Of a stretch of 64,000 nt of DNA, positions 1-64,000 are shown piece by piece. Made by a program: the position numbers and the translations under genes. The notes below the pieces were generated by a model, which saw nothing but the letters and a program-made list of their open reading frames with translations, ran no database searches and was not told where the DNA came from. Source of the stretch: Asparagopsis taxiformis (taxonomy: Eukaryota; Rhodophyta; Florideophyceae; Bonnemaisoniales; Bonnemaisoniaceae); assembly GCA_030407315.1 (NCBI GenBank), contig JALQPE010000110.1:1-64000 (forward strand), written 5' to 3'. Every line of letters starts with the position of its first letter. The stretch's first letter is position 1.

Positions 1-457
1 TACAAGCAGAAAGAATCCTCTCCGTTCTTCATGACGATGCTCTCGAATTGAGTGCAATGCAAACGGACTCCCTCCAGGGAACGACAAAGCATCGCCTTTT
101 GGCAATACATTTTTCGTCTACAAAAATCATCGAAACAACATATTTGACTTTAACTAACAGCTATCGCGAGCAACCGTACTCAGCTACATTTCCTCTATAA
201 TTTCCTTCCGTCCAACCAATCATCAATAGCGCTTGTCACAGGCTTAAAGCCTTCCACTATTTGTCCTATCCATCGAAGAGGGTTCGATCCAGGGCCTTGA
301 TGGGTGGGAACCCGAGAACTTGAAAATGGAACATATTGCGACAGAGATGAGATGTCATTCTCTTTCGTTTACTTTTTTCTAACAAGATTCTAAACGTCTA
401 CGCAGCGGAACGAACCCAATGTCGTCCGTCCGTTTTCACAGCCCGGTGAGATGTTTT

Positions 458-790
458 TGCCATTAACGGAGGTGGAGGCGGCTATGGAGGAAGCCTGCGT
501 TCGGGTATTCTTTCCATTAACGGAGGTGGAGGTGGCGGCTTTGGAGGAAGCCTGGAGAAACATGTGAGATGTCAGTACCCATGGATCACAAAGAAAAACA
601 TGTAGAGGTCCAGTTTGGATATTGTTGCCATTAACGGAGGCGGAGGAGGCTGGCTACGGTGGAAGCCTGGAGAGCATGTGAGATGTCAGTACCCATGGAT
701 CACATGAAGAACATGTTGAGGTGCGGTTCGGATATTCTTTCCATTAACGGAGGCGGAGGAGGCGGCTACGTGGAAGCCTGGAGCAGATAG
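458..790 (+). repeat. Imperfect tandem repeat of a GGAGG-rich unit (4 copies)
   Basis: Four copies of a unit beginning ccattaacggaggtgg start near 461, 514, 628 and 741. In one frame each unit reads SINGGGGGGYGGSL. The block recurs in copy 2 near 54595-54930 with a few single-base differences. No long frame spans it in either copy, so it is more likely a 5' regulatory or structural repeat of the transposon than a coding exon. Confidence 0.7.
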
Positions 791-1083
791 AATAGTCCTA
801 TACCCATGGATCACAAGTAGACGTAGTTGGGCTCCTTTTCGAAGCCCATTCGTCTCTTGAATAAATTAGCACCCAAATCATATACGATTGCCGAGTTGAC
901 ACCCCGTATGTCTCGTTGGTAGAAATAGCAGGGGTTCCACCACCAGCTGGCGGGAAGTAGTTACTGATTATATGAGATATGGCTTAGCTCCCGCCAAAAC
1001 CGATAGCTCTGGGCTCAGGTTCTCCAAATGTGGTTATACGAATGTGTTCTGACAATGTGTAGAAGACGAATATCTGCATCCTG

Positions 1084-1285
1084 CTTTGAATTAAAATTTG
1101 GGCTATTCTCAAAAACATGCACATGTGAACATGTTTTTGAGATGGGGGTGTGCCGTACGGCACAATCGACCGCCGAAATCGATGTTTTTTTGCAATATTT
1201 TTTCTGCCCGAAATTGTAGAATTTCTGGGCTGGCCAGCAATGCATCTGAGTCGGACATCCCCACGTCCAGTGGCCGTCCGGATGT
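1084..1285 (-). repeat. Palindromic core repeat, reverse orientation
   Basis: One copy of a dispersed repeat of about 200-290 bp found at least fifteen times in the window. Hallmarks are a hairpin with 12-base arms CTCAAAAACATG and CATGTTTTTGAG around a 10-base loop (1108-1141 here), the 14-base perfect palindrome GTGCCGTACGGCAC, and a GGACGTCC-type sequence at one end. This copy lies just upstream of the methyltransferase-SET gene and is inverted relative to the copies downstream of that gene. Confidence 0.9.
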
Positions 1286-1596
1286 CGCTCACCTGGTAAG
1301 CGTGAGGCACCTGTGTCAACCTATGTGACTGGCGGCCTTGCAGTACAACACTCAAAGGCAGGGAATCACAATCTTTTTAAAATTTTTTCTCTACCACGTA
1401 TCCGTCACAACTTATTACCTACACCGTTACGGGTTTCAAGACCTTTCCAGTGCTGTGTACCCGTATACTCTGTTCCGTTCGATATCAACCAGTGTTTCCT
1501 CACGAAAGAGTGCAAACGTCACGAGATACGTCGTCAAATTTGACTGTCTCGCCGAGCGGTCGCCATCCTGTACCGAATTTTTCCACTCATTCCATT

Positions 1597-4500
1597 ATGA
1601 CGAATAAGCGCAGGCGCAACAGCAATCCGATCGTTGACGACGCAACCGTGCCAATTCTGCGCGAACCCGCTAGCCCTTGGGAGGATTCTAGTGACATGGG
1701 TACACGTCGAAACGTAGGTCGCGCCGCCCGCGAAACTACTCTCGCTGGCAAAGACTTCCCTCCGCCTCTTGCTGGATTTATTCGCCCACTCAAGTTTCGC
1801 AGACTTGACGGACAAGCCGGGAGGTTTCACATACGCGGACCTTGGCGCTTGGGTTGCGCATGGCACGGAAGAACAATTTGTGGCGCTGCAAGGTCGACTC
1901 AGCATGTCCTTCAGCGGTCGTTCGAAATGCTGGAGTCGAGGCGGATGTTGCCGAAATCGTCATGGCAGAGATGAACGTTGAGCGAGCCAAGCAGATTGTT
2001 CGTCTGGCATTACCCATTGCCGAGTTTTCAAGACAGGATGAGCGTATCGGGCAATGGGTTGAGCACTGCATCCTTTCTGGGATCGTGCCGCAGACCTTCC
2101 TTATTGGATGTAACATGCTTCCTTCGCCACTACAGGCGCCGCAGCGCGGGGAACCAAGCGCCTTCGTTCTTGCTCCACCGGAAACGTTCGAGGTATTGAT
2201 GTATTTCCAAGCGTTGTCTATCATCCGAAATCACAACAAGAACCTGCCGCGTCGCCGAATAGGAGATGCGGCCGAAGAGGGGAACGAAGCCGCACGCGTC
2301 CCAGCCCATCGGAAAAGCACTAATCGAGCTTGTTACGTGGTTCAAGTTTTATACCATGCTTGGACCGATGTGGCCTACGCCGCAAAGTTTTCCAGCTTCG
2401 AAGAGTTGATGGCGCCGTACATCATTTTCGACAGCAGTGAGCATTGGTTTGACGTGCTCGATGAAGGTCTATTCGCACCGATGGAGCAGAAGCTAGATCT
2501 CTACCACAACAAAGCTCCCCTATCTCATCCTGATGGATATGGTGGAAAAGTAGAGACAAGAACCAGTGCGCAGCACAGTGCATTTAGGGACCTTGTGAGG
2601 AAGTTCTTCGACCGGTTGCAGTTTCTTATCGTCAACCCGGACCTGTACACCTGGCCGGAGTCCGACCGCTGGGGGGCACTGGAAATATACTTCTCAAGCG
2701 GAAATCCGGACAAGCTGCCAGCGTATTTTGACACCCTCGACGAAGACGTTATGGCTGTCCTCCGCCCGGCACCACAAGCCGCGGACGCAGAAAAGGTCCC
2801 CAAGCCGGTTGATGACACTCCCACTCGTCGCAACACAGGAGGGAGAGGTTTGGTTCCGTCGACAAGACACACAACCAGGCTTCAACTTGGACCTGGGAGG
2901 ACCAGTCTTACTGCCCAAGGGCCGTCTCCCCCGTCACCGTCACCCCATGCGACAGAAGAGCAGGAAAGTGAAGGGCAGGCTCTCGCAAAGGACTTTCTTT
3001 CGAAAATGAGTCAGTATTGCCGGGTGTACGACGTCCCTTTCGAAGATTTGGTCAGTGCCGACGAGAGCCGAGAACACGTGCCCATCACGGGCAACGTTCA
3101 GCTCATTCTGACTGATCCGCCCTACAATGTTCGTCGTAAGAGGAACGATTCCAACTCTTCGTACGACAGGCTAACTGCAGAAGATATGCAGGCTAGCATC
3201 GAAGTGTTTGACGAGCTGTTGCGCCCCGGTGGCCACGGCATCGTGTTCTGCTCGGTTTTGCAGTTCTACGAATGGTTCCATATCTTGGAAACGTACAAAG
3301 GACCGCAGTCAGAAGGCCCAACCGATACTGCTGCCAGTGATGACGGGTCGGATGAAGAAGAGGTTACGTCCATGAATTCGGACTCCGAAGCATCGCAGCA
3401 CAGTGGCGAAGAAAGTGCGGATGAGGAGGAGGACGAGGAGGAGGAGGACGTCGTTCGGAATTCAGTTTTCTTCGTTGACGAGGTACCTCTGTTGTTTGTC
3501 CGACTACCTGGGCACCTCTATCAAATGCCGGGGCGGAAGAGGTACCAACGCATGAACATGGCAGAGGTCGCTATCCACTTCTGGAAGCGAGGTGTTCCGT
3601 TCAAGACCGGAAGCGAGATGGTGGCCTATAGGAACCACGGATACATGGACGGCACGTACCCGGCGTGGTGCAACGTCACCATCAATATGCCCGCCATCGA
3701 TTCGAATGAGATGGTGTGGCGAACAAGGAGCACAACCGGTGCTACGGTCAGAGTTCGTGCAGAGCAGAAGAGCGTCGCTCTCATGATGGAGTTGATCAGC
3801 CAGCATTCACAGCCTGGTGATATTGTTGTCGATCCATTCTCTGGCACTTTCGCAACGGGAAAAGCAGCTATGAGCTTGCCTGAGCACCGTGTTTTCGTCG
3901 GCAGTGACATGGACAAATTGTGTGTGGTACGATCGCTTCCAAAGCTGTGTGCAGTCATGTCACGTGTAATTCTTTCAAACAACACTGACATGAGGGTCAC
4001 GACAGAAGCGAAACAGAGTGCTGAGAAGTTCTTGGCGTCCCCCTCTGTCACGATGCGTACGCAGAGGGAACGCAGGATCATCGAACCCCCACCTGGCCTT
4101 CCCCTGTACCAGAGGTTCCCGAAATATATTCGGCAGTACCTCTGGCAGCTGTGCCCAGAGTCGATTGCGTCGCGCGAGCACATGGAGAAACCGGTACATT
4201 ATTGGCCACCTTCCCTGCGCCGCTGGTTGCAAACTGAAAACCCTCGCGTGATGCGGGCACACGATTGTGTTGCGAAAAAATTGAGCGTTCGACCATCGCT
4301 GATTAAGCATCCAAATGCAGGAAGAGGGCTCTTCGCTGAACAGACATTTAATGTTGGTGACGAAGTATGTGCATACTACGGAACTGTTGTGTACTCTGAT
4401 ATGAGCAAGGAGTCGATGAGGTTCGCGTACGGAGAGGGTCACATGGCGATAACGAAGGAAACATTCTTGATGTATGCTATCAAGCTGTATGCAACAGCGG

Positions 4501-4793
4501 AGGACGACGAAAACATCGAGCATCCAATTTGGATTGTTCCGGCTCCGTTCTGTTCGGCGCAGTTCATCAACGACCCGCGGTATTTGCGAGGTGAGGACAC
4601 TCCGGCGGAAGACACCAGGCGGATGGCCAACGTCGAGTTTGTCGAGAACTACAGCAGCGGTTCGACGGGGAAGAAGCTCAAGGCGAAGGACCTAGAAAAT
4701 CCGAAGATCATTGTAGTACGTGCAATCCGCGATATCCGTCCGGGGCAGGAGCTCTACGTTCATTATGGGACAGCGTTTAGAGCATGGAATTAG
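1597..4793 (+). pseudogene. DNA methyltransferase-SET fusion gene, copy 1 (two frameshifts)
   Basis: Same gene as the intact copy at 55732-58929, where the domains are described. The expected ATG at 1597 opens the frame that starts MTNKRRRNSN. One extra C near 1757 and the loss of two bases near 1928 then break it. From about 1930 to the stop at 4793 the frame is open and nearly identical to copy 2, covering the DPPY methyltransferase motif and the whole SET domain. A shorter product could start inside, but no convincing ATG is placed for that. The breaks could be real decay or assembly errors; the extra C lies in a C run, the 2-base loss does not obviously do so. Confidence 0.8.
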
Positions 4794-5021
4794 GGTCACG
4801 AAAGATGTTTTCATTTCGACTACAAATAAAGCTACGTTCCAGAGTTGAAGTATATCATATAATGCAGAATGTCCAGCCACCATTAGTCCAGGGTGAAACC
4901 TATTCGGCAGTACTCGCCTGTCAAAAACCAATCGTTCACACTCTAGGTGCACTTCGTCCGAGCAGTGAACCTGACTGCTTGGTTGCTGTTATGCGTGCAG
5001 ATGCAAAATACAAGACCAAGT

Positions 5022-6117
5022 TGAAATGGACGCCCGGTGGATGTCCAGCTCAGTTGCATTGCTGTCCAGCCCAGAAATTCTACAATTCAGGGCAGAAAAA
5101 ATATTGCAAAAAACATCGATTTCAGCGGGTCGATTGTGCCGTACGGCACACCCCCATCTCAAAAACATGTTCACATGTGCATGTTTTTGAGAATAGCCCA
5201 AATTTTAATTCAAATCAGGGTGTCTAATTTGGCCACAACGGCCCCAGGAACCGACCGCCGCCCCGAGTGGGGTTGTCACTGGCTTCTGTAAGCACTAACT
5301 GTAAGGCTAAATGGCGTCTGACAAAGGGTCAATTTCAGGCTCAATACGCCAGGGACAGGTCTTGGTCCTTGTTCCATCATGGTCCCACCCCACTCTCTCA
5401 CGACCAACCTGAAATGCACGTCCGGTGGATGTCCAGCTCGATTGCACTGCTGGCCAGCCCGGAAATTCTAAAATTTCGGGCACAAAAAAATTGTAAAAAA
5501 TCAACGATTTCAGCGGGTCGTTTGTGCCGTACGGCACACCCCCATTTCAAAAACATGTTCACATGTGCATGTTTTTGAGAATAGCCCAAATTTTAATTCA
5601 AATCAGGGTGTCTAATTTGGCCACAACGGCCCCAGGAACCGGCCGCCGCCCCGAGCGGGGTCATCACTGGCTTCTGTAAGCACTAACTGTGAGGCTAAAT
5701 GGCGCCGGAAGATGGGTCGATTGCAGGCTTCAAGCCTAAGTTATGCTAGGGAGAAATCTTCTTCCGTGTTTCATCATGGTCCCGCCTTACTCCCTCAACA
5801 GAAACACTACTCACCCATCACGTTACTCATATTCCGTGCACTTTATATTAGTAGTGAACCCGCCTGCTTAGTTGCTGCAATGCGTGGATGTAGGCAGCAC
5901 ACGACCAACCTGAAATGGACGTCCGGTGGATGTCCATCTCAGATGCACTGCTGGCCAGCCCAGAAATTCTAAAATTTCGGGCACAAAAAATCTTGCAAAA
6001 ATCAACGATTTGGGCGGGTCGATTGTGCCGTACGGCACACCCCCATCTCAAAAACATGTTCACATGTGCATGTTTTTGAGAATAGCCCAAATTTTAACTC
6101 AAATCAGGGTGTTCCCC
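5022..6117 (+). repeat. Three direct copies of the palindromic core repeat between the two transposon genes
   Basis: Cores begin near 5022, 5403 and 5903, each with the 12-base-arm hairpin (the first at 5158-5191) and GTGCCGTACGGCAC. They are separated by spacers of two lengths, giving periods of about 381 and 500 bp. Copy 2 of the transposon has only two cores at the matching place. All three are inverted relative to the core at 1084-1285, so the methyltransferase-SET gene sits between inverted repeats. No coding sequence is supported here. Confidence 0.9.
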
Positions 6118-6456
6118 GGATAAAGGGGTGCTCGCAGCCGCCCCAAAAGCCGCCTAGCTTGACAGCTGTAATTTTAACACATTACACATCAAGGACACTG
6201 CCTGCTTCACGCCACCTCGTCAGGTTTCGAGAGCCCGACTCGGGCCCGTTCTGAACGGACACTCACATCTCGATTGCCTGTCTTGCATTCCAGCGGTCAC
6301 GATAGGTGTGTACCTAACAAAATTTCGGTTGTATTGTGTTATTATTTCCAGCGATTGGCGTTCACGACCATTCTTCAACTTAACGTGAAACATACCATCC
6401 ACATCACTCGAATACGTCAACGTCAACCATCTCTTTTCCTTTCCAACTCAACAACC

Positions 6457-9400
6457 ATGGCGGATACGCATTTCAGCAGTTTGTTTTCAACGGTTTGCGG
6501 CGATCAAGTGAGCGCGTCAGCGGAGTCGCGCGGACTCAAGCGCGGCGTCGATGTCGACTTGTTTGCGGACGTGGACGGTGCGGCTGTGCATATTGGGACG
6601 GCTTCGGTGAGCACTGCTGGTGGCGATGTTGGCCTTCCGCGCACGCTGCACAACCACAAGCTGCCGGAAACCGACGAGGCCGACTATATCGTCGTGCGCA
6701 ACATTGCGACTAAGGACAAGTTCAAGGACCTCCCGTTCCCGTACATGTTTGATGGCGCCGAGGGACCGCCGGAGACGATGGGTGGAGCATACGCCGCGGC
6801 GTTTTACCCTTGGGATACTCGGATGATGCGCCCCGCTGCGGAGGATGGCTCTAGCGACATTCGTACCCCTGCTGCAGCGTCAAACTTCAACGCAGCGACG
6901 AACCAGGCCAGCTCGGGACGGATGCCCAGTACCGGTCCAGCAGGCGAAATCACTGGTTCGGGGGGTACGAAGCATCCAGCACGCTCCGTCCCGGTTTCGG
7001 GAGGCACGAAGCGCCCTGCTCGCTCTGCCAGAGCCTCCAGTGGAGGCACGAAGCACCCTGCTCGCTCCAACGTCACCGAAGCTACTACGCAGGACGTAAC
7101 CGAGGTGGACGACGAACCGGAGGTGGCGGAAAGCATTCGTGAGCAGCAGGGGACGCAAATTATGGTGCCCAAGTTTGTGACGTCGGATTACGTCGGAGAA
7201 GGAGCGACTGTGTTGGTGAGGCAGCTAGTGGAACCGGCCGTGACCCTTCGCGATGTCAAAGAAGACCACGTGGAGGACCTGCGCAACAATATGTTGGCGG
7301 TGGGGTATGTGAGCTCTTCGCGTATCACTGTGACGGTGCTGAGGTCGCAGAACACGCATTTGTCCGCCGACACGCGTCTGTTCCAGAATGGCAAATTCCA
7401 TGCCAATGCGAACGTGACCGTGATCGACGGACTGCATCGTCTCAATGCTATGCATAGCATTGCGGATGACTTCACGCGCCTCACCCGTATGCACAGAACC
7501 AAGCTGCCACAGGAGGCAAACCGCTTGCGCTGGGTTACTCAGCCTCTGGATGTGTACTACCTTCGCCGCAAGGACGACAGTGATCTCCAGCCTCATGAGA
7601 TCATCCACAAGAGTGCAGAGTCGAACCATACGACTGGGACGCAACTGACGGAGCGCTCCCTGGTTCGAATCTTGTCGTCCATCCAGCAGTTCATCCGTAC
7701 GATTGCTGTTGCAAACAACGTGGAAAACGCTGGCGACTTGCGTGAGTCTGATGTCATCCGAACATTGTTCGAGGCGCAGTTCATGGGGATGATGAATTCG
7801 ACGAACACGGCTCGGCGGTGGACGCGTTTGGCTATAGCAACGCTGAAGCATCCTGTTCTCGACGACGTGTTGCGTGAGCTGAACAATTCCGAGCGCCGCA
7901 ACGAGATTGGGATAACGCACCTGGACCACAAGATAGTGCGCGAGTTGCTGGAAGAAAACTTTGTCTTCGTCTTGCGTGGTCTTTCGGAGTACTTGAACCC
8001 TGCTCATGGCGGACGTCCGGATGGACGCTTTGACGTGAACGACTTTTATACATACGTCCGTCGCGTGACTGCAATAGCAAATTCTCTGTACGCTGCGTTT
8101 GGGCGCCCAAAGAGTATTATGCGCAAGTCATTTCTGAGCACAGAGATGGCAATTGGGTCGGTTAAGCAGCCGAAGGAGTTGCAATGGCATCTCACCAATG
8201 CCATTGCAATGTATAGAGGGGACGACCGGAGCAGTGAGGTTCGAATGCGACGGAGAACCACGCGTTTACAGGATTTGGAAACGAACTTGAAAGAGTTTTT
8301 CAATCCGACATTGAAGAAGAAGACTAAGGCTCGACGCAAACGCCGCCCTTCTGCTGCCAATGTGAGACTCACTCACAAGAAGCAGCGGAATGTCGAACAT
8401 GAGCCTGCTTCGCATGGCATCCGCCGCCGTTCACAGCGACTTCGCTCGACGGGGAGCACACGCCTCGAGGAAGAAGAGCCGGTTGTGGTACAACAATCCG
8501 CCGGGGAAGAAGAGCAGGCCGTTGTTGATAAACCCACCGATCAACAACAAGCCACTGCTTCCGGTGATGAGGTTGACGAAGACTCCGCCCGTTCCCCCGA
8601 TTCTGCCGTTGAGATTGTCCCCCAAGATAACCAACGTGCTGGTGCGACTCCCTCCAACCAAGAATCTGTCCATACCGCTTCGGACGAGGAAGACAAACAG
8701 GGTGCAGACGAGGGCCAAGTCGAAAGCAAGGGGGTCCGCGAAGTGACAATTACATTCACTGTTCCGGAAGGAGTGGAAGTCGATGAAGACGGTTACATCG
8801 TTCGTGACTCTCCTTCTGAAGACGACCTCCTCTTCGACGACCGTATGCCGTCTCTTCCTGACGATTTCGAAGACCGAGCCGAAGGGCATCATCTGGCGCA
8901 GCGTCCCGCGGATGTCATCGCATCGGTGAGGGTTGGCTGTCTGCCCCCGATTGAGCTCAGGTTGTTATTGGAGAGTGTGGAAATCGATGAGGAGGGCAGA
9001 GAGGTGAGGTATTTGAAGCAAGTGGCGATGGACCCTGTGTTTGAGGGGCTGCATATTCCGGAAGAACATCGGGCTCGTCATCTTGTTTCGAGATCGACAC
9101 CATCTATCCGATGTTTTTCGCAGCGTGGAAGATGGCTGCCAAGGCGATGTGTGAGCCTACATCGACGTTTCTACCCTCGAGGCTGGACTTCGCCCAGGTT
9201 GCGCGAATGTCTACAAGCTGGAAGGATTCGTATGAGGCCGGCACTGGTATGGCGTACTTCCACAATTGCCGAACGGAAATCAACGAGCGAGGGTATACGG
9301 TGATGCACAATTTCGCGGATGTAAGCTACCTCGATGCGTCGGACAAGTTCCCATTTGACTTGGGTCTCATGGAAGAAATTCCTAACCAGGAATTGTTTCG

Positions 9401-10403
9401 GTACTTTTTGGGAACGTGGGAGGGGGAGCAGGTGCACAAGGACCCTGGGAACCGGCAGCTGTGGAGTCCCATTGTCAATACTGGGGACGATGAAACAGAT
9501 GAGAAGAACCGGAATGAGGGGAGGGCTCGCTTCACGTCTACGCGCCACTGCCTGGTTGACTATGCCGAGAACGATGAGACGCATATCGACCGGTTCAAGT
9601 TTGTGACGCGGCGAGCCCTGCTGGATGTGTGGTTGGGAATCCTTGTCCGGCTGATAGGGCTGGAGGAGTGCGGTTTACCGGGAGAAAAACTTGTCATGCC
9701 GGCATCTGGGGGACGGTTTTTGATAACGGGAAAGGGGTGTCCTCGGCAGGTCCCACACAATGATTTCCCTGTTCCTCCTCGCGACCGCAAAGATCAACTT
9801 CCGGGTTACTTTGTTATTGCCAACGGAGATGACCCATTCCCTATCTGGGTGTGTCCAGGGTCCCACAAGTACGTCTTTTCCAAAGCGCTGGAATTAGATA
9901 TGTACGCCAAGACGATGAAGCTGAAGAAGGTAATCGTTCCGCCACGTTCAGTCTTCATCGGTCACGGCCATGTACAACATGCCGGGGCAGGGCATGTCGA
10001 CAGAGTTGTGTCACACACGACAACGAGGTATCACACGTATTTCAGGAATGCGTCGTATCCGATTCCCGACAATGTTTCGTTTGGTTTCATCAGGCGGTTG
10101 GGATTCGAAGAAGAAGTCATCGCCAATGCTCCGCGCCGGTCTGCAAGGCAAAGTCAACCGGCACCTGTCAATGTTCGCCACAAGACAGTTGTTCCCATCC
10201 CGGTCAAGAAAGATCGTAGGCCGAAGACAGGGCAACTCGGAATGATGCGGATGAAGACGACAGAACCTCGCAAGAAGAACCCTCACACCGGGTCAAAAAT
10301 TCATCTGAGCAGATCAACTCCACAGTTGCCGATAACGCCTATTCTGCCGGGAGATCCTGAATATAGTGAGGACGAAGAGGAAGAAGAATTTTCCGACGGC
10401 TAG
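6457..10403 (+). pseudogene. ParB-like / Fe(II)-2OG dioxygenase fusion gene, copy 1 (one frameshift)
   Basis: The ATG at 6457 sits in a good context (accATGgcg) and starts MADTHF. The frame is open to about 9078, shifts by one near 9079-9116, and stays open to the stop at 10403, about 1,315 codons in all. N-terminal part: three SGGTK(H/R)PARS repeats (residues about 168-206), then a ParB/sulfiredoxin-like domain (about 240-340) with VIDGLHRLNAM near residue 321. Middle: a basic tract rich in K and R, then acidic segments. C-terminal part: a double-stranded beta-helix dioxygenase pattern with an HxD (VPHNDF, near base 9755), a distal His in GHVQHAGAG, and an Arg in RYHTYF about 20 residues later, as in phytanoyl-CoA-dioxygenase-like or TET/JBP-like enzymes. 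Substrate unknown. Copy 2 is intact across this break but is broken elsewhere. Confidence 0.75.
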
Positions 10404-10674
10404 ATAGCTTAACAACTACTACTTTGGTAAACAATTATCGAGAATATAATCATCTCCTTTATCACTTTCAATCTATGAACCTACTATAATGCACTTCCGT
10501 TCCATGCTTTCAAACTAGATTGTCCATTCCCTAGTGGGTTGGAGCATGATTTCCAGGACGATTCCCTCACATCTCTAGACTCGATGGTCTATGCTAGAAA
10601 TAGCAGAACAATTGGGTTTGTACGTGCTTCATCGCCTACTTGCTTCCGGTAATGGCTGGACGTGCACGATACAC

Positions 10675-12205
10675 GATCACCTGAAATGGACGTCCGGTGG
10701 ATGTCCAGCTCAGATGCATTGCTGGCCGCCCAGAAATTCTACAATTCGGGCACAAAAAAATATTGCAAAAAACATCGATTTGGGCGGTCGATTGTGCCGT
10801 ACGGCACACCCCCATCTCAAAAACATGTTCACATGTGCATGTTTTTGAGAATAGCCCAAATTTTAATTCAAATCAGGGTGTCTAATTTGGCCACAACGGC
10901 CCCAGGAACCGGCCGCCGCCCCGAGCGGGGCCATCACTGGCTTCTGTAAGCACTAACTGTAAGCCAAAATCGCGTCTTACGAAGGTTCGATTCCAGGCTT
11001 GAAGCCTAAGTTATGCTTGGGTGACATCTTTTTCCCTGTTTCATCATGGTCCCGCCTTACTCCCTCAACACAAACACTACTCACCTATCACGTTACTCAT
11101 ATTCCGTTACTTTGTATTAGTAGTGAACCCGCTGCTTAGTTTCTGCAATGCGTGGATGTAGGCAGCACACGACCAACCTGAAATGGACGTCCGGTGGATG
11201 TCCAGCTCAGATGCACTGCTGGCCAGCCCAGAAATTCTACAATTTCGGGCACAAAAAATATTGCAAAAAACATCGATTTGGGCGGGTCGATTGTGCCGTA
11301 CGGCACACCCCCATCTCAAAAACATGTTCACATGTGCATGTTTTTGAGAATAGCCCAAATTTTAATTCAAATCAGGGTGTCTAATTTGGCCACAACGGCC
11401 CCAGGAACCGACCGCCGCCCCGAGCGGGGTCATCACTGGCTTCTGTAAGCACTAACTGTGAGGCTAAATGGCGCCGAAAGATGGGTCGATTCCAGGCTTC
11501 AAGCCTAAGTTATGCTAGGTACGCATCTTCTTCCGTGTTTCATAATGGTCCCGCCTTACTCCCTCAACACAAACACTACTCACCTATCACGTTACTCATA
11601 TTCCGTGTACTTTGTATTAGTAGTGAACCCGCTGGCTTAGTTTCTGCAATGCGTGGATGTAGGCAGCACACGACCAACCTGAAATGGACGTCCGGTGGAT
11701 GTCCAGCTCAGATGCACTGCTGGCCAGCCCAGAAATTCTAAAATTTCGGGCACAAAAAATCTTGCAAAAATCAACGATTTGGGCGGTCGATTGTGCCGTA
11801 CGGCACACCCCCATCTCAAAAACATGTTCACATGTGCATGTTTTTGAGAATAGCCCAAATTTTAATTCAAATCAGGGTGTCTAATTTGGCCACAACGGCC
11901 CCAGGAACCGACCGCCGGCCCCGATCGGGGGCTATCACTGGCGTCTGTAAGCACCAACTGTAAGCCGGAGCCGGCTGCCGCCCCGATCGGGGCTATCACT
12001 GGCTTCTATTAGCACCAACTGTAAGCCAAAATCGCGTCTCACGAAGGGTCGATTTCAGGCTCAACACGTCAGGGAAAGGTCTTGGTCCTTGTTTCATCAT
12101 GGTCCCGCCCCACCCTCTCGCGACCAACCTGAAATGGACGTCCGGTGGATGTCCAGCTCGATTGCATTGCTGGCCAGCCCAGAAATTCTAAAATTTCCGA
12201 AAAAT
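10675..12205 (+). repeat. Tandem cluster of the palindromic core repeat at the transposon 3' side
   Basis: Full cores start near 10675, 11171 and 11672, with a period of about 500 bp, followed by a truncated core near 12121-12205 that keeps only its first third. Spacers share tggtcccgccttactccc and gcttctgtaagcactaactg. All are in forward orientation, opposite to the cores upstream of the methyltransferase-SET gene (1084, and 53558-54127 in copy 2). This suggests subterminal inverted repeat clusters of one element. No gene is supported in the cluster. Confidence 0.85.
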
Positions 12206-12923
12206 CAATTTGGTGGCCCAGCATCTCCTGTGCCGAAAATTCCCGCACTCAGTTCTGATATACGTCTAGACGTGTTTCCCACTTGTACGCATCAGGGAAG
12301 GCGTCACGGAAGGTTGACACTACGCTACTTGTGTACCGCGTCGTCTGAAATAGCGAGTAGTGTTTGTTGTATAGTTGTGGAGTATGCGTCTAGTGGTTTG
12401 TAAAGCTTGCAGAACGGGATAGGGATGTGGGTGGCCCTATTTTATGAATACATGAGTACCAATATTCAGGGTTGACAAAGCGGAAAGGCATAGGCTCATA
12501 CATGTTTGAGATTGCATAGTAGAGAAAATATTTTCATCGAAATTTACATGGAGCTGATGGAGGTTTTAAGGATGAGGTATGAGAGGAAGAAAATTCTTCT
12601 GTGGTATGAGGATGTGTTCTGTGGGGGGATGGAATCTTGGGATGGTACAGGGGGAGGTGGAAATGTACGGAGTGCGGGTTTAGAATGGATTGTGATTCGG
12701 AGAGGAGTGCCGACAAGCATATTATGGGGATTGGGGAGACGCTGCGGGGTGTTGGGGTAGTGAGGGCGGAGGAGGTGTTTAGGTGGGACCGTAGGAGGGT
12801 GCGGTTGAAGGCGCCGAGAGGAGGGGTTTTTAGGAAAGTGAGGAGAAAGAAGGGGAGGGGGTGGCGTCTGTTCTGGCTGTGGTGAGTGGGGATGTGATGG
12901 AGAAGAAGGGGGTTATTGTATTT

Positions 12924-12942
12924 GGGGAGGGAGGGGAGTGGG
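12924..12942 (+). other. Potential G-quadruplex
   Basis: Four G runs (4, 3, 4 and 3 G) are separated by loops of 1, 1 and 3 bases. The same motif is intact at 18600-18618 in the second copy of this terminal segment. Folding is inferred from the consensus only. Confidence 0.55.
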
Positions 12943-13810
12943 AGGAAGGGTGCGAAGTGGGGGGTTGATATGTGTTTCAGAGCGGGGAGGTTTCTGGGGA
13001 TACGGCGGGGGAGCCACCCCGCAGTGCGGGAGCGTGGGCCGGTGGTGGTGGTGTATACGGTATCGAAGATGCGGATGGCGTGGGGGCATGGAGCAGCTGA
13101 GGGAGGGAGGGGTGGAGCAGGTCGGGTACGGGATGGGGAGTGAGAGGTTTTGGAAGAGTAAGCTGCAGGGGAAGTTTGTGTAGAGGGCGAAGGAGAGGGG
13201 TTGAGGGTAGAGGAGAGAGGGTACTGAAGAACAATACGTTTCAAAGGTGATGGGGGAGAGCATGGTCGAGGAGATAGGGGGTGTTTTGCCCTATTCTGAG
13301 GTAGTATGAGGACTGGTTATACGAAATCTGTACGGTAGAGCAGAAAAGTAGGTATGGAATGGAGGTGTGCACCGTGGAAGCGGGGATAGGTATCTGAAAA
13401 TGCGTGCTAGAGTGGTATTGGGGTGTTTGAGGTACAGTACGGGGGAGGTGAGCACCAACAGGAAGGGGGTGTGAGCGAGAGGATGAAAAAATTAAAGACG
13501 AAATTGGAGTCGACCGACAAGGAAAAATAGAGTGGTCGCCGTGATGGATGCGGACATCCATGTCGAGCACGGCGGCAGAAATTTCTGGGGTCGAAATTTT
13601 TGAATTTCTGAACCGGCGCCCGTCCTAGGTGGACATAGACATGGCGGAAGTCCATCCCGAGGGGGACATCCGTGGTACTAGAAACAATGAATGTCGCCCT
13701 AGTAATACTAGACGTACTAGACCGCATGGACGTCCGGTTCTAGGCGGACATCCAAAAATACTGGAGAACATGGACGTCCGCCTAGTAATACTAGGTGTAC
13801 TAGAGGTTGT

Positions 13811-13840
13811 GGACGTCCGCGTCCATTTCCGAGAACACAG
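13811..13840 (-). repeat. Terminal inverted repeat, 3' end of transposon copy 1
   Basis: Read outward-in on the - strand it begins CTGTGTTCTCGGAAATGG and continues to GGACGTCC. It agrees at 28 of 30 positions with the + strand sequence starting at 45054, and both are followed a few bases later by CTCTAGTAC. The flanking base sequence differs from that after the identical end at 19477, which fixes the boundary. Confidence 0.8.
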
Positions 13841-15877
13841 ACGTAAGTGCTATTGAAAATGTATACAAGTCTAGAATAAACGTTGCAGTGGTTCTTTGTA
13901 GCTATCGATACTTGCTAAAATCTGTAGCTTTGTGCTTCTCGCATGGACGAGTTGCGTCTTTGTGTTTTGTTTCATTTCTGCCACAAACAAAACGAGAGGC
14001 AACAGGGTCTGTGTTACATAGAGAAATGTGTAATATATGCGCTCATTGCCGTCGTAGATACTTTTAACAATGGCCAGTACGTTTCTCTCGGCCGCCGCCG
14101 GGTACGGTCGGACGACAGATCGGGGAGATGTGTGGAGAGTAGTGTTTGGATAGAGACGAACGTTGCGATGGATGGAAGGTGATGATTTTCATGCTGAAGC
14201 GATGGGAGATGGATGGATATGGTTGAATGAATCTGAGTATTCCGAAGAAGGCCTTTTCTCGAGGAAGAGGCATTATATTCTCACCAAGCATGTAGATACT
14301 GGTTTCCAGTTTGGTATGCTATTGTAGCTCAATTCACATCTTTCTACACGTACGTATGGAGAGAGATCATTGTGCCGTGGCACAAGTCCAACGGTGAAAC
14401 AACGCAGTATGAAACTACCACAGATAAGCGGCGTACAAAATCCTCGACTCAAGGCAGCTCTAGGCTTTCGTGAGCACCGACTTCGTTCCACCAAGATGTT
14501 GCGGAAATATGTGCTGGTCTAACTTGATACGACATCACGGGGACAGTTTTTGCTCTCTAAGCAATGAGGGCGAAAATCAATGATTGCGCGTGTCGTCGGT
14601 ACGGTCTTGTAATGTTGGCTCACCAATAACATCTAACGTTGAGTTATCCACCCTCCGCCGTGTCGCGTCGTAAACTTGCACAGAAATTTGTTTCAAATCT
14701 TTGCTCCAATTATCAGCTCAATACGGCATTGATCTCCAGCTTCATCTGGACAGAAACACCGATCGCTCGATGTCTGTCTCAGATAAAACCACAGTCAAAC
14801 GCCATGCAGAAAGTTTCATCGCTTCCCGTTGCGACTGATCTGCAAACGCCACACAAAAATTTGCCCTTTCCGCGTCCGGAACGAACGCCGACTACATGTC
14901 GTCAGGTTCCTGATCGACTGGATCGATGGAGCTTGCTCTGCAGGAGAGCAGGACAGGCGGTTTGTTATGCCTGGACAATTTCCATACCGATCTCCTTCTT
15001 GAGTGCAAAATTACGAGTCTAGAAATTGACTGCATCGGCTGCTGTATCACCTCTGTGCTAAGGATTGATGATACCGTACCGCTGAGAAATTGCAGCTCTG
15101 GTAACGTGGGGATGATTTGCTGAACACGCAGAACGCTGATCCATAACGGGACTGCTTCATAGGCATAGTACGGAATGTATTGAGACAGCCCAAGCGAATT
15201 CAGGAGGGAGCACCAGGCAGTGCGCGGTGACTCAGCAGATACCAGTGGTGAGTGGTCTAAATGGGGCTACACACGAGTTTGTCAATGAACAGTCTAGTTT
15301 AGTTTGGAAATGTGTCGGACGGATGGTATGTTGTAAATGTCGACAGATTTGAAGAAGCGATAGAAGCAATCAGCACCGTGTAGTTGCATCAAGGCTTTAG
15401 TGGCCATTGCTAGAGAACGTTCTCCAATGCCCTTATTGCAGGATAGGCAGGAAAACCCGGCCGGCTTCGAGATTGAAGAATTCATTGCGCAGATTGAATG
15501 AATGCAATTGACGGAGAATGCAGAAGTATACAATGGTATCGTTTTCAGGGTGACGTAGGGGAAACATGTTGGGCTTGTTGGAAATGCTGAAAGCGATGAT
15601 GAGATCCCAGTCGTTTTCCGGCGTAGATGGCAGTGCTTATTTTCTGCACGGCTAGCTTGTCTGCTGGGCGACTGGGCGGTATTGGCGTACGATGAAGCGG
15701 GACTGGGTGGTGTTTAAATGACATTTTTTGTTTGAAGATGGATGTATGTGTGCGACTAAATGTAGTAAGAGGATGAAATTGTTTATGTTTGATGGGCGTC
15801 GCATGTGGGTGACTTTATGTCGTGTGGGGCAATAATGTCTCAGGTATTTGAAGCAGACAGCAATCGCTTGAGCGCAT
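13841..15877. other. Intergenic stretch, no gene recognised
   Basis: Short frames occur (for example + 14639-15022 and - 15294-15533), but none shows a known motif, a copy elsewhere in the window or a convincing start. I see no RNA gene and no repeat shared with the rest of the window. Confidence 0.5.
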
Positions 15878-16527
15878 ATAGACGTCCGGTGAATGACCAG
15901 CGCAATTGCATTGCTGGCGAGCCCAGAAATTCTAAAATTTCAGTCAAGAAAAAAATGCAAAAATACATCGATTTGGGCGGTCGAAAGTGCCGTACGGCAC
16001 ACCCCATCTCAAAAACATGTTCACATGTGCATGTTTTTGAGAATAGCCCAAAAAATAAAGCAATTCAGGACGTCCGCCGGACATAGGCTTGATTCTAATT
16101 TGGCCACAACGCCCCAAAGCTACCAAGCGCCCCGAGCGGCCCCTCCCCGCTCACTTACCACCTCACGCCCATCTTGCAGAAACGTTCCCTGCTGGCCTCA
16201 TCCATGCCTTCCATCCACATCATAATCCTCTGCTGAGCTGTTCACCTTGGACGCTCACTGAGTACTCGTCTTCGACGTCCGCCAATGCAGACAACACCAT
16301 GAATACTAAACCCACCGTGGATCTCTCAGTATCAACGGTGGGCGTCCTATAAATGACTGCTATAGAACCATTGCCCCAGCCCTCCAGTTTGGACGCTCAG
16401 CCAACAGCGATTGCTGCTCTACCTCCTTGGTCGTTCTCCGATGCATGTAAATGCGCCAAAGTACGACCGATGGGGCAGTCCAAACTTTTTGTACCAGTGC
16501 ACGCCTAGGGATACCACAAGGTCGTCA

Positions 16528-16576
16528 TACACAACACAAAGACACAACACACAAACACACAAACACACAAACAACC
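16528..16576 (+). repeat. CA-rich low-complexity tract
   Basis: A run built of acac, acaaacac and similar units, without a fixed period. No function is suggested. Confidence 0.7.
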
Positions 16577-18599
16577 ACGCACTGCAGCACCCAACTTTCG
16601 CATGCGTCAGTGATGTGCTGCTGCAGTGTGTATGCGCTGTGCGGGTAGCAAGATTTCCATGCTTGCAGCCATTCACATCCAGACATCCAGCCGCCGACCA
16701 GGGAAGCCGTTTGCAACGATTCCCCCTTGTCTGCATGGCATCTCGGTGCTGTCAACACTTGCTTAGTTGCTGCGATGCGAGCAAATGTGCAGCACTAGCC
16801 TAACTTGAAATGGACGTCCAGTGGAAGTCCGGCTCGGTTACATTGCTGGTCAGCCCTGAAATTCTAAAATGTTGGGCTGAGAATAGCTGCAAAACTGTAT
16901 CCATGTGCAATACTCGACCAACCTGAAATGGACGTCCGGTGAATGTCCAGCTCAATTGCATTGCTGGCGAGCCCAGAAATTCTAAAATTTCAGTCAGAAA
17001 AAAATTGCAAAATTATATCGATTTGGGCGATCGAAAGTGCCGTACGGCACACCCCCATCTCAAAAACATGTTCACATGTGCATGTTTTTGAGAATGGCTC
17101 AAAATTCAATTCAAATCAAGGTGTCTAATCTGGCCACAACGGCCCCAGAAGAAGCCATCCGACGCCCCGAGCGGGGCCATCGCTGGCTTCTGTAAGCACC
17201 AACTGTAAGCAAGCCACATCTCACGAAGGATCGATTCCAGGCTCAAGGCTCAATACGCCAGGGCGAAGTTTTGGTCCCTTGTTTCGACATGCTCCCACCC
17301 CACTTTCTCACGACAAACACTGCTCATCCATCATGCTGCACATGCTACGTGCACTTCGTATGAGCAGTGGGCCCGCCTGCGTGTTTGCTGTAATGCGTAG
17401 ATGTGAGCAGCATACGAACAACCCAGAATGGACGTCCTGGTGGATGTCCGGCTCAATTGCATTGCTGGCCAGCCCAGAAATTCTAAAATTTCGGGCAGAA
17501 AAAAATTGTGAAAAATCATCGATTTGGGCGGGTCGATTGTGCCGTACGGCAGACCCCCATCTCAAAACATGTTCACATGTGCATGTTTTTGAGAATAGCC
17601 CAAATTTCAATTCAAATCAAGGTGTCTAATTTGGCCACAACGGCCCCAGGAACCGGCTGCCGCCCCGACCGGGGTCATCACTGGCTTCTGTAAGCACCAA
17701 CTGTAAGCCAAAATCGCGTCTTACGAAGGGTCGATTTCAGGCTCAACACGTCAGGGACAGGTCTTGGTCCTTGTTTCATCATGGTCCCGCCCTACTCTCT
17801 CACGATCACCTGAAATGGACGTCCGGTGGATGTCCAGCTCGATTGCATTGCTGGCCAGCCCAGGAAATTCTAAAATTTCCGAAAACCAATTTGGTGGCCC
17901 AGCATCTCCTGTGCCGAAAATTCCCGCGCTCACTGTGATATACGTCTAGACGTGTTTCCCACTTGTACGCATCAGGGAAGGCGTCACGGAAGGTTGAGCT
18001 ACGCCACTTGTGTACCGCGTCGTCTGAAATAGGCGAGTAGTGTTTGTTGTATAGTTGTGGAGTATGCGTCTGTGGTTTGTAAAGCTTGCAGAACGGGATA
18101 GGGATGTGGGTGGCCCTATTTTTATGAATACATGAGTACCAATATTCAGGGTTGACAAAGCGGAAAGGCATAGGGCTCATACATGTTTGAGATTGCATAG
18201 TGAGAAAATATTTACATACAAATTTACATGGAGCTGATGGAGGTTTTAAGGATGAGGTATGAGAGGAAGAAAATTCTCCTGTGGTATGAGGATGTGTTCT
18301 GTGGGGGATGGAATCTTGGATGGTACAGGGGAGGTGGAAATGTACGGAGTGCGGGTTTAGATTGGGGTGTGATTCGGAGAGGAGTGCCGACAAGCATATT
18401 ATGGGGATTGGAGACGCTGCGGGGTGTTTGGGGTAGTGAGGGCGGAGGAGGTGTTTAGGTGGGACCATAGGAGGGTGCGGTTGAAGGCCCGAGAGGAGGG
18501 GGTTTTAGGAAAGTGAGGAGAAAGAGGTGGGAAGGGGTTGGCGTCTGTTCTGGCTGTGGTGAGTGGGGATGTGATGGGGAAGAAAGGGTTATTATATTT

Positions 18600-18618
18600 G
18601 GGGAGGGAGGGGAGTGGG
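18600..18618 (+). other. Potential G-quadruplex, second copy
   Basis: Same four-run G pattern and loop lengths as at 12924-12942. The motif stays intact although neighbouring G runs in this segment have gained or lost bases. Confidence 0.55.
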
Positions 18619-19447
18619 AGGATGGGTGCGAAGTGGGGGGTTGATATGTGTTCAGAGCGGGGAGGTTTCTGGGGAGACGGCGGGGGAGCGGGAGTCGTGG
18701 GCCGGTGGTGGTGGTGGTGTATACGGTATCGAAGATGCGGATGGCGTGGGGGCATGTAGCAGGTGAGGGAGGGAGGGGTGGAGCAGGTCGAAGAGTAAGC
18801 TGCAGGGAAGTTTGTGGAGAGGGCGAAGGAGAGGGGTTCAGGTAGAGGAGAGAGGGTATTGAAGAACAATACGTTGCAAAGGTGATGGGGGAGAGCATGG
18901 TCGAGGGGATAGGGGATGTTTTTCCCTATTCTGAGGTAGTATGAGGACTGGTTATACGAAATCTGTACGGTAGAGCAGAAAAGTAGGTATGGAATGGAGG
19001 TGTGCACCGTGGAAGCGGGGATAGGTAGCTGAAAATGCGTTCTAGGTGGTATTGGGGGTGTTTGAGGTACAGTACGGGGGAGGTGAGCACCCACAATGGA
19101 AGGGGTGTGAGCGAGAGGATGAAAAAATTAAAGACGAAAATTGGAGTCGACCGACAAGGAAAAATAGAGTGGTCGCCGTGATGGATGCGGACATCCATGT
19201 CGAGCAAGGCGGCAGAAATTTCTGGGGTCGAAATTTTTGAATTTCTGAACCGGCGCTCGTCCTAGGTTGACATAGGCATCGTGGAAGGCCATCCCGAGGG
19301 GGACATCCGTGGTACTAGAAACAATGAATGTCGTCCTAGTAATACTAGACGTACTAGACCGCATGGACGTCCGGTTCTAGGCGGACATCCAAAAATACTG
19401 GAGAACATGGACGTCCGCCTAGTAATACTAGGTGTACTAGAGGTTGT

Positions 19448-19477
19448 GGACGTCCGCGTCCATTTCCGAGAACACAG
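19448..19477 (-). repeat. Terminal inverted repeat, 3' end of the derivative element
   Basis: Identical over 30 bases to 13811-13840. The sequence after it (ttgaactgc) differs from the sequence after 13840 (acgtaagtg), which marks the outer boundary. Confidence 0.8.
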
Positions 19478-19753
19478 TTGAACTGCATTCGATTGCAAGA
19501 GACGCCTACGCGAGGCATTGTAGAACGATGCCAACGGGCGGGCCCCGATGATTACGAGGAGTCGGTAGCGCACGGCGCGCGCTCCGGCGCCGTGGCCAAC
19601 CGATCGGCCAACGGGCCGCGTTCGTTTAAGCGAGATTTTTTCGGGGCAAGTGCCACGTCCGCGATTGTACCCGAAAAGGCCCAAGGCCCCGTGTCTCAGG
19701 CGCGTCCTGACGGGCTCGCGTGGCCGGGACGTCCACGTGCGGGGGTGGGGCTG
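19478..19753. other. GC-rich stretch, possibly the end of an LTR-retroelement interior
   Basis: An open frame (about 19478-19750 on +) has no recognisable domain. The stretch ends in a purine-rich gcgggggtgggg immediately before the LTR-like start TGTAG at 19754, which could be a polypurine tract. I see no reverse transcriptase or integrase motif. Confidence 0.35.
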
Positions 19754-20194
19754 TGTAGTATACGTGGCCAATTCGAAAATGGCCAATATTTTGCGATTTC
19801 CGCGGAATTCTAATTTCGGCGGACACGACCGGTGACAGCAATGTACGAGCATTGCTGGCGCATGCGGCGCCGCGCAATCGGCACACGTGTGCAGACGAAC
19901 GGACTGCACGCGGCCAACGGACCACGGGTCCACACGCGCGACCCACAAGGTCCTTCCCCATTCGGGGACGTTACGAGCAGTTTTTTACAATGTAATGCGA
20001 TGCCATCGTGGATAAATAGGTATTGGCATCGTGCCGGAGGGAAAGGGGACAAGGATCGAGGGGAAACGAGCTCTAGTCTACGACTGACTTCTACGTTTCA
20101 CGTTTACGTTTACGCTAACAAGGCTACGTCTCCGTCGAGCTGCGCACTCCCTGCCCATAGCCACACGTGAGGCTGATCGCGTGTCGTGCCTACA
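19754..20194 (+). repeat. LTR-like repeat (solo LTR?), copy A
   Basis: About 440 bp matched in the same orientation at 44023-44447. It begins TGTAGTATACGTGGCC and ends CTACA, giving short inverted termini TGTAG/CTACA. A TATA-like ataaatagg lies at about 20010. These are typical LTR features. Both copies continue for about 14 bases beyond the end (gtttggt, then gagag), which might be part of a primer-binding site. No internal coding region joins the two copies; the 24 kb between them is host genes. Confidence 0.65.
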
Positions 20195-21125
20195 GGTTTG
20201 GTTGAGAGCGCCTCCGGTGACGTGCCACCTCGTTTGTTGACGTAATCCTCGCGTGGATTGTTGCGTCGTGACGCTCGTGTCCTACTCGCAACCCTACTCT
20301 CTACCTTCTACCTTCCTAACCATACAGTCAAACACTAGCGGGTGGCACTGTTCGTTGTTTCGTTTCGTCTAAAGGAAATCGTGTCCCATTGGGCTTGTAC
20401 CAGCTACTACGTCTAACGAACTATCTTCCACACAAAGAAGCGCCTGAGCGTCAGAATGCGATGTTCGAGCGCACGAAACTCGTACAAGTTGCTCTTTGTA
20501 CACATAACGGACATTAATTGAACGTTGGGATGATGATGACAAAGGTAGTGGGTTGTGTGTGCGTTGCATGATTGATGACGAGCTTTCGCGCGGAAAATTT
20601 GATAAGCTGCATTTTTTGAATGAGGATCGTGGATTGTGTGCTGAGTGTTTAGAGGGCAAACAGTCGGCGAGACCATCATTTTCGGTTACCTCATATTTTA
20701 CATGGGAATTGTACGCAACGTGATGTGATGGACGGGTCGACATTAAAATTGTTTGCAGTCGCTGCAAAACAAGTATCGTAGACTGACTGTTATCGGGTTG
20801 ATCGGTAGATGGTCGTGCTGTGCGATGATAATGTTGAGCGAAGTCCACTGTTACCCTGCAGCCGATGTTGAACTTTGGGAATTGCCAATACTTAGAGATT
20901 CAAAGGTAAGGGTTGGATCCAAGCGAGCGAATGAAAGATTTCTAATAGCGAACGTGTTACCTCACACGAAGACACGTTCACTCGCAGAGTATGGATGGGT
21001 GCGATAGTTGGATTGATGAATACAAGATTGGAAATCGTCCTGTCTACGTATTTTACTATTTTTACCACCTCACAAAGATGTATTATTATTTGCACTACCA
21101 CCGCCGTATGCACCCACCATGCGCT
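20195..21125. other. Intergenic stretch, no gene recognised
   Basis: Overlapping short frames on both strands (the longest is 20369-20848 on -) show no family motif. No RNA gene or repeat shared with other parts of the window is visible. Confidence 0.45.
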
Positions 21126-22543
21126 TTAAAACGCCTCCAAATCACGACGCATATCTTTCCAAGCCTGTGAAAAGGCTCTATCCTTTTCTTCCTGCGCTCT
21201 CTGCTGAGCAGCAGCAAGCTCCACTTCCGCCGTTTTTATATCCAACTCCTTTGCAACATTTTCCGCTGCTTTCGCAGACTCTGCTCTTCTCGCTTTGGCA
21301 TCCTCTCGCTGCGCTTCAAACATGTCACGCTTCAATTTGATAGCCCTCTCAGCATTACATCCTCCCTTTCGACCTTCATTCTTTTTATCTCAAGCTCTTT
21401 TTCGTGCCGCTCGTTTTCTATTTTCGCCTGTTCCATCCTCTGGTCCTCTGCTCGCTACAATGAATTGCAAAATGTATCTAGTTTCGATTCCCTTCCCCTC
21501 CTTCCCAGCAGCGTGATCGGTGCCGGCGAGGGGAAAAGTTCCGTGACAGGAACAACTCTTCCTTGTGTGGGAATGGTTTTTGTATCACGAATGTCCACTG
21601 TGTTCTGTGGGGATAAGGAAATAGAACGAGTAGAAAGTCTGCGCACCTCGCCACCTGCAGCTATCAAATCCTCATCATGACGACGCTCCTCGTTCCTCCT
21701 CGCCTCTTTTTCATCCTTCTCTTGCACTATTTCTTCGGAAATTTAAACACAGAGACCAGTGTACTTTACAATTTCCTCTGCTTGAAGGTCAAGAGGCAGT
21801 CGTTCCCCTCTATTAAAACGATCCATAATAAATTTGAACCTGTCCATGCAATTCTTTACTGTCACTTTCCATATCCGAACGTCCTCTATTTCCCTTCCAG
21901 TCCTATTTGCGATTTCGTCTTTCATGGCATCGACGAATTCCTCAGATTCATTTAGATACTCCGCAATGCAATCAAAAGATCTGAGTCCTTTCCCGTGTCT
22001 ATCAATATGAACCTTTTCGTTAACAATTTTGGAGAGGAGAATGATGTCCATTTCGCCAGTATACTTCCTTCTGATATATTTTCTCTGTGCTCCTCTCTGA
22101 CTGCTATGTCTCGTTCCGCTCCCTATTAGTCCCTCTTGTTCTGTTGCTGCTTTTTCGCTCTCCTCAACATTTTCGCCAACCAATCCACTCATTCTCCCAA
22201 CACCACAAGCGCTGTTAATGTTGTCCAGGGATCTTTCACTATGCGTGCGACTGCTGTTCTCATGTAAATCAGTTGAGGAACAAAGACGACGTTTTGTGAT
22301 AGACGTTACAGCTCTGTTGCAAACGACCGAGGGATTCGGATGAAAAGTTTGTTCCTGATCCCGCGACTGTGCATTCCTGCCAATTGAATGGTTTCTTGAC
22401 GTATTCAAACTGTTTCGAACATTATTTTGGTTCCTAGTCATCTGGTAATCGTCTCCTGAATCATGAGAAGTATTTTCAGCTTCTGGTAGAGGCACATTCA
22501 TGAGCTCCCAAATGGTTCTGCGGTAATTTAGGAAAGATCCCAT
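21126..22543 (-). pseudogene. SANT/Myb-like DNA-binding protein with C-terminal coiled coil, broken
   Basis: Reading from 22543, the first frame starts MGSFLNYRRT. It has a polar, low-complexity first half and then a conserved-looking block with W in VRIWKVTVKNCMDRF, resembling the helix pattern of SANT/Myb-like domains often found in transposon-derived proteins. An in-frame TAA near 21745 ends it after 266 residues. The same frame then continues for about 90 more residues starting QEKDEKEARR. A further frame change near 21352 leads into an Ala/Glu/Lys-rich coiled coil that ends at 21126. Coding character across the breaks suggests one ancestral gene of about 470 codons. The family assignment is tentative. 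It could also be a working gene with assembly errors. Confidence 0.45.
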
Positions 22544-23426
22544 TCTGTTTCGAGTTCAAAGTTTTAGTGCTGGAAACAGTTTAATTATCACCACCAGTGG
22601 TTACCTTCCATATATCCTGTTAACAGTTCCCGTAAGCTTGTAACGACATCCCACATTTCTCACCTTTCACGCTTCCGTTCCTTCCAACACGCATGTTGCT
22701 CTCACCGTTTATCCAATTGAATTCGTAGAATGAAGGTGTCACAATCTCGGTTGATCTAATCGCCCAGATTGCAATTGCGCTGCGTAATCATGAATCGCAA
22801 CAGGGTCACTTGTGATTGCTCTAGACACGACACGATGTGCGCACAAAGTGATAGACTTTGCTAATCACTGTGTCCTGCGAAACCCTTTGTCTGCATCGCC
22901 ATGATCTGTTGGAACGAGGTGTTCGAAATGAAATACCATGTCTATCTATGCATGGCATTCTCAGGTGATTGCAAATATACGTTCAGATAGCAGAGACAGG
23001 TGTCCAGTGCATAGACATGTCACGCTTCGAAACCTAAGTAAATGTCCTCTAAAGTTTGCACAAAGCTTGTAATTTACAATAAACTTTCATGACTGCGAGC
23101 TCGTCTGATGTAATTCAGCATCCAAGTTATCTATTTCTCCAAGTCCCTCCCTGGACAACAAAGTCCCAGATAGTGCACCGTGCCAGCACCGCCGCTGCGC
23201 AAAATTAGTCACAAAATAGCCATATGACTATTGCCAAATTCCTCCATTCCTCATTGCGTTTCAAGCTTTTTTTGGCGCCAATTCCTATACTAATCTGCCT
23301 CCTGTATATCACGTGAGCCGTCTGCACCCGGTCTCCTATATCCACCGTTTGCAGCTTCTGCTGATCACATCATCAAACCTCTTCGTTCTTGTCCATCTGC
23401 ATCGTTTCCATCCCTAAAAACCTGCC
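22544..23426. other. Intergenic stretch between divergent genes
   Basis: No ORF of note. It separates the start of the SANT-like gene (- strand) from the start of MSH2 (+ strand) and presumably contains both promoters, but I see no specific element I can name. Confidence 0.5.
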
Positions 23427-26246
23427 ATGGGAGACCAGGGTCCTACAGCGGTTGCACTTCAGTTGGACTCTCACACAGCATTACTAGCTTTCCATCGCAG
23501 TATTGTGTCAGAGGCGAATGATCCTTCTGCTCTGCACATTTTCCAACACAGAAACGCACTCTTCTCTGTGCATGGAAGTGAAAATGTTTCTCTCGCCATC
23601 CGGCTCAATGTTGAAGATTTTCGCACCGTCTCCGAGCTACCTCCATGTCCACCTATCGCCGTAGCTCCATTACAGACCATATATTTTTCAGCTCAAACAG
23701 CTCAGAACCTTGCTAGAACTGCCCTTTTTACCGCTGGAAAGAGAATTCGCGTATTTGACGTCGGATCTGACGGCCGAGCCATTTCTCGATGCCAAGGAAG
23801 TCCAGGAAATATGAGCTCCCTCGAAGAATGTTTCTTTGACCAAGGCCAAGACACTACTCTGCCAGGGCAAAAAAATTTGGAAGATGGTGTAGTGATGACT
23901 GTCAAAATTTCTTCGGCTAAATCCCTCACACAATTGGGTGTTTGTACATGGGATGCTTCGGCTCGCACTCTGGCTGTCACTCACTCCTATGAAGATGATG
24001 TGTTCTCAAACCTTGAAGGATTTCTTGTGGCTACAAATACGCGAGAGGTTATATTTTGTGAATCAGACGTCTCAGAGTTTGAGAAAGCAAAAATCTTAGA
24101 TGTTGTCGAGAAATGTGGCGTGGCAATGACTCTTGTCGATAAGAAGCAGTTCACAACGTCTAATGTCGGGACAGATCTTCAACGCCTCGTAGGCTCTCAG
24201 TTATCTACTGCACACATCATGGACAACAACATCATGGTTTCCGCCATTGGCGCTTTGCTGAACTATGGGAAACTAACAGTTGATTCGCAGCTCGAAGGCA
24301 AAGTCACTATTGCTGAAATGAGGGGAGATACCTACATGAAGCTTGACAATGCGGTTATGCGTGCCTTGAACATTTTGCCGTTCCGGGCGATGGCGGGAAG
24401 AAAGGTTCCCTTTATGGGTTGATGAATTGTACGAAAAAACTCCATGGGATCTCGTCTTCTTCGAAGGTGGCTGTCACAGCCATTGCAAAGCGTTGAGGAG
24501 ATAAACGCTAGGCTGGATATTACAACAGCTTTTGTTGATGGAAATGATTGCTGCAGGGCCATTAGAGATGATCATTTGAATTTGATGCCAGATATCAACT
24601 GGATTTGTCGCAAGTTTACGAAAAACAATGTTCGAAAGCATCTTTGCAAGATGTTGTGAGATTATATCAATGTTCCGTTCGGCTTCCACTAATTTCAGCG
24701 ACTCTAAAAACCGGAGGTAATGCAAAGGTTGCTCAGCGTTTTTCGGCTCCAATCAAAGCATTGGCAACTGAGTTGAGGAATTTTGAAGCTCTCGTGGAGA
24801 CTACGATTGACCTGGATCAGATCGAAAATGGTGAATTTGTCATAAGTCCAGTCGTAGATACCGAGCTGCAAAGATTGCGAGAACAACAGGATTCTATTAT
24901 ATCTGATATCAATGATGAATATTCATCCGTTTGCAGATCCATCTCTGGATTGAAGGGCGATGTTATGAAACTGGAACGCAAGGATAATTTGGGCTACATT
25001 TTCAGACTTACTCGAAAAGAAGAGAAGCTAATCCGAGGTAAGAGGCAATTCACAGTCCTTGAAACTCGCAAAGATGGTGTGAGGTTCCAGAGTGGTGGCC
25101 TTCGCCGGCTGTCTGAATCCTACCAAGAAATTGCAGATGAATATATCGAGAAAGAGAGCGAAATACGGCTGAAAACTCTAGCAGTTGCCGGCACGTACGT
25201 AGAGGTGTTCCAGGAGGTTGCAGCCCTGCTTGCGGAGTTGGATGTTCTCTGCGCATTTGCGACACTTGCAGTTGAGTCCCGTTCTCCGTACGTTCGCCCC
25301 ATCATCACCCCATCAGGTTCCGGACTGGTTTTGAAGCAAGCCAGACATCCCATTGTAGAAGAAAACATGCAGGACGGTGTGGAATTCATTGCAAATGACT
25401 TGTGTTTGTCTCGCCGAAGCAGTACAGCGGAAGCAGAGAACAAAGGAGGTTCACTTCTTCTAGTCACAGGCCCAAATATGGGAGGGAAGTCGACATACAT
25501 ACGGTCTGCTGGCCTTCTGACATTAATGGCTCATGTTGGAGCATTTGTACCGGCTATGGAAGCTTCTGTACCAATCACAGATCGAATATTTGCTCGTGTG
25601 GGTGCTGGTGACAATCAGCACCGAGCTATATCGACTTTCATGTCTGAAATGTTGGAGACAGCAGCAATTTTGCGGTCTGCAACATCTAAATCGCTTGTAA
25701 TCATTGATGAACTTGGTCGGGGAACTGGAACAATGGACGGATATGGATTGGCATTCGCTATCAGCAAAACACATTGTCACAAGAATACAATGTGCGTGTC
25801 TGTTCGCGACCCATTTCTTTGAATTAACAGCATTAGCAGATAATGTTCCATTCGTGCGCAATGTTCACGTTGGGGCCATAACGGATCCAAGGAATAGCAA
25901 GCTTACGTTTTTGTATGAAGTGAAAGCGGGAGCTTGTGATGAGAGTTTTGGTGTCGACGTCGCTGAAATGGCTCATTTTCCGGCGTCAGTGGTTGAAGCT
26001 GCAAAGAGGAAGGCTTTAGAGCTGGAGAATAGTGATATTCCCACGAAGAAACTGAAAACCGCTCAATTTTCGGAAGATGAGATGTCCGCCGGTGTGAAAC
26101 TGATGTCCGACTATATTGCGACTCTACGGAAGCTCCCTTTGCGGGCTGATGATGGTAGGGTTGCTGTTATTCAGGCACGCACACTGCGGGACGGAGTCAG
26201 GGCTGAGAACAATGGGTATTTGACAGCTTTGTTAGCCAAGCAATAG
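23427..26246 (+). CDS. MSH2: DNA mismatch repair protein MSH2 (four apparent single-base frameshifts)
   Basis: MutS-family ATPase that pairs with MSH6 or MSH3 to recognise mismatches in nuclear DNA. The ATG at 23427 lies in gccATGg. About 940 codons, close to the usual MSH2 length. Visible in order: the mismatch-binding N-terminal region; the connector (GVCTWDASARTLAVTH); the lever entry YMKLDNAVMRALNILP; the clamp; then the ATPase with Walker A TGPNMGGKSTYIR, the signature ARVGAGD followed by STFMSEMLETAAILRSAT, and Walker B SLVIIDELGRGTG. MutS proteins usually have ST or similar after GRGT, so GTMDGYG is slightly divergent. The frame changes at about 24384 (G run), 24435, 24622 and 25767 (all A runs), and net phase is restored. 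All four lie in homopolymers and everything around them is well conserved, so I favour assembly error over a pseudogene. Confidence 0.9.
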
Positions 26247-26547
26247 GCTTGTGTTTCGCATTCTGGCGTACACAGTAGGACACGAATGTAGATGAGGGAG
26301 CTTATGAGAAAATTATTATTTGTCTAGGTGGTATCGATTTCATTACAACCATGTCAGCCTATGGATATCAAGGCATCGACTCGATGGTTTGCCTCGACGG
26401 GATCGAAACTCTAGCAACCGCAAGTTTTTCTAGGCAACTTGTCCAACCAAAATGCCGACTGGATCAAGATCGTCGGAAACACCTAACACTGCTAAAACCC
26501 AACTGAGTCAATCTTGTTGTGCTGCACAACTAATCCAACATCACTGT
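26247..26547. other. Convergent intergenic spacer
   Basis: About 300 bases between the stops of MSH2 and the - strand oxidoreductase gene. It would hold both 3' ends; no other feature is visible. Confidence 0.6.
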
Positions 26548-28452
26548 TCATTCTACCACTCCAGATAAAGCGGCTAGATTGTCGGCACGAGCCATTTCCG
26601 CAGCAGCACGAACCAGATCTGCACCCTTCTCGGCAACCATCATGGTAGGCGCACCTGACTGCCCACCCGGAAGCGTGGGCATTACGGAAGAGTCAATGAC
26701 ACGAAGCCCTCTAACACCTTTCACACGCAGTTCTGCATCTACAACAGCATCATCACTAGACCCCATCCGGCACGTGCCAACCATTGCATTTGCAGTATGA
26801 CATGTGCCGCGCACGTAGTTCGCCAGATCATCATCTGTCGTTTTATCAGAGCCTGGATACAACTCTGTGCCGCGATACTGGGCGAATTCGTCGCTCTCAG
26901 CGATATTCCTGCACAGTTTCAAGCCTTGTATCAAAGTTTTCATGTCCTGCTCGTGGGACATCCAATTGGCATGTATGCGCATACTATCACGGACATCTGT
27001 AGACCTAAGATCCACATAGCCCCGGGAAAGCGGACGTGCAACTACTGATTGCAAAGTGAACCCAGCGGGTCGATTGGACTTGTTTTCAAGATATGCACCA
27101 GCGTTGGCAAAGTCAGAGAGTGAATGATATGGATCTGGCTCAGATACGAAAGGAATGAATCGCATTTGCAGATCACACGACTCAAAGGATGGGTCAGTCC
27201 GAACAAATCCGCCGGCTTCACACATCGGAGATGTAAGCGGGCCCTTGCCCCTAAAAATGTAGTTGAGCAAAGTACCAAGATTTTTTCCAGTGCGCTCAGT
27301 GTAGAAAACTGAAGAACGCTTCTTATCCTGTTGAGGCTTTTGAGACTCGTAACTCAACATTGCTGCAGGATGATCTTGAAGATTTTGCCCAACGGCCGGT
27401 ACATCAGCAACAACGGATATTCCATGGCTCTTTAGGTGTTCAGCTGGGCCGATGCCAGAAAGCATAAGCAGTTGCGGACTTGCATATACACCGCCAGACA
27501 GGATAATCTCACGAGTGGATTTGGCAATGCAACGGCGCCCATTTGAATCTATGAAGGAGACAGATGTAGCGACCGGTCCAGCTGGCGAATTTGAAAATTG
27601 AAGGCGTTCGACAATGGCACCGGTTTGAACAGTAAGGTTGCGGCGCGTCCTCGCAGGGCGCAGGTATGAGGTTGCAGGCGATTCTCGACATCCAGCGCGT
27701 TGGGTGACCTGGAATGCGCCTACGCCATCCTGGTCTCGTGACCAATCGTTAAAGTCTGGATTAGCGGGTAGGCCAGATTCTTTCGCTGCTTTAATGAATG
27801 CAGCAGACATTGGGTTGAGACGAGCGAGGTCTGACACGGATAGAGGGCCATCGAAACCATGAGTGGCAGGATCATCTCGGCGAGATTGTTGCGCCTCTGA
27901 TTTGCGGAAGTACGGAAGAACGTCTTCTGGTCCCCAGCCAGTAGCGCCAGACTCGGTCCATGCCAAGTAATCCGCAGGATGACCTCGATGATACAACATT
28001 ACGGATATAGCATGAGAGCCTCCGAGAAGCTTTCCGCGCGGAAAATAGAGGCGGCGAGATTCCAGGTTTGGTTCGGGCTCTGTGACGAAGGCCCAGTCGT
28101 TTTGCGATCCCAGGAGATAAGGGAAGCCGAGGGGGACAGAAAGATAGAAGGAATCAGAAGGCTGCCCCGCTTCGAGAAGAAGGACGGAATGGGATGAATT
28201 TTCTGTAAGACGATTTGCTAGCACGCACCCAGCTGCTCCACCTCCAACAATAATGTAATCATAGGTGCGGGATGGAAGAGATGCGGTCGTTGGCATTTGT
28301 TGCAATGCATCGGCTGGAGCAGCCATGCGAACGTTGGCGCGTCGTGATACATTTGCTTTCGGCAGAGGGGGTAGCTTGGAAATAGTTGGAGATTGGGTTG
28401 AAAGGGGAAGTGGACAAGAAGGGAGAAAGTTGAGAAGGTGCGAGGCGTGCAT
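26548..28452 (-). CDS. FAP: GMC oxidoreductase, predicted fatty acid photodecarboxylase
   Basis: 634 residues from the ATG at 28452 (MHASHLLNFL). A longer frame begins only with GTG. The N-terminus is Ser/Pro/Arg-rich with few acidic residues, compatible with a plastid transit peptide. FAD-binding motif YDYIIVGGGAAGCVLANRL at about residues 64-82, GMC signature KLLGGSHAISVMLYHRG, and the C-terminal block HTANAMVGTCRMG and PGGQSGAP. In Chlorella photodecarboxylase two residues, Cys432 and Arg451, are essential. Here a Cys lies in TSPMCEAGGFVRT (about residue 411) and an Arg in LQMRFIP (about residue 431), in matching surroundings, whereas bacterial choline dehydrogenases have Phe and His there. 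Known reaction of the family: light-driven decarboxylation of free fatty acids to alkanes or alkenes. Function here is inferred; a non-photochemical GMC oxidase remains possible. Confidence 0.75.
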   Translation of the reverse strand: MHASHLLNFLPSCPLPLSTQSPTISKLPPLPKANVSRRANVRMAAPADALQQMPTTASLPSRTYDYIIVGGGAAGCVLANRLTENSSHSVLLLEAGQPSDSFYLSVPLGFPYLLGSQNDWAFVTEPEPNLESRRLYFPRGKLLGGSHAISVMLYHRGHPADYLAWTESGATGWGPEDVLPYFRKSEAQQSRRDDPATHGFDGPLSVSDLARLNPMSAAFIKAAKESGLPANPDFNDWSRDQDGVGAFQVTQRAGCRESPATSYLRPARTRRNLTVQTGAIVERLQFSNSPAGPVATSVSFIDSNGRRCIAKSTREIILSGGVYASPQLLMLSGIGPAEHLKSHGISVVADVPAVGQNLQDHPAAMLSYESQKPQQDKKRSSVFYTERTGKNLGTLLNYIFRGKGPLTSPMCEAGGFVRTDPSFESCDLQMRFIPFVSEPDPYHSLSDFANAGAYLENKSNRPAGFTLQSVVARPLSRGYVDLRSTDVRDSMRIHANWMSHEQDMKTLIQGLKLCRNIAESDEFAQYRGTELYPGSDKTTDDDLANYVRGTCHTANAMVGTCRMGSSDDAVVDAELRVKGVRGLRVIDSSVMPTLPGGQSGAPTMMVAEKGADLVRAAAEMARADNLAALSGVVE

Positions 28453-28984
28453 GTTGGTTGACGAATGTCGCACAGACGACACAACGATGAGAGCTGCGAC
28501 ACTGATCAGATCGCATCCAAGGTAATTTGAATCGAATCACATTTGAAGTAAATGACCTGAACACGAGATCAGGAAGAGGGTATCCATATGAGATCGTCAT
28601 TGGAAACGCTTGAAAATTATTGGTCCACTTGTCCAGCACATTGTGGTTAAATATTTTAAAATGTTTGAAATATATTTTGGAAAAGTTTACACATACACAT
28701 GATTGGCTACAGAAACCGTGAAACATACTGGACATGTTGGGCTACATGCAAGTGAGCAAGTCGCCCGCCCATTCATTCGCCTTTCCACGCGTCATTCTAA
28801 CTCGCTAAGCCGTTTCTTACCCGATCCTTAGTCACAGCATCCAACTCTGTGTTTCATCCGCAGCGGCTGCCGAGCGACTTTTTTCCAACTACATCACAGA
28901 CCATCGCGTCCGCATTCGCAGTGCCTGCCGTAGCTGACAACCGTTTCCCAAATCCTGTCGCCGCCGCAGCAGCCGGCGGCGCCC
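28453..28984. other. Divergent promoter region
   Basis: About 530 bases between the oxidoreductase and ubiquitin-protease starts. T/A-rich near 28620-28700 on the oxidoreductase side. No individual promoter motif can be assigned with confidence. Confidence 0.45.
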
Positions 28985-30397
28985 ATGGGCCCCGACGCCT
29001 CTGCGGGCACTCGCACCGCCTCTCTGCGTCTCAAGCTCCCGCGCGCCGCCACCCCACCTTCGACTCCTCCAAGTACTACTACGCCAGACCCACTTATCAA
29101 CCCCGACTCTGCTGACCCAGCCGCTTATTCGTACAATCCTCCACCGCCAGGTTTGTTTAACCTCGGCAACACTTGCTACCTCAACTCGGTCGTCCAAGTG
29201 CTCTATCACATGCCTGACTTTCGACGAACAATTTTGATACATACTCCCGGCCAATCGGCAGACCCTTTTGCTGCTGAACTTACCCATGCATTACGACACG
29301 TATTCACCCTCCTCGACGACGCTCATGCAGCTGCCCGAACAGCGTCAAACAACCCAGATGAGCAGGTGCTAGACGGTTCTGCACCCAAAGAGCCATTAAC
29401 AGATGCTAATGGTGATCTAATCTTACGAGACGGTATAGACTATATTGCGCCGCAGGACATTATTAACTTGCTTCGAGATCAAGATCGTTGCGTAGAGTTT
29501 GATGCCCGCGGTCAACAGGATGCCCACGAATTTCTTAGATTTCTGCTGGACAAAGTGAACGACTGTCTGCAGTATCCAGACAATTCCTCAGCACAGTCAA
29601 ATGGACATCGTACAAATGGGTTATCGTCTTGTTCAATAGCCGATCCGGACCCGTCTCTGCCTTTGCGTCATGTTTGTATATCGAAAGAGGGTTCGCCAGT
29701 CGCTAAGCGCCGGCGTCGCGAAGCAGGGGATGATTCGCGTTATGCGGCGCAAGCATACCGGAAGGATCTCATTCCTTTACTATTTCAGGGAAAGGCGGTG
29801 ACAGCAACACGATGCTCAGAATGCGAGTCACGAACGGAAAGAGCGGAATGCTTTCTAGATGTATCATTGCCTGTAGAGGCCGGCAAAACGCTGTCATGGG
29901 CATTGTCTTCGCAAGGAGCGGCAGAGACATTACTGGGCACTAACAAATATGCGTGCTCGTTTTGTAATACTTATATGGAAGCAAAGAGGTGGTGGCAAAT
30001 GGCGCAGTTACCGCCCGTGCTGACGGTGCATCTGAAGCTTTTTGCGTTTGGTGCGCGGCGAGCCGGCGGTGGTAAAGTGTCGGTTGCTATGCCATGTCCA
30101 CTACGGATGCGTCTACGCGAATGGTGTACCCCGGACTGTCAAGAACGTGACGACGAGTACCGATTAACAGCGGTGATAGTTCACGAAGGTACTGCAGCGT
30201 CTTCTGGTCATTATTACTCGTACATCTTCCTAGAGGAGGAGCAGCAATGGTATTGTTTCGATGATTCATACGTGAGTTCGGTATCGGAAGTTGAGATGAG
30301 GGAACGATTGTTCACATCAGTCAAGTCGCGTCGCACAGCTTATTTACTGTTTTATACGCATGAACGACGTGACCTTATCGAGACGCGTGAAGCATAG
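28985..30397 (+). CDS. Ubiquitin-specific protease (USP/UBP family deubiquitinase)
   Basis: 470 residues from the ATG at 28985 (cccATGg), uninterrupted. The Cys box reads PPPGLFNLGNTCYLNSVVQV, with the catalytic Cys near residue 64. A QQDAHEFLRFLLDKV block follows, then paired CxxC motifs (CSEC near residue 280 and CSFC near 323) that form the usual USP zinc-binding finger. The His box has SSGHYYSY near residue 408 and then WYCFDDSYV with the Asp/Asn position. It therefore keeps the full catalytic set and should remove ubiquitin from proteins in the cytosol or nucleus. The first 45 residues are Pro/Ser/Thr-rich and probably disordered. Which USP subfamily it belongs to cannot be told from motifs. 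Confidence 0.9.
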   Translation: MGPDASAGTRTASLRLKLPRAATPPSTPPSTTTPDPLINPDSADPAAYSYNPPPPGLFNLGNTCYLNSVVQVLYHMPDFRRTILIHTPGQSADPFAAELTHALRHVFTLLDDAHAAARTASNNPDEQVLDGSAPKEPLTDANGDLILRDGIDYIAPQDIINLLRDQDRCVEFDARGQQDAHEFLRFLLDKVNDCLQYPDNSSAQSNGHRTNGLSSCSIADPDPSLPLRHVCISKEGSPVAKRRRREAGDDSRYAAQAYRKDLIPLLFQGKAVTATRCSECESRTERAECFLDVSLPVEAGKTLSWALSSQGAAETLLGTNKYACSFCNTYMEAKRWWQMAQLPPVLTVHLKLFAFGARRAGGGKVSVAMPCPLRMRLREWCTPDCQERDDEYRLTAVIVHEGTAASSGHYYSYIFLEEEQQWYCFDDSYVSSVSEVEMRERLFTSVKSRRTAYLLFYTHERRDLIETREA

Positions 30398-30581
30398 CGT
30401 CCGCTGGTAAAAGAGACAGCCAGTTGTATGTACATTGTGTAAAGCTCTATTTTTAACTTGTCGGCGACCAATGAAGTGTTGATTTAGTAGCCGTTGAAAA
30501 TCGATTTTGTATTTTTGTTTCCCGTAGACTCGCCGCCATCTCTCATGATATTCGCCTGGCGGTGTTCCTTTCCGAACAAAC

Positions 30582-31558
30582 ATGAGCGCACACGGCTTAC
30601 TTCGTTTACCCGCATTCCTCAAGTTGTTCATCCAATCAATTAGAGATGAGCAAACGCATCGATTGGAAGAAAAGCCATCATTGATCAATCCAGAACTCAC
30701 GATCAACGATTTCATTACGGCGTTGTACGTTGCCGTATTTCTGTTCATCCTACGGGTTGTCTTGCAACAACGACTATGCAAATGGCTCTTCAAAAAGTTT
30801 CCCCGAAAGAAACAGAAGAAGCTGTCCGAAAATCTGTTCTACTCGGTCTACTATATGGTATCGTTCGCATTCTTCCTCAATAGAGTACTACCAAATGCTC
30901 AATGGCACGTCGATCTTCTATCAAACGAAGCAAACCTTGTGAGACAGCTCGTGTACCCATTTCCAGCCGAAATGAACACATTGGAACATTTTTACTACAG
31001 TCAAGCTGCAGGCTTCTATTTGTCTGCTGTTATATTTTTGTTCCTCTTCGACAGCCGTCGAGCAGACTTTTCTGAATTGGTTCTGCATCATATAGTGACC
31101 ATTGGATTGGTAGCTGTCAGCTATGTCTACAGTTACGTCCGTTTCGGTGTCGTAGTTATTGCACTACATGATGTCGGCGACATTTTGCTCTACTTTGCCA
31201 AATTTCTTCACTACCTTGGACTAGCTGGATGGGATACAATGGTGTTTGCGGTATTTGCAGTGACCTTCTACATTACGCGTTTAGTAATGTTTTCGCGTCT
31301 TGTACATTCAATTTGTTTGGGGACGCTACAGACAGTTGTTGAGGAATCTTCGTTTAACAGATGGGCCGGTTCTACGAGACCTATCTGATCCACTATTTGT
31401 TTTTCGTCATATTCCTTGGGACCTTGTTGGTGCTGCACTGCTTCTGGTTTGCACTCATATTGCGCATGATCTATCGGGAGGTTGTTCTCAATAAGAAGGT
31501 GTCTGATGAAGGGGATATTCGCAGTGATGATGAAGACAGCGATGAAGACGTCAATTAA
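30582..31558 (+). CDS. Ceramide synthase-like TLC-domain protein (LAG1 family), one apparent frameshift
   Basis: ATG at 30582 (acATGagc). Several hydrophobic segments and the Lag1p motif region containing LHHIVTIGLVAVSY and ALHDVGDILLYFAKFLHY, where the paired His and the Asp-Asp-type positions are catalytic in the family. Such enzymes N-acylate sphingoid bases in the endoplasmic reticulum membrane. The first frame ends early at 31388. The next frame gives the expected last membrane helix (LLVLHCFWFALILRMIYR) and an acidic tail ending DSDEDVN at 31558. Adding one A in the tttaac run near 31354 restores the frame, so a one-base assembly loss is likely. Total about 325 residues. No introns are seen; a 26-base GT-AG alternative at this spot is too short to believe. 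Confidence 0.8.
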
Positions 31559-31787
31559 CGCCAATTTTCGAAAGTCAAAAAACCAAAAAACATACGCCGG
31601 CTTTTTTGAATTTTTAAAAGTAAATAATTATCCATAAGTGCAAGCCATCCGCGGACAGAATGGATGTCGAGAATATGAGCACGTAAATAGCTGCGTCATT
31701 GTTGGCACCTTGAACCACTACAGACTAATTCCAGCCCGTCGCTCACATTCAACCCCAATTGCGCACTGCCACCCTACGAGACTCACC

Positions 31788-32543
31788 ATGCCGCGAGCAG
31801 TCGTGTCCGATTCCGATAACGACGACGATGTCTTCATCAAGCAGCCTACCAATATTCGTTCCATGTACTCCGTTCTCGACAACGACATTCAGGATTCCGT
31901 GTCTGACGAAGACAACAGCAGTGACGAAGAACAGCAAACTCCATTGAGCAACCACAAACGAAACAAGCCTACAAAGCGCGGCCGCGGCCGACCTCCATCC
32001 GCCAAAAAGCCGAAACCGCCACCGAATCCACCACCAGTAGACGATGGCATTATTCATATTTCGTCGGACGACGATATTTCATCATCTCCGATATTCTCCA
32101 CACCAGACACGCGCGACCAGGCTGCCGCGAGAGCTCTTGCTCGTGCAGAAGCTGTGCTACAAAACGCCAAGGAAAGTCACATTGTGGCTGAAGCAGATGC
32201 TATCGTTCGCCGCGACGCACTTGCAGAACGTGCGCGTGAGGTTGCGAAGAGGTGGCAGCAACAGGAGCAGCAAACTACTACACCTGCCAGACCGGTTGCT
32301 AGTGCCAATGATACGCCAATTATGCTAAAAGTTCGTGCGCCTGGACATACGCTAAAGATGAGAATTCGCACAAACGATCCTCTAAAGAAAATGTTGGAGC
32401 CATTTTGTAAAAAGTTTGGACTGGACGTTGCGGCTGCCGTCATGGAGGTCGATGGAGAACAAGTTGACGACATGGACACAGCTGCAACATATGACCTCAC
32501 GGACAATGAGATGGTAGATATCCGAATTTTGAGCCGAAGATAA
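31788..32543 (+). CDS. SUMO-like-domain protein, Rad60/Esc2/NIP45-like
   Basis: 251 residues from the ATG at 31788 (accATGccg); the frame is open upstream but that part looks non-coding. The N-terminus is acidic with DSDNDDDVFI, then a basic KRGRGRPPSAKKPK segment resembling an AT-hook, then a second acidic IHISSDDDIS stretch that looks like a SUMO-interacting motif. Next come a predicted helical segment rich in Ala, Arg and Glu and a C-terminal ubiquitin fold (LKVRAPGHTLKMRI to DNEMVDIRIL) typical of Rad60 SUMO-like domains. It ends without a processable Gly-Gly. Relatives act in SUMO-dependent genome stability. Its stop is only 35 bases from the stop of the - strand protease gene. Confidence 0.65.
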   Translation: MPRAVVSDSDNDDDVFIKQPTNIRSMYSVLDNDIQDSVSDEDNSSDEEQQTPLSNHKRNKPTKRGRGRPPSAKKPKPPPNPPPVDDGIIHISSDDDISSSPIFSTPDTRDQAAARALARAEAVLQNAKESHIVAEADAIVRRDALAERAREVAKRWQQQEQQTTTPARPVASANDTPIMLKVRAPGHTLKMRIRTNDPLKKMLEPFCKKFGLDVAAAVMEVDGEQVDDMDTAATYDLTDNEMVDIRILSRR

Positions 32544-32578
32544 ACCCATCTCAGCTCAGCTTCATTTTACTCTTGACA

Positions 32579-34476
32579 TTATATTTCCGACTTGGATTGC
32601 GATGTGAATTCTGCACCGAACGAACGAGCCGCTGGTATGCAATGAGTGCTCAACGTCGACTGTTCCTCGTCTATGGCTGCCTGTCGATCAAGGATCAATA
32701 TGTTCATATTATCAAGTTCAAACTGCAAAAATTCCGTATCCGGCGAGCATCCATCGATCAGATCGGCGAGATGCTTGAGGCTATTCACTTCAGCGCCGTT
32801 GACTCGTTTCAAGATGATAACATCGCTTCCGCCTTCTTCCTCATAACCGCTAGTCGTTTCCGTCGCAAGTACTTGAGCTAAGACAACAATTTCCGATCGT
32901 CCAGCCCTCGTTTTCGTCCCTCTGTAATATTCATCAATTAGTCGAACAGGTGCTTCCAAAATCCAGTTTTGACCGTAAACTGCACGAAGAAACGGTTCGC
33001 TCAATACTTGAAAGAGTAGCCCTCCAAATAGGACATATTCAGGTTGCCTTCTATGTTGCTGAGCGTCGTGCACACTTACTAACCGATCATCTGCCATGCT
33101 CGGTAGCAAATAGGAGTCTTCATGAATCTCACCGTCTCTCAGGAAGGTTACAGCCATTGAGGCATAAGAAAATTTGCTGGTAACCATAAAATTCAAACCA
33201 ATTCGCTCCCCGGAACGAAAAGGAACTGTTCCTGCGTTCGATACAGATATACCATCAACATGTGTGATAATATCCCCCTTCCTCAAAACTCGTGCAGCGT
33301 CCGACGTTTCAGAAACCCATTTGACTAGAATACCAGATTCGTTTGGTTTCATCCCGAGTGCACGACGCAAGGCCTTACTTTCCATACGCTGCCATCGGAA
33401 ACCACATGTTGGGAAGCCAGTGTACTGCTTATGTCGTTCAATATCGTCCAGAAAATGTTCTACAATACGATATGGAATGAAATAGCCAACAGAATCTGCT
33501 TGACCTGGATCCACACTTTGGAAAGCGATGCCTGTGTTCGAAATGAACCATGAAGAATAAAGTCAGAGGTTGCATAGGGATTGTTGGCCTGTGTGTAGAC
33601 GAATTTCATGATTAGAATCGTACCTATGACTTGGTGGCTCTCGTTGATAACCGGTCCGCCGCTATTCCCAGGGTTGATCTGCATCGAGTAAGAGAGGAAT
33701 GAATTCTGGTTAGCGAACATGATTTGAAGTGATTTCATTCATGACGACAAGTCTCGTATCCTTAAACTTACAGCTGCATCAATTTGAACGGCCAACAACT
33801 CCCCCTGTCCGTGCACATAATGCTGCATCTCAACCCTACTCGAGACACCGGCAGTGACACTGATTTGATTTCCAGGACTGGGGTAACCTATAACCATGAC
33901 GGGGTCCTGCAAATGTGGCAATGGGCCCGGAGAAAGAAAGGGTATCCGCTCAATATCGTCTTCGCTGCTTTGTAGCTCATGATTTTCAAAGTCCTCCCAG
34001 AACTCTTCGCTGTCAACACTAAGGAGAGCAATATCACATTCATTTCCAATGGCGACAACTTTTGCTGGATACTTTGTGTCGGAATAGCGCTTCTTGACCA
34101 TAACCATTGTATGATGTTCGACTGAGTGAGCATTTGTTAGTATTTGACGATTTTCAATTATGAAAGCTGATGAAGTGCTCTGGCGCTGAGCTGTCATTGC
34201 CCACGGCAGCTCGTAGTTTGGTTCGCAGTGAATGCAGTATACCTTGAGGACGCAGTCGAGGATGGATTCATAGCCATGCGAACTGCGCTGAGATTCACGA
34301 AATGTGGCTGGGCCGTTTCGCGAAGAAAGCGAAGATGACACATTTGTATGGACTCTTGGTTGGGAATAGGCCGATGGTCTTAAACGGCGACGGAAGCATG
34401 GCGACTGGTTGCGCCAGTGCGAATGAGATTTGAAAAATGTTTGATTAATAGAAACGGTGACAAATGCTGGGACCAT
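32579..34476 (-). CDS. HtrA/Deg serine protease, DEG9/DEG10-like, three exons
   Basis: 570 residues after splicing: exon 1 34476-33772, exon 2 33678-33624 (only 55 bases), exon 3 33531-32579, with GT-AG introns of 93 and 92 bases. The catalytic triad is visible: His in LTNAHSVEHH (about 117), Asp in ECDIALLSV (about 148) and Ser in INPGNSGGP (about 241). The sequence around it (KRYSDTKYPAKVVAIG, QIDAA before the first intron, GYFIPYRIVEHF, KQYTGFPTCGFRWQ, GTVPFRSGERIG) follows plant DEG9 and DEG10 closely, including the PDZ part and the final THCIPAARS. Plant DEG9 is nuclear and DEG10 mitochondrial. The Arg/Ser-rich first 50 residues could be a mitochondrial presequence, but this is not decisive. 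The intron before exon 2 separates the Asp exon from the catalytic-Ser exon. Confidence 0.9.
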
Positions 34477-34921
34477 TCTGCATAAAAGTTGAGATTGACA
34501 AGCTAAATGCTGAATGCGATTAGCGTCGTCATCAACAGCGCGTAAATCTCATTGCTCATGGGACGGCGTGATTCACGCCCAGCAGAAGACTTGTTGACAA
34601 CGGAGGTTCAGTACTGATTGTCATACCGAATGAGATCCTTGTATTCACACGTATGATGACGAGTTAACCTAACTTATCTCCTGCAGTCTCGAATGATGTG
34701 ACTGGCCCATGAAACGTGCTGGGCAGCACCCACTCAGATATTTTAGTGTTTCCATCCAATTATGCATCGCCAAGTCATACATGGCAATAATCGAAGCCAA
34801 TCATTTCTGGAGAATATTCTGCAGTCCGCCTCCCCTGCATTCCCGAACCACATGCACATCTAACCGTCATCTCCGCGCGACGGTTGCACACATTTCCTTC
34901 TTCTACCAAACCTACGGCGTT

Positions 34922-35794
34922 ATGGCTTTTTGCTCTCAACCACCCCTCATTCCATCTCGTCCCAACTGCCATCAGCATCGCCGTCCTCGTCCTGCACCCT
35001 CGTCTCACCCAAGATTACCATTCGTCTGCAAGGCGCCAACCCCGCCCCCACCCCGTCTAGCCGAACAGCGCGCGTTATCCAGTCTCAATGAGCTCAACAC
35101 ACGAGCGCGCACCGTCAAATGCCCGTTTTGGCGCCGTCGCTTCGTGGATGCGCTCGATGCCATGCAACATGTCCTCGCATGGGCAATTGTTGTCCGACAT
35201 AAATCACTTTCCCTTCCCATAAGTCTTTCAGTTCCCAATTCGTCTGTACCCTCCCTTATGGATCCTACATCCGATAAGGCTCTTCATCTGCCACTTGAGC
35301 AACGCCTCGAGCTCATCCGAAGCGATTTTGAGAAAAGACAATACTACATCACAGGTAGACTCAGCAAAAACATCTACACAGACGACTGTCTGTTCGATGG
35401 TCCCGATCCTGATGTTCCTGTTGTTGGTCTGGAGAAATATACAGATGCAATGGCGGGATTGTTCGAGCGAAAATCGTCTAGAGTGGATCTACTCGCCATC
35501 CAAATCACGTCGGAAAATACCATTCATGCCGAATGGCGTCTCGAGGGCGCATTAAATCTACCGTGGAAGCCCCCCATAAAACCATACACGGGGCAGACCG
35601 TGTACACTTTCGATGAACGTGGTCTGGTCGTAACGCATGTGGAATCATGGTCTCTGAGCGCATTTGAAGCATTCGTGTCCGTACTGTGGCCTGGATTTGG
35701 CCAACCAGCCGCGCCGCCTGTCGAAGTGCTTTTGGCAAATAGGAAGAGTGCTGCCGATACTGAACATGATTTAGAACATGCAACAACCGAGTAG
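34922..35794 (+). CDS. DUF2358 protein, probably plastid-targeted
   Basis: 290 residues from the ATG at 34922 (gttATGgct). In-frame ATGs at 34709 and 34781 would add up to 71 residues. I prefer 34922 because MAFCSQPPLIPSRPNCHQHR begins a Ser/Pro/Arg-rich, acid-poor stretch like a transit peptide. The C-terminal 170 residues (LEQRLELIRSDFEKRQYYITG, IYTDDCLFDGPDPDVPVVGL, FDERGLVVTHVESWSLSAFE) match the DUF2358 pattern, a small SnoaL-like fold widespread in plants and algae with no assigned reaction. It starts divergently from the DEG-like protease and ends 73 bases from the Tim10-type gene. Confidence 0.7.
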   Translation: MAFCSQPPLIPSRPNCHQHRRPRPAPSSHPRLPFVCKAPTPPPPRLAEQRALSSLNELNTRARTVKCPFWRRRFVDALDAMQHVLAWAIVVRHKSLSLPISLSVPNSSVPSLMDPTSDKALHLPLEQRLELIRSDFEKRQYYITGRLSKNIYTDDCLFDGPDPDVPVVGLEKYTDAMAGLFERKSSRVDLLAIQITSENTIHAEWRLEGALNLPWKPPIKPYTGQTVYTFDERGLVVTHVESWSLSAFEAFVSVLWPGFGQPAAPPVEVLLANRKSAADTEHDLEHATTE

Positions 35795-35867
35795 AAATAG
35801 TTTGTTTATATCAAAGTAGTTTACGAGTAAGTTGCAAATGTTTAAACATTGGCGCTCGACCACGGCT

Positions 35868-36452
35868 CTAATTGGAGGCACCTTGCTGAGCTTGTTGCAT
35901 GATTTCACCAATTTTGTTTGTGGCCTATGAATGTAAAAGTCAGATCATTGATAATACTTTTCTGGCAATTGTCTCTTTCGATCAATTCAAGCGACGTACA
36001 TCGACATATTTCCCAACGCAACGATCCGCGCAAACCTGTTGTACAATTATTGAGACGTTCAGATGCATGTCAGCCCACACTCGTTCAAGTCTTACCAATA
36101 TTTCTATAGGACAAATCATCATACAACTGAGGATTTCATAACGAAGTTAGTGTTTCTGACTTGATCGCACCACAGTCTGAGGCGGCAGACAGGCCTAATA
36201 AAACGTATTGGACTGCATACGTTCACCTGTGTTCAGATCACCATCGTGGAATCTTGCTACGCATTTCTTAAAGCACATTTCGGTCATTCTGTACGGCCAA
36301 TCCCAAATTCATGACAAACAAAGAGTCAGCTTGTAATCACAATCATTGAACAGGGTAAGCTTGCACTTCGTAACCTACTTGTTGAACATATCAGCATAAA
36401 AGCTCATTTCAGCTCTCATCATGTCCATGTTTGCTGGTGGTGCGGCGTTCAT
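35868..36452 (-). CDS. TIM10: Tim10-type small mitochondrial chaperone, five exons including an 8-base microexon
   Basis: Exons on the - strand: 36452-36379, 36288-36221, 36103-36096, 36035-36000, 35924-35868, together 243 bases or 80 residues. All four introns are GT-AG. Exon 1 gives MNAAPPANMDMMRAEMSF and then YADMFN; exon 2 supplies the first CX3C (MCFKKCVARFHDGDLNTGE); exon 4 the second (VCADRCVGKY); exon 5 the end (IGEIMQQAQQ). Twin CX3C with about 16 residues between is the hallmark of the small Tim proteins, which carry membrane proteins across the mitochondrial intermembrane space. The microexon is needed to restore phase and gives a 17-residue spacing, one more than usual, so the exon 2 donor or the microexon may be slightly different from my model. 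Confidence 0.75.
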
Positions 36453-37026
36453 GATGCAGACAGTCGAATCGTTAGGCGTTAGCAGACTTTGAAGATGACC
36501 GCGTCTACTTCGTAAAGATCGACGTGGGCAACAGAAAGGGTACCGATCGGTGGAGTTCCGCGTGAGATTCTGGACACTTGTATGGTATTCATTTGTGATG
36601 ATGTGGTACATATTTTAGTTAAGAAAAAATTACAGAACGGAGTGCCGTTGCTCCATGTGGCTCTGAATCTGGACAGAGAGCCGCGGGCCTGCTGCAATCG
36701 TTCACTTGTGTTCCAAGCAGGACAAGTCTTTTGTATGCTTCAAGACACCATTATTCCTATCACGATTGGGTGATTGTCTCTATATTTGCTTTAAGTTGAG
36801 TTGTTGGTATATTTCTCTACTTGCGGTCGGCGGGCACAATGTGATGTTGTTGATGAGAAGCCTAAATGCGTCCATCGGTCAATCCAACAAGTTATCCCTA
36901 CCTAAACCATATCGCCCCCGAACATCCTCCATTTCTGTTATTGTTGTTCAATTTGATCCACACTACCCTAGTTATACAATATCATCAACACACAGAAATA
37001 ATCAATCTGTGGAACCAAATTCACCC
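36453..37026. other. Intergenic stretch, no gene recognised
   Basis: Upstream side of the Tim10-type gene and downstream side of the secreted-protein gene. Short frames only; I looked for further small spliced exons and found none convincing. Confidence 0.4.
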
Positions 37027-37983
37027 CTAGCCTCTTGAAGGTATTCCAACCGAAGAACGCGGGAGGAAGAACGACATAATTTCAAAGTGATCAACTCCCA
37101 ATGTTCCTTGCGACACACCATGCGTTGTGCGGTCAATATGACCTGCAATCGCAAAAGCAAGACCTGGCACAGGACTTCGAACAAGGAGAGGTCGCCCTTG
37201 TGAATCTAGCTTTTCGAATCCAGTTTCCGGGTCATATTGGCGGAGGAAACCGGAGCCTGAAGGAACATATTTCCCAGTTCGCGGATTTTCAAATTGCCTG
37301 AATTCGGTTCCCTGGATGCCTGGGATATCTTTTTGAAGGCACCCCACTCCTGACGTTAATGGGCCCTCATTCGGGAAAGTTGGGTTAAAATTGAGTCTAA
37401 CTCGGAGTTGAGCCCTCGTGCCGCTGACATATCTAAACTGGTTAGGTTCTTTCCCTAGACCTGATGAAAAGGAAGAAGTAAACGCTGCACAAGGAGAGGC
37501 TGCATTGGCGATCTAAGAAAAGAAACAAAACGTATGATCGGTTAGGACTAAAAATTCTTTGACATTCACTACTGAGAACAGAAAAGAGAAACTTACGTTG
37601 AAGATCGAAGGGTTTTCTGGATTTCCAGGGATTGCCCATACAATCCAAGCTGTGAGTACCAGGTCTGGTCTGGAGAGGCCTTCTAGTACAAAGGTAAGGT
37701 CCATTCCGCCGTCACTCGTCGGAATGATACGTACTGCTCCTCTTGAGTTTGAATTGTCCCCAAATTTTGTTTGATCGAGAAACTCAGGGACACCACATCC
37801 AGTTCCGTCATGCGGAAGAGCAGGAATAGCCCCAATACATGAAGATTGGATAACAATTTGGCCACGGTTACCAGATCGGCCACGACGTCCAGATCGGCCA
37901 CGATAATTCGTAGCTTTGCAGTGAGAGCTGAAGATTGAAAGAAGCAAGAGGCCAAAAAAGACGTCACGAATAACTGAGTTCAT
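37027..37983 (-). CDS. Secreted protein of unknown function, paralogue A (two exons)
   Basis: ATG at 37983 starts MNSVIRDVFFGLLLLSIFSS, a clear signal peptide. Exon 1 37983-37597, an 84-base GT-AG intron, exon 2 37512-37027; 290 residues in total. After the signal comes an Arg/Gly-rich spacer (RGRSGRRGRSGNRG), then a Cys-containing domain (SCIGAIPALPHDGTGCGVPEFL), a block with PDLVLTAWIVWAIPGNPENP, and a C-terminal block GCLQKDIPGIQG, AIAGHIDRTTHG, GVDHFEIM. The same blocks occur in paralogue B at 40418-41311, with the intron at the same place and phase. I do not recognise a named family. Secretion and possible cell-wall or extracellular location are inferred from the signal peptide only. Confidence 0.8.
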
Positions 37984-40417
37984 CGTGTAGTTGGTGTGAC
38001 TTACGAAAAGATTGCTACAAGCCTTTGGGTGTTTATGGTGACCATTAGTAGTTGAGATATTCCATTTTATAGCCAAGATGAGAAGTACCTTAGTGTCGGT
38101 TCTGGGTTTCCGTATGTCTGGTTGTCAAAGTAAGTTGAACAGATTGAAGTTGGAAGTAGGATAAGATGTTCAGAAAATGTTGGATATCAGTACAGATTTG
38201 TTTTGGTAAGGGATGGCATCTCATTATTTTTAGCAGGATACGATAAGATGATTCCATTCTTAGATTCTGCGCCCGAATTGGATGACATCTGCTCACAGCT
38301 GAGGTATCATGTTAGCATTGTTGCTGCCCGACTACATAGGCTTCAGGCTAGAGGTCCACGCTTTCTCAAGAGTTGAACACATTTCATCAATTCAATTTCT
38401 ATCTTCGAACAGAGCGAAGCAATGGGCATTGTTGATTCATCTCCATACGTTCACTGCTTACATACAATAAACATAACGGGAGTATATCAGCCAGTTTCAT
38501 AGAGCTGATATGCAGCTCCACAGATGACTGGTTTTCAAATAACCAAGTATCTAATACAAGGTAGATGTATGTCAAGTTACGGGCGTGTCACTCCGAGTCC
38601 TGTCCCCTTCGTCCGACCTACGAAGCACCACACACCAGGACAACAATTTATCCACCTAAAGTATGCAGCTGAGAGTTGCTGTAATGAAGGCAACATAGAT
38701 TTGAATGCAAGATATAAAGATATCGACTGCTGTAAGGGTAACTGAATGAATTTGCAAGTTGGATGATTCAAGCCTCTGGATACGCTGCTCAAATCTGTTT
38801 CAACTGCTGCTCGATATGTCCTTTTTGACAGAGGTCCGCACGCACAAGTTGCGCATATCTGTAACTCAGCACGACTTCATTGAGAAAAGAGAACTGCGAT
38901 GCAAGAATGATACATTTCAACTACTCTCAGTTCCCCTAGTTGTTTCAACTGTTTGGAGACTTTTCAACATTACGTGTTCCACAGTGAGTTGTCGTTCCGC
39001 CGAGCAGTCTCGATTCCACACTCAATCATCTTCGCAAACTCTGGACAGTGGAAGATTGAAATTTTATTTTATTGGGGCCATGCCAGCAAAGCGTGAGCGC
39101 GCGAATTCAAGTCTGAGATGTAACCATCTTTCAAAGACGGCTGACATTGGCATGCGCGATTCAAGGTGTAACGTTTTTGCGATTTGAACCATGTGGAAGA
39201 GCCAGAACGATTGTGGGCGGTGGGATACTTGCTAGCACTCTGAAACGTTGCAATTCAAAGTGCTTGCTGAAGCGTAGATATGAAATTTACACTGTCGATA
39301 ATGCGTCCCTTCTCACAGTGATGTTGGGATGATTAACGATTGGCGAGCGGCGGCTCAACATTGCAGGCCGCATTCTAATGATGCCTCAGTATATTACAGA
39401 TGTACTGTATGCGCTTTGCGGACGCAAGGCAACGTGTGTTTACTTACCCTTATTTGATGATAGTTGCGCGGTAGGTGCTGGGTTGATGCGAGAAAGGTTC
39501 ACGGAGACAACTATTACGGTTGCTGTTGCCTTGTACCTTGCAATGTCCAGCGCAATCATAGTCTTATTGTTGTGTACGCACACTTGAACTGTACACGGTT
39601 GTCTGATTGTGCCAGCGCTGCAAAAAAGTCATTTAAAGCACGTGAGAAACTGTCGATCTGATCTATCGATACCAGCCATGAATGACAAGATGGTCGATGC
39701 GGAAGCGGGGCAGGGCGGATCACTAGGGCGTTCGCTTCCAGTATTCGTCCAAAGCTCAACCAACAAAATCCCTCCCCGTCAGACATGGGGCGTACACACA
39801 GCCAGTCAATCAGTCCCATTATGATGACTAAGCGAGCGAAAACTATGCCGCTCTACTGCTGCATATATACTGTTTATGTTATCGTGTGTTGATTATTGGC
39901 AAAGAATTGCAGCGATCTATGGAACAGTGATGGCTTGCGCTCCGCAGGACGAATATTGACAAGTTGCTTGAGCGATGTGGAGTACATATATGGCAGAAGG
40001 ATATATTGAAAGTGGGAGAAAGGTATGGGATGGTTCGAATCAAAAGTCTTCGGGTGTAGTATAATGTGCTATTGGGGAAGAAGGTAGCAGTGCAGCACTA
40101 AATGTCGAGCTGGTTTGGGTACGAACAGCGATCTAACTTTAATTGCTAGACGCTAATCTAACAAGTTCTCGTTGACAGCACTTGGATGGCGAGTGTGGTA
40201 GAATGGTCAGAGGTAAGTGCAAGTGGACTCTAGGAATATGGTCAAACGCGAGGAATCGAGAAGCGTATCATACTCGCTTGTTCTGTTGCACTACGCCGGC
40301 ATGGCGCAGTGTGTGCATTGCTGGCTGTTGATCATTCCAACAAAAAAAACTGCATCTGATCTTCTTGTTTCTCTCTTCAACCATTTCATCATAAATTATC
40401 GATAGCACATGACACAA
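37984..40417. other. Intergenic stretch between the two secreted-protein genes
   Basis: About 2.4 kb with only short, unconserved frames on both strands. A tRNA-like look near 40187-40270 (gtggtagaatgg) lacks a T-arm and was not accepted. No repeat shared with the transposon blocks. Confidence 0.4.
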
Positions 40418-41311
40418 CTATCTCGTTGCCTTACCAATGGGCGATTGTGGAAGCCTGAATACCATCACTTCGAAATGATCTACTCCAAAGTTACCTTGTG
40501 CCACTCCATGTGTGGTTCGGTCAATGTGCCCAGCGATAGCTACTGCGAACGCCCCTACAGGACTTCTCACCAGTACCGGGTTTCCATTCTTGTCCAATTT
40601 TTCAAATCCTGTTCGTCTGTCATATCGCCGAAGGTAGGACGACGAAACTGGAGTGAATAGACCGCTTCCTGGAACCGGCCCTTGCCTTAGATTAGTTGCT
40701 TGGATTCCAGGAATGTCCTTCTGAACACAGAAATTGCTCTTCGTCAATGGCCCTTCGTTTGCATGCGTGGGATTGAAGTTTAGACGAACGTATAATCGCG
40801 CGGTCTTGCTGTTGATGTATCGGAATTGGTTTGGTTCCCTATTAAGACCAGAGCTGAATCTAGCCTTAGATGATGTGAGAGGACTTGCGATGCTCGCAAA
40901 CTAGGTCAGAGGACAACGCAATACATGTTAGATGGATGTACAAGCTTCAGTATCATCAATGAATTATGCGCAAACACTTACATCGAAAATCGCTGGATTG
41001 TTAGGGTCACCGGGTGGTACCCATACTAGCCATGCAGTCAGAACGAGGTCTGGTTTGGAAAGATCTCTCAGAACGATATTGAAATTGAGGCCATTGGAGC
41101 CTTGCATGATCTTCAGAACACCCTTCGAATTGGCATTGTCACCAAATTTTTTTCGGTTCACAAAGCCAGGAGCTCCGCATCCAACACCGACAAAAGGAAG
41201 AGGCGGCGGCTGCACATCCAGGCATGATGATTCAATCACTGCTAGAGGCCTTGGTCGGCCTGCACTTGAAGTTGAAAGAATCAACGTAATAAAAGCGAGT
41301 TGGAAAAACAT
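40418..41311 (-). CDS. Secreted protein of unknown function, paralogue B (two exons)
   Basis: ATG at 41311 starts MFFQLAFITLILSTSSAG, a short signal peptide. Exon 1 41311-40982, an 81-base GT-AG intron (GTAAGT donor), exon 2 40900-40418; 270 residues. It shares with paralogue A the Cys-containing GVGCGAPGFVNRKKFGDN region, PDLVLTAWLVWVPPGDPNNP directly before the intron, QKDIPGIQ, DRRTGFEKLDKNGNPVLVRS and AIAGHIDRTTHG. It lacks the Arg/Gly spacer of A. Both genes are on the same strand about 2.4 kb apart, so they look like an old tandem duplication. No function can be assigned. Confidence 0.8.
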
Positions 41312-42394
41312 TTTGAGCTGTGAACCGATGTCGGGGTGGGACGGGTCGGTCCAGCTACCGCGGCTGTCTCATGTTCGGCACCTTGATATAGGTTGGTGGA
41401 TGAACAAAGAACATTTCGAGTCCGCCATGCTCCAAATCTCAAAAACCGAATTACAGTCTGGATGGGTGCAAAAAGGTGGAGCGGTGTTTCTCAATACCCT
41501 CGTACACGATGAAAGACTCATCAACGACGATTGGCGCAAATATAGAATGCCTCCTGTGTCAAAGCTTTTGTTGTTATGTACGTTCCATACGGGGTTGTGC
41601 CATACACACGTATCTTTCAATTCAAAGCATTCGTGCTCTTGCCATTTCCATTGGTTGTCCCGCAACATGTCCATATACCTTCGTTTGTCAAGAAGATCAT
41701 AGAGTCATTCTGCAAGCAACACAACAGTTCGTTTAGCTTACGTCGCCGGTATTACTCATATGTGATAGGCTTCGTCACTCCAATGGCATCCTTGTCTTCA
41801 AACAAGGACTATTGCAGTAGTACAGAACAGTGCACGATTGGATGCTCACGGTCACCCATTAGGCGACAGGGACTAGTCTTTCCTTATCTCATTGAGTTTG
41901 GTGGCGGACAAAATTTCTGATCGTATTATGAACGAGTGCACGTGAGCGAGCGAAACTAGATTGGGCAACGAATATGACGTGTTCAGCAGAAATTTCTCTC
42001 CAGGTATATACCAAAGCAACTATTTGGTTGGATCCAATGTACATTGGAAGCAAACAAAGCACATAGACAGAGAAGGAACGTGCATGATACCATAATAAAA
42101 TCAGGCCCGTTGCGTTTTGTACAGTTTTGCAGATGCAGCGTGTAAGTTGGGCGGTTTAATTTGGCGCTGAGTGTAAAACCAGATACACCACATAGCCGGT
42201 GTGATGTCTGCTGCAGGCATGGTGGCAGTAGATATGCTGTCACACTAAGGACCACATTTATCATGGCTCGTGGCTCCGAGGAGATTATCCGTGGAAATAT
42301 GGACAAGAAAAAATTGAAAACGCCAAGAGTTCGGGGAAAACATCTCCAGCCCTGAATGATGGGAAAAACGATTCCCGAAAAATAGAATGACAAG
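41312..42394. other. Intergenic stretch, no gene recognised
   Basis: Frames such as - 41369-41674 and the larger - 41983-42537 show no domain. The second overlaps the Copia LTR end and is probably non-coding. Confidence 0.45.
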
Positions 42395-42740
42395 TGTTCG
42401 ATTCGGTTTGGCGCAAAACGGTGCGCCCGAATGTAGTGCGAGAGCTCGCGCTGATGGTTGTTGATGGTTATTGATGGTGATGATGGTAGCTGATGAATGT
42501 TGATGCTGATGATTGCTTCGGAGCCGAAGCAAGCCACCCTTTTATTCTAGTTTCTAGCTTCTACTTTCTAAAACAGATACTATCCTAGGTGGCTAGTAAA
42601 TTCAAAATTGTGGGTAGCGTAGTGTTGACGTTTCCGACTGAGTGACAAAAAGATTAGTGTTACGTACATATTGATTCCCATTGTAGCCTACCATTTGTGT
42701 AGATGGAATAGTGTGGGCTACGATGTGTAGCCCACGAACA
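42395..42740 (-). repeat. LTR of a Copia-type retrotransposon (3' LTR)
   Basis: On the - strand, a purine tract AAGAGAGGGAAG directly precedes TGTTCGTGGGCTACAC at 42740. The proposed LTR ends CGAACA at 42395, giving 6-base inverted termini TGTTCG/CGAACA and 346 bp. A TATA-like AATAAAAGG lies inside. The start is well placed by the polypurine tract and the end of coding; the end is inferred only from the inverted termini, as no second LTR is in the window. Confidence 0.55.
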
Positions 42741-43950
42741 CTTCCCTCTCTTGAAGTCCGAAGACAGTTCGACTTTATGCTCGATTACATACTTTTCCAC
42801 GGGATGAGAGATCTTATGAGTTTCAAGAAGATTCTTTAGAGCTTCATTGGATGCAAGTTTAGTCAGGCCATCGGCCGGGTTAAACTTGGATTTGATTAAG
42901 GCAATGTTATTGATCTCTTTTTCGTTGTAGACTTGACGTGCAGCTGCAATGTCTATCATTAGCCTTTTTTCCGTAGTGTATTTAGATCTTGCAATTACGT
43001 CGAAGAGAGCCTTAGAATCAGTTAACATCAGGATAGGAATAGTTTTGTTTAAAACTTTCTCAGGATCAAACTTGATGGCGTATGCGGCGTCAAATGCGTC
43101 AGCAAAGGCAAATGATTCACCTGCCATAGAAGACCTGGCAATGCGTCTGGATTTGTGTAAGGAGTACCTCAGAATATCGCAATTGATCATGGAATCTGGG
43201 AGTAATATGATGAACCTAATTTGGGACGAGTTGTCCTCGTTTTTAGGGAAAAATGCATCAGAGTACGTTATAATGCGCAATGACTCTTGATCAAGTTTTG
43301 GAAAGCGAAGAGAACGGGATTTTGTTTTCTTCAAGTGTTTTATCATGCAGTTGATGTCACGTATATGAATTGAATGAAATGTATTCGAGGTGGTAGCGGA
43401 AGATCTGGAAACAGCGAAAGCTATTGTAGTGAAATGGATTGGTCGATTCAACAACTTTGTCTGCCGTCAAGCGTACTCGATGTTGAAAAGGAGATAGAGA
43501 GCAGAGTCGGATACAGCGCTCGCAAGGTTCAAAATCTCCCCCTCTTTTTTTTCTCGATCGCCACTTGCGCAGCTTAAGTGGTTTTTTGTTTGACCACTGC
43601 ATCTTGCCGGAGAAGCCGAATACCTGCGTTAAGAATTGATAGCAGACGCCACTCCCGCGATATGCGTACATCTCCGACACCGGCTCATATAACGATAATA
43701 AGGAGCGCTGTCGTCTCGTACGATCATACTCAAAGACTCGGAACGAGTCCCTTACCAGTTCTTCGCTGGCTGAAATTTCGAAGCAGCGACGAGAACAGCA
43801 TTGTACCCTGTGCAATTCTCCATCTTCGAACTTTTTCGCTATAATTTTTTCCCTTTTCAGATTTATCTTCCTGATAGAGGACACCTTTCCTTTCATCGCG
43901 AAAGACAGTCGGTCTATTTTGGATCCTGATGATTCGGTCATTGTTGATGG
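42741..43950 (-). pseudogene. Copia-type polyprotein remnant (end of reverse transcriptase and RNase H)
   Basis: The - strand frame 43454-42741 reads IAFAVSRSSATTSNTFHS, the junction after the reverse transcriptase TRPDIAFAV-type motif. It then shows an RNase H domain with IITYSDAFFP, a KSRRIARSSMAGESFAFADAF block (the SSAEAEY position) and LMLTDSKALFDVI. From 43454 to about 43950 coding of the same element appears in another frame, with breaks. No integrase, protease or gag is visible, so the element is 5'-truncated. The RNase H assignment is based on these motifs. Confidence 0.65.
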
Positions 43951-44022
43951 AGGTGGTATGGGGCGAAAGTGTCGGGGAGTTGCAGCACATATCCTGATTT
44001 ATAGCAGAACGGGAACCAGTTT

Positions 44023-44447
44023 TGTAGTATACGTGGCCAATTCGAAAAATGACAAATATTTACGATTTCCGCGGACCCGAGCGATACCAGCAATGCACGA
44101 ACATTGCTGGCGCGTGCGCGCGCGCATTCGGCACACGTGTGCAGCAAACGAACTGGCACGCGGCCAATGGACCAACGGGTCCACACGCGCGACCCACAAG
44201 GTCCTTTCCCATTCGGGGACGTTACGAACAGTGATTACACTGTAATGCGATGCCATCGTGGCTAAATAGGTATTGGCATCGTGCCGGGAGGGAAAGGGGA
44301 CAAGCACAAGAACGAGCAACGGCTCTAGTTTACGACTGACTTCTACGTTTACGTTTTACGTTTCCGCCTAACGAGGCTGCGTTTCTGTCGAGCCGCGCAC
44401 TCCCTACCCATCGCCACACGTGAGGCTGATCGCGTGTCGTGCCTACG
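44023..44447 (+). repeat. LTR-like repeat, copy B
   Basis: Near copy of 19754-20194 in the same orientation. It begins TGTAGTATACGTGGCC, keeps the TATA-like ctaaatagg, and ends CTACG where copy A has CTACA. The sequences before the two copies are unrelated; after them about 14 bases are shared. Confidence 0.65.
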
Positions 44448-45053
44448 GGTTTGGTCGAGAGTGTCGTACCGCCTGACGGTCCTCGCTGATCGAGCCGTGT
44501 CGCTTCCCCATTGGGTACCCACTTACGGGATGTGCCAATCAGAAGGCACCAGCCAACTGGCGTGTTTCCTATACTTAGGACCAGCTAAGGCTGACAAATA
44601 ACCCCACCCGGGCCTATCGGCCCCGGCCAAGACCCCACAAGGGGCAAATTTTAACTTAGGCTGACCAGCCATACATTACAATGTAAGCCTATTGGCAATG
44701 ACCTCGCGGGTAGGCGAGCGCCAGTAATTGGGTTCTGATTGGTCACTAACTGGATATTTATTCCTAACCACTAACCCTAGCTTACAGTAGACTTAGTATA
44801 AAACTGCCACTGGAATAGCCAGTAGGCACGGTTTCTAGAGTAACGTAAACTCAAGTGGAATTACGACCCACAGGAACAGTGTTCGCATACCTATTGTTCA
44901 ACCCCTCTCCGGGAAAACCTTAGGGTTAGCCAACAGCTCGACGGATTACGTCATCTTGCTCCATTAATACGCATCTCGCGTGAGCGCTATAATCGCACAA
45001 CCCCCTCCGGGTAGCGATCCCTTCTCTCTCACGAGACTACCCGCCGGGTACGT
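44448..45053. other. Non-coding stretch between LTR-like repeat and transposon end
   Basis: No ORF. Contains a TATA-like agtataaaactgcc near 44794 and CCAATCAG-type sequence near 44534, so it could be part of another LTR. I found no second copy in the window to support that. Confidence 0.35.
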
Positions 45054-45083
45054 CTGTGTTTTCGGAAGTGGACGCGGACGTCC
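45054..45083 (+). repeat. Terminal inverted repeat, 5' end of transposon copy 2
   Basis: Starts CTGTGTTTTCGGAAGTGG and ends GGACGTCC. It matches 28 of 30 positions of the inverted ends at 13840 and 19477. Confidence 0.8.
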
Positions 45084-45175
45084 AGTCTCTCTAGTACGGG
45101 TCCTAGTCGGCCCCGAGATTTACTAGAACAAATGAACGTCCGCGTCCAAAAAAAAATAAAAATTTTTTGGATGCG

Positions 45176-45655
45176 GACGTCCACTTTCTCTAGTACATAT
45201 GGCGGAATACTAGGGCCCGACATCCACTTTCTCTAGTACATATGGCGGAATACTAGGACCCGACATCCACTTTCTCTAGTACGTTTGGCGGAATACTAGG
45301 ACCCGACATCCACTTTCTCTAGTACATATGGCGGAATACTAGGACCCGACATCCACTTTCTCTAGTACATATGGCGGAATACTAGGGCCCGACATCCACT
45401 TTCTCTAGTACATATGGCGGAATACTAGGACCCGACATCCACTTTCTCTAGTACATATGGCGGAATACTAGGACCCGACATCCACTTTCTCTAGTACATA
45501 TGGCGGAATACTAGGACCCGACATCCACTTTCTCTAGTACATATGGCGGAATACTAGGACCCGACATCCACTTTCTCTAGTACATATGGCGGAATACTAG
45601 GACCCGACATCCACTTTCTCTAGTACATATGGCGGAATACTAGGACCCGACATCC
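45176..45655 (+). repeat. 43-bp tandem array, 11 full units plus a partial unit
   Basis: Unit starts gacatccactttctctagta and ends aatactaggaccc; units are identical except for a few bases (gacgt in the first, tacgtttgg in the third, gggccc in two). Each unit holds the inverted pair CTAGTA...TACTAG around CATATGGCGGAA. It lies about 120 bases inside the terminal repeat, where transposase-binding subterminal repeats are expected. Confidence 0.95.
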
Positions 45656-45780
45656 AGTATACAATATATCAGCGAAAACCGGGAGGGAAGAAATTACAGC
45701 GGATGGTAAATTCAGGGCCCATATCGGACCGTATTTTATTCTCTCATTTAGGAAACTGCTCGTATACAATACGTCTCTCT

Positions 45781-45900
45781 AGAATAGGGAATACATATCT
45801 GGTCAGAATAGGAAATAAATACCCGGTTAGAATAGGAAATAAATACCCGGTTAGAATAGGAAATACGTATCCAGCCAGAATACAAAATACCTGTCAGCAT
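45781..45900 (+). repeat. 24-bp tandem repeat, five imperfect units
   Basis: Units begin agaatag and continue gaaataaatacccggtt with variation. In one frame they read RIGNKYPV, but that frame has no gene context. A related cagaataggg occurs, inverted, near 13290 and 18930 in the 3' terminal segments. Confidence 0.85.
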
Positions 45901-46079
45901 ATCGTCGATCACCCATCTCCCTCACTATCGCGTTCTCCCTACCATCCGAACGCCATGCACCACCATCCGCACATACTGCAAGAACCCTCACGACCTAGAT
46001 TACAAAAAATACGCTCCTTCCCAATACCATCCCCGCTTTCCTCGACACCACCCCAGCCCATTAAATCATCAAGACATCA

Positions 46080-47290
46080 AACACGAACATGGTCAGCAAA
46101 ATCTTACACCACTTGAAACCCACTCTCACTTCTATCGTATGCCCCAAAATATACACATACCAGAAACACCTCACAGCTTCATTCCCCATCTTCCTACATC
46201 CCTTCTTCACTCTCCTTCAGTCCTGCCGTTCCTGCTTCACCACTCCTGCATCACATACACAACATCAGAATCAACCACAACAGTCAGACTCAAAAGCAAC
46301 GCTTACCACGACAGATATCCTAGAAACTCCCTTACTTACCTCTCCGAGAGGATGACTGAATCATCCATCCTACACAAAATACAAACCATGATCCAAAAAC
46401 CTTGCAATGAATAATCAAAGTCAGCAGTCCATATCTTCGCAAAACAAGTCTTGGTGCTCAGTAAAACTTACCTTCTGTCATCAACATTCCTGCATCATCT
46501 ACACAACATCGGAATCAACCACAACAGTCAGACTCAAAACCAACCTTCCATCACAGCATACTTTCAAAACTCGCACACTTACCTTCGCTCCACACAATAC
46601 ACACCATGACTCAATAGGCTTCCAATGAAAAATATCGCATCAACGGAAATAGTCAGACTCAAAACCAACCTTCCCTCGCTGCTTACTTTCAAAACTCGCA
46701 CACTTACTTTACCTGTTCCATCCTGCACACAATAAAAACCATAAATCACGTAATCGTGTAGCCAAGAAAAGTAGTCAGCATTCCGCATCTTCGCACAACC
46801 GGTCTGGGCGCCCAATGTGACTTACCTTCCGTCATCACTATTCCTCCATCACCTACGCAACATCGGATTCAATCGCAACAGTCAGATTGAAAACCAACGT
46901 TTCCCTCGCTACATACCCTGAGAACTCGCAAATGTACCTCTCATCCATCCTACACACAATACAAACCATGATCCAAAAACCTTGCAATTAACAATAATCA
47001 TAGTCAGCAGTCCATATCTTCGCAAAGCACATCTTGGCACTCAATGAAACTTACCTTCCGTCATCAACATTCCTGCATCATCTACACAACATCGGAATCA
47101 ACCACAACAGTCAGACTCAAAATCAACCTTCCCTCACAGCATACTTTCAAAACTTCACGTACCTCTCTTCCATCCTCCGCTCAATACACACCATCAGTCA
47201 ACAGGCTTCCCATGAAAAATATCGCATCAACGGAAATAGTCAGACTCAAAACCCACGCTTCCCTCAACGCATACCCTCGAGGGTAGAGGA
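46080..47290 (+). repeat. Diverged long repeats inside the transposon 5' region
   Basis: The phrase acaacatcggaatcaaccac, followed by aacagtcagactcaaaa, recurs with changes near 46260, 46500, 46860 and 47090. The phrase aaaaatatcgcatcaacgg recurs near 46630 and 47220. Order and spacing indicate an old higher-order duplication. Frames here are short and change between copies, so I call no gene. Confidence 0.7.
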
Positions 47291-47300
47291 TGGAACGAAG

Positions 47301-47338
47301 GTACGTGCGCGAATCTTGATCAAGATTCGCGCACGTAC
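47301..47338. other. 38-bp perfect palindrome
   Basis: Arms of 19 bases, GTACGTGCGCGAATCTTGA and its exact complement, with no loop. It lies between the subterminal repeats and the transposase-like gene. Could be a protein-binding or cruciform site; no function is known. Confidence 0.9.
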
Positions 47339-47935
47339 AAAGCAAAGTCGGTCAAAGAAGATCAGTCGGTGATGAGGGCGGAGTGGAGCCTGCGGCGTCG
47401 ACCGGACAGCTTTCTGCGTCCGCTTAAGTCTTGCTGTGCATACTCGAAATCATCGCCGGCAGTGAGATTGAGTATGGCCCAAGCCATGGTCTCTGATTCC
47501 CCGAACAAAGAGATCCGGATCGAGAACAACGAATATAAACATATAATCATATATATGAGAATCCATTTGCTTTCCTTACATGATCTGTGGCATATCCGCT
47601 GTAAAGCACATTCAGATTCCACGAAGTTTGGAAATAAAAAAGTTTATTATTACAAATGAATTAATTGAAAATTCATCTCCCAGGGCAGTCGTTCGTCCTT
47701 CCATGCACACGTTGCCAGCACGCAATGTGATGTAACAGTTGGAAATGATTGAACTCTCGGTTAAATTCCACCGTTGGGATGTCAGCTGGAGTGAGCACAA
47801 AACTACTACCCAAAAAACTACGAACACGTTACATTCCAAGTCTCGAAAGCACCACAAAAATAAAATTGGTCGCATCTGGACGGCACAGTCTCCCCTGTTC
47901 AGCTCGCAATCCTCCCTTTTGCGTCAAAACTCGAC
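47339..47935. other. Upstream region of the transposase-like gene
   Basis: About 600 bases without a supported gene, presumably holding its promoter. No specific element recognised. Confidence 0.4.
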
Positions 47936-50900
47936 ATGGAATGCAAGTATGAAGGGTGCTTCTACTACTGCGTAGATGCTTATGCGCTCGCGCTGCATGA
48001 GCGAACGTGTCGCTACCGTTTCAACCCCTCTCCCCAACATTTCAACAACGCTCGTGTCCCTGCCGTCACCCATGAGCCTGCTCGAAACGGCGACCATGAT
48101 TCCCCGCAACCCAGCTCCCCAGACCCAGAATCTGGTCGTGCTTCCTCCAGCGACTCACCCTGTGACGCTTCACTGCCACCAACCTCAACCCCCTCCCGCG
48201 CAGACCTCCTCGTGCAATCCCTCGCCGCCAGTCTCACAACCCTCGAGTACAAGGCCGGCGCTGGCCGCGTGAGCGAAGTCATCACCATCCTACAAGACCC
48301 CGCATTCTCCCTAGAAAAGTTCAACAGCGCCGTTCGCACCGTAGAAGAATGTCGCCACGTTACCGCTTCCATGGTCGAAACACATTTCCGCACCGAAGGT
48401 TACAAGAGCCACATCATTCCAGACAAAACTGGTAAGTACTCGGCACAGCTGTACCTCCGCGACCCAGTCGACATGCTCCGCAGGCAGTTAGCACTGGCTA
48501 ACGACCAAAATACTCTCTTCCACCCCTCCCCACAGACCGCCCCAGACGGCACCGCAATATTTTCTCATCCCCTACACACAGAATTCGCGAAAACGCTGCA
48601 CCAGGTTACTAGACAGCGCGTGCAGCTCTCGGAAGATCCACAGGTCGTATGGGCAGAGGAAAATGATCCCACCGCTTCCTCCTTTGCCGGCCTCCTCCAA
48701 GTGTACTCCGACAAGAGCAGCACAAGCCTCAAGAGCTCCGCAATCGTCGCATACCCCATACACGTCACACTGCTCAACTTCTCCGCCCCCCTCCGTCGCC
48801 ACTGCATCCGTACCGGCCTCACCATCGTCGGGTATCTTCCGTACATTGTTAACCCTTCGTCCAACGCCTTGTTCGGTGATGAAATGCCGACAACCTCTAG
48901 TTCTGCTAGTCGCGCTCGCAAAATTGATATTCTTCATAAAGCACTCGAAAAAGTGTTTTCGTCCCTATCCACCGCGTTCTCTTCCGGGTTCCCCTGCACA
49001 GACTCCACTGCAACTGCCCGCCAATGCTTTCCCATCCTAGCCAATTATTGCTGCGACTTTCCAGAGGCCAAAGAGCTGTCATGCACTCGCAACAGCACTA
49101 CCACCACACATCCCTGCCACCGCTGCTACATCCCCGCCACTCAACTTGAATCCAGCGCGCCACACCAGCCCCGCTCCCTCGATGATACACGCTCTGCACG
49201 CCAAGAGAGCGCTCAGGAGCATACAACTGCTCCGCTCGAAGCTCTCTCCCTCCTCGAACAACACTCTGTCCTCGAATCGACCGCTCTTTTACCCACCAAC
49301 AGTCCCCTAGACCCCTACAACATTTTCTCCTTCGAGCCTCTGCACAATCTCCACCTCGGCATCTCAAAGCTCATCAAACAGTGCATTGTCCACCGCCTCA
49401 GCTCCCCAGACCTCACCACCACTGCCTCCCATTCCGGGACACCTCGCACCTTCAAGAAGGTGAAAAAATCCATCCTCGCCGGCTCAAACAGCATTCTGTC
49501 CGCTATCGAACGCGACTACTACATCACCGGTCTTCATGTCGACTTCTCCAAGGGTGAGAAGGGCACCAATTTGAACGGCCTCTTCACGGAGGACGGCATA
49601 CGCGGCATGCTCGCAGCCAAAGACTATCACCATGTCGACATGGTGTTCCCTTTCATCGCAGCATTCATTGACACATGCTGTGACGAAGTAGATACAGCCC
49701 CCCTCACTTCCATCTGCACGCAATACTCTGACCTCGTCGCATGGGTCATGAAACGCGGTCGCATCAAGCACTGGACTGCCGCCGAACTAGAAAGCCTCCA
49801 GAACTCCATTTCCTATTTCAAACAATCAATGCTCTCCACCCTCGGCCCATTCCACACCACAGGTCTCAAAACTTTCAAGTTCCATCTTCTAGACCATCTT
49901 CCCGGTGACTTGCAGAGATATGGCGCCCTGGAACACATTGATGCAGGCCCCTACGAACACTCGCATCTTCTGTTCAAACAGAGTTATAGGAAAACCTCTC
50001 GAAGGCGCTCCACAGCCATGGAAGAGACTATTCGCCACATGGAATTCTCCTTGGCCACTCCAACTGGTCATACCCCATCGAACACATTGGGAAACGCACG
50101 CATGATATCGCCCACAGACGGTGCAGTACTCGTTCGCGACGGATTCACCGTTGCACTGCACGACTTTGCCTCCCTGCTGCCCGATGCAACCCTCCTCGTT
50201 GCAGATATCGACGGACAGCCCGATCCTGCCACTCTTTTGCCGCTGCACAACTCCTCGTTCCCGTCTGGCACCATAACGCTATTCCAGCAACTCGGTGACA
50301 CAGCTGCACAAGCGTTCCTCACCCTCGCTAGACTGCGCGCCACGGCAGAAGGCCCTCCAATACATGACATGGACATTTCCGTCACCGTGGTAAAGTCCGC
50401 CTACGTCATGGGAGGGTACGTCCCAGATGCCGACGACTTTGACCCGCACAGTGGCATGCTTCGCCCCACAAACGTGTCGAGGCACAAGCAGCAGCGCGTC
50501 TTTGCAACTTCATCGTTCGGCCCCGCAAAGAGATCGCAGTACTCCTTTGTCGTCATCTCCGGAACTGCCGATGACTACAGAACCATATGGGTAGGGCGCG
50601 TCCTGGCACTGGTACGCCTGCAGTCTCCAAACCTGTTTCAACCTGTAGAACTCGCTTTCGTTCAGTATATGACCTGCTTTGCCCCAAAAACCGCTGTGGA
50701 AAAATCACTTGGGTGCATTTGTTTAAAGTGGTCCACATGGGACCCGGACAACGGATCCGTTGACAGCAATGACACTGCATCCCACAGTGCAGGTGGTCCT
50801 TGGTTTGACCTCATTCCTGCATCTACTATATCTGGCACCGTGCACATCGTACGAAGTAACTTTCCAGTCAAGCCATTTACGAAACAAATGCACTGGTCGG

Positions 50901-50974
50901 ACCACCGTTTCTATCTCAACCGCTTCTACACCAACACTGATTACCAATTCACAGATGATAATGAAGAAGAATAA
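47936..50974 (+). CDS. Plavaka/CACTA-like transposase
   Basis: 1,012 residues, uninterrupted, from the ATG at 47936 (gacATGg). The first 26 residues hold Cys and His in a zinc-finger-like spacing (CKYEGCFYYC...HERTC). A middle block near residue 458 reads DPYNIFSFEPLHNLHLGISK, like the Asp/His-containing LHxxxxGxxK motif of Plavaka/CACTA-type transposases. A block near residue 649 reads HLLDHLPGDLQRYGALEHID and is followed by PYEHSHLLFKQSYRKTSRR, the conserved C-terminal region of the same group. It is the only transposase candidate in the window and lies 3' of the terminal repeat and arrays. The superfamily call rests on these motifs; the catalytic DDE residues cannot be assigned with certainty. 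Confidence 0.6.
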   Translation: MECKYEGCFYYCVDAYALALHERTCRYRFNPSPQHFNNARVPAVTHEPARNGDHDSPQPSSPDPESGRASSSDSPCDASLPPTSTPSRADLLVQSLAASLTTLEYKAGAGRVSEVITILQDPAFSLEKFNSAVRTVEECRHVTASMVETHFRTEGYKSHIIPDKTGKYSAQLYLRDPVDMLRRQLALANDQNTLFHPSPQTAPDGTAIFSHPLHTEFAKTLHQVTRQRVQLSEDPQVVWAEENDPTASSFAGLLQVYSDKSSTSLKSSAIVAYPIHVTLLNFSAPLRRHCIRTGLTIVGYLPYIVNPSSNALFGDEMPTTSSSASRARKIDILHKALEKVFSSLSTAFSSGFPCTDSTATARQCFPILANYCCDFPEAKELSCTRNSTTTTHPCHRCYIPATQLESSAPHQPRSLDDTRSARQESAQEHTTAPLEALSLLEQHSVLESTALLPTNSPLDPYNIFSFEPLHNLHLGISKLIKQCIVHRLSSPDLTTTASHSGTPRTFKKVKKSILAGSNSILSAIERDYYITGLHVDFSKGEKGTNLNGLFTEDGIRGMLAAKDYHHVDMVFPFIAAFIDTCCDEVDTAPLTSICTQYSDLVAWVMKRGRIKHWTAAELESLQNSISYFKQSMLSTLGPFHTTGLKTFKFHLLDHLPGDLQRYGALEHIDAGPYEHSHLLFKQSYRKTSRRRSTAMEETIRHMEFSLATPTGHTPSNTLGNARMISPTDGAVLVRDGFTVALHDFASLLPDATLLVADIDGQPDPATLLPLHNSSFPSGTITLFQQLGDTAAQAFLTLARLRATAEGPPIHDMDISVTVVKSAYVMGGYVPDADDFDPHSGMLRPTNVSRHKQQRVFATSSFGPAKRSQYSFVVISGTADDYRTIWVGRVLALVRLQSPNLFQPVELAFVQYMTCFAPKTAVEKSLGCICLKWSTWDPDNGSVDSNDTASHSAGGPWFDLIPASTISGTVHIVRSNFPVKPFTKQMHWSDHRFYLNRFYTNTDYQFTDDNEEE

Positions 50975-51051
50975 ATCTAAATCGCAGCACTCTATTGATA
51001 ATGTACTACATGATAAACCTTCTAGTCAACGTCACATTTACTGCACTAATT

Positions 51052-53336
51052 TCAACCATCCTCCATTACGCCAAAACCGTTATCAGCAGTGGCTGCATGG
51101 CGCCGCTCCATGCCCCCATACTGTGGGGCATTGATTTCGACATTCAGGTTTGCAGTCAGGTGTCCAGCATATGGGTCAACGACGAAAAGTTCTGCGCCAA
51201 TTAGTCCTTGCGCAATCACACAATCCATTACAGCACCGAGGTTTGACGTAATATGCGATTGAATCCAATCCTCGGACACTAGAACAAGTGATGAGCAGCG
51301 GTTTACATCATCAACGACATGAACAATTCCAGACCCCTCTCCGCTTTGCCACACTTCAACAGCCTCTCTCGTCACAGTACGGCTTGCAAACACATGCCGT
51401 GACTGTGCACTAGTCCGCTGTTCGCTCTCGACAACGTCCGTTTCTTCCCTTGCTTGCGAGCCTTGGAGACAAGACATGCAGTACACCACCATACCAACTA
51501 ATTGCTGAAAAGCTACCCCCACATATTGACTGTACCGCCTTGTAAACTCCTTCTGCCGTGCACCTCCTTTCCCCTTCGGTTCATCCAAACACTCCACAGT
51601 AGTCACTAGCCAAGCATCCAGGCGCGCCAGCGTTAGTATGCTCGTCTCTATGTCCATTACTTGTTCTGGTCGTATCGAATAACCCCTGAAGATGTCCAGC
51701 ACATTCACAGCTACTCGGTTGTTAAACCATGCATCACCATTCACTTCCATTTCGAAGCTGTCAGGAACCAAGCCTTTGCTGTATCGCAGCTCTGAGAACG
51801 GTGCCGTTCGCCACCTCCCCATATCCAAATCACCGTTACTTTCCCGTTTCAAAAGCTTCTCAGACGCTTCGCGCTTTTGTTCCTCTCGCTCGTCCATCTC
51901 AGCTCGCGTCGTCAGCATCGTGCATCTAGACATTAATTTCGTGTACCCCAGCGAACCGAACAATCTGTCCCTCGCATTACGCTTCCGTGCACTCATCACG
52001 TCGGACAGTTTCTGCGTCACCTTCACTTTCAATTCCTTGCTCCCCGCCACAGCCTCTTGACAGCACACACGCTGCTCCTCATCGGAAAACACATCACACC
52101 ACGGACTTTGACGCAGTACGTGTCGCACCAAGTCATTCAGCAGATCACTCTCGTCCCTGTACGAAGGTGTATACCACTGCAGATTCTTGATGATATAGCC
52201 CGGAGGGGTAGCAATATATCCTACACCGTTTTCGCTCCAAAGTGCCCCTTCTACCGGCTCTACCTCGATGGTACGTCCAGTCCAACGTCTCTGCGTTTGT
52301 TCCGCTATAGGGTCCAGCTCCATAGTCTCGTTCTTGCACCACTTTGTCAGGTTTTCCTCAACCGCCCTAAGAACTCCAAGGTATTTCACAGGAATGGCTT
52401 TCTGTATTTTCGACTTACCGCCACCGTGATCACTGATTCTACCTGTTCTCGCAATTGCAGTAAGGCTGGCATTTTCCGCCTGCAGAGTCTTCACCTTAGC
52501 CTCCAACGCAACAATCTCCGTGGTGAGCGCCTTGTTTGCTATGTCCTGGCTAAACACTTTTTTTTCCAGCTCCGCGATCTTCTTCTTCTGCGCATTGATG
52601 CGACTCGCCATTAAATCGATGGATTCCGGCGGATGCAACCTCTCTGCCCTCACCGTCCCCCCATCTCCCACGCTATCGGGAATATGATGTCCTCCATCGC
52701 CAATAGCCTGACGTCGCGGGGGCGTTACGCGCATATTTGGCACCAATGACACTCTGTTGTGACGAGGCCCGCACTCCGGCTGCTCTCTCCCCTCAGTACC
52801 ACCTGACCGCCGATGATAGTTGGCATCCTGTGAACGTTGCTCAGAAACAACATCCCTTGCCGCTATCCTCGGGTCCCTGACTGCATTACCTGCTGGGGCT
52901 GATGTACTCGGCATAGTTGGCGCAGTGGGGGTCACAGCCTCCAGTGTCTCGGAACCCCCGGCTGGGACTCCGTCTGCAGCACCTCCGCATCTGCCAACCC
53001 GGGAGGAACTACCTTTGCCATAGCACTCTGCCGCAATTCCAACATGTTTTGAGCCACTATCATGTCATCATCATGATGTTCACTGTCCCTGCGAGCACGC
53101 TTGCCTCGGTCAAGCCCCATCTCTCTCCGCGCCGTTCCTCCTTCCTCACTTTCTCGCTGCGGATCCCCAGTTCTGCGCCGGTCCGTCTTGCGACTACCGG
53201 ACCGCGGTTCAATGCTGCCGGTAGGCCCAGACCGCTTCTTCGCACGGGATTGTCGGGCACTCGATACAGCAGCTGCTGACCGGGTTTTCTGGAGGCCCGG
53301 AGGCTTTGGAGCTTTCTTCGCAATACGCGGCGGCAT
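51052..53336 (-). CDS. Coiled-coil protein of the transposon, unknown function (one apparent frameshift)
   Basis: The start at 53336 (ATG) opens MPPRIAKKAPKPPGLQKTRS, a Lys/Arg/Pro-rich N-terminus that looks nuclear. This frame ends at 52932. The next frame carries on without a proper ATG (TSAPAGNAVRDPRIAARDVV) to the stop at 51052. One shift near 52940-52990 joins them into about 760 residues. A coiled coil (INAQKKKIAELEKKVFSQDI and following) is followed by an unknown globular part with CDVFSDEEQRVCCQEAV. No catalytic motif is recognised. It ends 78 bases from the transposase-like gene, tail to tail, as second proteins of transposons often do. The break could be an assembly error or a short intron I could not place. 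Confidence 0.55.
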
Positions 53337-53557
53337 AATGAAGCTTTCCCGGAAGCGATGGAACGATTGAGTTGCACGAGATACAAAAAAGATTGCTGTA
53401 TAGTGTCGGTAACCACAACGGTCTGCGATGAACGTTCAGGTCAGGTCAAGTACCGGATAATACGCCAACAGCCCAGATTGTATACGGTAGGCAGTCATCA
53501 ACAGTATTTAATGAGGTACAATTACAGCTGTCGAGCTAGGCCGCGAGCACCCCTATG

Positions 53558-54127
53558 TCCGGAAGACGTCCTGATTTGAATTAAAATTTGGGCTATTCTC
53601 AAAAACATGCACATGTGAACATGTTTTTGAGATGGGGGTGTGCCGTACGGCACAATCGACCGCCCAAATCGATGTTTTTTGCAATATTTTTTTGTGCCCG
53701 AAATTTTAGAATTTCTGGGCTGGCCAGCAATGCAATCGAGCTGGACATCCACCGGACGTCCATTTCAGGTTGGTCGTGAGAGAGCGGGGCGGGACCATGA
53801 TGGAACAAGGACCAAGACCTGTCCCTGGCGTATTGAGCCTGAAATTGACCCTTCGTCAGACGCCATTTAGCCTTACAGTTGGTGCTTACAGAAGCCAGTG
53901 ATGACCCCGCTCGGGGCGGCGGTCGGTTCCTGGGGCCGTTGTGGCCAAATTAGACACCCTGATTTGAATTAAAATTTGGGCTATTCTCAAAAACATGCAC
54001 ATGTGAACATGTTTTTGAAATGGGGGTGTGCCGTACGGCACAATCGGCCGCCCAAATCAAGGTTTTTTACAATATTTTTGCTGCCCGAAATTCTACAATT
54101 TCTGGGCTGGCCAGTAATGCATTAGCT
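53558..54127 (-). repeat. Two palindromic core repeats, reverse orientation
   Basis: Cores at about 53558-53775 and 53876-54127 with the usual hairpin and GTGCCGTACGGCAC. The outer one begins atgtccggaagacgtcc, matching (inverted) the outer end of the isolated core at 15878-16083. With the core at 55221 they form the reverse-oriented cluster upstream of the cargo genes. Confidence 0.9.
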
Positions 54128-54594
54128 ATGTGCTCTAAACCGATTCTAACAAGCAGAAAGAATCCTCTCCTTCATGACGATGCTCTCGAATTGAGTGCAA
54201 TGCAACGGACTCCCTCCAGGAGAACGACAAAGCATCGTCTTTTGCAAGACATTTTCGTACGAAAAATAATCGAAACACATATTTGACTTTAACCTAACAG
54301 CTATCGCGAGCACCGTACTCAGCTAAATTTCCTCTGTAATTTCCTTCCTCCAACCAATCAATAGCCGCTTGGTCACAGGCTTAAAAGCCTTCCACTATTT
54401 GTCCTATCCATCGAAGAGGGTTCGATCCAGGCCTTGATGGGTGTGGAACCCGAGAACTTGAAAATGGAACATATTGCGACAGAGATGAGATGTCATTCTC
54501 TTTCGTTTACTTTTTTCTAACAAGATTCTAAACGTCTACGCAGCGGAACGAACCCAATGTCGTCCGTCCGTTTTCAGCCCGGTGAGATGTTTTT

Positions 54595-54930
54595 GCCATT
54601 AACGGAGGTGGAGGCGGCTATGGAGGAAGCCTGCGGTTCGGGTATTCTTTCCATTAACGGAGGTGGAGGTGGCGGCTTTGGAGGAAGCCTGGAGAACATG
54701 TGAGATGTCAGTACCCATGGATCACAAGAAAAACATGTAGAGGTCCAGTTTGGATATTGTTGCCATTAACGGAGGCGGAGGAGGCGGCTACGGTGGAAGC
54801 CTGGAGAGCATGTGAGATGTCAGTACCCATGGATCACATGAAGAACATGTTGAGGTGCGGTTCGGATATTCTTTCCATTAACGGAGGCGGAGGAGGCGGC
54901 TACGGTGGAAGCCTGGAGAAGAATAGAATA
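54595..54930 (+). repeat. Imperfect tandem repeat of the GGAGG-rich unit, copy 2
   Basis: Four units as at 458-790, here with the fourth reading SINGGGGGGYGGSL in full. Single-base differences from copy 1 fall mostly in short runs. Confidence 0.7.
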
Positions 54931-55220
54931 GTCCTATACCCATGGATCACAAGTAGACGTAGTTGGGCTCCTTTTCGAAGCCCATTCGTCTCTTGAATAA
55001 ATTTAGCACCCAAATCATATACGATTGCCGAGTTGACACCCCGTATGTCTCGTTGGTAGAAATAGCAGGGGTTCCACCACTCAGCTGGCGGGAAGTAGTT
55101 ACTGATTATATGAGATATGGCTTAGCTCCCGCCAAAACCGATAGCTCTGGGCTCAGGTTCTCCAAATGTGGTTATACGAATGTGTTCTGACAATGGTAGA
55201 AGACGAATATCTGCATCCTG

Positions 55221-55420
55221 CTTTGAATTAAAATTTGGGCTATTCTCAAAAACATGCACATGTGAACATGTTTTTGAGATGGGGGTGTGCCGTACGGCAC
55301 AATCGACCGCCGAAATCGATGTTTTTTGCAATATTTTTTCTGCCCGAAATTGTAGAATTTCTGGGCTGGCCAGCAATGCATCTGAGTCGGACATCCCCAC
55401 GTCCAGTGGCCGTCCGGATG
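55221..55420 (-). repeat. Palindromic core repeat, reverse orientation, upstream of the methyltransferase-SET gene
   Basis: Equivalent of 1084-1285 in copy 1, with the same 12-base-arm hairpin and 14-base palindrome. It lies about 310 bases before the ATG of the methyltransferase-SET gene and may contribute to its 5' region. Confidence 0.9.
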
Positions 55421-55731
55421 TCGCTCACCTGGTAAGCGTGAGGCACCTGTGTCAACCTATGTGACTGGCGGCCTTGCAGTACAACACTCAAAGGCAGGGA
55501 ATCACAATCTTTTTAAAATTTTTTCTCTACCACGTATCCGTCACAACTTATTACCTACACCGGTTACGGGTTTCAAGACCTTTCCAGTGCTGTGTACCCG
55601 TATACTCTGTTCCGTTCGATATCAACCAGTGTTCCTCACGAAAGAGTGCAAACGTCACGAGATACGTCGTCAAATTTGACTGTCTCGCCGAGCGGTCGCC
55701 ATCCTGTACCGAATTTTCCACTCATTCCATT

Positions 55732-58700
55732 ATGACGAATAAGCGCAGGCGCAACAGCAATCCGATCGTTGACGACGCAACCGTGCCAATTCTGCGCGAA
55801 CCCGCTAGCCCTTGGGAGGATTCTAGTGACATGGGTACACGTCGAAACGTAGGTCGCGCCGCCCGCGAAACTACTCTCGCTGGCAAAGACTTCCTCCGCC
55901 TCTTGCTGGATTTATTCGCCCACTCAAGTTTCGCAGACTTGACGGACAAGCCGGGAGGTTTCACATACGCGGACCTTGGCGCTTGGGTTGCGCAGGGCAC
56001 GGAAGAACAATTTGTGGCGCTGCAAGGTCGACTCAGCATGTCCTTCAGCGGTCGTTCGAAGAATGCTGGAGTCGAGGCGGATGTTGCCGAAATCGTCATG
56101 GCAGAGATGAACGTTGAGCGAGCCAAGCAGATTGTTCGTCTGGCATTACCCATTGCCGAGTTTTCAAGACAGGATGAGCGTATCGGGCAATGGGTTGAGC
56201 ACTGCATCCTTTCTGGGATCGTGCCGCAGACCTTCCTTATTGGATGTAACATGCTTCCTTCGCCACTACAGGCGCCGCAGCGCGGGGAACCAAGCGCCTT
56301 CGTTCTTGCTCCACCGGAAACGTTCGAGGTATTGATGTATTTCCAAGCGTTGTCTATCATCCGAAATCACAACAAGAACCTGCCGCGTCGCCGAATAGGA
56401 GATGCGGCCGAAGAGGGGAACGAAGCCGCACGCGTCCCAGCCCATCGGAAAAGCACTAATCGAGCTTGTTACGTGGTTCAAGTTTTATACCATGCTTGGA
56501 CCGATGTGGCCTACGCCGCAAAGTTTTCCAGCTTCGAAGAGTTGATGGCGCCGTACATCATTTTCGACAGCAGTGAGCATTGGTTTGACGTGCTCGATGA
56601 AGGTCTATTCGCACCGATGGAGCAGAAGCTAGATCTCTACCACAACAAAGCTCCCCTATCTCATCCTGATGGATATGGTGGAAAAGTAGAGACAAGAACC
56701 AGTGCGCAGCACAGTGCATTTAGGGACCTTGTGAGGAAGTTCTTCGACCGGTTGCAGTTTCTTATCGTCAACCCGGACCTGTACACCTGGCCGGAGTCCG
56801 ACCGCTGGGGGGCACTGGAAATATACTTCTCAAGCGGAAATCCGGACAAGCTGCCAGCGTATTTTGACACCCTCGACGAAGACGTTATGGCTGTCCTCCG
56901 CCCGGCACCACAAGCCGCGGACGCAGAAAAGGTCCCCAAGCCGGTTGATGACACTCCCACTCGTCGCAACACAGGAGGGAGAGGTTTGGTTCCGTCGACA
57001 AGACACACAACCAGGCTTCAACTTGGACCTGGGAGGACCAGTCTTACTGCCCAAGGGCCGTCTCCCCCGTCACCGTCACCCCATGCGACAGAAGAGCAGG
57101 AAAGTGAAGGGCAGGCTCTCGCAAAGGACTTTCTTTCGAAAATGAGTCAGTATTGCCGGGTGTACGACGTCCCTTTCGAAGATTTGGTCAGTGCCGACGA
57201 GAGCCGAGAACACGTGCCCATCACGGGCAACGTTCAGCTCATTCTGACTGATCCGCCCTACAATGTTCGTCGTAAGAGGAACGATTCCAACTCTTCGTAC
57301 GACAGGCTAACTGCAGAAGATATGCAGGCTAGCATCGAAGTGTTTGACGAGCTGTTGCGCCCCGGTGGCCACGGCATCGTGTTCTGCTCGGTTTTGCAGT
57401 TCTACGAATGGTTCCATTACTTGGAAACGTACAAAGGACCGCAGTCAGAAGGCCCAACCGATACTGCTGCCAGTGATGACGGGTCGGATGAAGAAGAGGT
57501 TACGTCCATGAATTCGGACTCCGAAGCATCGCAGCACAGTGGCGAAGAAAGTGCGGATGAGGAGGAGGACGAGGAGGAGGAGGACGTCGTTCGGAATTCA
57601 GTTTTCTTCGTTGACGAGGTACCTCTGTTGTTTGTCCGACTACCTGGGCACCTCTATCAAATGCCGGGGCGGAAGAGGTACCAACGCATGAACATGGCAG
57701 AGGTCGCTATCCACTTCTGGAAGCGAGGTGTTCCGTTCAAGACCGGAAGCGAGATGGTGGCCTATAGGAACCACGGATACATGGACGGCACGTACCCGGC
57801 GTGGTGCAACGTCACCATCAATATGCCCGCCATCGATTCGAATGAGATGGTGTGGCGAACAAGGAGCACAACCGGTGCTACGGTCAGAGTTCGTGCAGAG
57901 CAGAAGAGCGTCGCTCTCATGATGGAGTTGATCAGCCAGCATTCACAGCCTGGTGATATTGTTGTCGATCCATTCTCTGGCACTTTCGCAACGGGAAAAG
58001 CAGCTATGAGCTTGCCTGAGCACCGTGTTTTCGTCGGCAGTGACATGGACAAATTGTGTGTGGTACGATCGCTTCCAAAGCTGTGTGCAGTCATGTCACG
58101 TGTAATTCTTTCAAACAACACTGACATGAGGGTCACGACAGAAGCGAAACAGAGTGCTGAGAAGTTCTTGGCGTCCCCCTCTGTCACGATGCGTACGCAG
58201 AGGGAACGCAGGATCATCGAACCCCCACCTGGCCTTCCCCTGTACCAGAGGTTCCCGAAATATATTCGGCAGTACCTCTGGCAGCTGTGCCCAGAGTCGA
58301 TTGCGTCGCGCGAGCACATGGAGAAACCGGTACATTATTGGCCACCTTCCCTGCGCCGCTGGTTGCAAACTGAAAACCCTCGCGTGATGCGGGCACACGA
58401 TTGTGTTGCGAAAAAATTGAGCGTTCGACCATCGCTGATTAAGCATCCAAATGCAGGAAGAGGGCTCTTCGCTGAACAGACATTTAATGTTGGTGACGAA
58501 GTATGTGCATACTACGGAACTGTTGTGTACTCTGATATGAGCAAGGAGTCGATGAGGTTCGCGTACGGAGAGGGTCACATGGCGATAACGAAGGAAACAT
58601 TCTTGATGTATGCTATCAAGCTGTATGCAACAGCGGAGGACGACGAAAACATCGAGCATCCAATTTGGATTGTTCCGGCTCCGTTCTGTTCGGCGCAGTT

Positions 58701-58929
58701 CATCAACGACCCGCGGTATTTGCGAGGTGAGGACACTCCGGCGGAAGACACCAGGCGGATGGCCAACGTCGAGTTTGTCGAGAACTACAGCAGCGGTTCG
58801 ACGGGGAAGAAGCTCAAGGCGAAGGACCTAGAAAATCCGAAGATCATTGTAGTACGTGCAATCCGCGATATCCGTCCGGGGCAGGAGCTCTACGTTCATT
58901 ATGGGACAGCGTTTAGAGCATGGAATTAG
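55732..58929 (+). CDS. DNA amino-methyltransferase-SET domain fusion protein
   Basis: 1,065 residues from the ATG at 55732 (attATGacg); the frame is open upstream but that part is the 5' repeat region. Residues 1-500: no recognised domain, with a Ser/Pro-rich stretch before 500. Residues about 500-790: a DNA methyltransferase with LILTDPPYNVRR (near 506; DPPY is the catalytic motif of N6-adenine/N4-cytosine enzymes), an acidic insert (about 588-623), and then VVDPFSGTFATG (near 745; the AdoMet motif). This motif order is the beta-class arrangement. Residues about 900-1065: a SET domain with HPNAGRGLFAEQTF, FINDPR and ANVEFVE in place of the usual NHS/PN pattern, and ELYVHYG at the end. SET domains methylate lysines. 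One protein would thus carry two AdoMet-dependent writer domains. Base and lysine targets are unknown. The altered FINDPR segment raises a question about SET activity. Confidence 0.85.
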   Translation: MTNKRRRNSNPIVDDATVPILREPASPWEDSSDMGTRRNVGRAARETTLAGKDFLRLLLDLFAHSSFADLTDKPGGFTYADLGAWVAQGTEEQFVALQGRLSMSFSGRSKNAGVEADVAEIVMAEMNVERAKQIVRLALPIAEFSRQDERIGQWVEHCILSGIVPQTFLIGCNMLPSPLQAPQRGEPSAFVLAPPETFEVLMYFQALSIIRNHNKNLPRRRIGDAAEEGNEAARVPAHRKSTNRACYVVQVLYHAWTDVAYAAKFSSFEELMAPYIIFDSSEHWFDVLDEGLFAPMEQKLDLYHNKAPLSHPDGYGGKVETRTSAQHSAFRDLVRKFFDRLQFLIVNPDLYTWPESDRWGALEIYFSSGNPDKLPAYFDTLDEDVMAVLRPAPQAADAEKVPKPVDDTPTRRNTGGRGLVPSTRHTTRLQLGPGRTSLTAQGPSPPSPSPHATEEQESEGQALAKDFLSKMSQYCRVYDVPFEDLVSADESREHVPITGNVQLILTDPPYNVRRKRNDSNSSYDRLTAEDMQASIEVFDELLRPGGHGIVFCSVLQFYEWFHYLETYKGPQSEGPTDTAASDDGSDEEEVTSMNSDSEASQHSGEESADEEEDEEEEDVVRNSVFFVDEVPLLFVRLPGHLYQMPGRKRYQRMNMAEVAIHFWKRGVPFKTGSEMVAYRNHGYMDGTYPAWCNVTINMPAIDSNEMVWRTRSTTGATVRVRAEQKSVALMMELISQHSQPGDIVVDPFSGTFATGKAAMSLPEHRVFVGSDMDKLCVVRSLPKLCAVMSRVILSNNTDMRVTTEAKQSAEKFLASPSVTMRTQRERRIIEPPPGLPLYQRFPKYIRQYLWQLCPESIASREHMEKPVHYWPPSLRRWLQTENPRVMRAHDCVAKKLSVRPSLIKHPNAGRGLFAEQTFNVGDEVCAYYGTVVYSDMSKESMRFAYGEGHMAITKETFLMYAIKLYATAEDDENIEHPIWIVPAPFCSAQFINDPRYLRGEDTPAEDTRRMANVEFVENYSSGSTGKKLKAKDLENPKIIVVRAIRDIRPGQELYVHYGTAFRAWN

Positions 58930-59157
58930 GGTCACGAAAGATGTTTTCATTTCGACTACAAATAAAGCTACGTTCCAGAGTTGAAGTATATCATATAATG
59001 CAGAATGTCCAGCCACCATTAGTCCAGGGTGAAACCTATTCGGCAGTACTCGCCTGTCAAAAACCAATCGTTCACACTCTAGGTGCACTTCGTCCGAGCA
59101 GTGAACCTGACTGCTTGGTTGCTGTTATGCGTGCAGATGCAAAATACAAGACCAAGT

Positions 59158-59865
59158 TGAAATGGACGCCCGGTGGATGTCCAGCTCAGTTGCATTGCTG
59201 TCCAGCCCAGAAATTCTACAATTCAGGGCAGAAAAAATATTGCAAAAAACATCGATTTCAGCGGGTCGATTGTGCCGTACGGCACACCCCCATCTCAAAA
59301 ACATGTTCACATGTGCATGTTTTTGAGAATAGCCCAAATTTTAATTCAAATCAGGGTGTCTAATTTGGCCACAACGGCCCCAGGAACCGACCGCCGCCCC
59401 GAGTGGGGTTGTCACTGGCTTCTGTAAGCACTAACTGTGAGGCTAAATGGCGCCGGAAGATGGGTCGATTGCAGGCTTCAAGCCTAAGTTATGCTAGGGA
59501 GAAATCTTCTTCCGTGTTTCATCATGGTCCCGCCTTACTCCCTCAACAGAAACACTACTCACCCATCACGTTACTCATATTCCGTGCACTTTATATTAGT
59601 AGTGAACCCGCCTGCTTAGTTGCTGCAATGCGTGGATGTAGGCAGCACACGACCAACCTGAAATGGACGTCCGGTGGATGTCCATCTCAGATGCACTGCT
59701 GGCCAGCCCAGAAATTCTAAAATTTCGGGCACAAAAAATCTTGCAAAAATCAACGATTTGGGCGGGTCGATTGTGCCGTACGGCACACCCCCATCTCAAA
59801 AACATGTTCACATGTGCATGTTTTTGAGAATAGCCCAAATTTTAACTCAAATCAGGGTGTTCCCC
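59158..59865 (+). repeat. Two palindromic core repeats between the cargo genes
   Basis: Cores near 59158 and 59651, spaced about 500 bp. Copy 1 has three cores here; the 388 bases missing correspond to one core plus its spacer. Confidence 0.9.
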
Positions 59866-60204
59866 GGATAAAGGGGTGCTCGCAGCCGCCCCAAAAGCCG
59901 CCTAGCTTGACAGCTGTAATTTTAACACATTACACATCAAGGACACTGCCTGCTTCACGCCACCTCGTCAGGTTTCGAGAGCCCGACTCGGGCCCGTTCT
60001 GAACGGACACTCACATCTCGATTGCCTGTCTTGCATTCCAGCGGTCACGATAGGTGTGTACCTAACAAAATTTCGGTTGTATTGTGTTATTATTTCCAGC
60101 GATTGGCGTTCACGACCATTCTTCAACTTAACGTGAAACATACCATCCACATCACTCGAATACGTCAACGTCAACCATCTCTTTTCCTTTCCAACTCAAC
60201 AACC

Positions 60205-63200
60205 ATGGCGGATACGCATTTCAGCAGTTTGTTTTCAACGGTTTGCGGCGATCAAGTGAGCGCGTCAGCGGAGTCGCGCGGACTCAAGCGCGGCGTCGAT
60301 GTCGACTTGTTTGCGGACGTGGACGGTGCGGCTGTGCATATTGGGACGGCTTCGGTGAGCACTGCTGGTGGCGATGTTGGCCTTCCGCGCACGCTGCACA
60401 ACCACAAGCTGCCGGAAACCGACGAGGCCGACTATATCGTCGTGCGCAACATTGCGACTAAGGACAAGTTCAAGGACCTCCCGTTCCCGTACATGTTTGA
60501 TGGCGCCGAGGGACCGCCGGAGACGATGGGTGGAGCATACGCCGCGGCGTTTTACCCTTGGGATACTCGGATGATGCGCCCCGCTGCGGAGGATGGCTCT
60601 AGCGACATTCGTACCCCTGCTGCAGCGTCAAACTTCAACGCAGCGACGAACCAGGCCAGCTCGGGACGGATGCCCAGTACCGGTCCAGCAGGCGAAATCA
60701 CTGGTTCGGGGGGTACGAAGCATCCAGCACGCTCCGTCCCGGTTTCGGGAGGCACGAAGCGCCCTGCTCGCTCTGCCAGAGCCTCCAGTGGAGGCACGAA
60801 GCACCCTGCTCGCTCCAACGTCACCGAAGCTACTACGCAGGACGTAACCGAGGTGGACGACGAACCGGAGGTGGCGGAAAGCATTCGTGAGCAGCAGGGG
60901 ACGCAAATTATGGTGCCCAAGTTTGTGACGTCGGATTACGTCGGAGAAGGAGCGACTGTGTTGGTGAGGCAGCTAGTGGAACCGGCCGTGACCCTTCGCG
61001 ATGTCAAAGAAGACCACGTGGAGGACCTGCGCAACAATATGTTGGCGGTGGGGTATGTGAGCTCTTCGCGTATCACTGTGACGGTGCTGAGGTCGCAGAA
61101 CACGCATTTGTCCGCCGACACGCGTCTGTTCCAGAATGGCAAATTCCATGCCAATGCGAACGTGACCGTGATCGACGGACTGCATCGTCTCAATGCTATG
61201 CATAGCATTGCGGATGACTTCACGCGCCTCACCCGTATGCACAGAACCAAGCTGCCACAGGAGGCAAACCGCTTGCGCTGGGTTACTCAGCCTCTGGATG
61301 TGTACTACCTTCGCCGCAAGGACGACAGTGATCTCCAGCCTCATGAGATCATCCACAAGAGTGCAGAGTCGAACCATACGACTGGGACGCAACTGACGGA
61401 GCGCTCCCTGGTTCGAATCTTGTCGTCCATCCAGCAGTTCATCCGTACGATTGCTGTTGCAAACAACGTGGAAAACGCTGGCGACTTGCGTGAGTCTGAT
61501 GTCATCCGAACATTGTTCGAGGCGCAGTTCATGGGGATGATGAATTCGACGAACACGGCTCGGCGGTGGACGCGTTTGGCTATAGCAACGCTGAAGCATC
61601 CTGTTCTCGACGACGTGTTGCGTGAGCTGAACAATTCCGAGCGCCGCAACGAGATTGGGATAACGCACCTGGACCACAAGATAGTGCGCGAGTTGCTGGA
61701 AGAAAACTTTGTCTTCGTCTTGCGTGGTCTTTCGGAGTACTTGAACCCTGCTCATGGCGGACGTCCGGATGGACGCTTTGACGTGAACGACTTTTATACA
61801 TACGTCCGTCGCGTGACTGCAATAGCAAATTCTCTGTACGCTGCGTTTGGGCGCCCAAAGAGTATTATGCGCAAGTCATTTCTGAGCACAGAGATGGCAA
61901 TTGGGTCGGTTAAGCAGCCGAAGGAGTTGCAATGGCATCTCACCAATGCCATTGCAATGTATAGAGGGGACGACCGGAGCAGTGAGGTTCGAATGCGACG
62001 GAGAACCACGCGTTTACAGGATTTGGAAACGAACTTGAAAGAGTTTTTCAATCCGACATTGAAGAAGAAGACTAAGGCTCGACGCAAACGCCGCCCTTCT
62101 GCTGCCAATGTGAGACTCACTCACAAGAAGCAGCGGAATGTCGAACATGAGCCTGCTTCGCATGGCATCCGCCGCCGTTCACAGCGACTTCGCTCGACGG
62201 GGAGCACACGCCTCGAGGAAGAAGAGCCGGTTGTGGTACAACAATCCGCCGGGGAAGAAGAGCAGGCCGTTGTTGATAAACCCACCGATCAACAACAAGC
62301 CACTGCTTCCGGTGATGAGGTTGACGAAGACTCCGCCCGTTCCCCCGATTCTGCCGTTGAGATTGTCCCCCAAGATAACCAACGTGCTGGTGCGACTCCC
62401 TCCAACCAAGAATCTGTCCATACCGCTTCGGACGAGGAAGACAAACAGGGTGCAGACGAGGGCCAAGTCGAAAGCAAGGGGGTCCGCGAAGTGACAATTA
62501 CATTCACTGTTCCGGAAGGAGTGGAAGTCGATGAAGACGGTTACATCGTTCGTGACTCTCCTTCTGAAGACGACCTCCTCTTCGACGACCGTATGCCGTC
62601 TCTTCCTGACGATTTCGAAGACCGAGCCGAAGGGCATCATCTGGCGCAGCGTCCCGCGGATGTCATCGCATCGGTGAGGGTTGGCTGTCTGCCCCCGATT
62701 GAGCTCAGGTTGTTATTGGAGAGTGTGGAAATCGATGAGGAGGGCAGAGAGGTGAGGTATTTGAAGCAAGTGGCGATGGACCCTGTGTTTGAGGGGCTGC
62801 ATATTCCGGAAGAACATCGGGCTCGTGTGCTATTCGAAATCGATCACGTCTATCCGATGTTCTTCGCAGCGTGGAAGATGGCTGCCAAGGCGATGTGTGA
62901 GCCTACATCGACGTTTCTACCCTCGAGGCTGGACTTCGCCCAGGTTGCGCGAATGTCTACAAGCTGGAAGGATTCGTATGAGGCCGGCACTGGTATGGCG
63001 TACTTCCACAATTGCCGAACGGAAATCAACGAGCGAGGGTATACGGTGATGCACAATTTCGCGGATGTAAGCTACCTAGATGCGTCGGACAAGTTCCCAT
63101 TTGACTTGGGTCTCATGGAAGAAATTCCTAACCAGGAATTGTTTCGGTACTTTTGGGAACGTGGGAGGGGGAGCAGGTGCACAAGGACCCTGGGAACCGG

Positions 63201-64000
63201 CAGCTGTGGAGTCCCATTGTCAATACGGGGGACGATGAAACAGACGAGAAGAACCGGAATGAGGGGAGGGCTCGCTTCACGTCTACGCGCCACTGCCTGG
63301 TTGACTATGCCGAGAACGATGAGACGCATATCGACCGGTTCAAGTTTGTGACGCGGCGAGCCCTGCTGGATGTGTGGTTGGGAATCCTTGTCCGGCTGAC
63401 AGGGCTGGAGGAGTGCGGTTTACCGGGAGAAAAACTTGTCATGCCGGCATCTGGGGGACGGTTTTTGATAACGGGAAAGGGGTGTCCTCGGCAGGTCCCA
63501 CACAATGATTTCCCTGTTCCTCCTCGCGACCGCAAAGATCAACTTCCGGGTTACTTTGTTATTGCCAACGGAGATGACCCATTCCCTATCTGGGTGTGTC
63601 CAGGGTCCCACAAGTACGTCTTTTCCAAAGCGCTGGAATTAGATATGTACGCCAAGACGATGAAGCTGAAGAAGGTAATCGTTCCGCCACGTTCAGTCTT
63701 CATCGGTCACGGCCATGTACAACATGCCGGGGCAGGGCATGTCGACAGAGTTGTGTCACACACGACAACGAGGTATCACACGTATTTCAGGAATGCGTCG
63801 TATCCGATTCCCGACAATGTTTCGTTTGGTTTCATCAGGCGGTTGGGATTCGAAGAAGAAGTCATCGCCAATGCTCCGCGCCGGTCTGCAAGGCAAAGTC
63901 AACCGGCACCTGTCAATGTTCGCCACAAGACAGTTGTTCCCATCCCGGTCAAGAAAGATGGTAGGCCGAAGACAGGGCAGCTCCGAATGATGCGGATGAA
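60205..64000 (+). CDS. ParB-like / Fe(II)-2OG dioxygenase fusion gene, copy 2 (frameshift near 63154; cut by window end)
   Basis: ATG at 60205 (accATGgcg). Intact through the ParB-like region (VIDGLHRLNAM), the basic and acidic linkers and the start of the dioxygenase part (VLFEIDHVYPMFFAAWKM), where copy 1 is broken. At 63151-63154 it has four T where copy 1 has five, which shifts the frame before the dioxygenase HxD. Beyond this the sequence again follows copy 1 to the window end, with the HxD and distal His present in the shifted frame. The two copies are therefore broken at different places, and each is intact where the other is broken. A working gene of about 1,315 codons is likely in the genome. 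The last bases (about 100) and the stop lie outside. Confidence 0.75.

Follow-up and report, generated by a model that had tools for sequence, protein, structure and literature searches.

Two adjacent genes close to the end of a 64,000-nucleotide stretch of DNA from the red alga Asparagopsis taxiformis (the window) are predicted to encode a DNA amino-methyltransferase (MTase) joined to a SET domain, and a ParB-like domain joined to a putative 2OG dioxygenase. The question that this locus raises is what kind of DNA carries such a pair, and what the pair might do for its carrier. The carrier is a large, abundant element, a giant Plavaka-type (EnSpm/CACTA-related) DNA transposon. This identification is virtually certain, as the element encodes a transposase domain between terminal inverted repeats, occurs in many copies and shows duplications of the target site.

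In the right-hand part of the window, the element starts with a left terminal inverted repeat (45051-45083, + strand) that begins CGTCTGTG; the inner 30 bases of this repeat have 2731 genome-wide matches with at most one mismatch, versus 0 for the reversed control. It is followed by a 43-bp subterminal tandem repeat of 11.2 copies (45176-45656, +) and by the open frame of a 1012-aa Plavaka-type transposase (47936-50974, +; PF18759, E 1.6e-24, 87.2 bits with the cut-off at 26.3). The translation from the window element contains a CxxC, and for the transposase the best 123 scored matches come from 1208 genomic candidates. The left-hand element of the window closes with a right terminal inverted repeat at 13811-13843 (- strand), and the right-type end of a related element, without its outermost 3 bases, lies at 19448-19477 (-). 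The termini are CGTCTGTG..CACAGACG, and a perfect 2-bp target duplication borders six of ten end pairs and none of the other four, where such a duplication is expected by chance in about 1 in 16 pairs and the exact terminus was defined on these very 10 pairs. On contigs C52 and C88, a left and a right end enclose the two cargo genes; a perfect TA/TA duplication is present at C52 and none at C88. An earlier note on this DNA, made from the letters alone, had taken the pair to be cargo of a mobile element, and the ends, the duplications, the transposase, the copy number and the position of the genes between the ends all agree with it. Motifs of the methyltransferase, ParB-like and dioxygenase domains were found genome-wide at 984, 937 and 913 sites, respectively (up to 3 mismatches), numbers that assembly redundancy may have inflated. 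The reversed-pattern controls for the three motifs gave 0 sites genome-wide, and chance is therefore excluded as a source of hundreds of copies. The sites listed by position comprise about 100 places per motif, all of them exact.

Beside the transposase gene lies a gene on the opposite strand (51052-52935, -) for a 627-aa protein with a coiled-coil-like stretch, which is possibly an accessory transposition protein; on contig C178 it still adjoins the transposase. These neighbors bear on the possibility that methylation governs transposition itself and not silencing. The element would then methylate repeats of the GGACGTCC type, the transposase or the coiled-coil protein would read their state, for example by coupling excision to replication, and the dioxygenase would reset it. 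The palindrome GGACGTCC, which has an adenine on each strand, occurs 14 times in the two window elements and 0 times in the 23.7 kb host part; 12 of the 14 occurrences sit in repeat blocks or close to the ends, the other 2 within the ParB/2OG gene, and the gene set accompanies the transposase. However, an accessory transposition protein could simply bind such motifs, and a comparable frequency in the elements, with none in the host part, is seen for four other 8-base palindromes; we regard control of transposition by methylation as unlikely.

The window contains the pair twice, as had been noted earlier: positions 2-5344 align with 54149-59481 at 98.9% identity, and 5399-10255 with 59147-64000 at 99.1%. 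The unit is larger than the two genes to which it had been confined, since it reaches back through the transposase to the left end at 45051 and, in the left-hand copy, forward to the right end at 13843. Repeats of about 500 bp (59073-59910, +) separate the two cargo genes, and a block at 53564-54122, inverted relative to the block at 59-60 kb, flanks the MTase-SET gene together with it (53836-54049 versus 59264-59477, 94% identity). The linkage recurs in other copies within this genome: a ParB gene was located within 12 kb of 49 of the 70 methyltransferase sites examined, these being the listed sites as far as contig C266 (70 MTase and 97 ParB; later contigs omitted), and the other 21 may have partners that carry mismatches or sit off the contig. 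Only two layouts were observed among the 49 pairs, 17 collinear and 32 with the MTase-SET gene inverted.

The MTase-SET gene is a single open frame of 1065 aa (55732-58929, +), so the fusion on one polypeptide described previously holds. Its N6_N4_Mtase domain (about 57232-58053, +; E 4.1e-15, 56.8 bits against a cut-off of 26.7) and its SET domain (58456-58905, +; PF00856, E 1.1e-6, 29.5 bits against 22.4) both score above the Pfam cut-offs. In the second copy (1597-4793, +), the frame is broken near the start. In the motif numbering of methyltransferases, DPPY is motif IV. Here, DPPY lies ahead of motif I and PF01555 scores above its cut-off, as in beta-class N6/N4 amino-methyltransferases; the closest PDB chains are DpnA and CcrM, and matches in NCBIfam were under cut-off. 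The catalytic motif reads DPPY in this protein and in one of five remote homologs; the remaining four have DPPQ, YPPY, APPQ and DPPL, so the family as a whole may not have kept DNA methylation. SET lysine methyltransferases have a terminal catalytic tyrosine and a cofactor-binding N-H motif. The YG tyrosine is kept in the five of six sequences that are long enough to reach its position, and the N-H motif reads N-D in all six; because of this substitution, we do not claim that the SET domain is an active lysine methyltransferase.

The second cargo gene (60205-64000, +) continues beyond the window, where 1.2 kb of the contig remain. It contains the DGxHR motif of the ParB-like domain (61168-61200, +) and the HxD motif (63489-63521, +) and distal H (63708-63743, +) of the putative 2OG domain, and a single break in the frame lies between these domains. 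Its second copy (6457-10403, +) is broken ahead of the 2OG domain, the open part of which spans 9111-10403 (+); both cargo genes are thus frame-broken in the left-hand copy. The single polypeptide with both domains that had been proposed is therefore not one open frame in either window copy, but it does exist elsewhere in the genome, where a 1403-codon frame is open at 16 of 42 listed places (best candidates scored) and encodes ~1310 aa when read from the earliest plausible ATG (six of the 16 loci). The broken frames would fit a decaying passenger with no part in the success of the element, as would six bounded elements of 10-12 kb without an exact cargo motif, found with 97 of 100 listed ends (three on contig C100 were omitted) and partial cargo lists. 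Such decay is quite improbable when set against the 16 intact frames, the alignment of the protein along its length with the remote homolog P0005 (34% identity) and the mark of past purifying selection in the gene, the pN/pS of which is 0.18-0.40 between two groups of copies. Within groups, pN/pS is 0.50-0.92. Moreover, some of the single-base breaks in this long-read assembly may be assembly errors. Programmed frameshifting was also considered and rejected, because the broken-frame allele of the right-hand copy looks like a minority variant, with at least 48 exact genome sites versus 913-937 motif sites (up to 3 mismatches). The allele counts 15 to 13 among 28 sites (chosen loci and the window), but a frame-broken query had selected these loci, and the right-hand window copy is counted twice.

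2OG-Fe(II) dioxygenases possess an HxD...H iron triad and a distal basic residue that binds 2OG. The ParB-type D-G-x-H-R motif and the HxD...H...R motif are invariant in all five aligned proteins (the window protein and four remote homologs), including H1161, D1163, H1235 and R1251 in the numbering of P0004. The ordered blocks HxD, SH, HAG and RYH are likewise invariant (5/5) and, by eye, resemble a host PhyH at contig C733 in order and local sequence. It is on these motifs that we call the domain a putative dioxygenase. If it were something else, the cargo would have no eraser and would consist of a writer and an accessory protein. This would accord with the lack of a relevant match in Pfam, NCBIfam, PHROGs, PADLOC and PDB sequences, and of any match to the Pfam 2OG families including TET_JBP with E up to 10 allowed, although HMMER filters discard most matches above E about 0.1. 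A comparison of the domain profile with the host PhyH (E 0.03) gives no support either, as it was outscored by 1 of 30 shuffled controls. The invariant blocks and their parallel in the host protein nevertheless make a C-terminal domain of another kind rather unlikely. With respect to origin, a viral source was rejected: IMG/VR scans with both proteins and the 2OG domain (two peptide patterns per scan) gave no relative. The MTase-SET protein had no tblastn match in the phage collection, and the 2OG domain had no relative in prokaryote genomes (two patterns).

The ParB-like assignment is weak. The domain consensus comes nearest to DndB (E 0.0068, 16 bits against a cut-off of 29.1) and DGQHR (E 0.012, 15.4 bits against 58.85), both below the curated cut-offs; against the PDB, the domain profile reached SbnI weakly (E 1.4), and the consensus alone found no ParB structure, its top matches being unrelated (E 0.48). 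Thus, profile searches bear out the methyltransferase and SET domains that had been seen as motifs, whereas the ParB-like domain scores weakly and the putative dioxygenase is recognized by its motifs. In conflict systems, ParB/Srx-superfamily domains are reported to act as nucleases or NTPases (available text of PMC5512222 and PMC10853773), and with DndB and DGQHR as its nearest profiles, the domain could be a nuclease or a nucleotide sensor and not a locator of element DNA, the cargo acting in trans on host chromatin broadly or on rival elements. The low scores of these same profiles speak against it, and we consider such action in trans doubtful.

The type of mark can be narrowed from the host genome, in which a PF00145 search detected no C5-cytosine methyltransferase and the CpG observed/expected ratio is about 1.0 at the loci examined. 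Together, these results make a DNA mark of the amino type more likely, and the lack of a detected C5 methyltransferase makes a role as a 5mC eraser unlikely; a TET-like eraser of 5mC is disfavored on both grounds and by the lack of a TET_JBP match. At least 10 strong SET matches lie outside the element family and look like host genes.

The best overall explanation, which we hold tentatively and at somewhat less than an even chance, is that the cargo of this giant Plavaka-type transposon serves anti-silencing or self-marking. It is supported by the terminal repeats and perfect end duplications, the Pfam matches above cut-off, the copies, the linkage in two layouts, the invariant HxD/H/R residues and the pN/pS between groups. 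The missing profile matches for the 2OG domain, the variable DPPY motif, the N-D reading in SET, the higher pN/pS within groups and the four end pairs that lack a duplication speak against it. The transposase moves the element. For the cargo, we infer all of the catalysis, its targets and the identity of the dioxygenase as follows. The MTase-SET protein would methylate a histone tail and, as 6mA or 4mC, the exocyclic amino groups of the element's DNA, creating a chromatin state that host silencing would fail to shut down; the ParB-like domain would bind DNA or sense nucleotides, and the dioxygenase on the same protein would remove or oxidize the methyl mark on DNA or histone. Judged from their sequences, and to much the same tentative degree, the two proteins may together constitute the anti-silencing or self-marking kit. 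A fuller version, with a closed amino-methylation cycle in a host without 5mC (a 6mA/4mC writer, a histone writer and a ParB-loaded dioxygenase eraser) giving the element a portable chromatin identity that took it to several hundred to about 1000 copies, is improbable. A putatively chromatin-modifying cargo suggests that the element may influence its own silencing by the host. If the cargo works as inferred, this would be a chromatin system that is mobile and self-contained, in a host seemingly without 5mC, and a natural test of an epigenetic role for amino-methyl DNA marks in eukaryotes. Raw PacBio data of A. taxiformis are reported to be deposited (PRJNA809757; PMC12115072), and if these records retain read kinetics, the predicted DNA mark can be tested without new sequencing.

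The earlier note had suggested that a mobile element with its own chromatin-modification set would be a new kind of transposon, but the concept has precedents. In fungi, Plavaka, KDZ and EnSpm elements carry TET/JBP cargo, and oomycete HarbingerS/MuDR elements with a SET histone methyltransferase are cited in the same article (available text of PMC12730594). In the literature searched, we found no earlier description of amino-MTase-SET and ParB/2OG cargo together. Amoebidium has Plavaka giant repeats whose recombinase genes have relatives in red algae or dinoflagellates; the cargo described there is tyrosine recombinases, and the available text of PMC11244446 does not mention MTase-SET or ParB/2OG. 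DndB, a ParB-superfamily protein, is weakly similar in profile to the algal protein near the DGxHR motif, as is DGQHR, but DndB is a bacterial component of phosphorothioation for which the available text of PMC10853773 describes no dioxygenase fusion. Another eukaryotic case is N4CMT of bdelloid rotifers, a permuted beta-class N6_N4 MTase that likewise has a chromatin-type domain attached and counts transposons among the targets of its 4mC mark; it belongs to the host and its fusion partner is a chromodomain (available text of PMC8885841), whereas the algal MTase is transposon cargo fused to SET. The oomycete elements are also DNA transposons with SET cargo, but the algal element has a transposase of another superfamily, and its SET domain is fused to an amino-methyltransferase and reads N-D for N-H. 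The fungal Plavaka TET/JBP elements are similar in their PF18759 transposase, 2-bp duplications, presumed dioxygenase cargo and proposed escape from silencing. Their termini are TGT..ACA in PlavakaA and CATCA..TGATG in PlavakaB (available text of PMC12730594), as against CGTCTGTG..CACAGACG, and the algal element is classified by its transposase as Plavaka-type, and not as PlavakaA or PlavakaB. In contrast to these fungal elements, its putative dioxygenase is not detectably TET/JBP, shares its protein with a ParB-like domain and has an MTase-SET fusion as its partner, in a host without a detected C5 methyltransferase.

The element that carries the gene pair is a transposon with a Plavaka-type transposase. 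Its terminal repeat, CGTCTGTGTT(T/C)TCGGAA(G/A)TGGACGCGGACGTCC, exists in a left and a right form, and the inner 30 bases (at most one mismatch) mark 2731 ends genome-wide versus 0 in a reversed control. When 97 of 100 listed ends were used, all 11 inward-facing neighbouring pairs joined a left to a right form. Of the 10 pairs whose flanks were read, six are bordered by a perfect 2-bp target duplication (aa, tg, tt, ga, ta, at); the other four, including the one on contig C88, lack it. The copy on contig C52 (duplication TA/TA) has SET, ParB and 2OG sites all between its ends, and the exact methyltransferase motif is absent among the sites listed for it. The best 40 scored of 1042 candidate places for a 601-bp element piece, a sample biased by scoring only the best candidates, are all 100% identical, which points to a recent spread. 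Six bounded elements of 10-12 kb (contigs C11, C12, C14, C20, C49 and C90) had no exact cargo motif among the sites listed.

The genome searched comprises 141.5 Mb in 3156 contigs, and the window is C110:1-64000. The right-hand element begins with a left terminal repeat (left end 45051), followed by 43-bp subterminal repeats and the transposase gene (47936-50974, + strand). Tail to tail with it lies a gene of 627 aa that contains a coiled-coil-like stretch (51052-52935, - strand); its product could be an accessory protein that binds DNA at the subterminal repeats. An inverted repeat block separates this gene from the methyltransferase-SET gene (55732-58929, + strand), and ~500-bp repeats precede the ParB/2OG gene (+ strand), which runs from 60205 past 64000. 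The right end lies past the contig edge; that of the left-hand copy is at 13843, and in a copy on contig C436 it is ~4.7 kb past the point equivalent to 63290. Pieced together from copies, this layout would span ~23 kb. A further related right end, lacking the outermost 3 bases, adjoins the left-hand element (13844-19477; end region 93% similar). A ~400-bp direct repeat (88%; 19813-20208 and 44065-44461) flanks an island of host genes, among them those for a GMC oxidoreductase and a ubiquitin hydrolase.

The linked pair, proposed in the earlier note from the window, recurs across the genome. Motif searches with up to three mismatches found 984 methyltransferase, 937 ParB and 913 2OG sites. At 79 of the 97 listed ParB sites used, the same strand carries a 2OG motif 1-5 kb downstream, and in 76 of the 79 the spacing is 2.32-2.33 kb. 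A ParB site occurs within 12 kb of 49 of the 70 listed methyltransferase sites used, and for 21 the partner is absent among the sites listed. Seventeen of the 49 pairs are collinear as in the window, 32 have the methyltransferase-SET gene inverted, and none has another layout. Three bounded copies of the inverted layout measure 20.0-20.8 kb, and on contig C178 (locus L052) it adjoins a transposase. The methyltransferase-SET gene is bracketed by inverted repeat blocks, and recombination between them is a likely cause of the two layouts. The segment at 55216-59910, found in both orientations among copies (L052 included), is possibly invertible.

The fusion of methyltransferase and SET domains withstood the profile check, with N6_N4_Mtase and SET both above Pfam cut-offs. 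Among PDB chains, DpnA (E 6.4e-8) and CcrM (0.0029) are closest. PADLOC models for type II methyltransferases also match (best 7.4e-13), and so do NCBIfam adenine-methyltransferase models, the latter below their cut-offs. DPPY precedes DPFSGT, the order of the beta, or permuted, class (compare PMC8885841). Six database proteins matched among 7999 scored candidates, one 98% and five 28-33% identical. Their catalytic motif varies: two have DPPY, and the remaining four have DPPQ, YPPY, APPQ and DPPL. DNA methylation may therefore not be a general activity of this family. In the SET part, YYG and N-D at the N-H motif occur in 6/6 sequences, and the YG tyrosine is kept in all five sequences reaching it.

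The second protein, described earlier as ParB-like with a dioxygenase, retains its DGxHR and HxD/H/R motifs. The consensus of five ParB-part sequences matched DndB (E 0.0068) and DGQHR (0.012), both under curated cut-offs; single members matched DUF1015 (0.0047) and DndB (0.012), and one also, implausibly, an avian adenovirus fibre (0.0016). The window's own sequence matched only HslU (0.049) in NCBIfam. The sole PDB match of the ParB-part profile, on DGxHR, was SbnI (E 1.4), a ParB/Srx protein. All five proteins aligned, four of them remote homologues (P0005, P0012-P0014), share HxD, the distal H and the R. No profile or sequence library searched gave a relevant match to the 2OG part (best unrelated: DUF6027, 0.041; ribosomal protein S27, 0.22), and its similarity to a host PhyH was not above shuffled controls; the putative dioxygenase remains a motif-based call.

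A single open frame of 1403 codons occurs in 16 of 42 listed genomic places of this gene. Its pN/pS was calculated over the first 1000 codons in 10 of 30 fetched copies, from the 37 pairs that show 20 or more differences. The ratio is 0.18-0.40 between two copy groups and 0.50-0.92 within them, which is evidence that the gene was once constrained between the groups, with little sign of this inside them. Most of the ten are frame-broken further downstream.

A TET-like role for the putative dioxygenase is disfavoured. C5-cytosine methyltransferase (PF00145) had no match in a six-frame search ignoring introns of this possibly incomplete assembly (10 of 14 control genomes were positive), and the host and element parts of the window have CpG observed/expected ratios of 0.98-1.00; both results count against 5mC in the host, and therefore against such a role. 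A 224-kb contig holds 11 of 13 phycobilisome-family matches, and its phycoerythrin beta resembles R-phycoerythrin beta chains (E 3.8e-95; the top match, 4.1e-96, is labelled a fluorescent protein), so it is consistent with a red-algal plastid. The published L6 assembly of A. taxiformis has 142.47 Mb, 3308 contigs and 70.67% repeats (PMC12115072). A figure legend there labels the bromoform (mbb) cluster contig with a site-specific and an adenine-specific DNA methyltransferase gene; these methyltransferase genes may have been carried there as cargo by transposons of the present family.

The most economical reading of these domains is that the methyltransferase would write an amino-methyl mark on the element's own DNA, the fused SET domain would add a histone mark, and the ParB-like/putative dioxygenase protein would remove or oxidise a mark near element DNA, so that the element escapes or shapes silencing. 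Alternatively, methylation at GGACGTCC-type repeats may control transposition: GGACGTCC occurs 14 times in the two window elements versus 0 in 23.7 kb of host part. The cargo may also act in trans on the host or rivals, or it may be decaying.

A literature search, with subscription papers mostly outside it, found no transposon reported to carry both a methyltransferase-SET fusion and a ParB/2OG protein, and this pairing appears new. Its components have precedents: TET/JBP cargo, Plavaka elements among the carriers, and SET cargo (PMC12730594), an amino-methyltransferase captured by a eukaryote (PMC8885841) and giant Plavaka repeats (PMC11244446).
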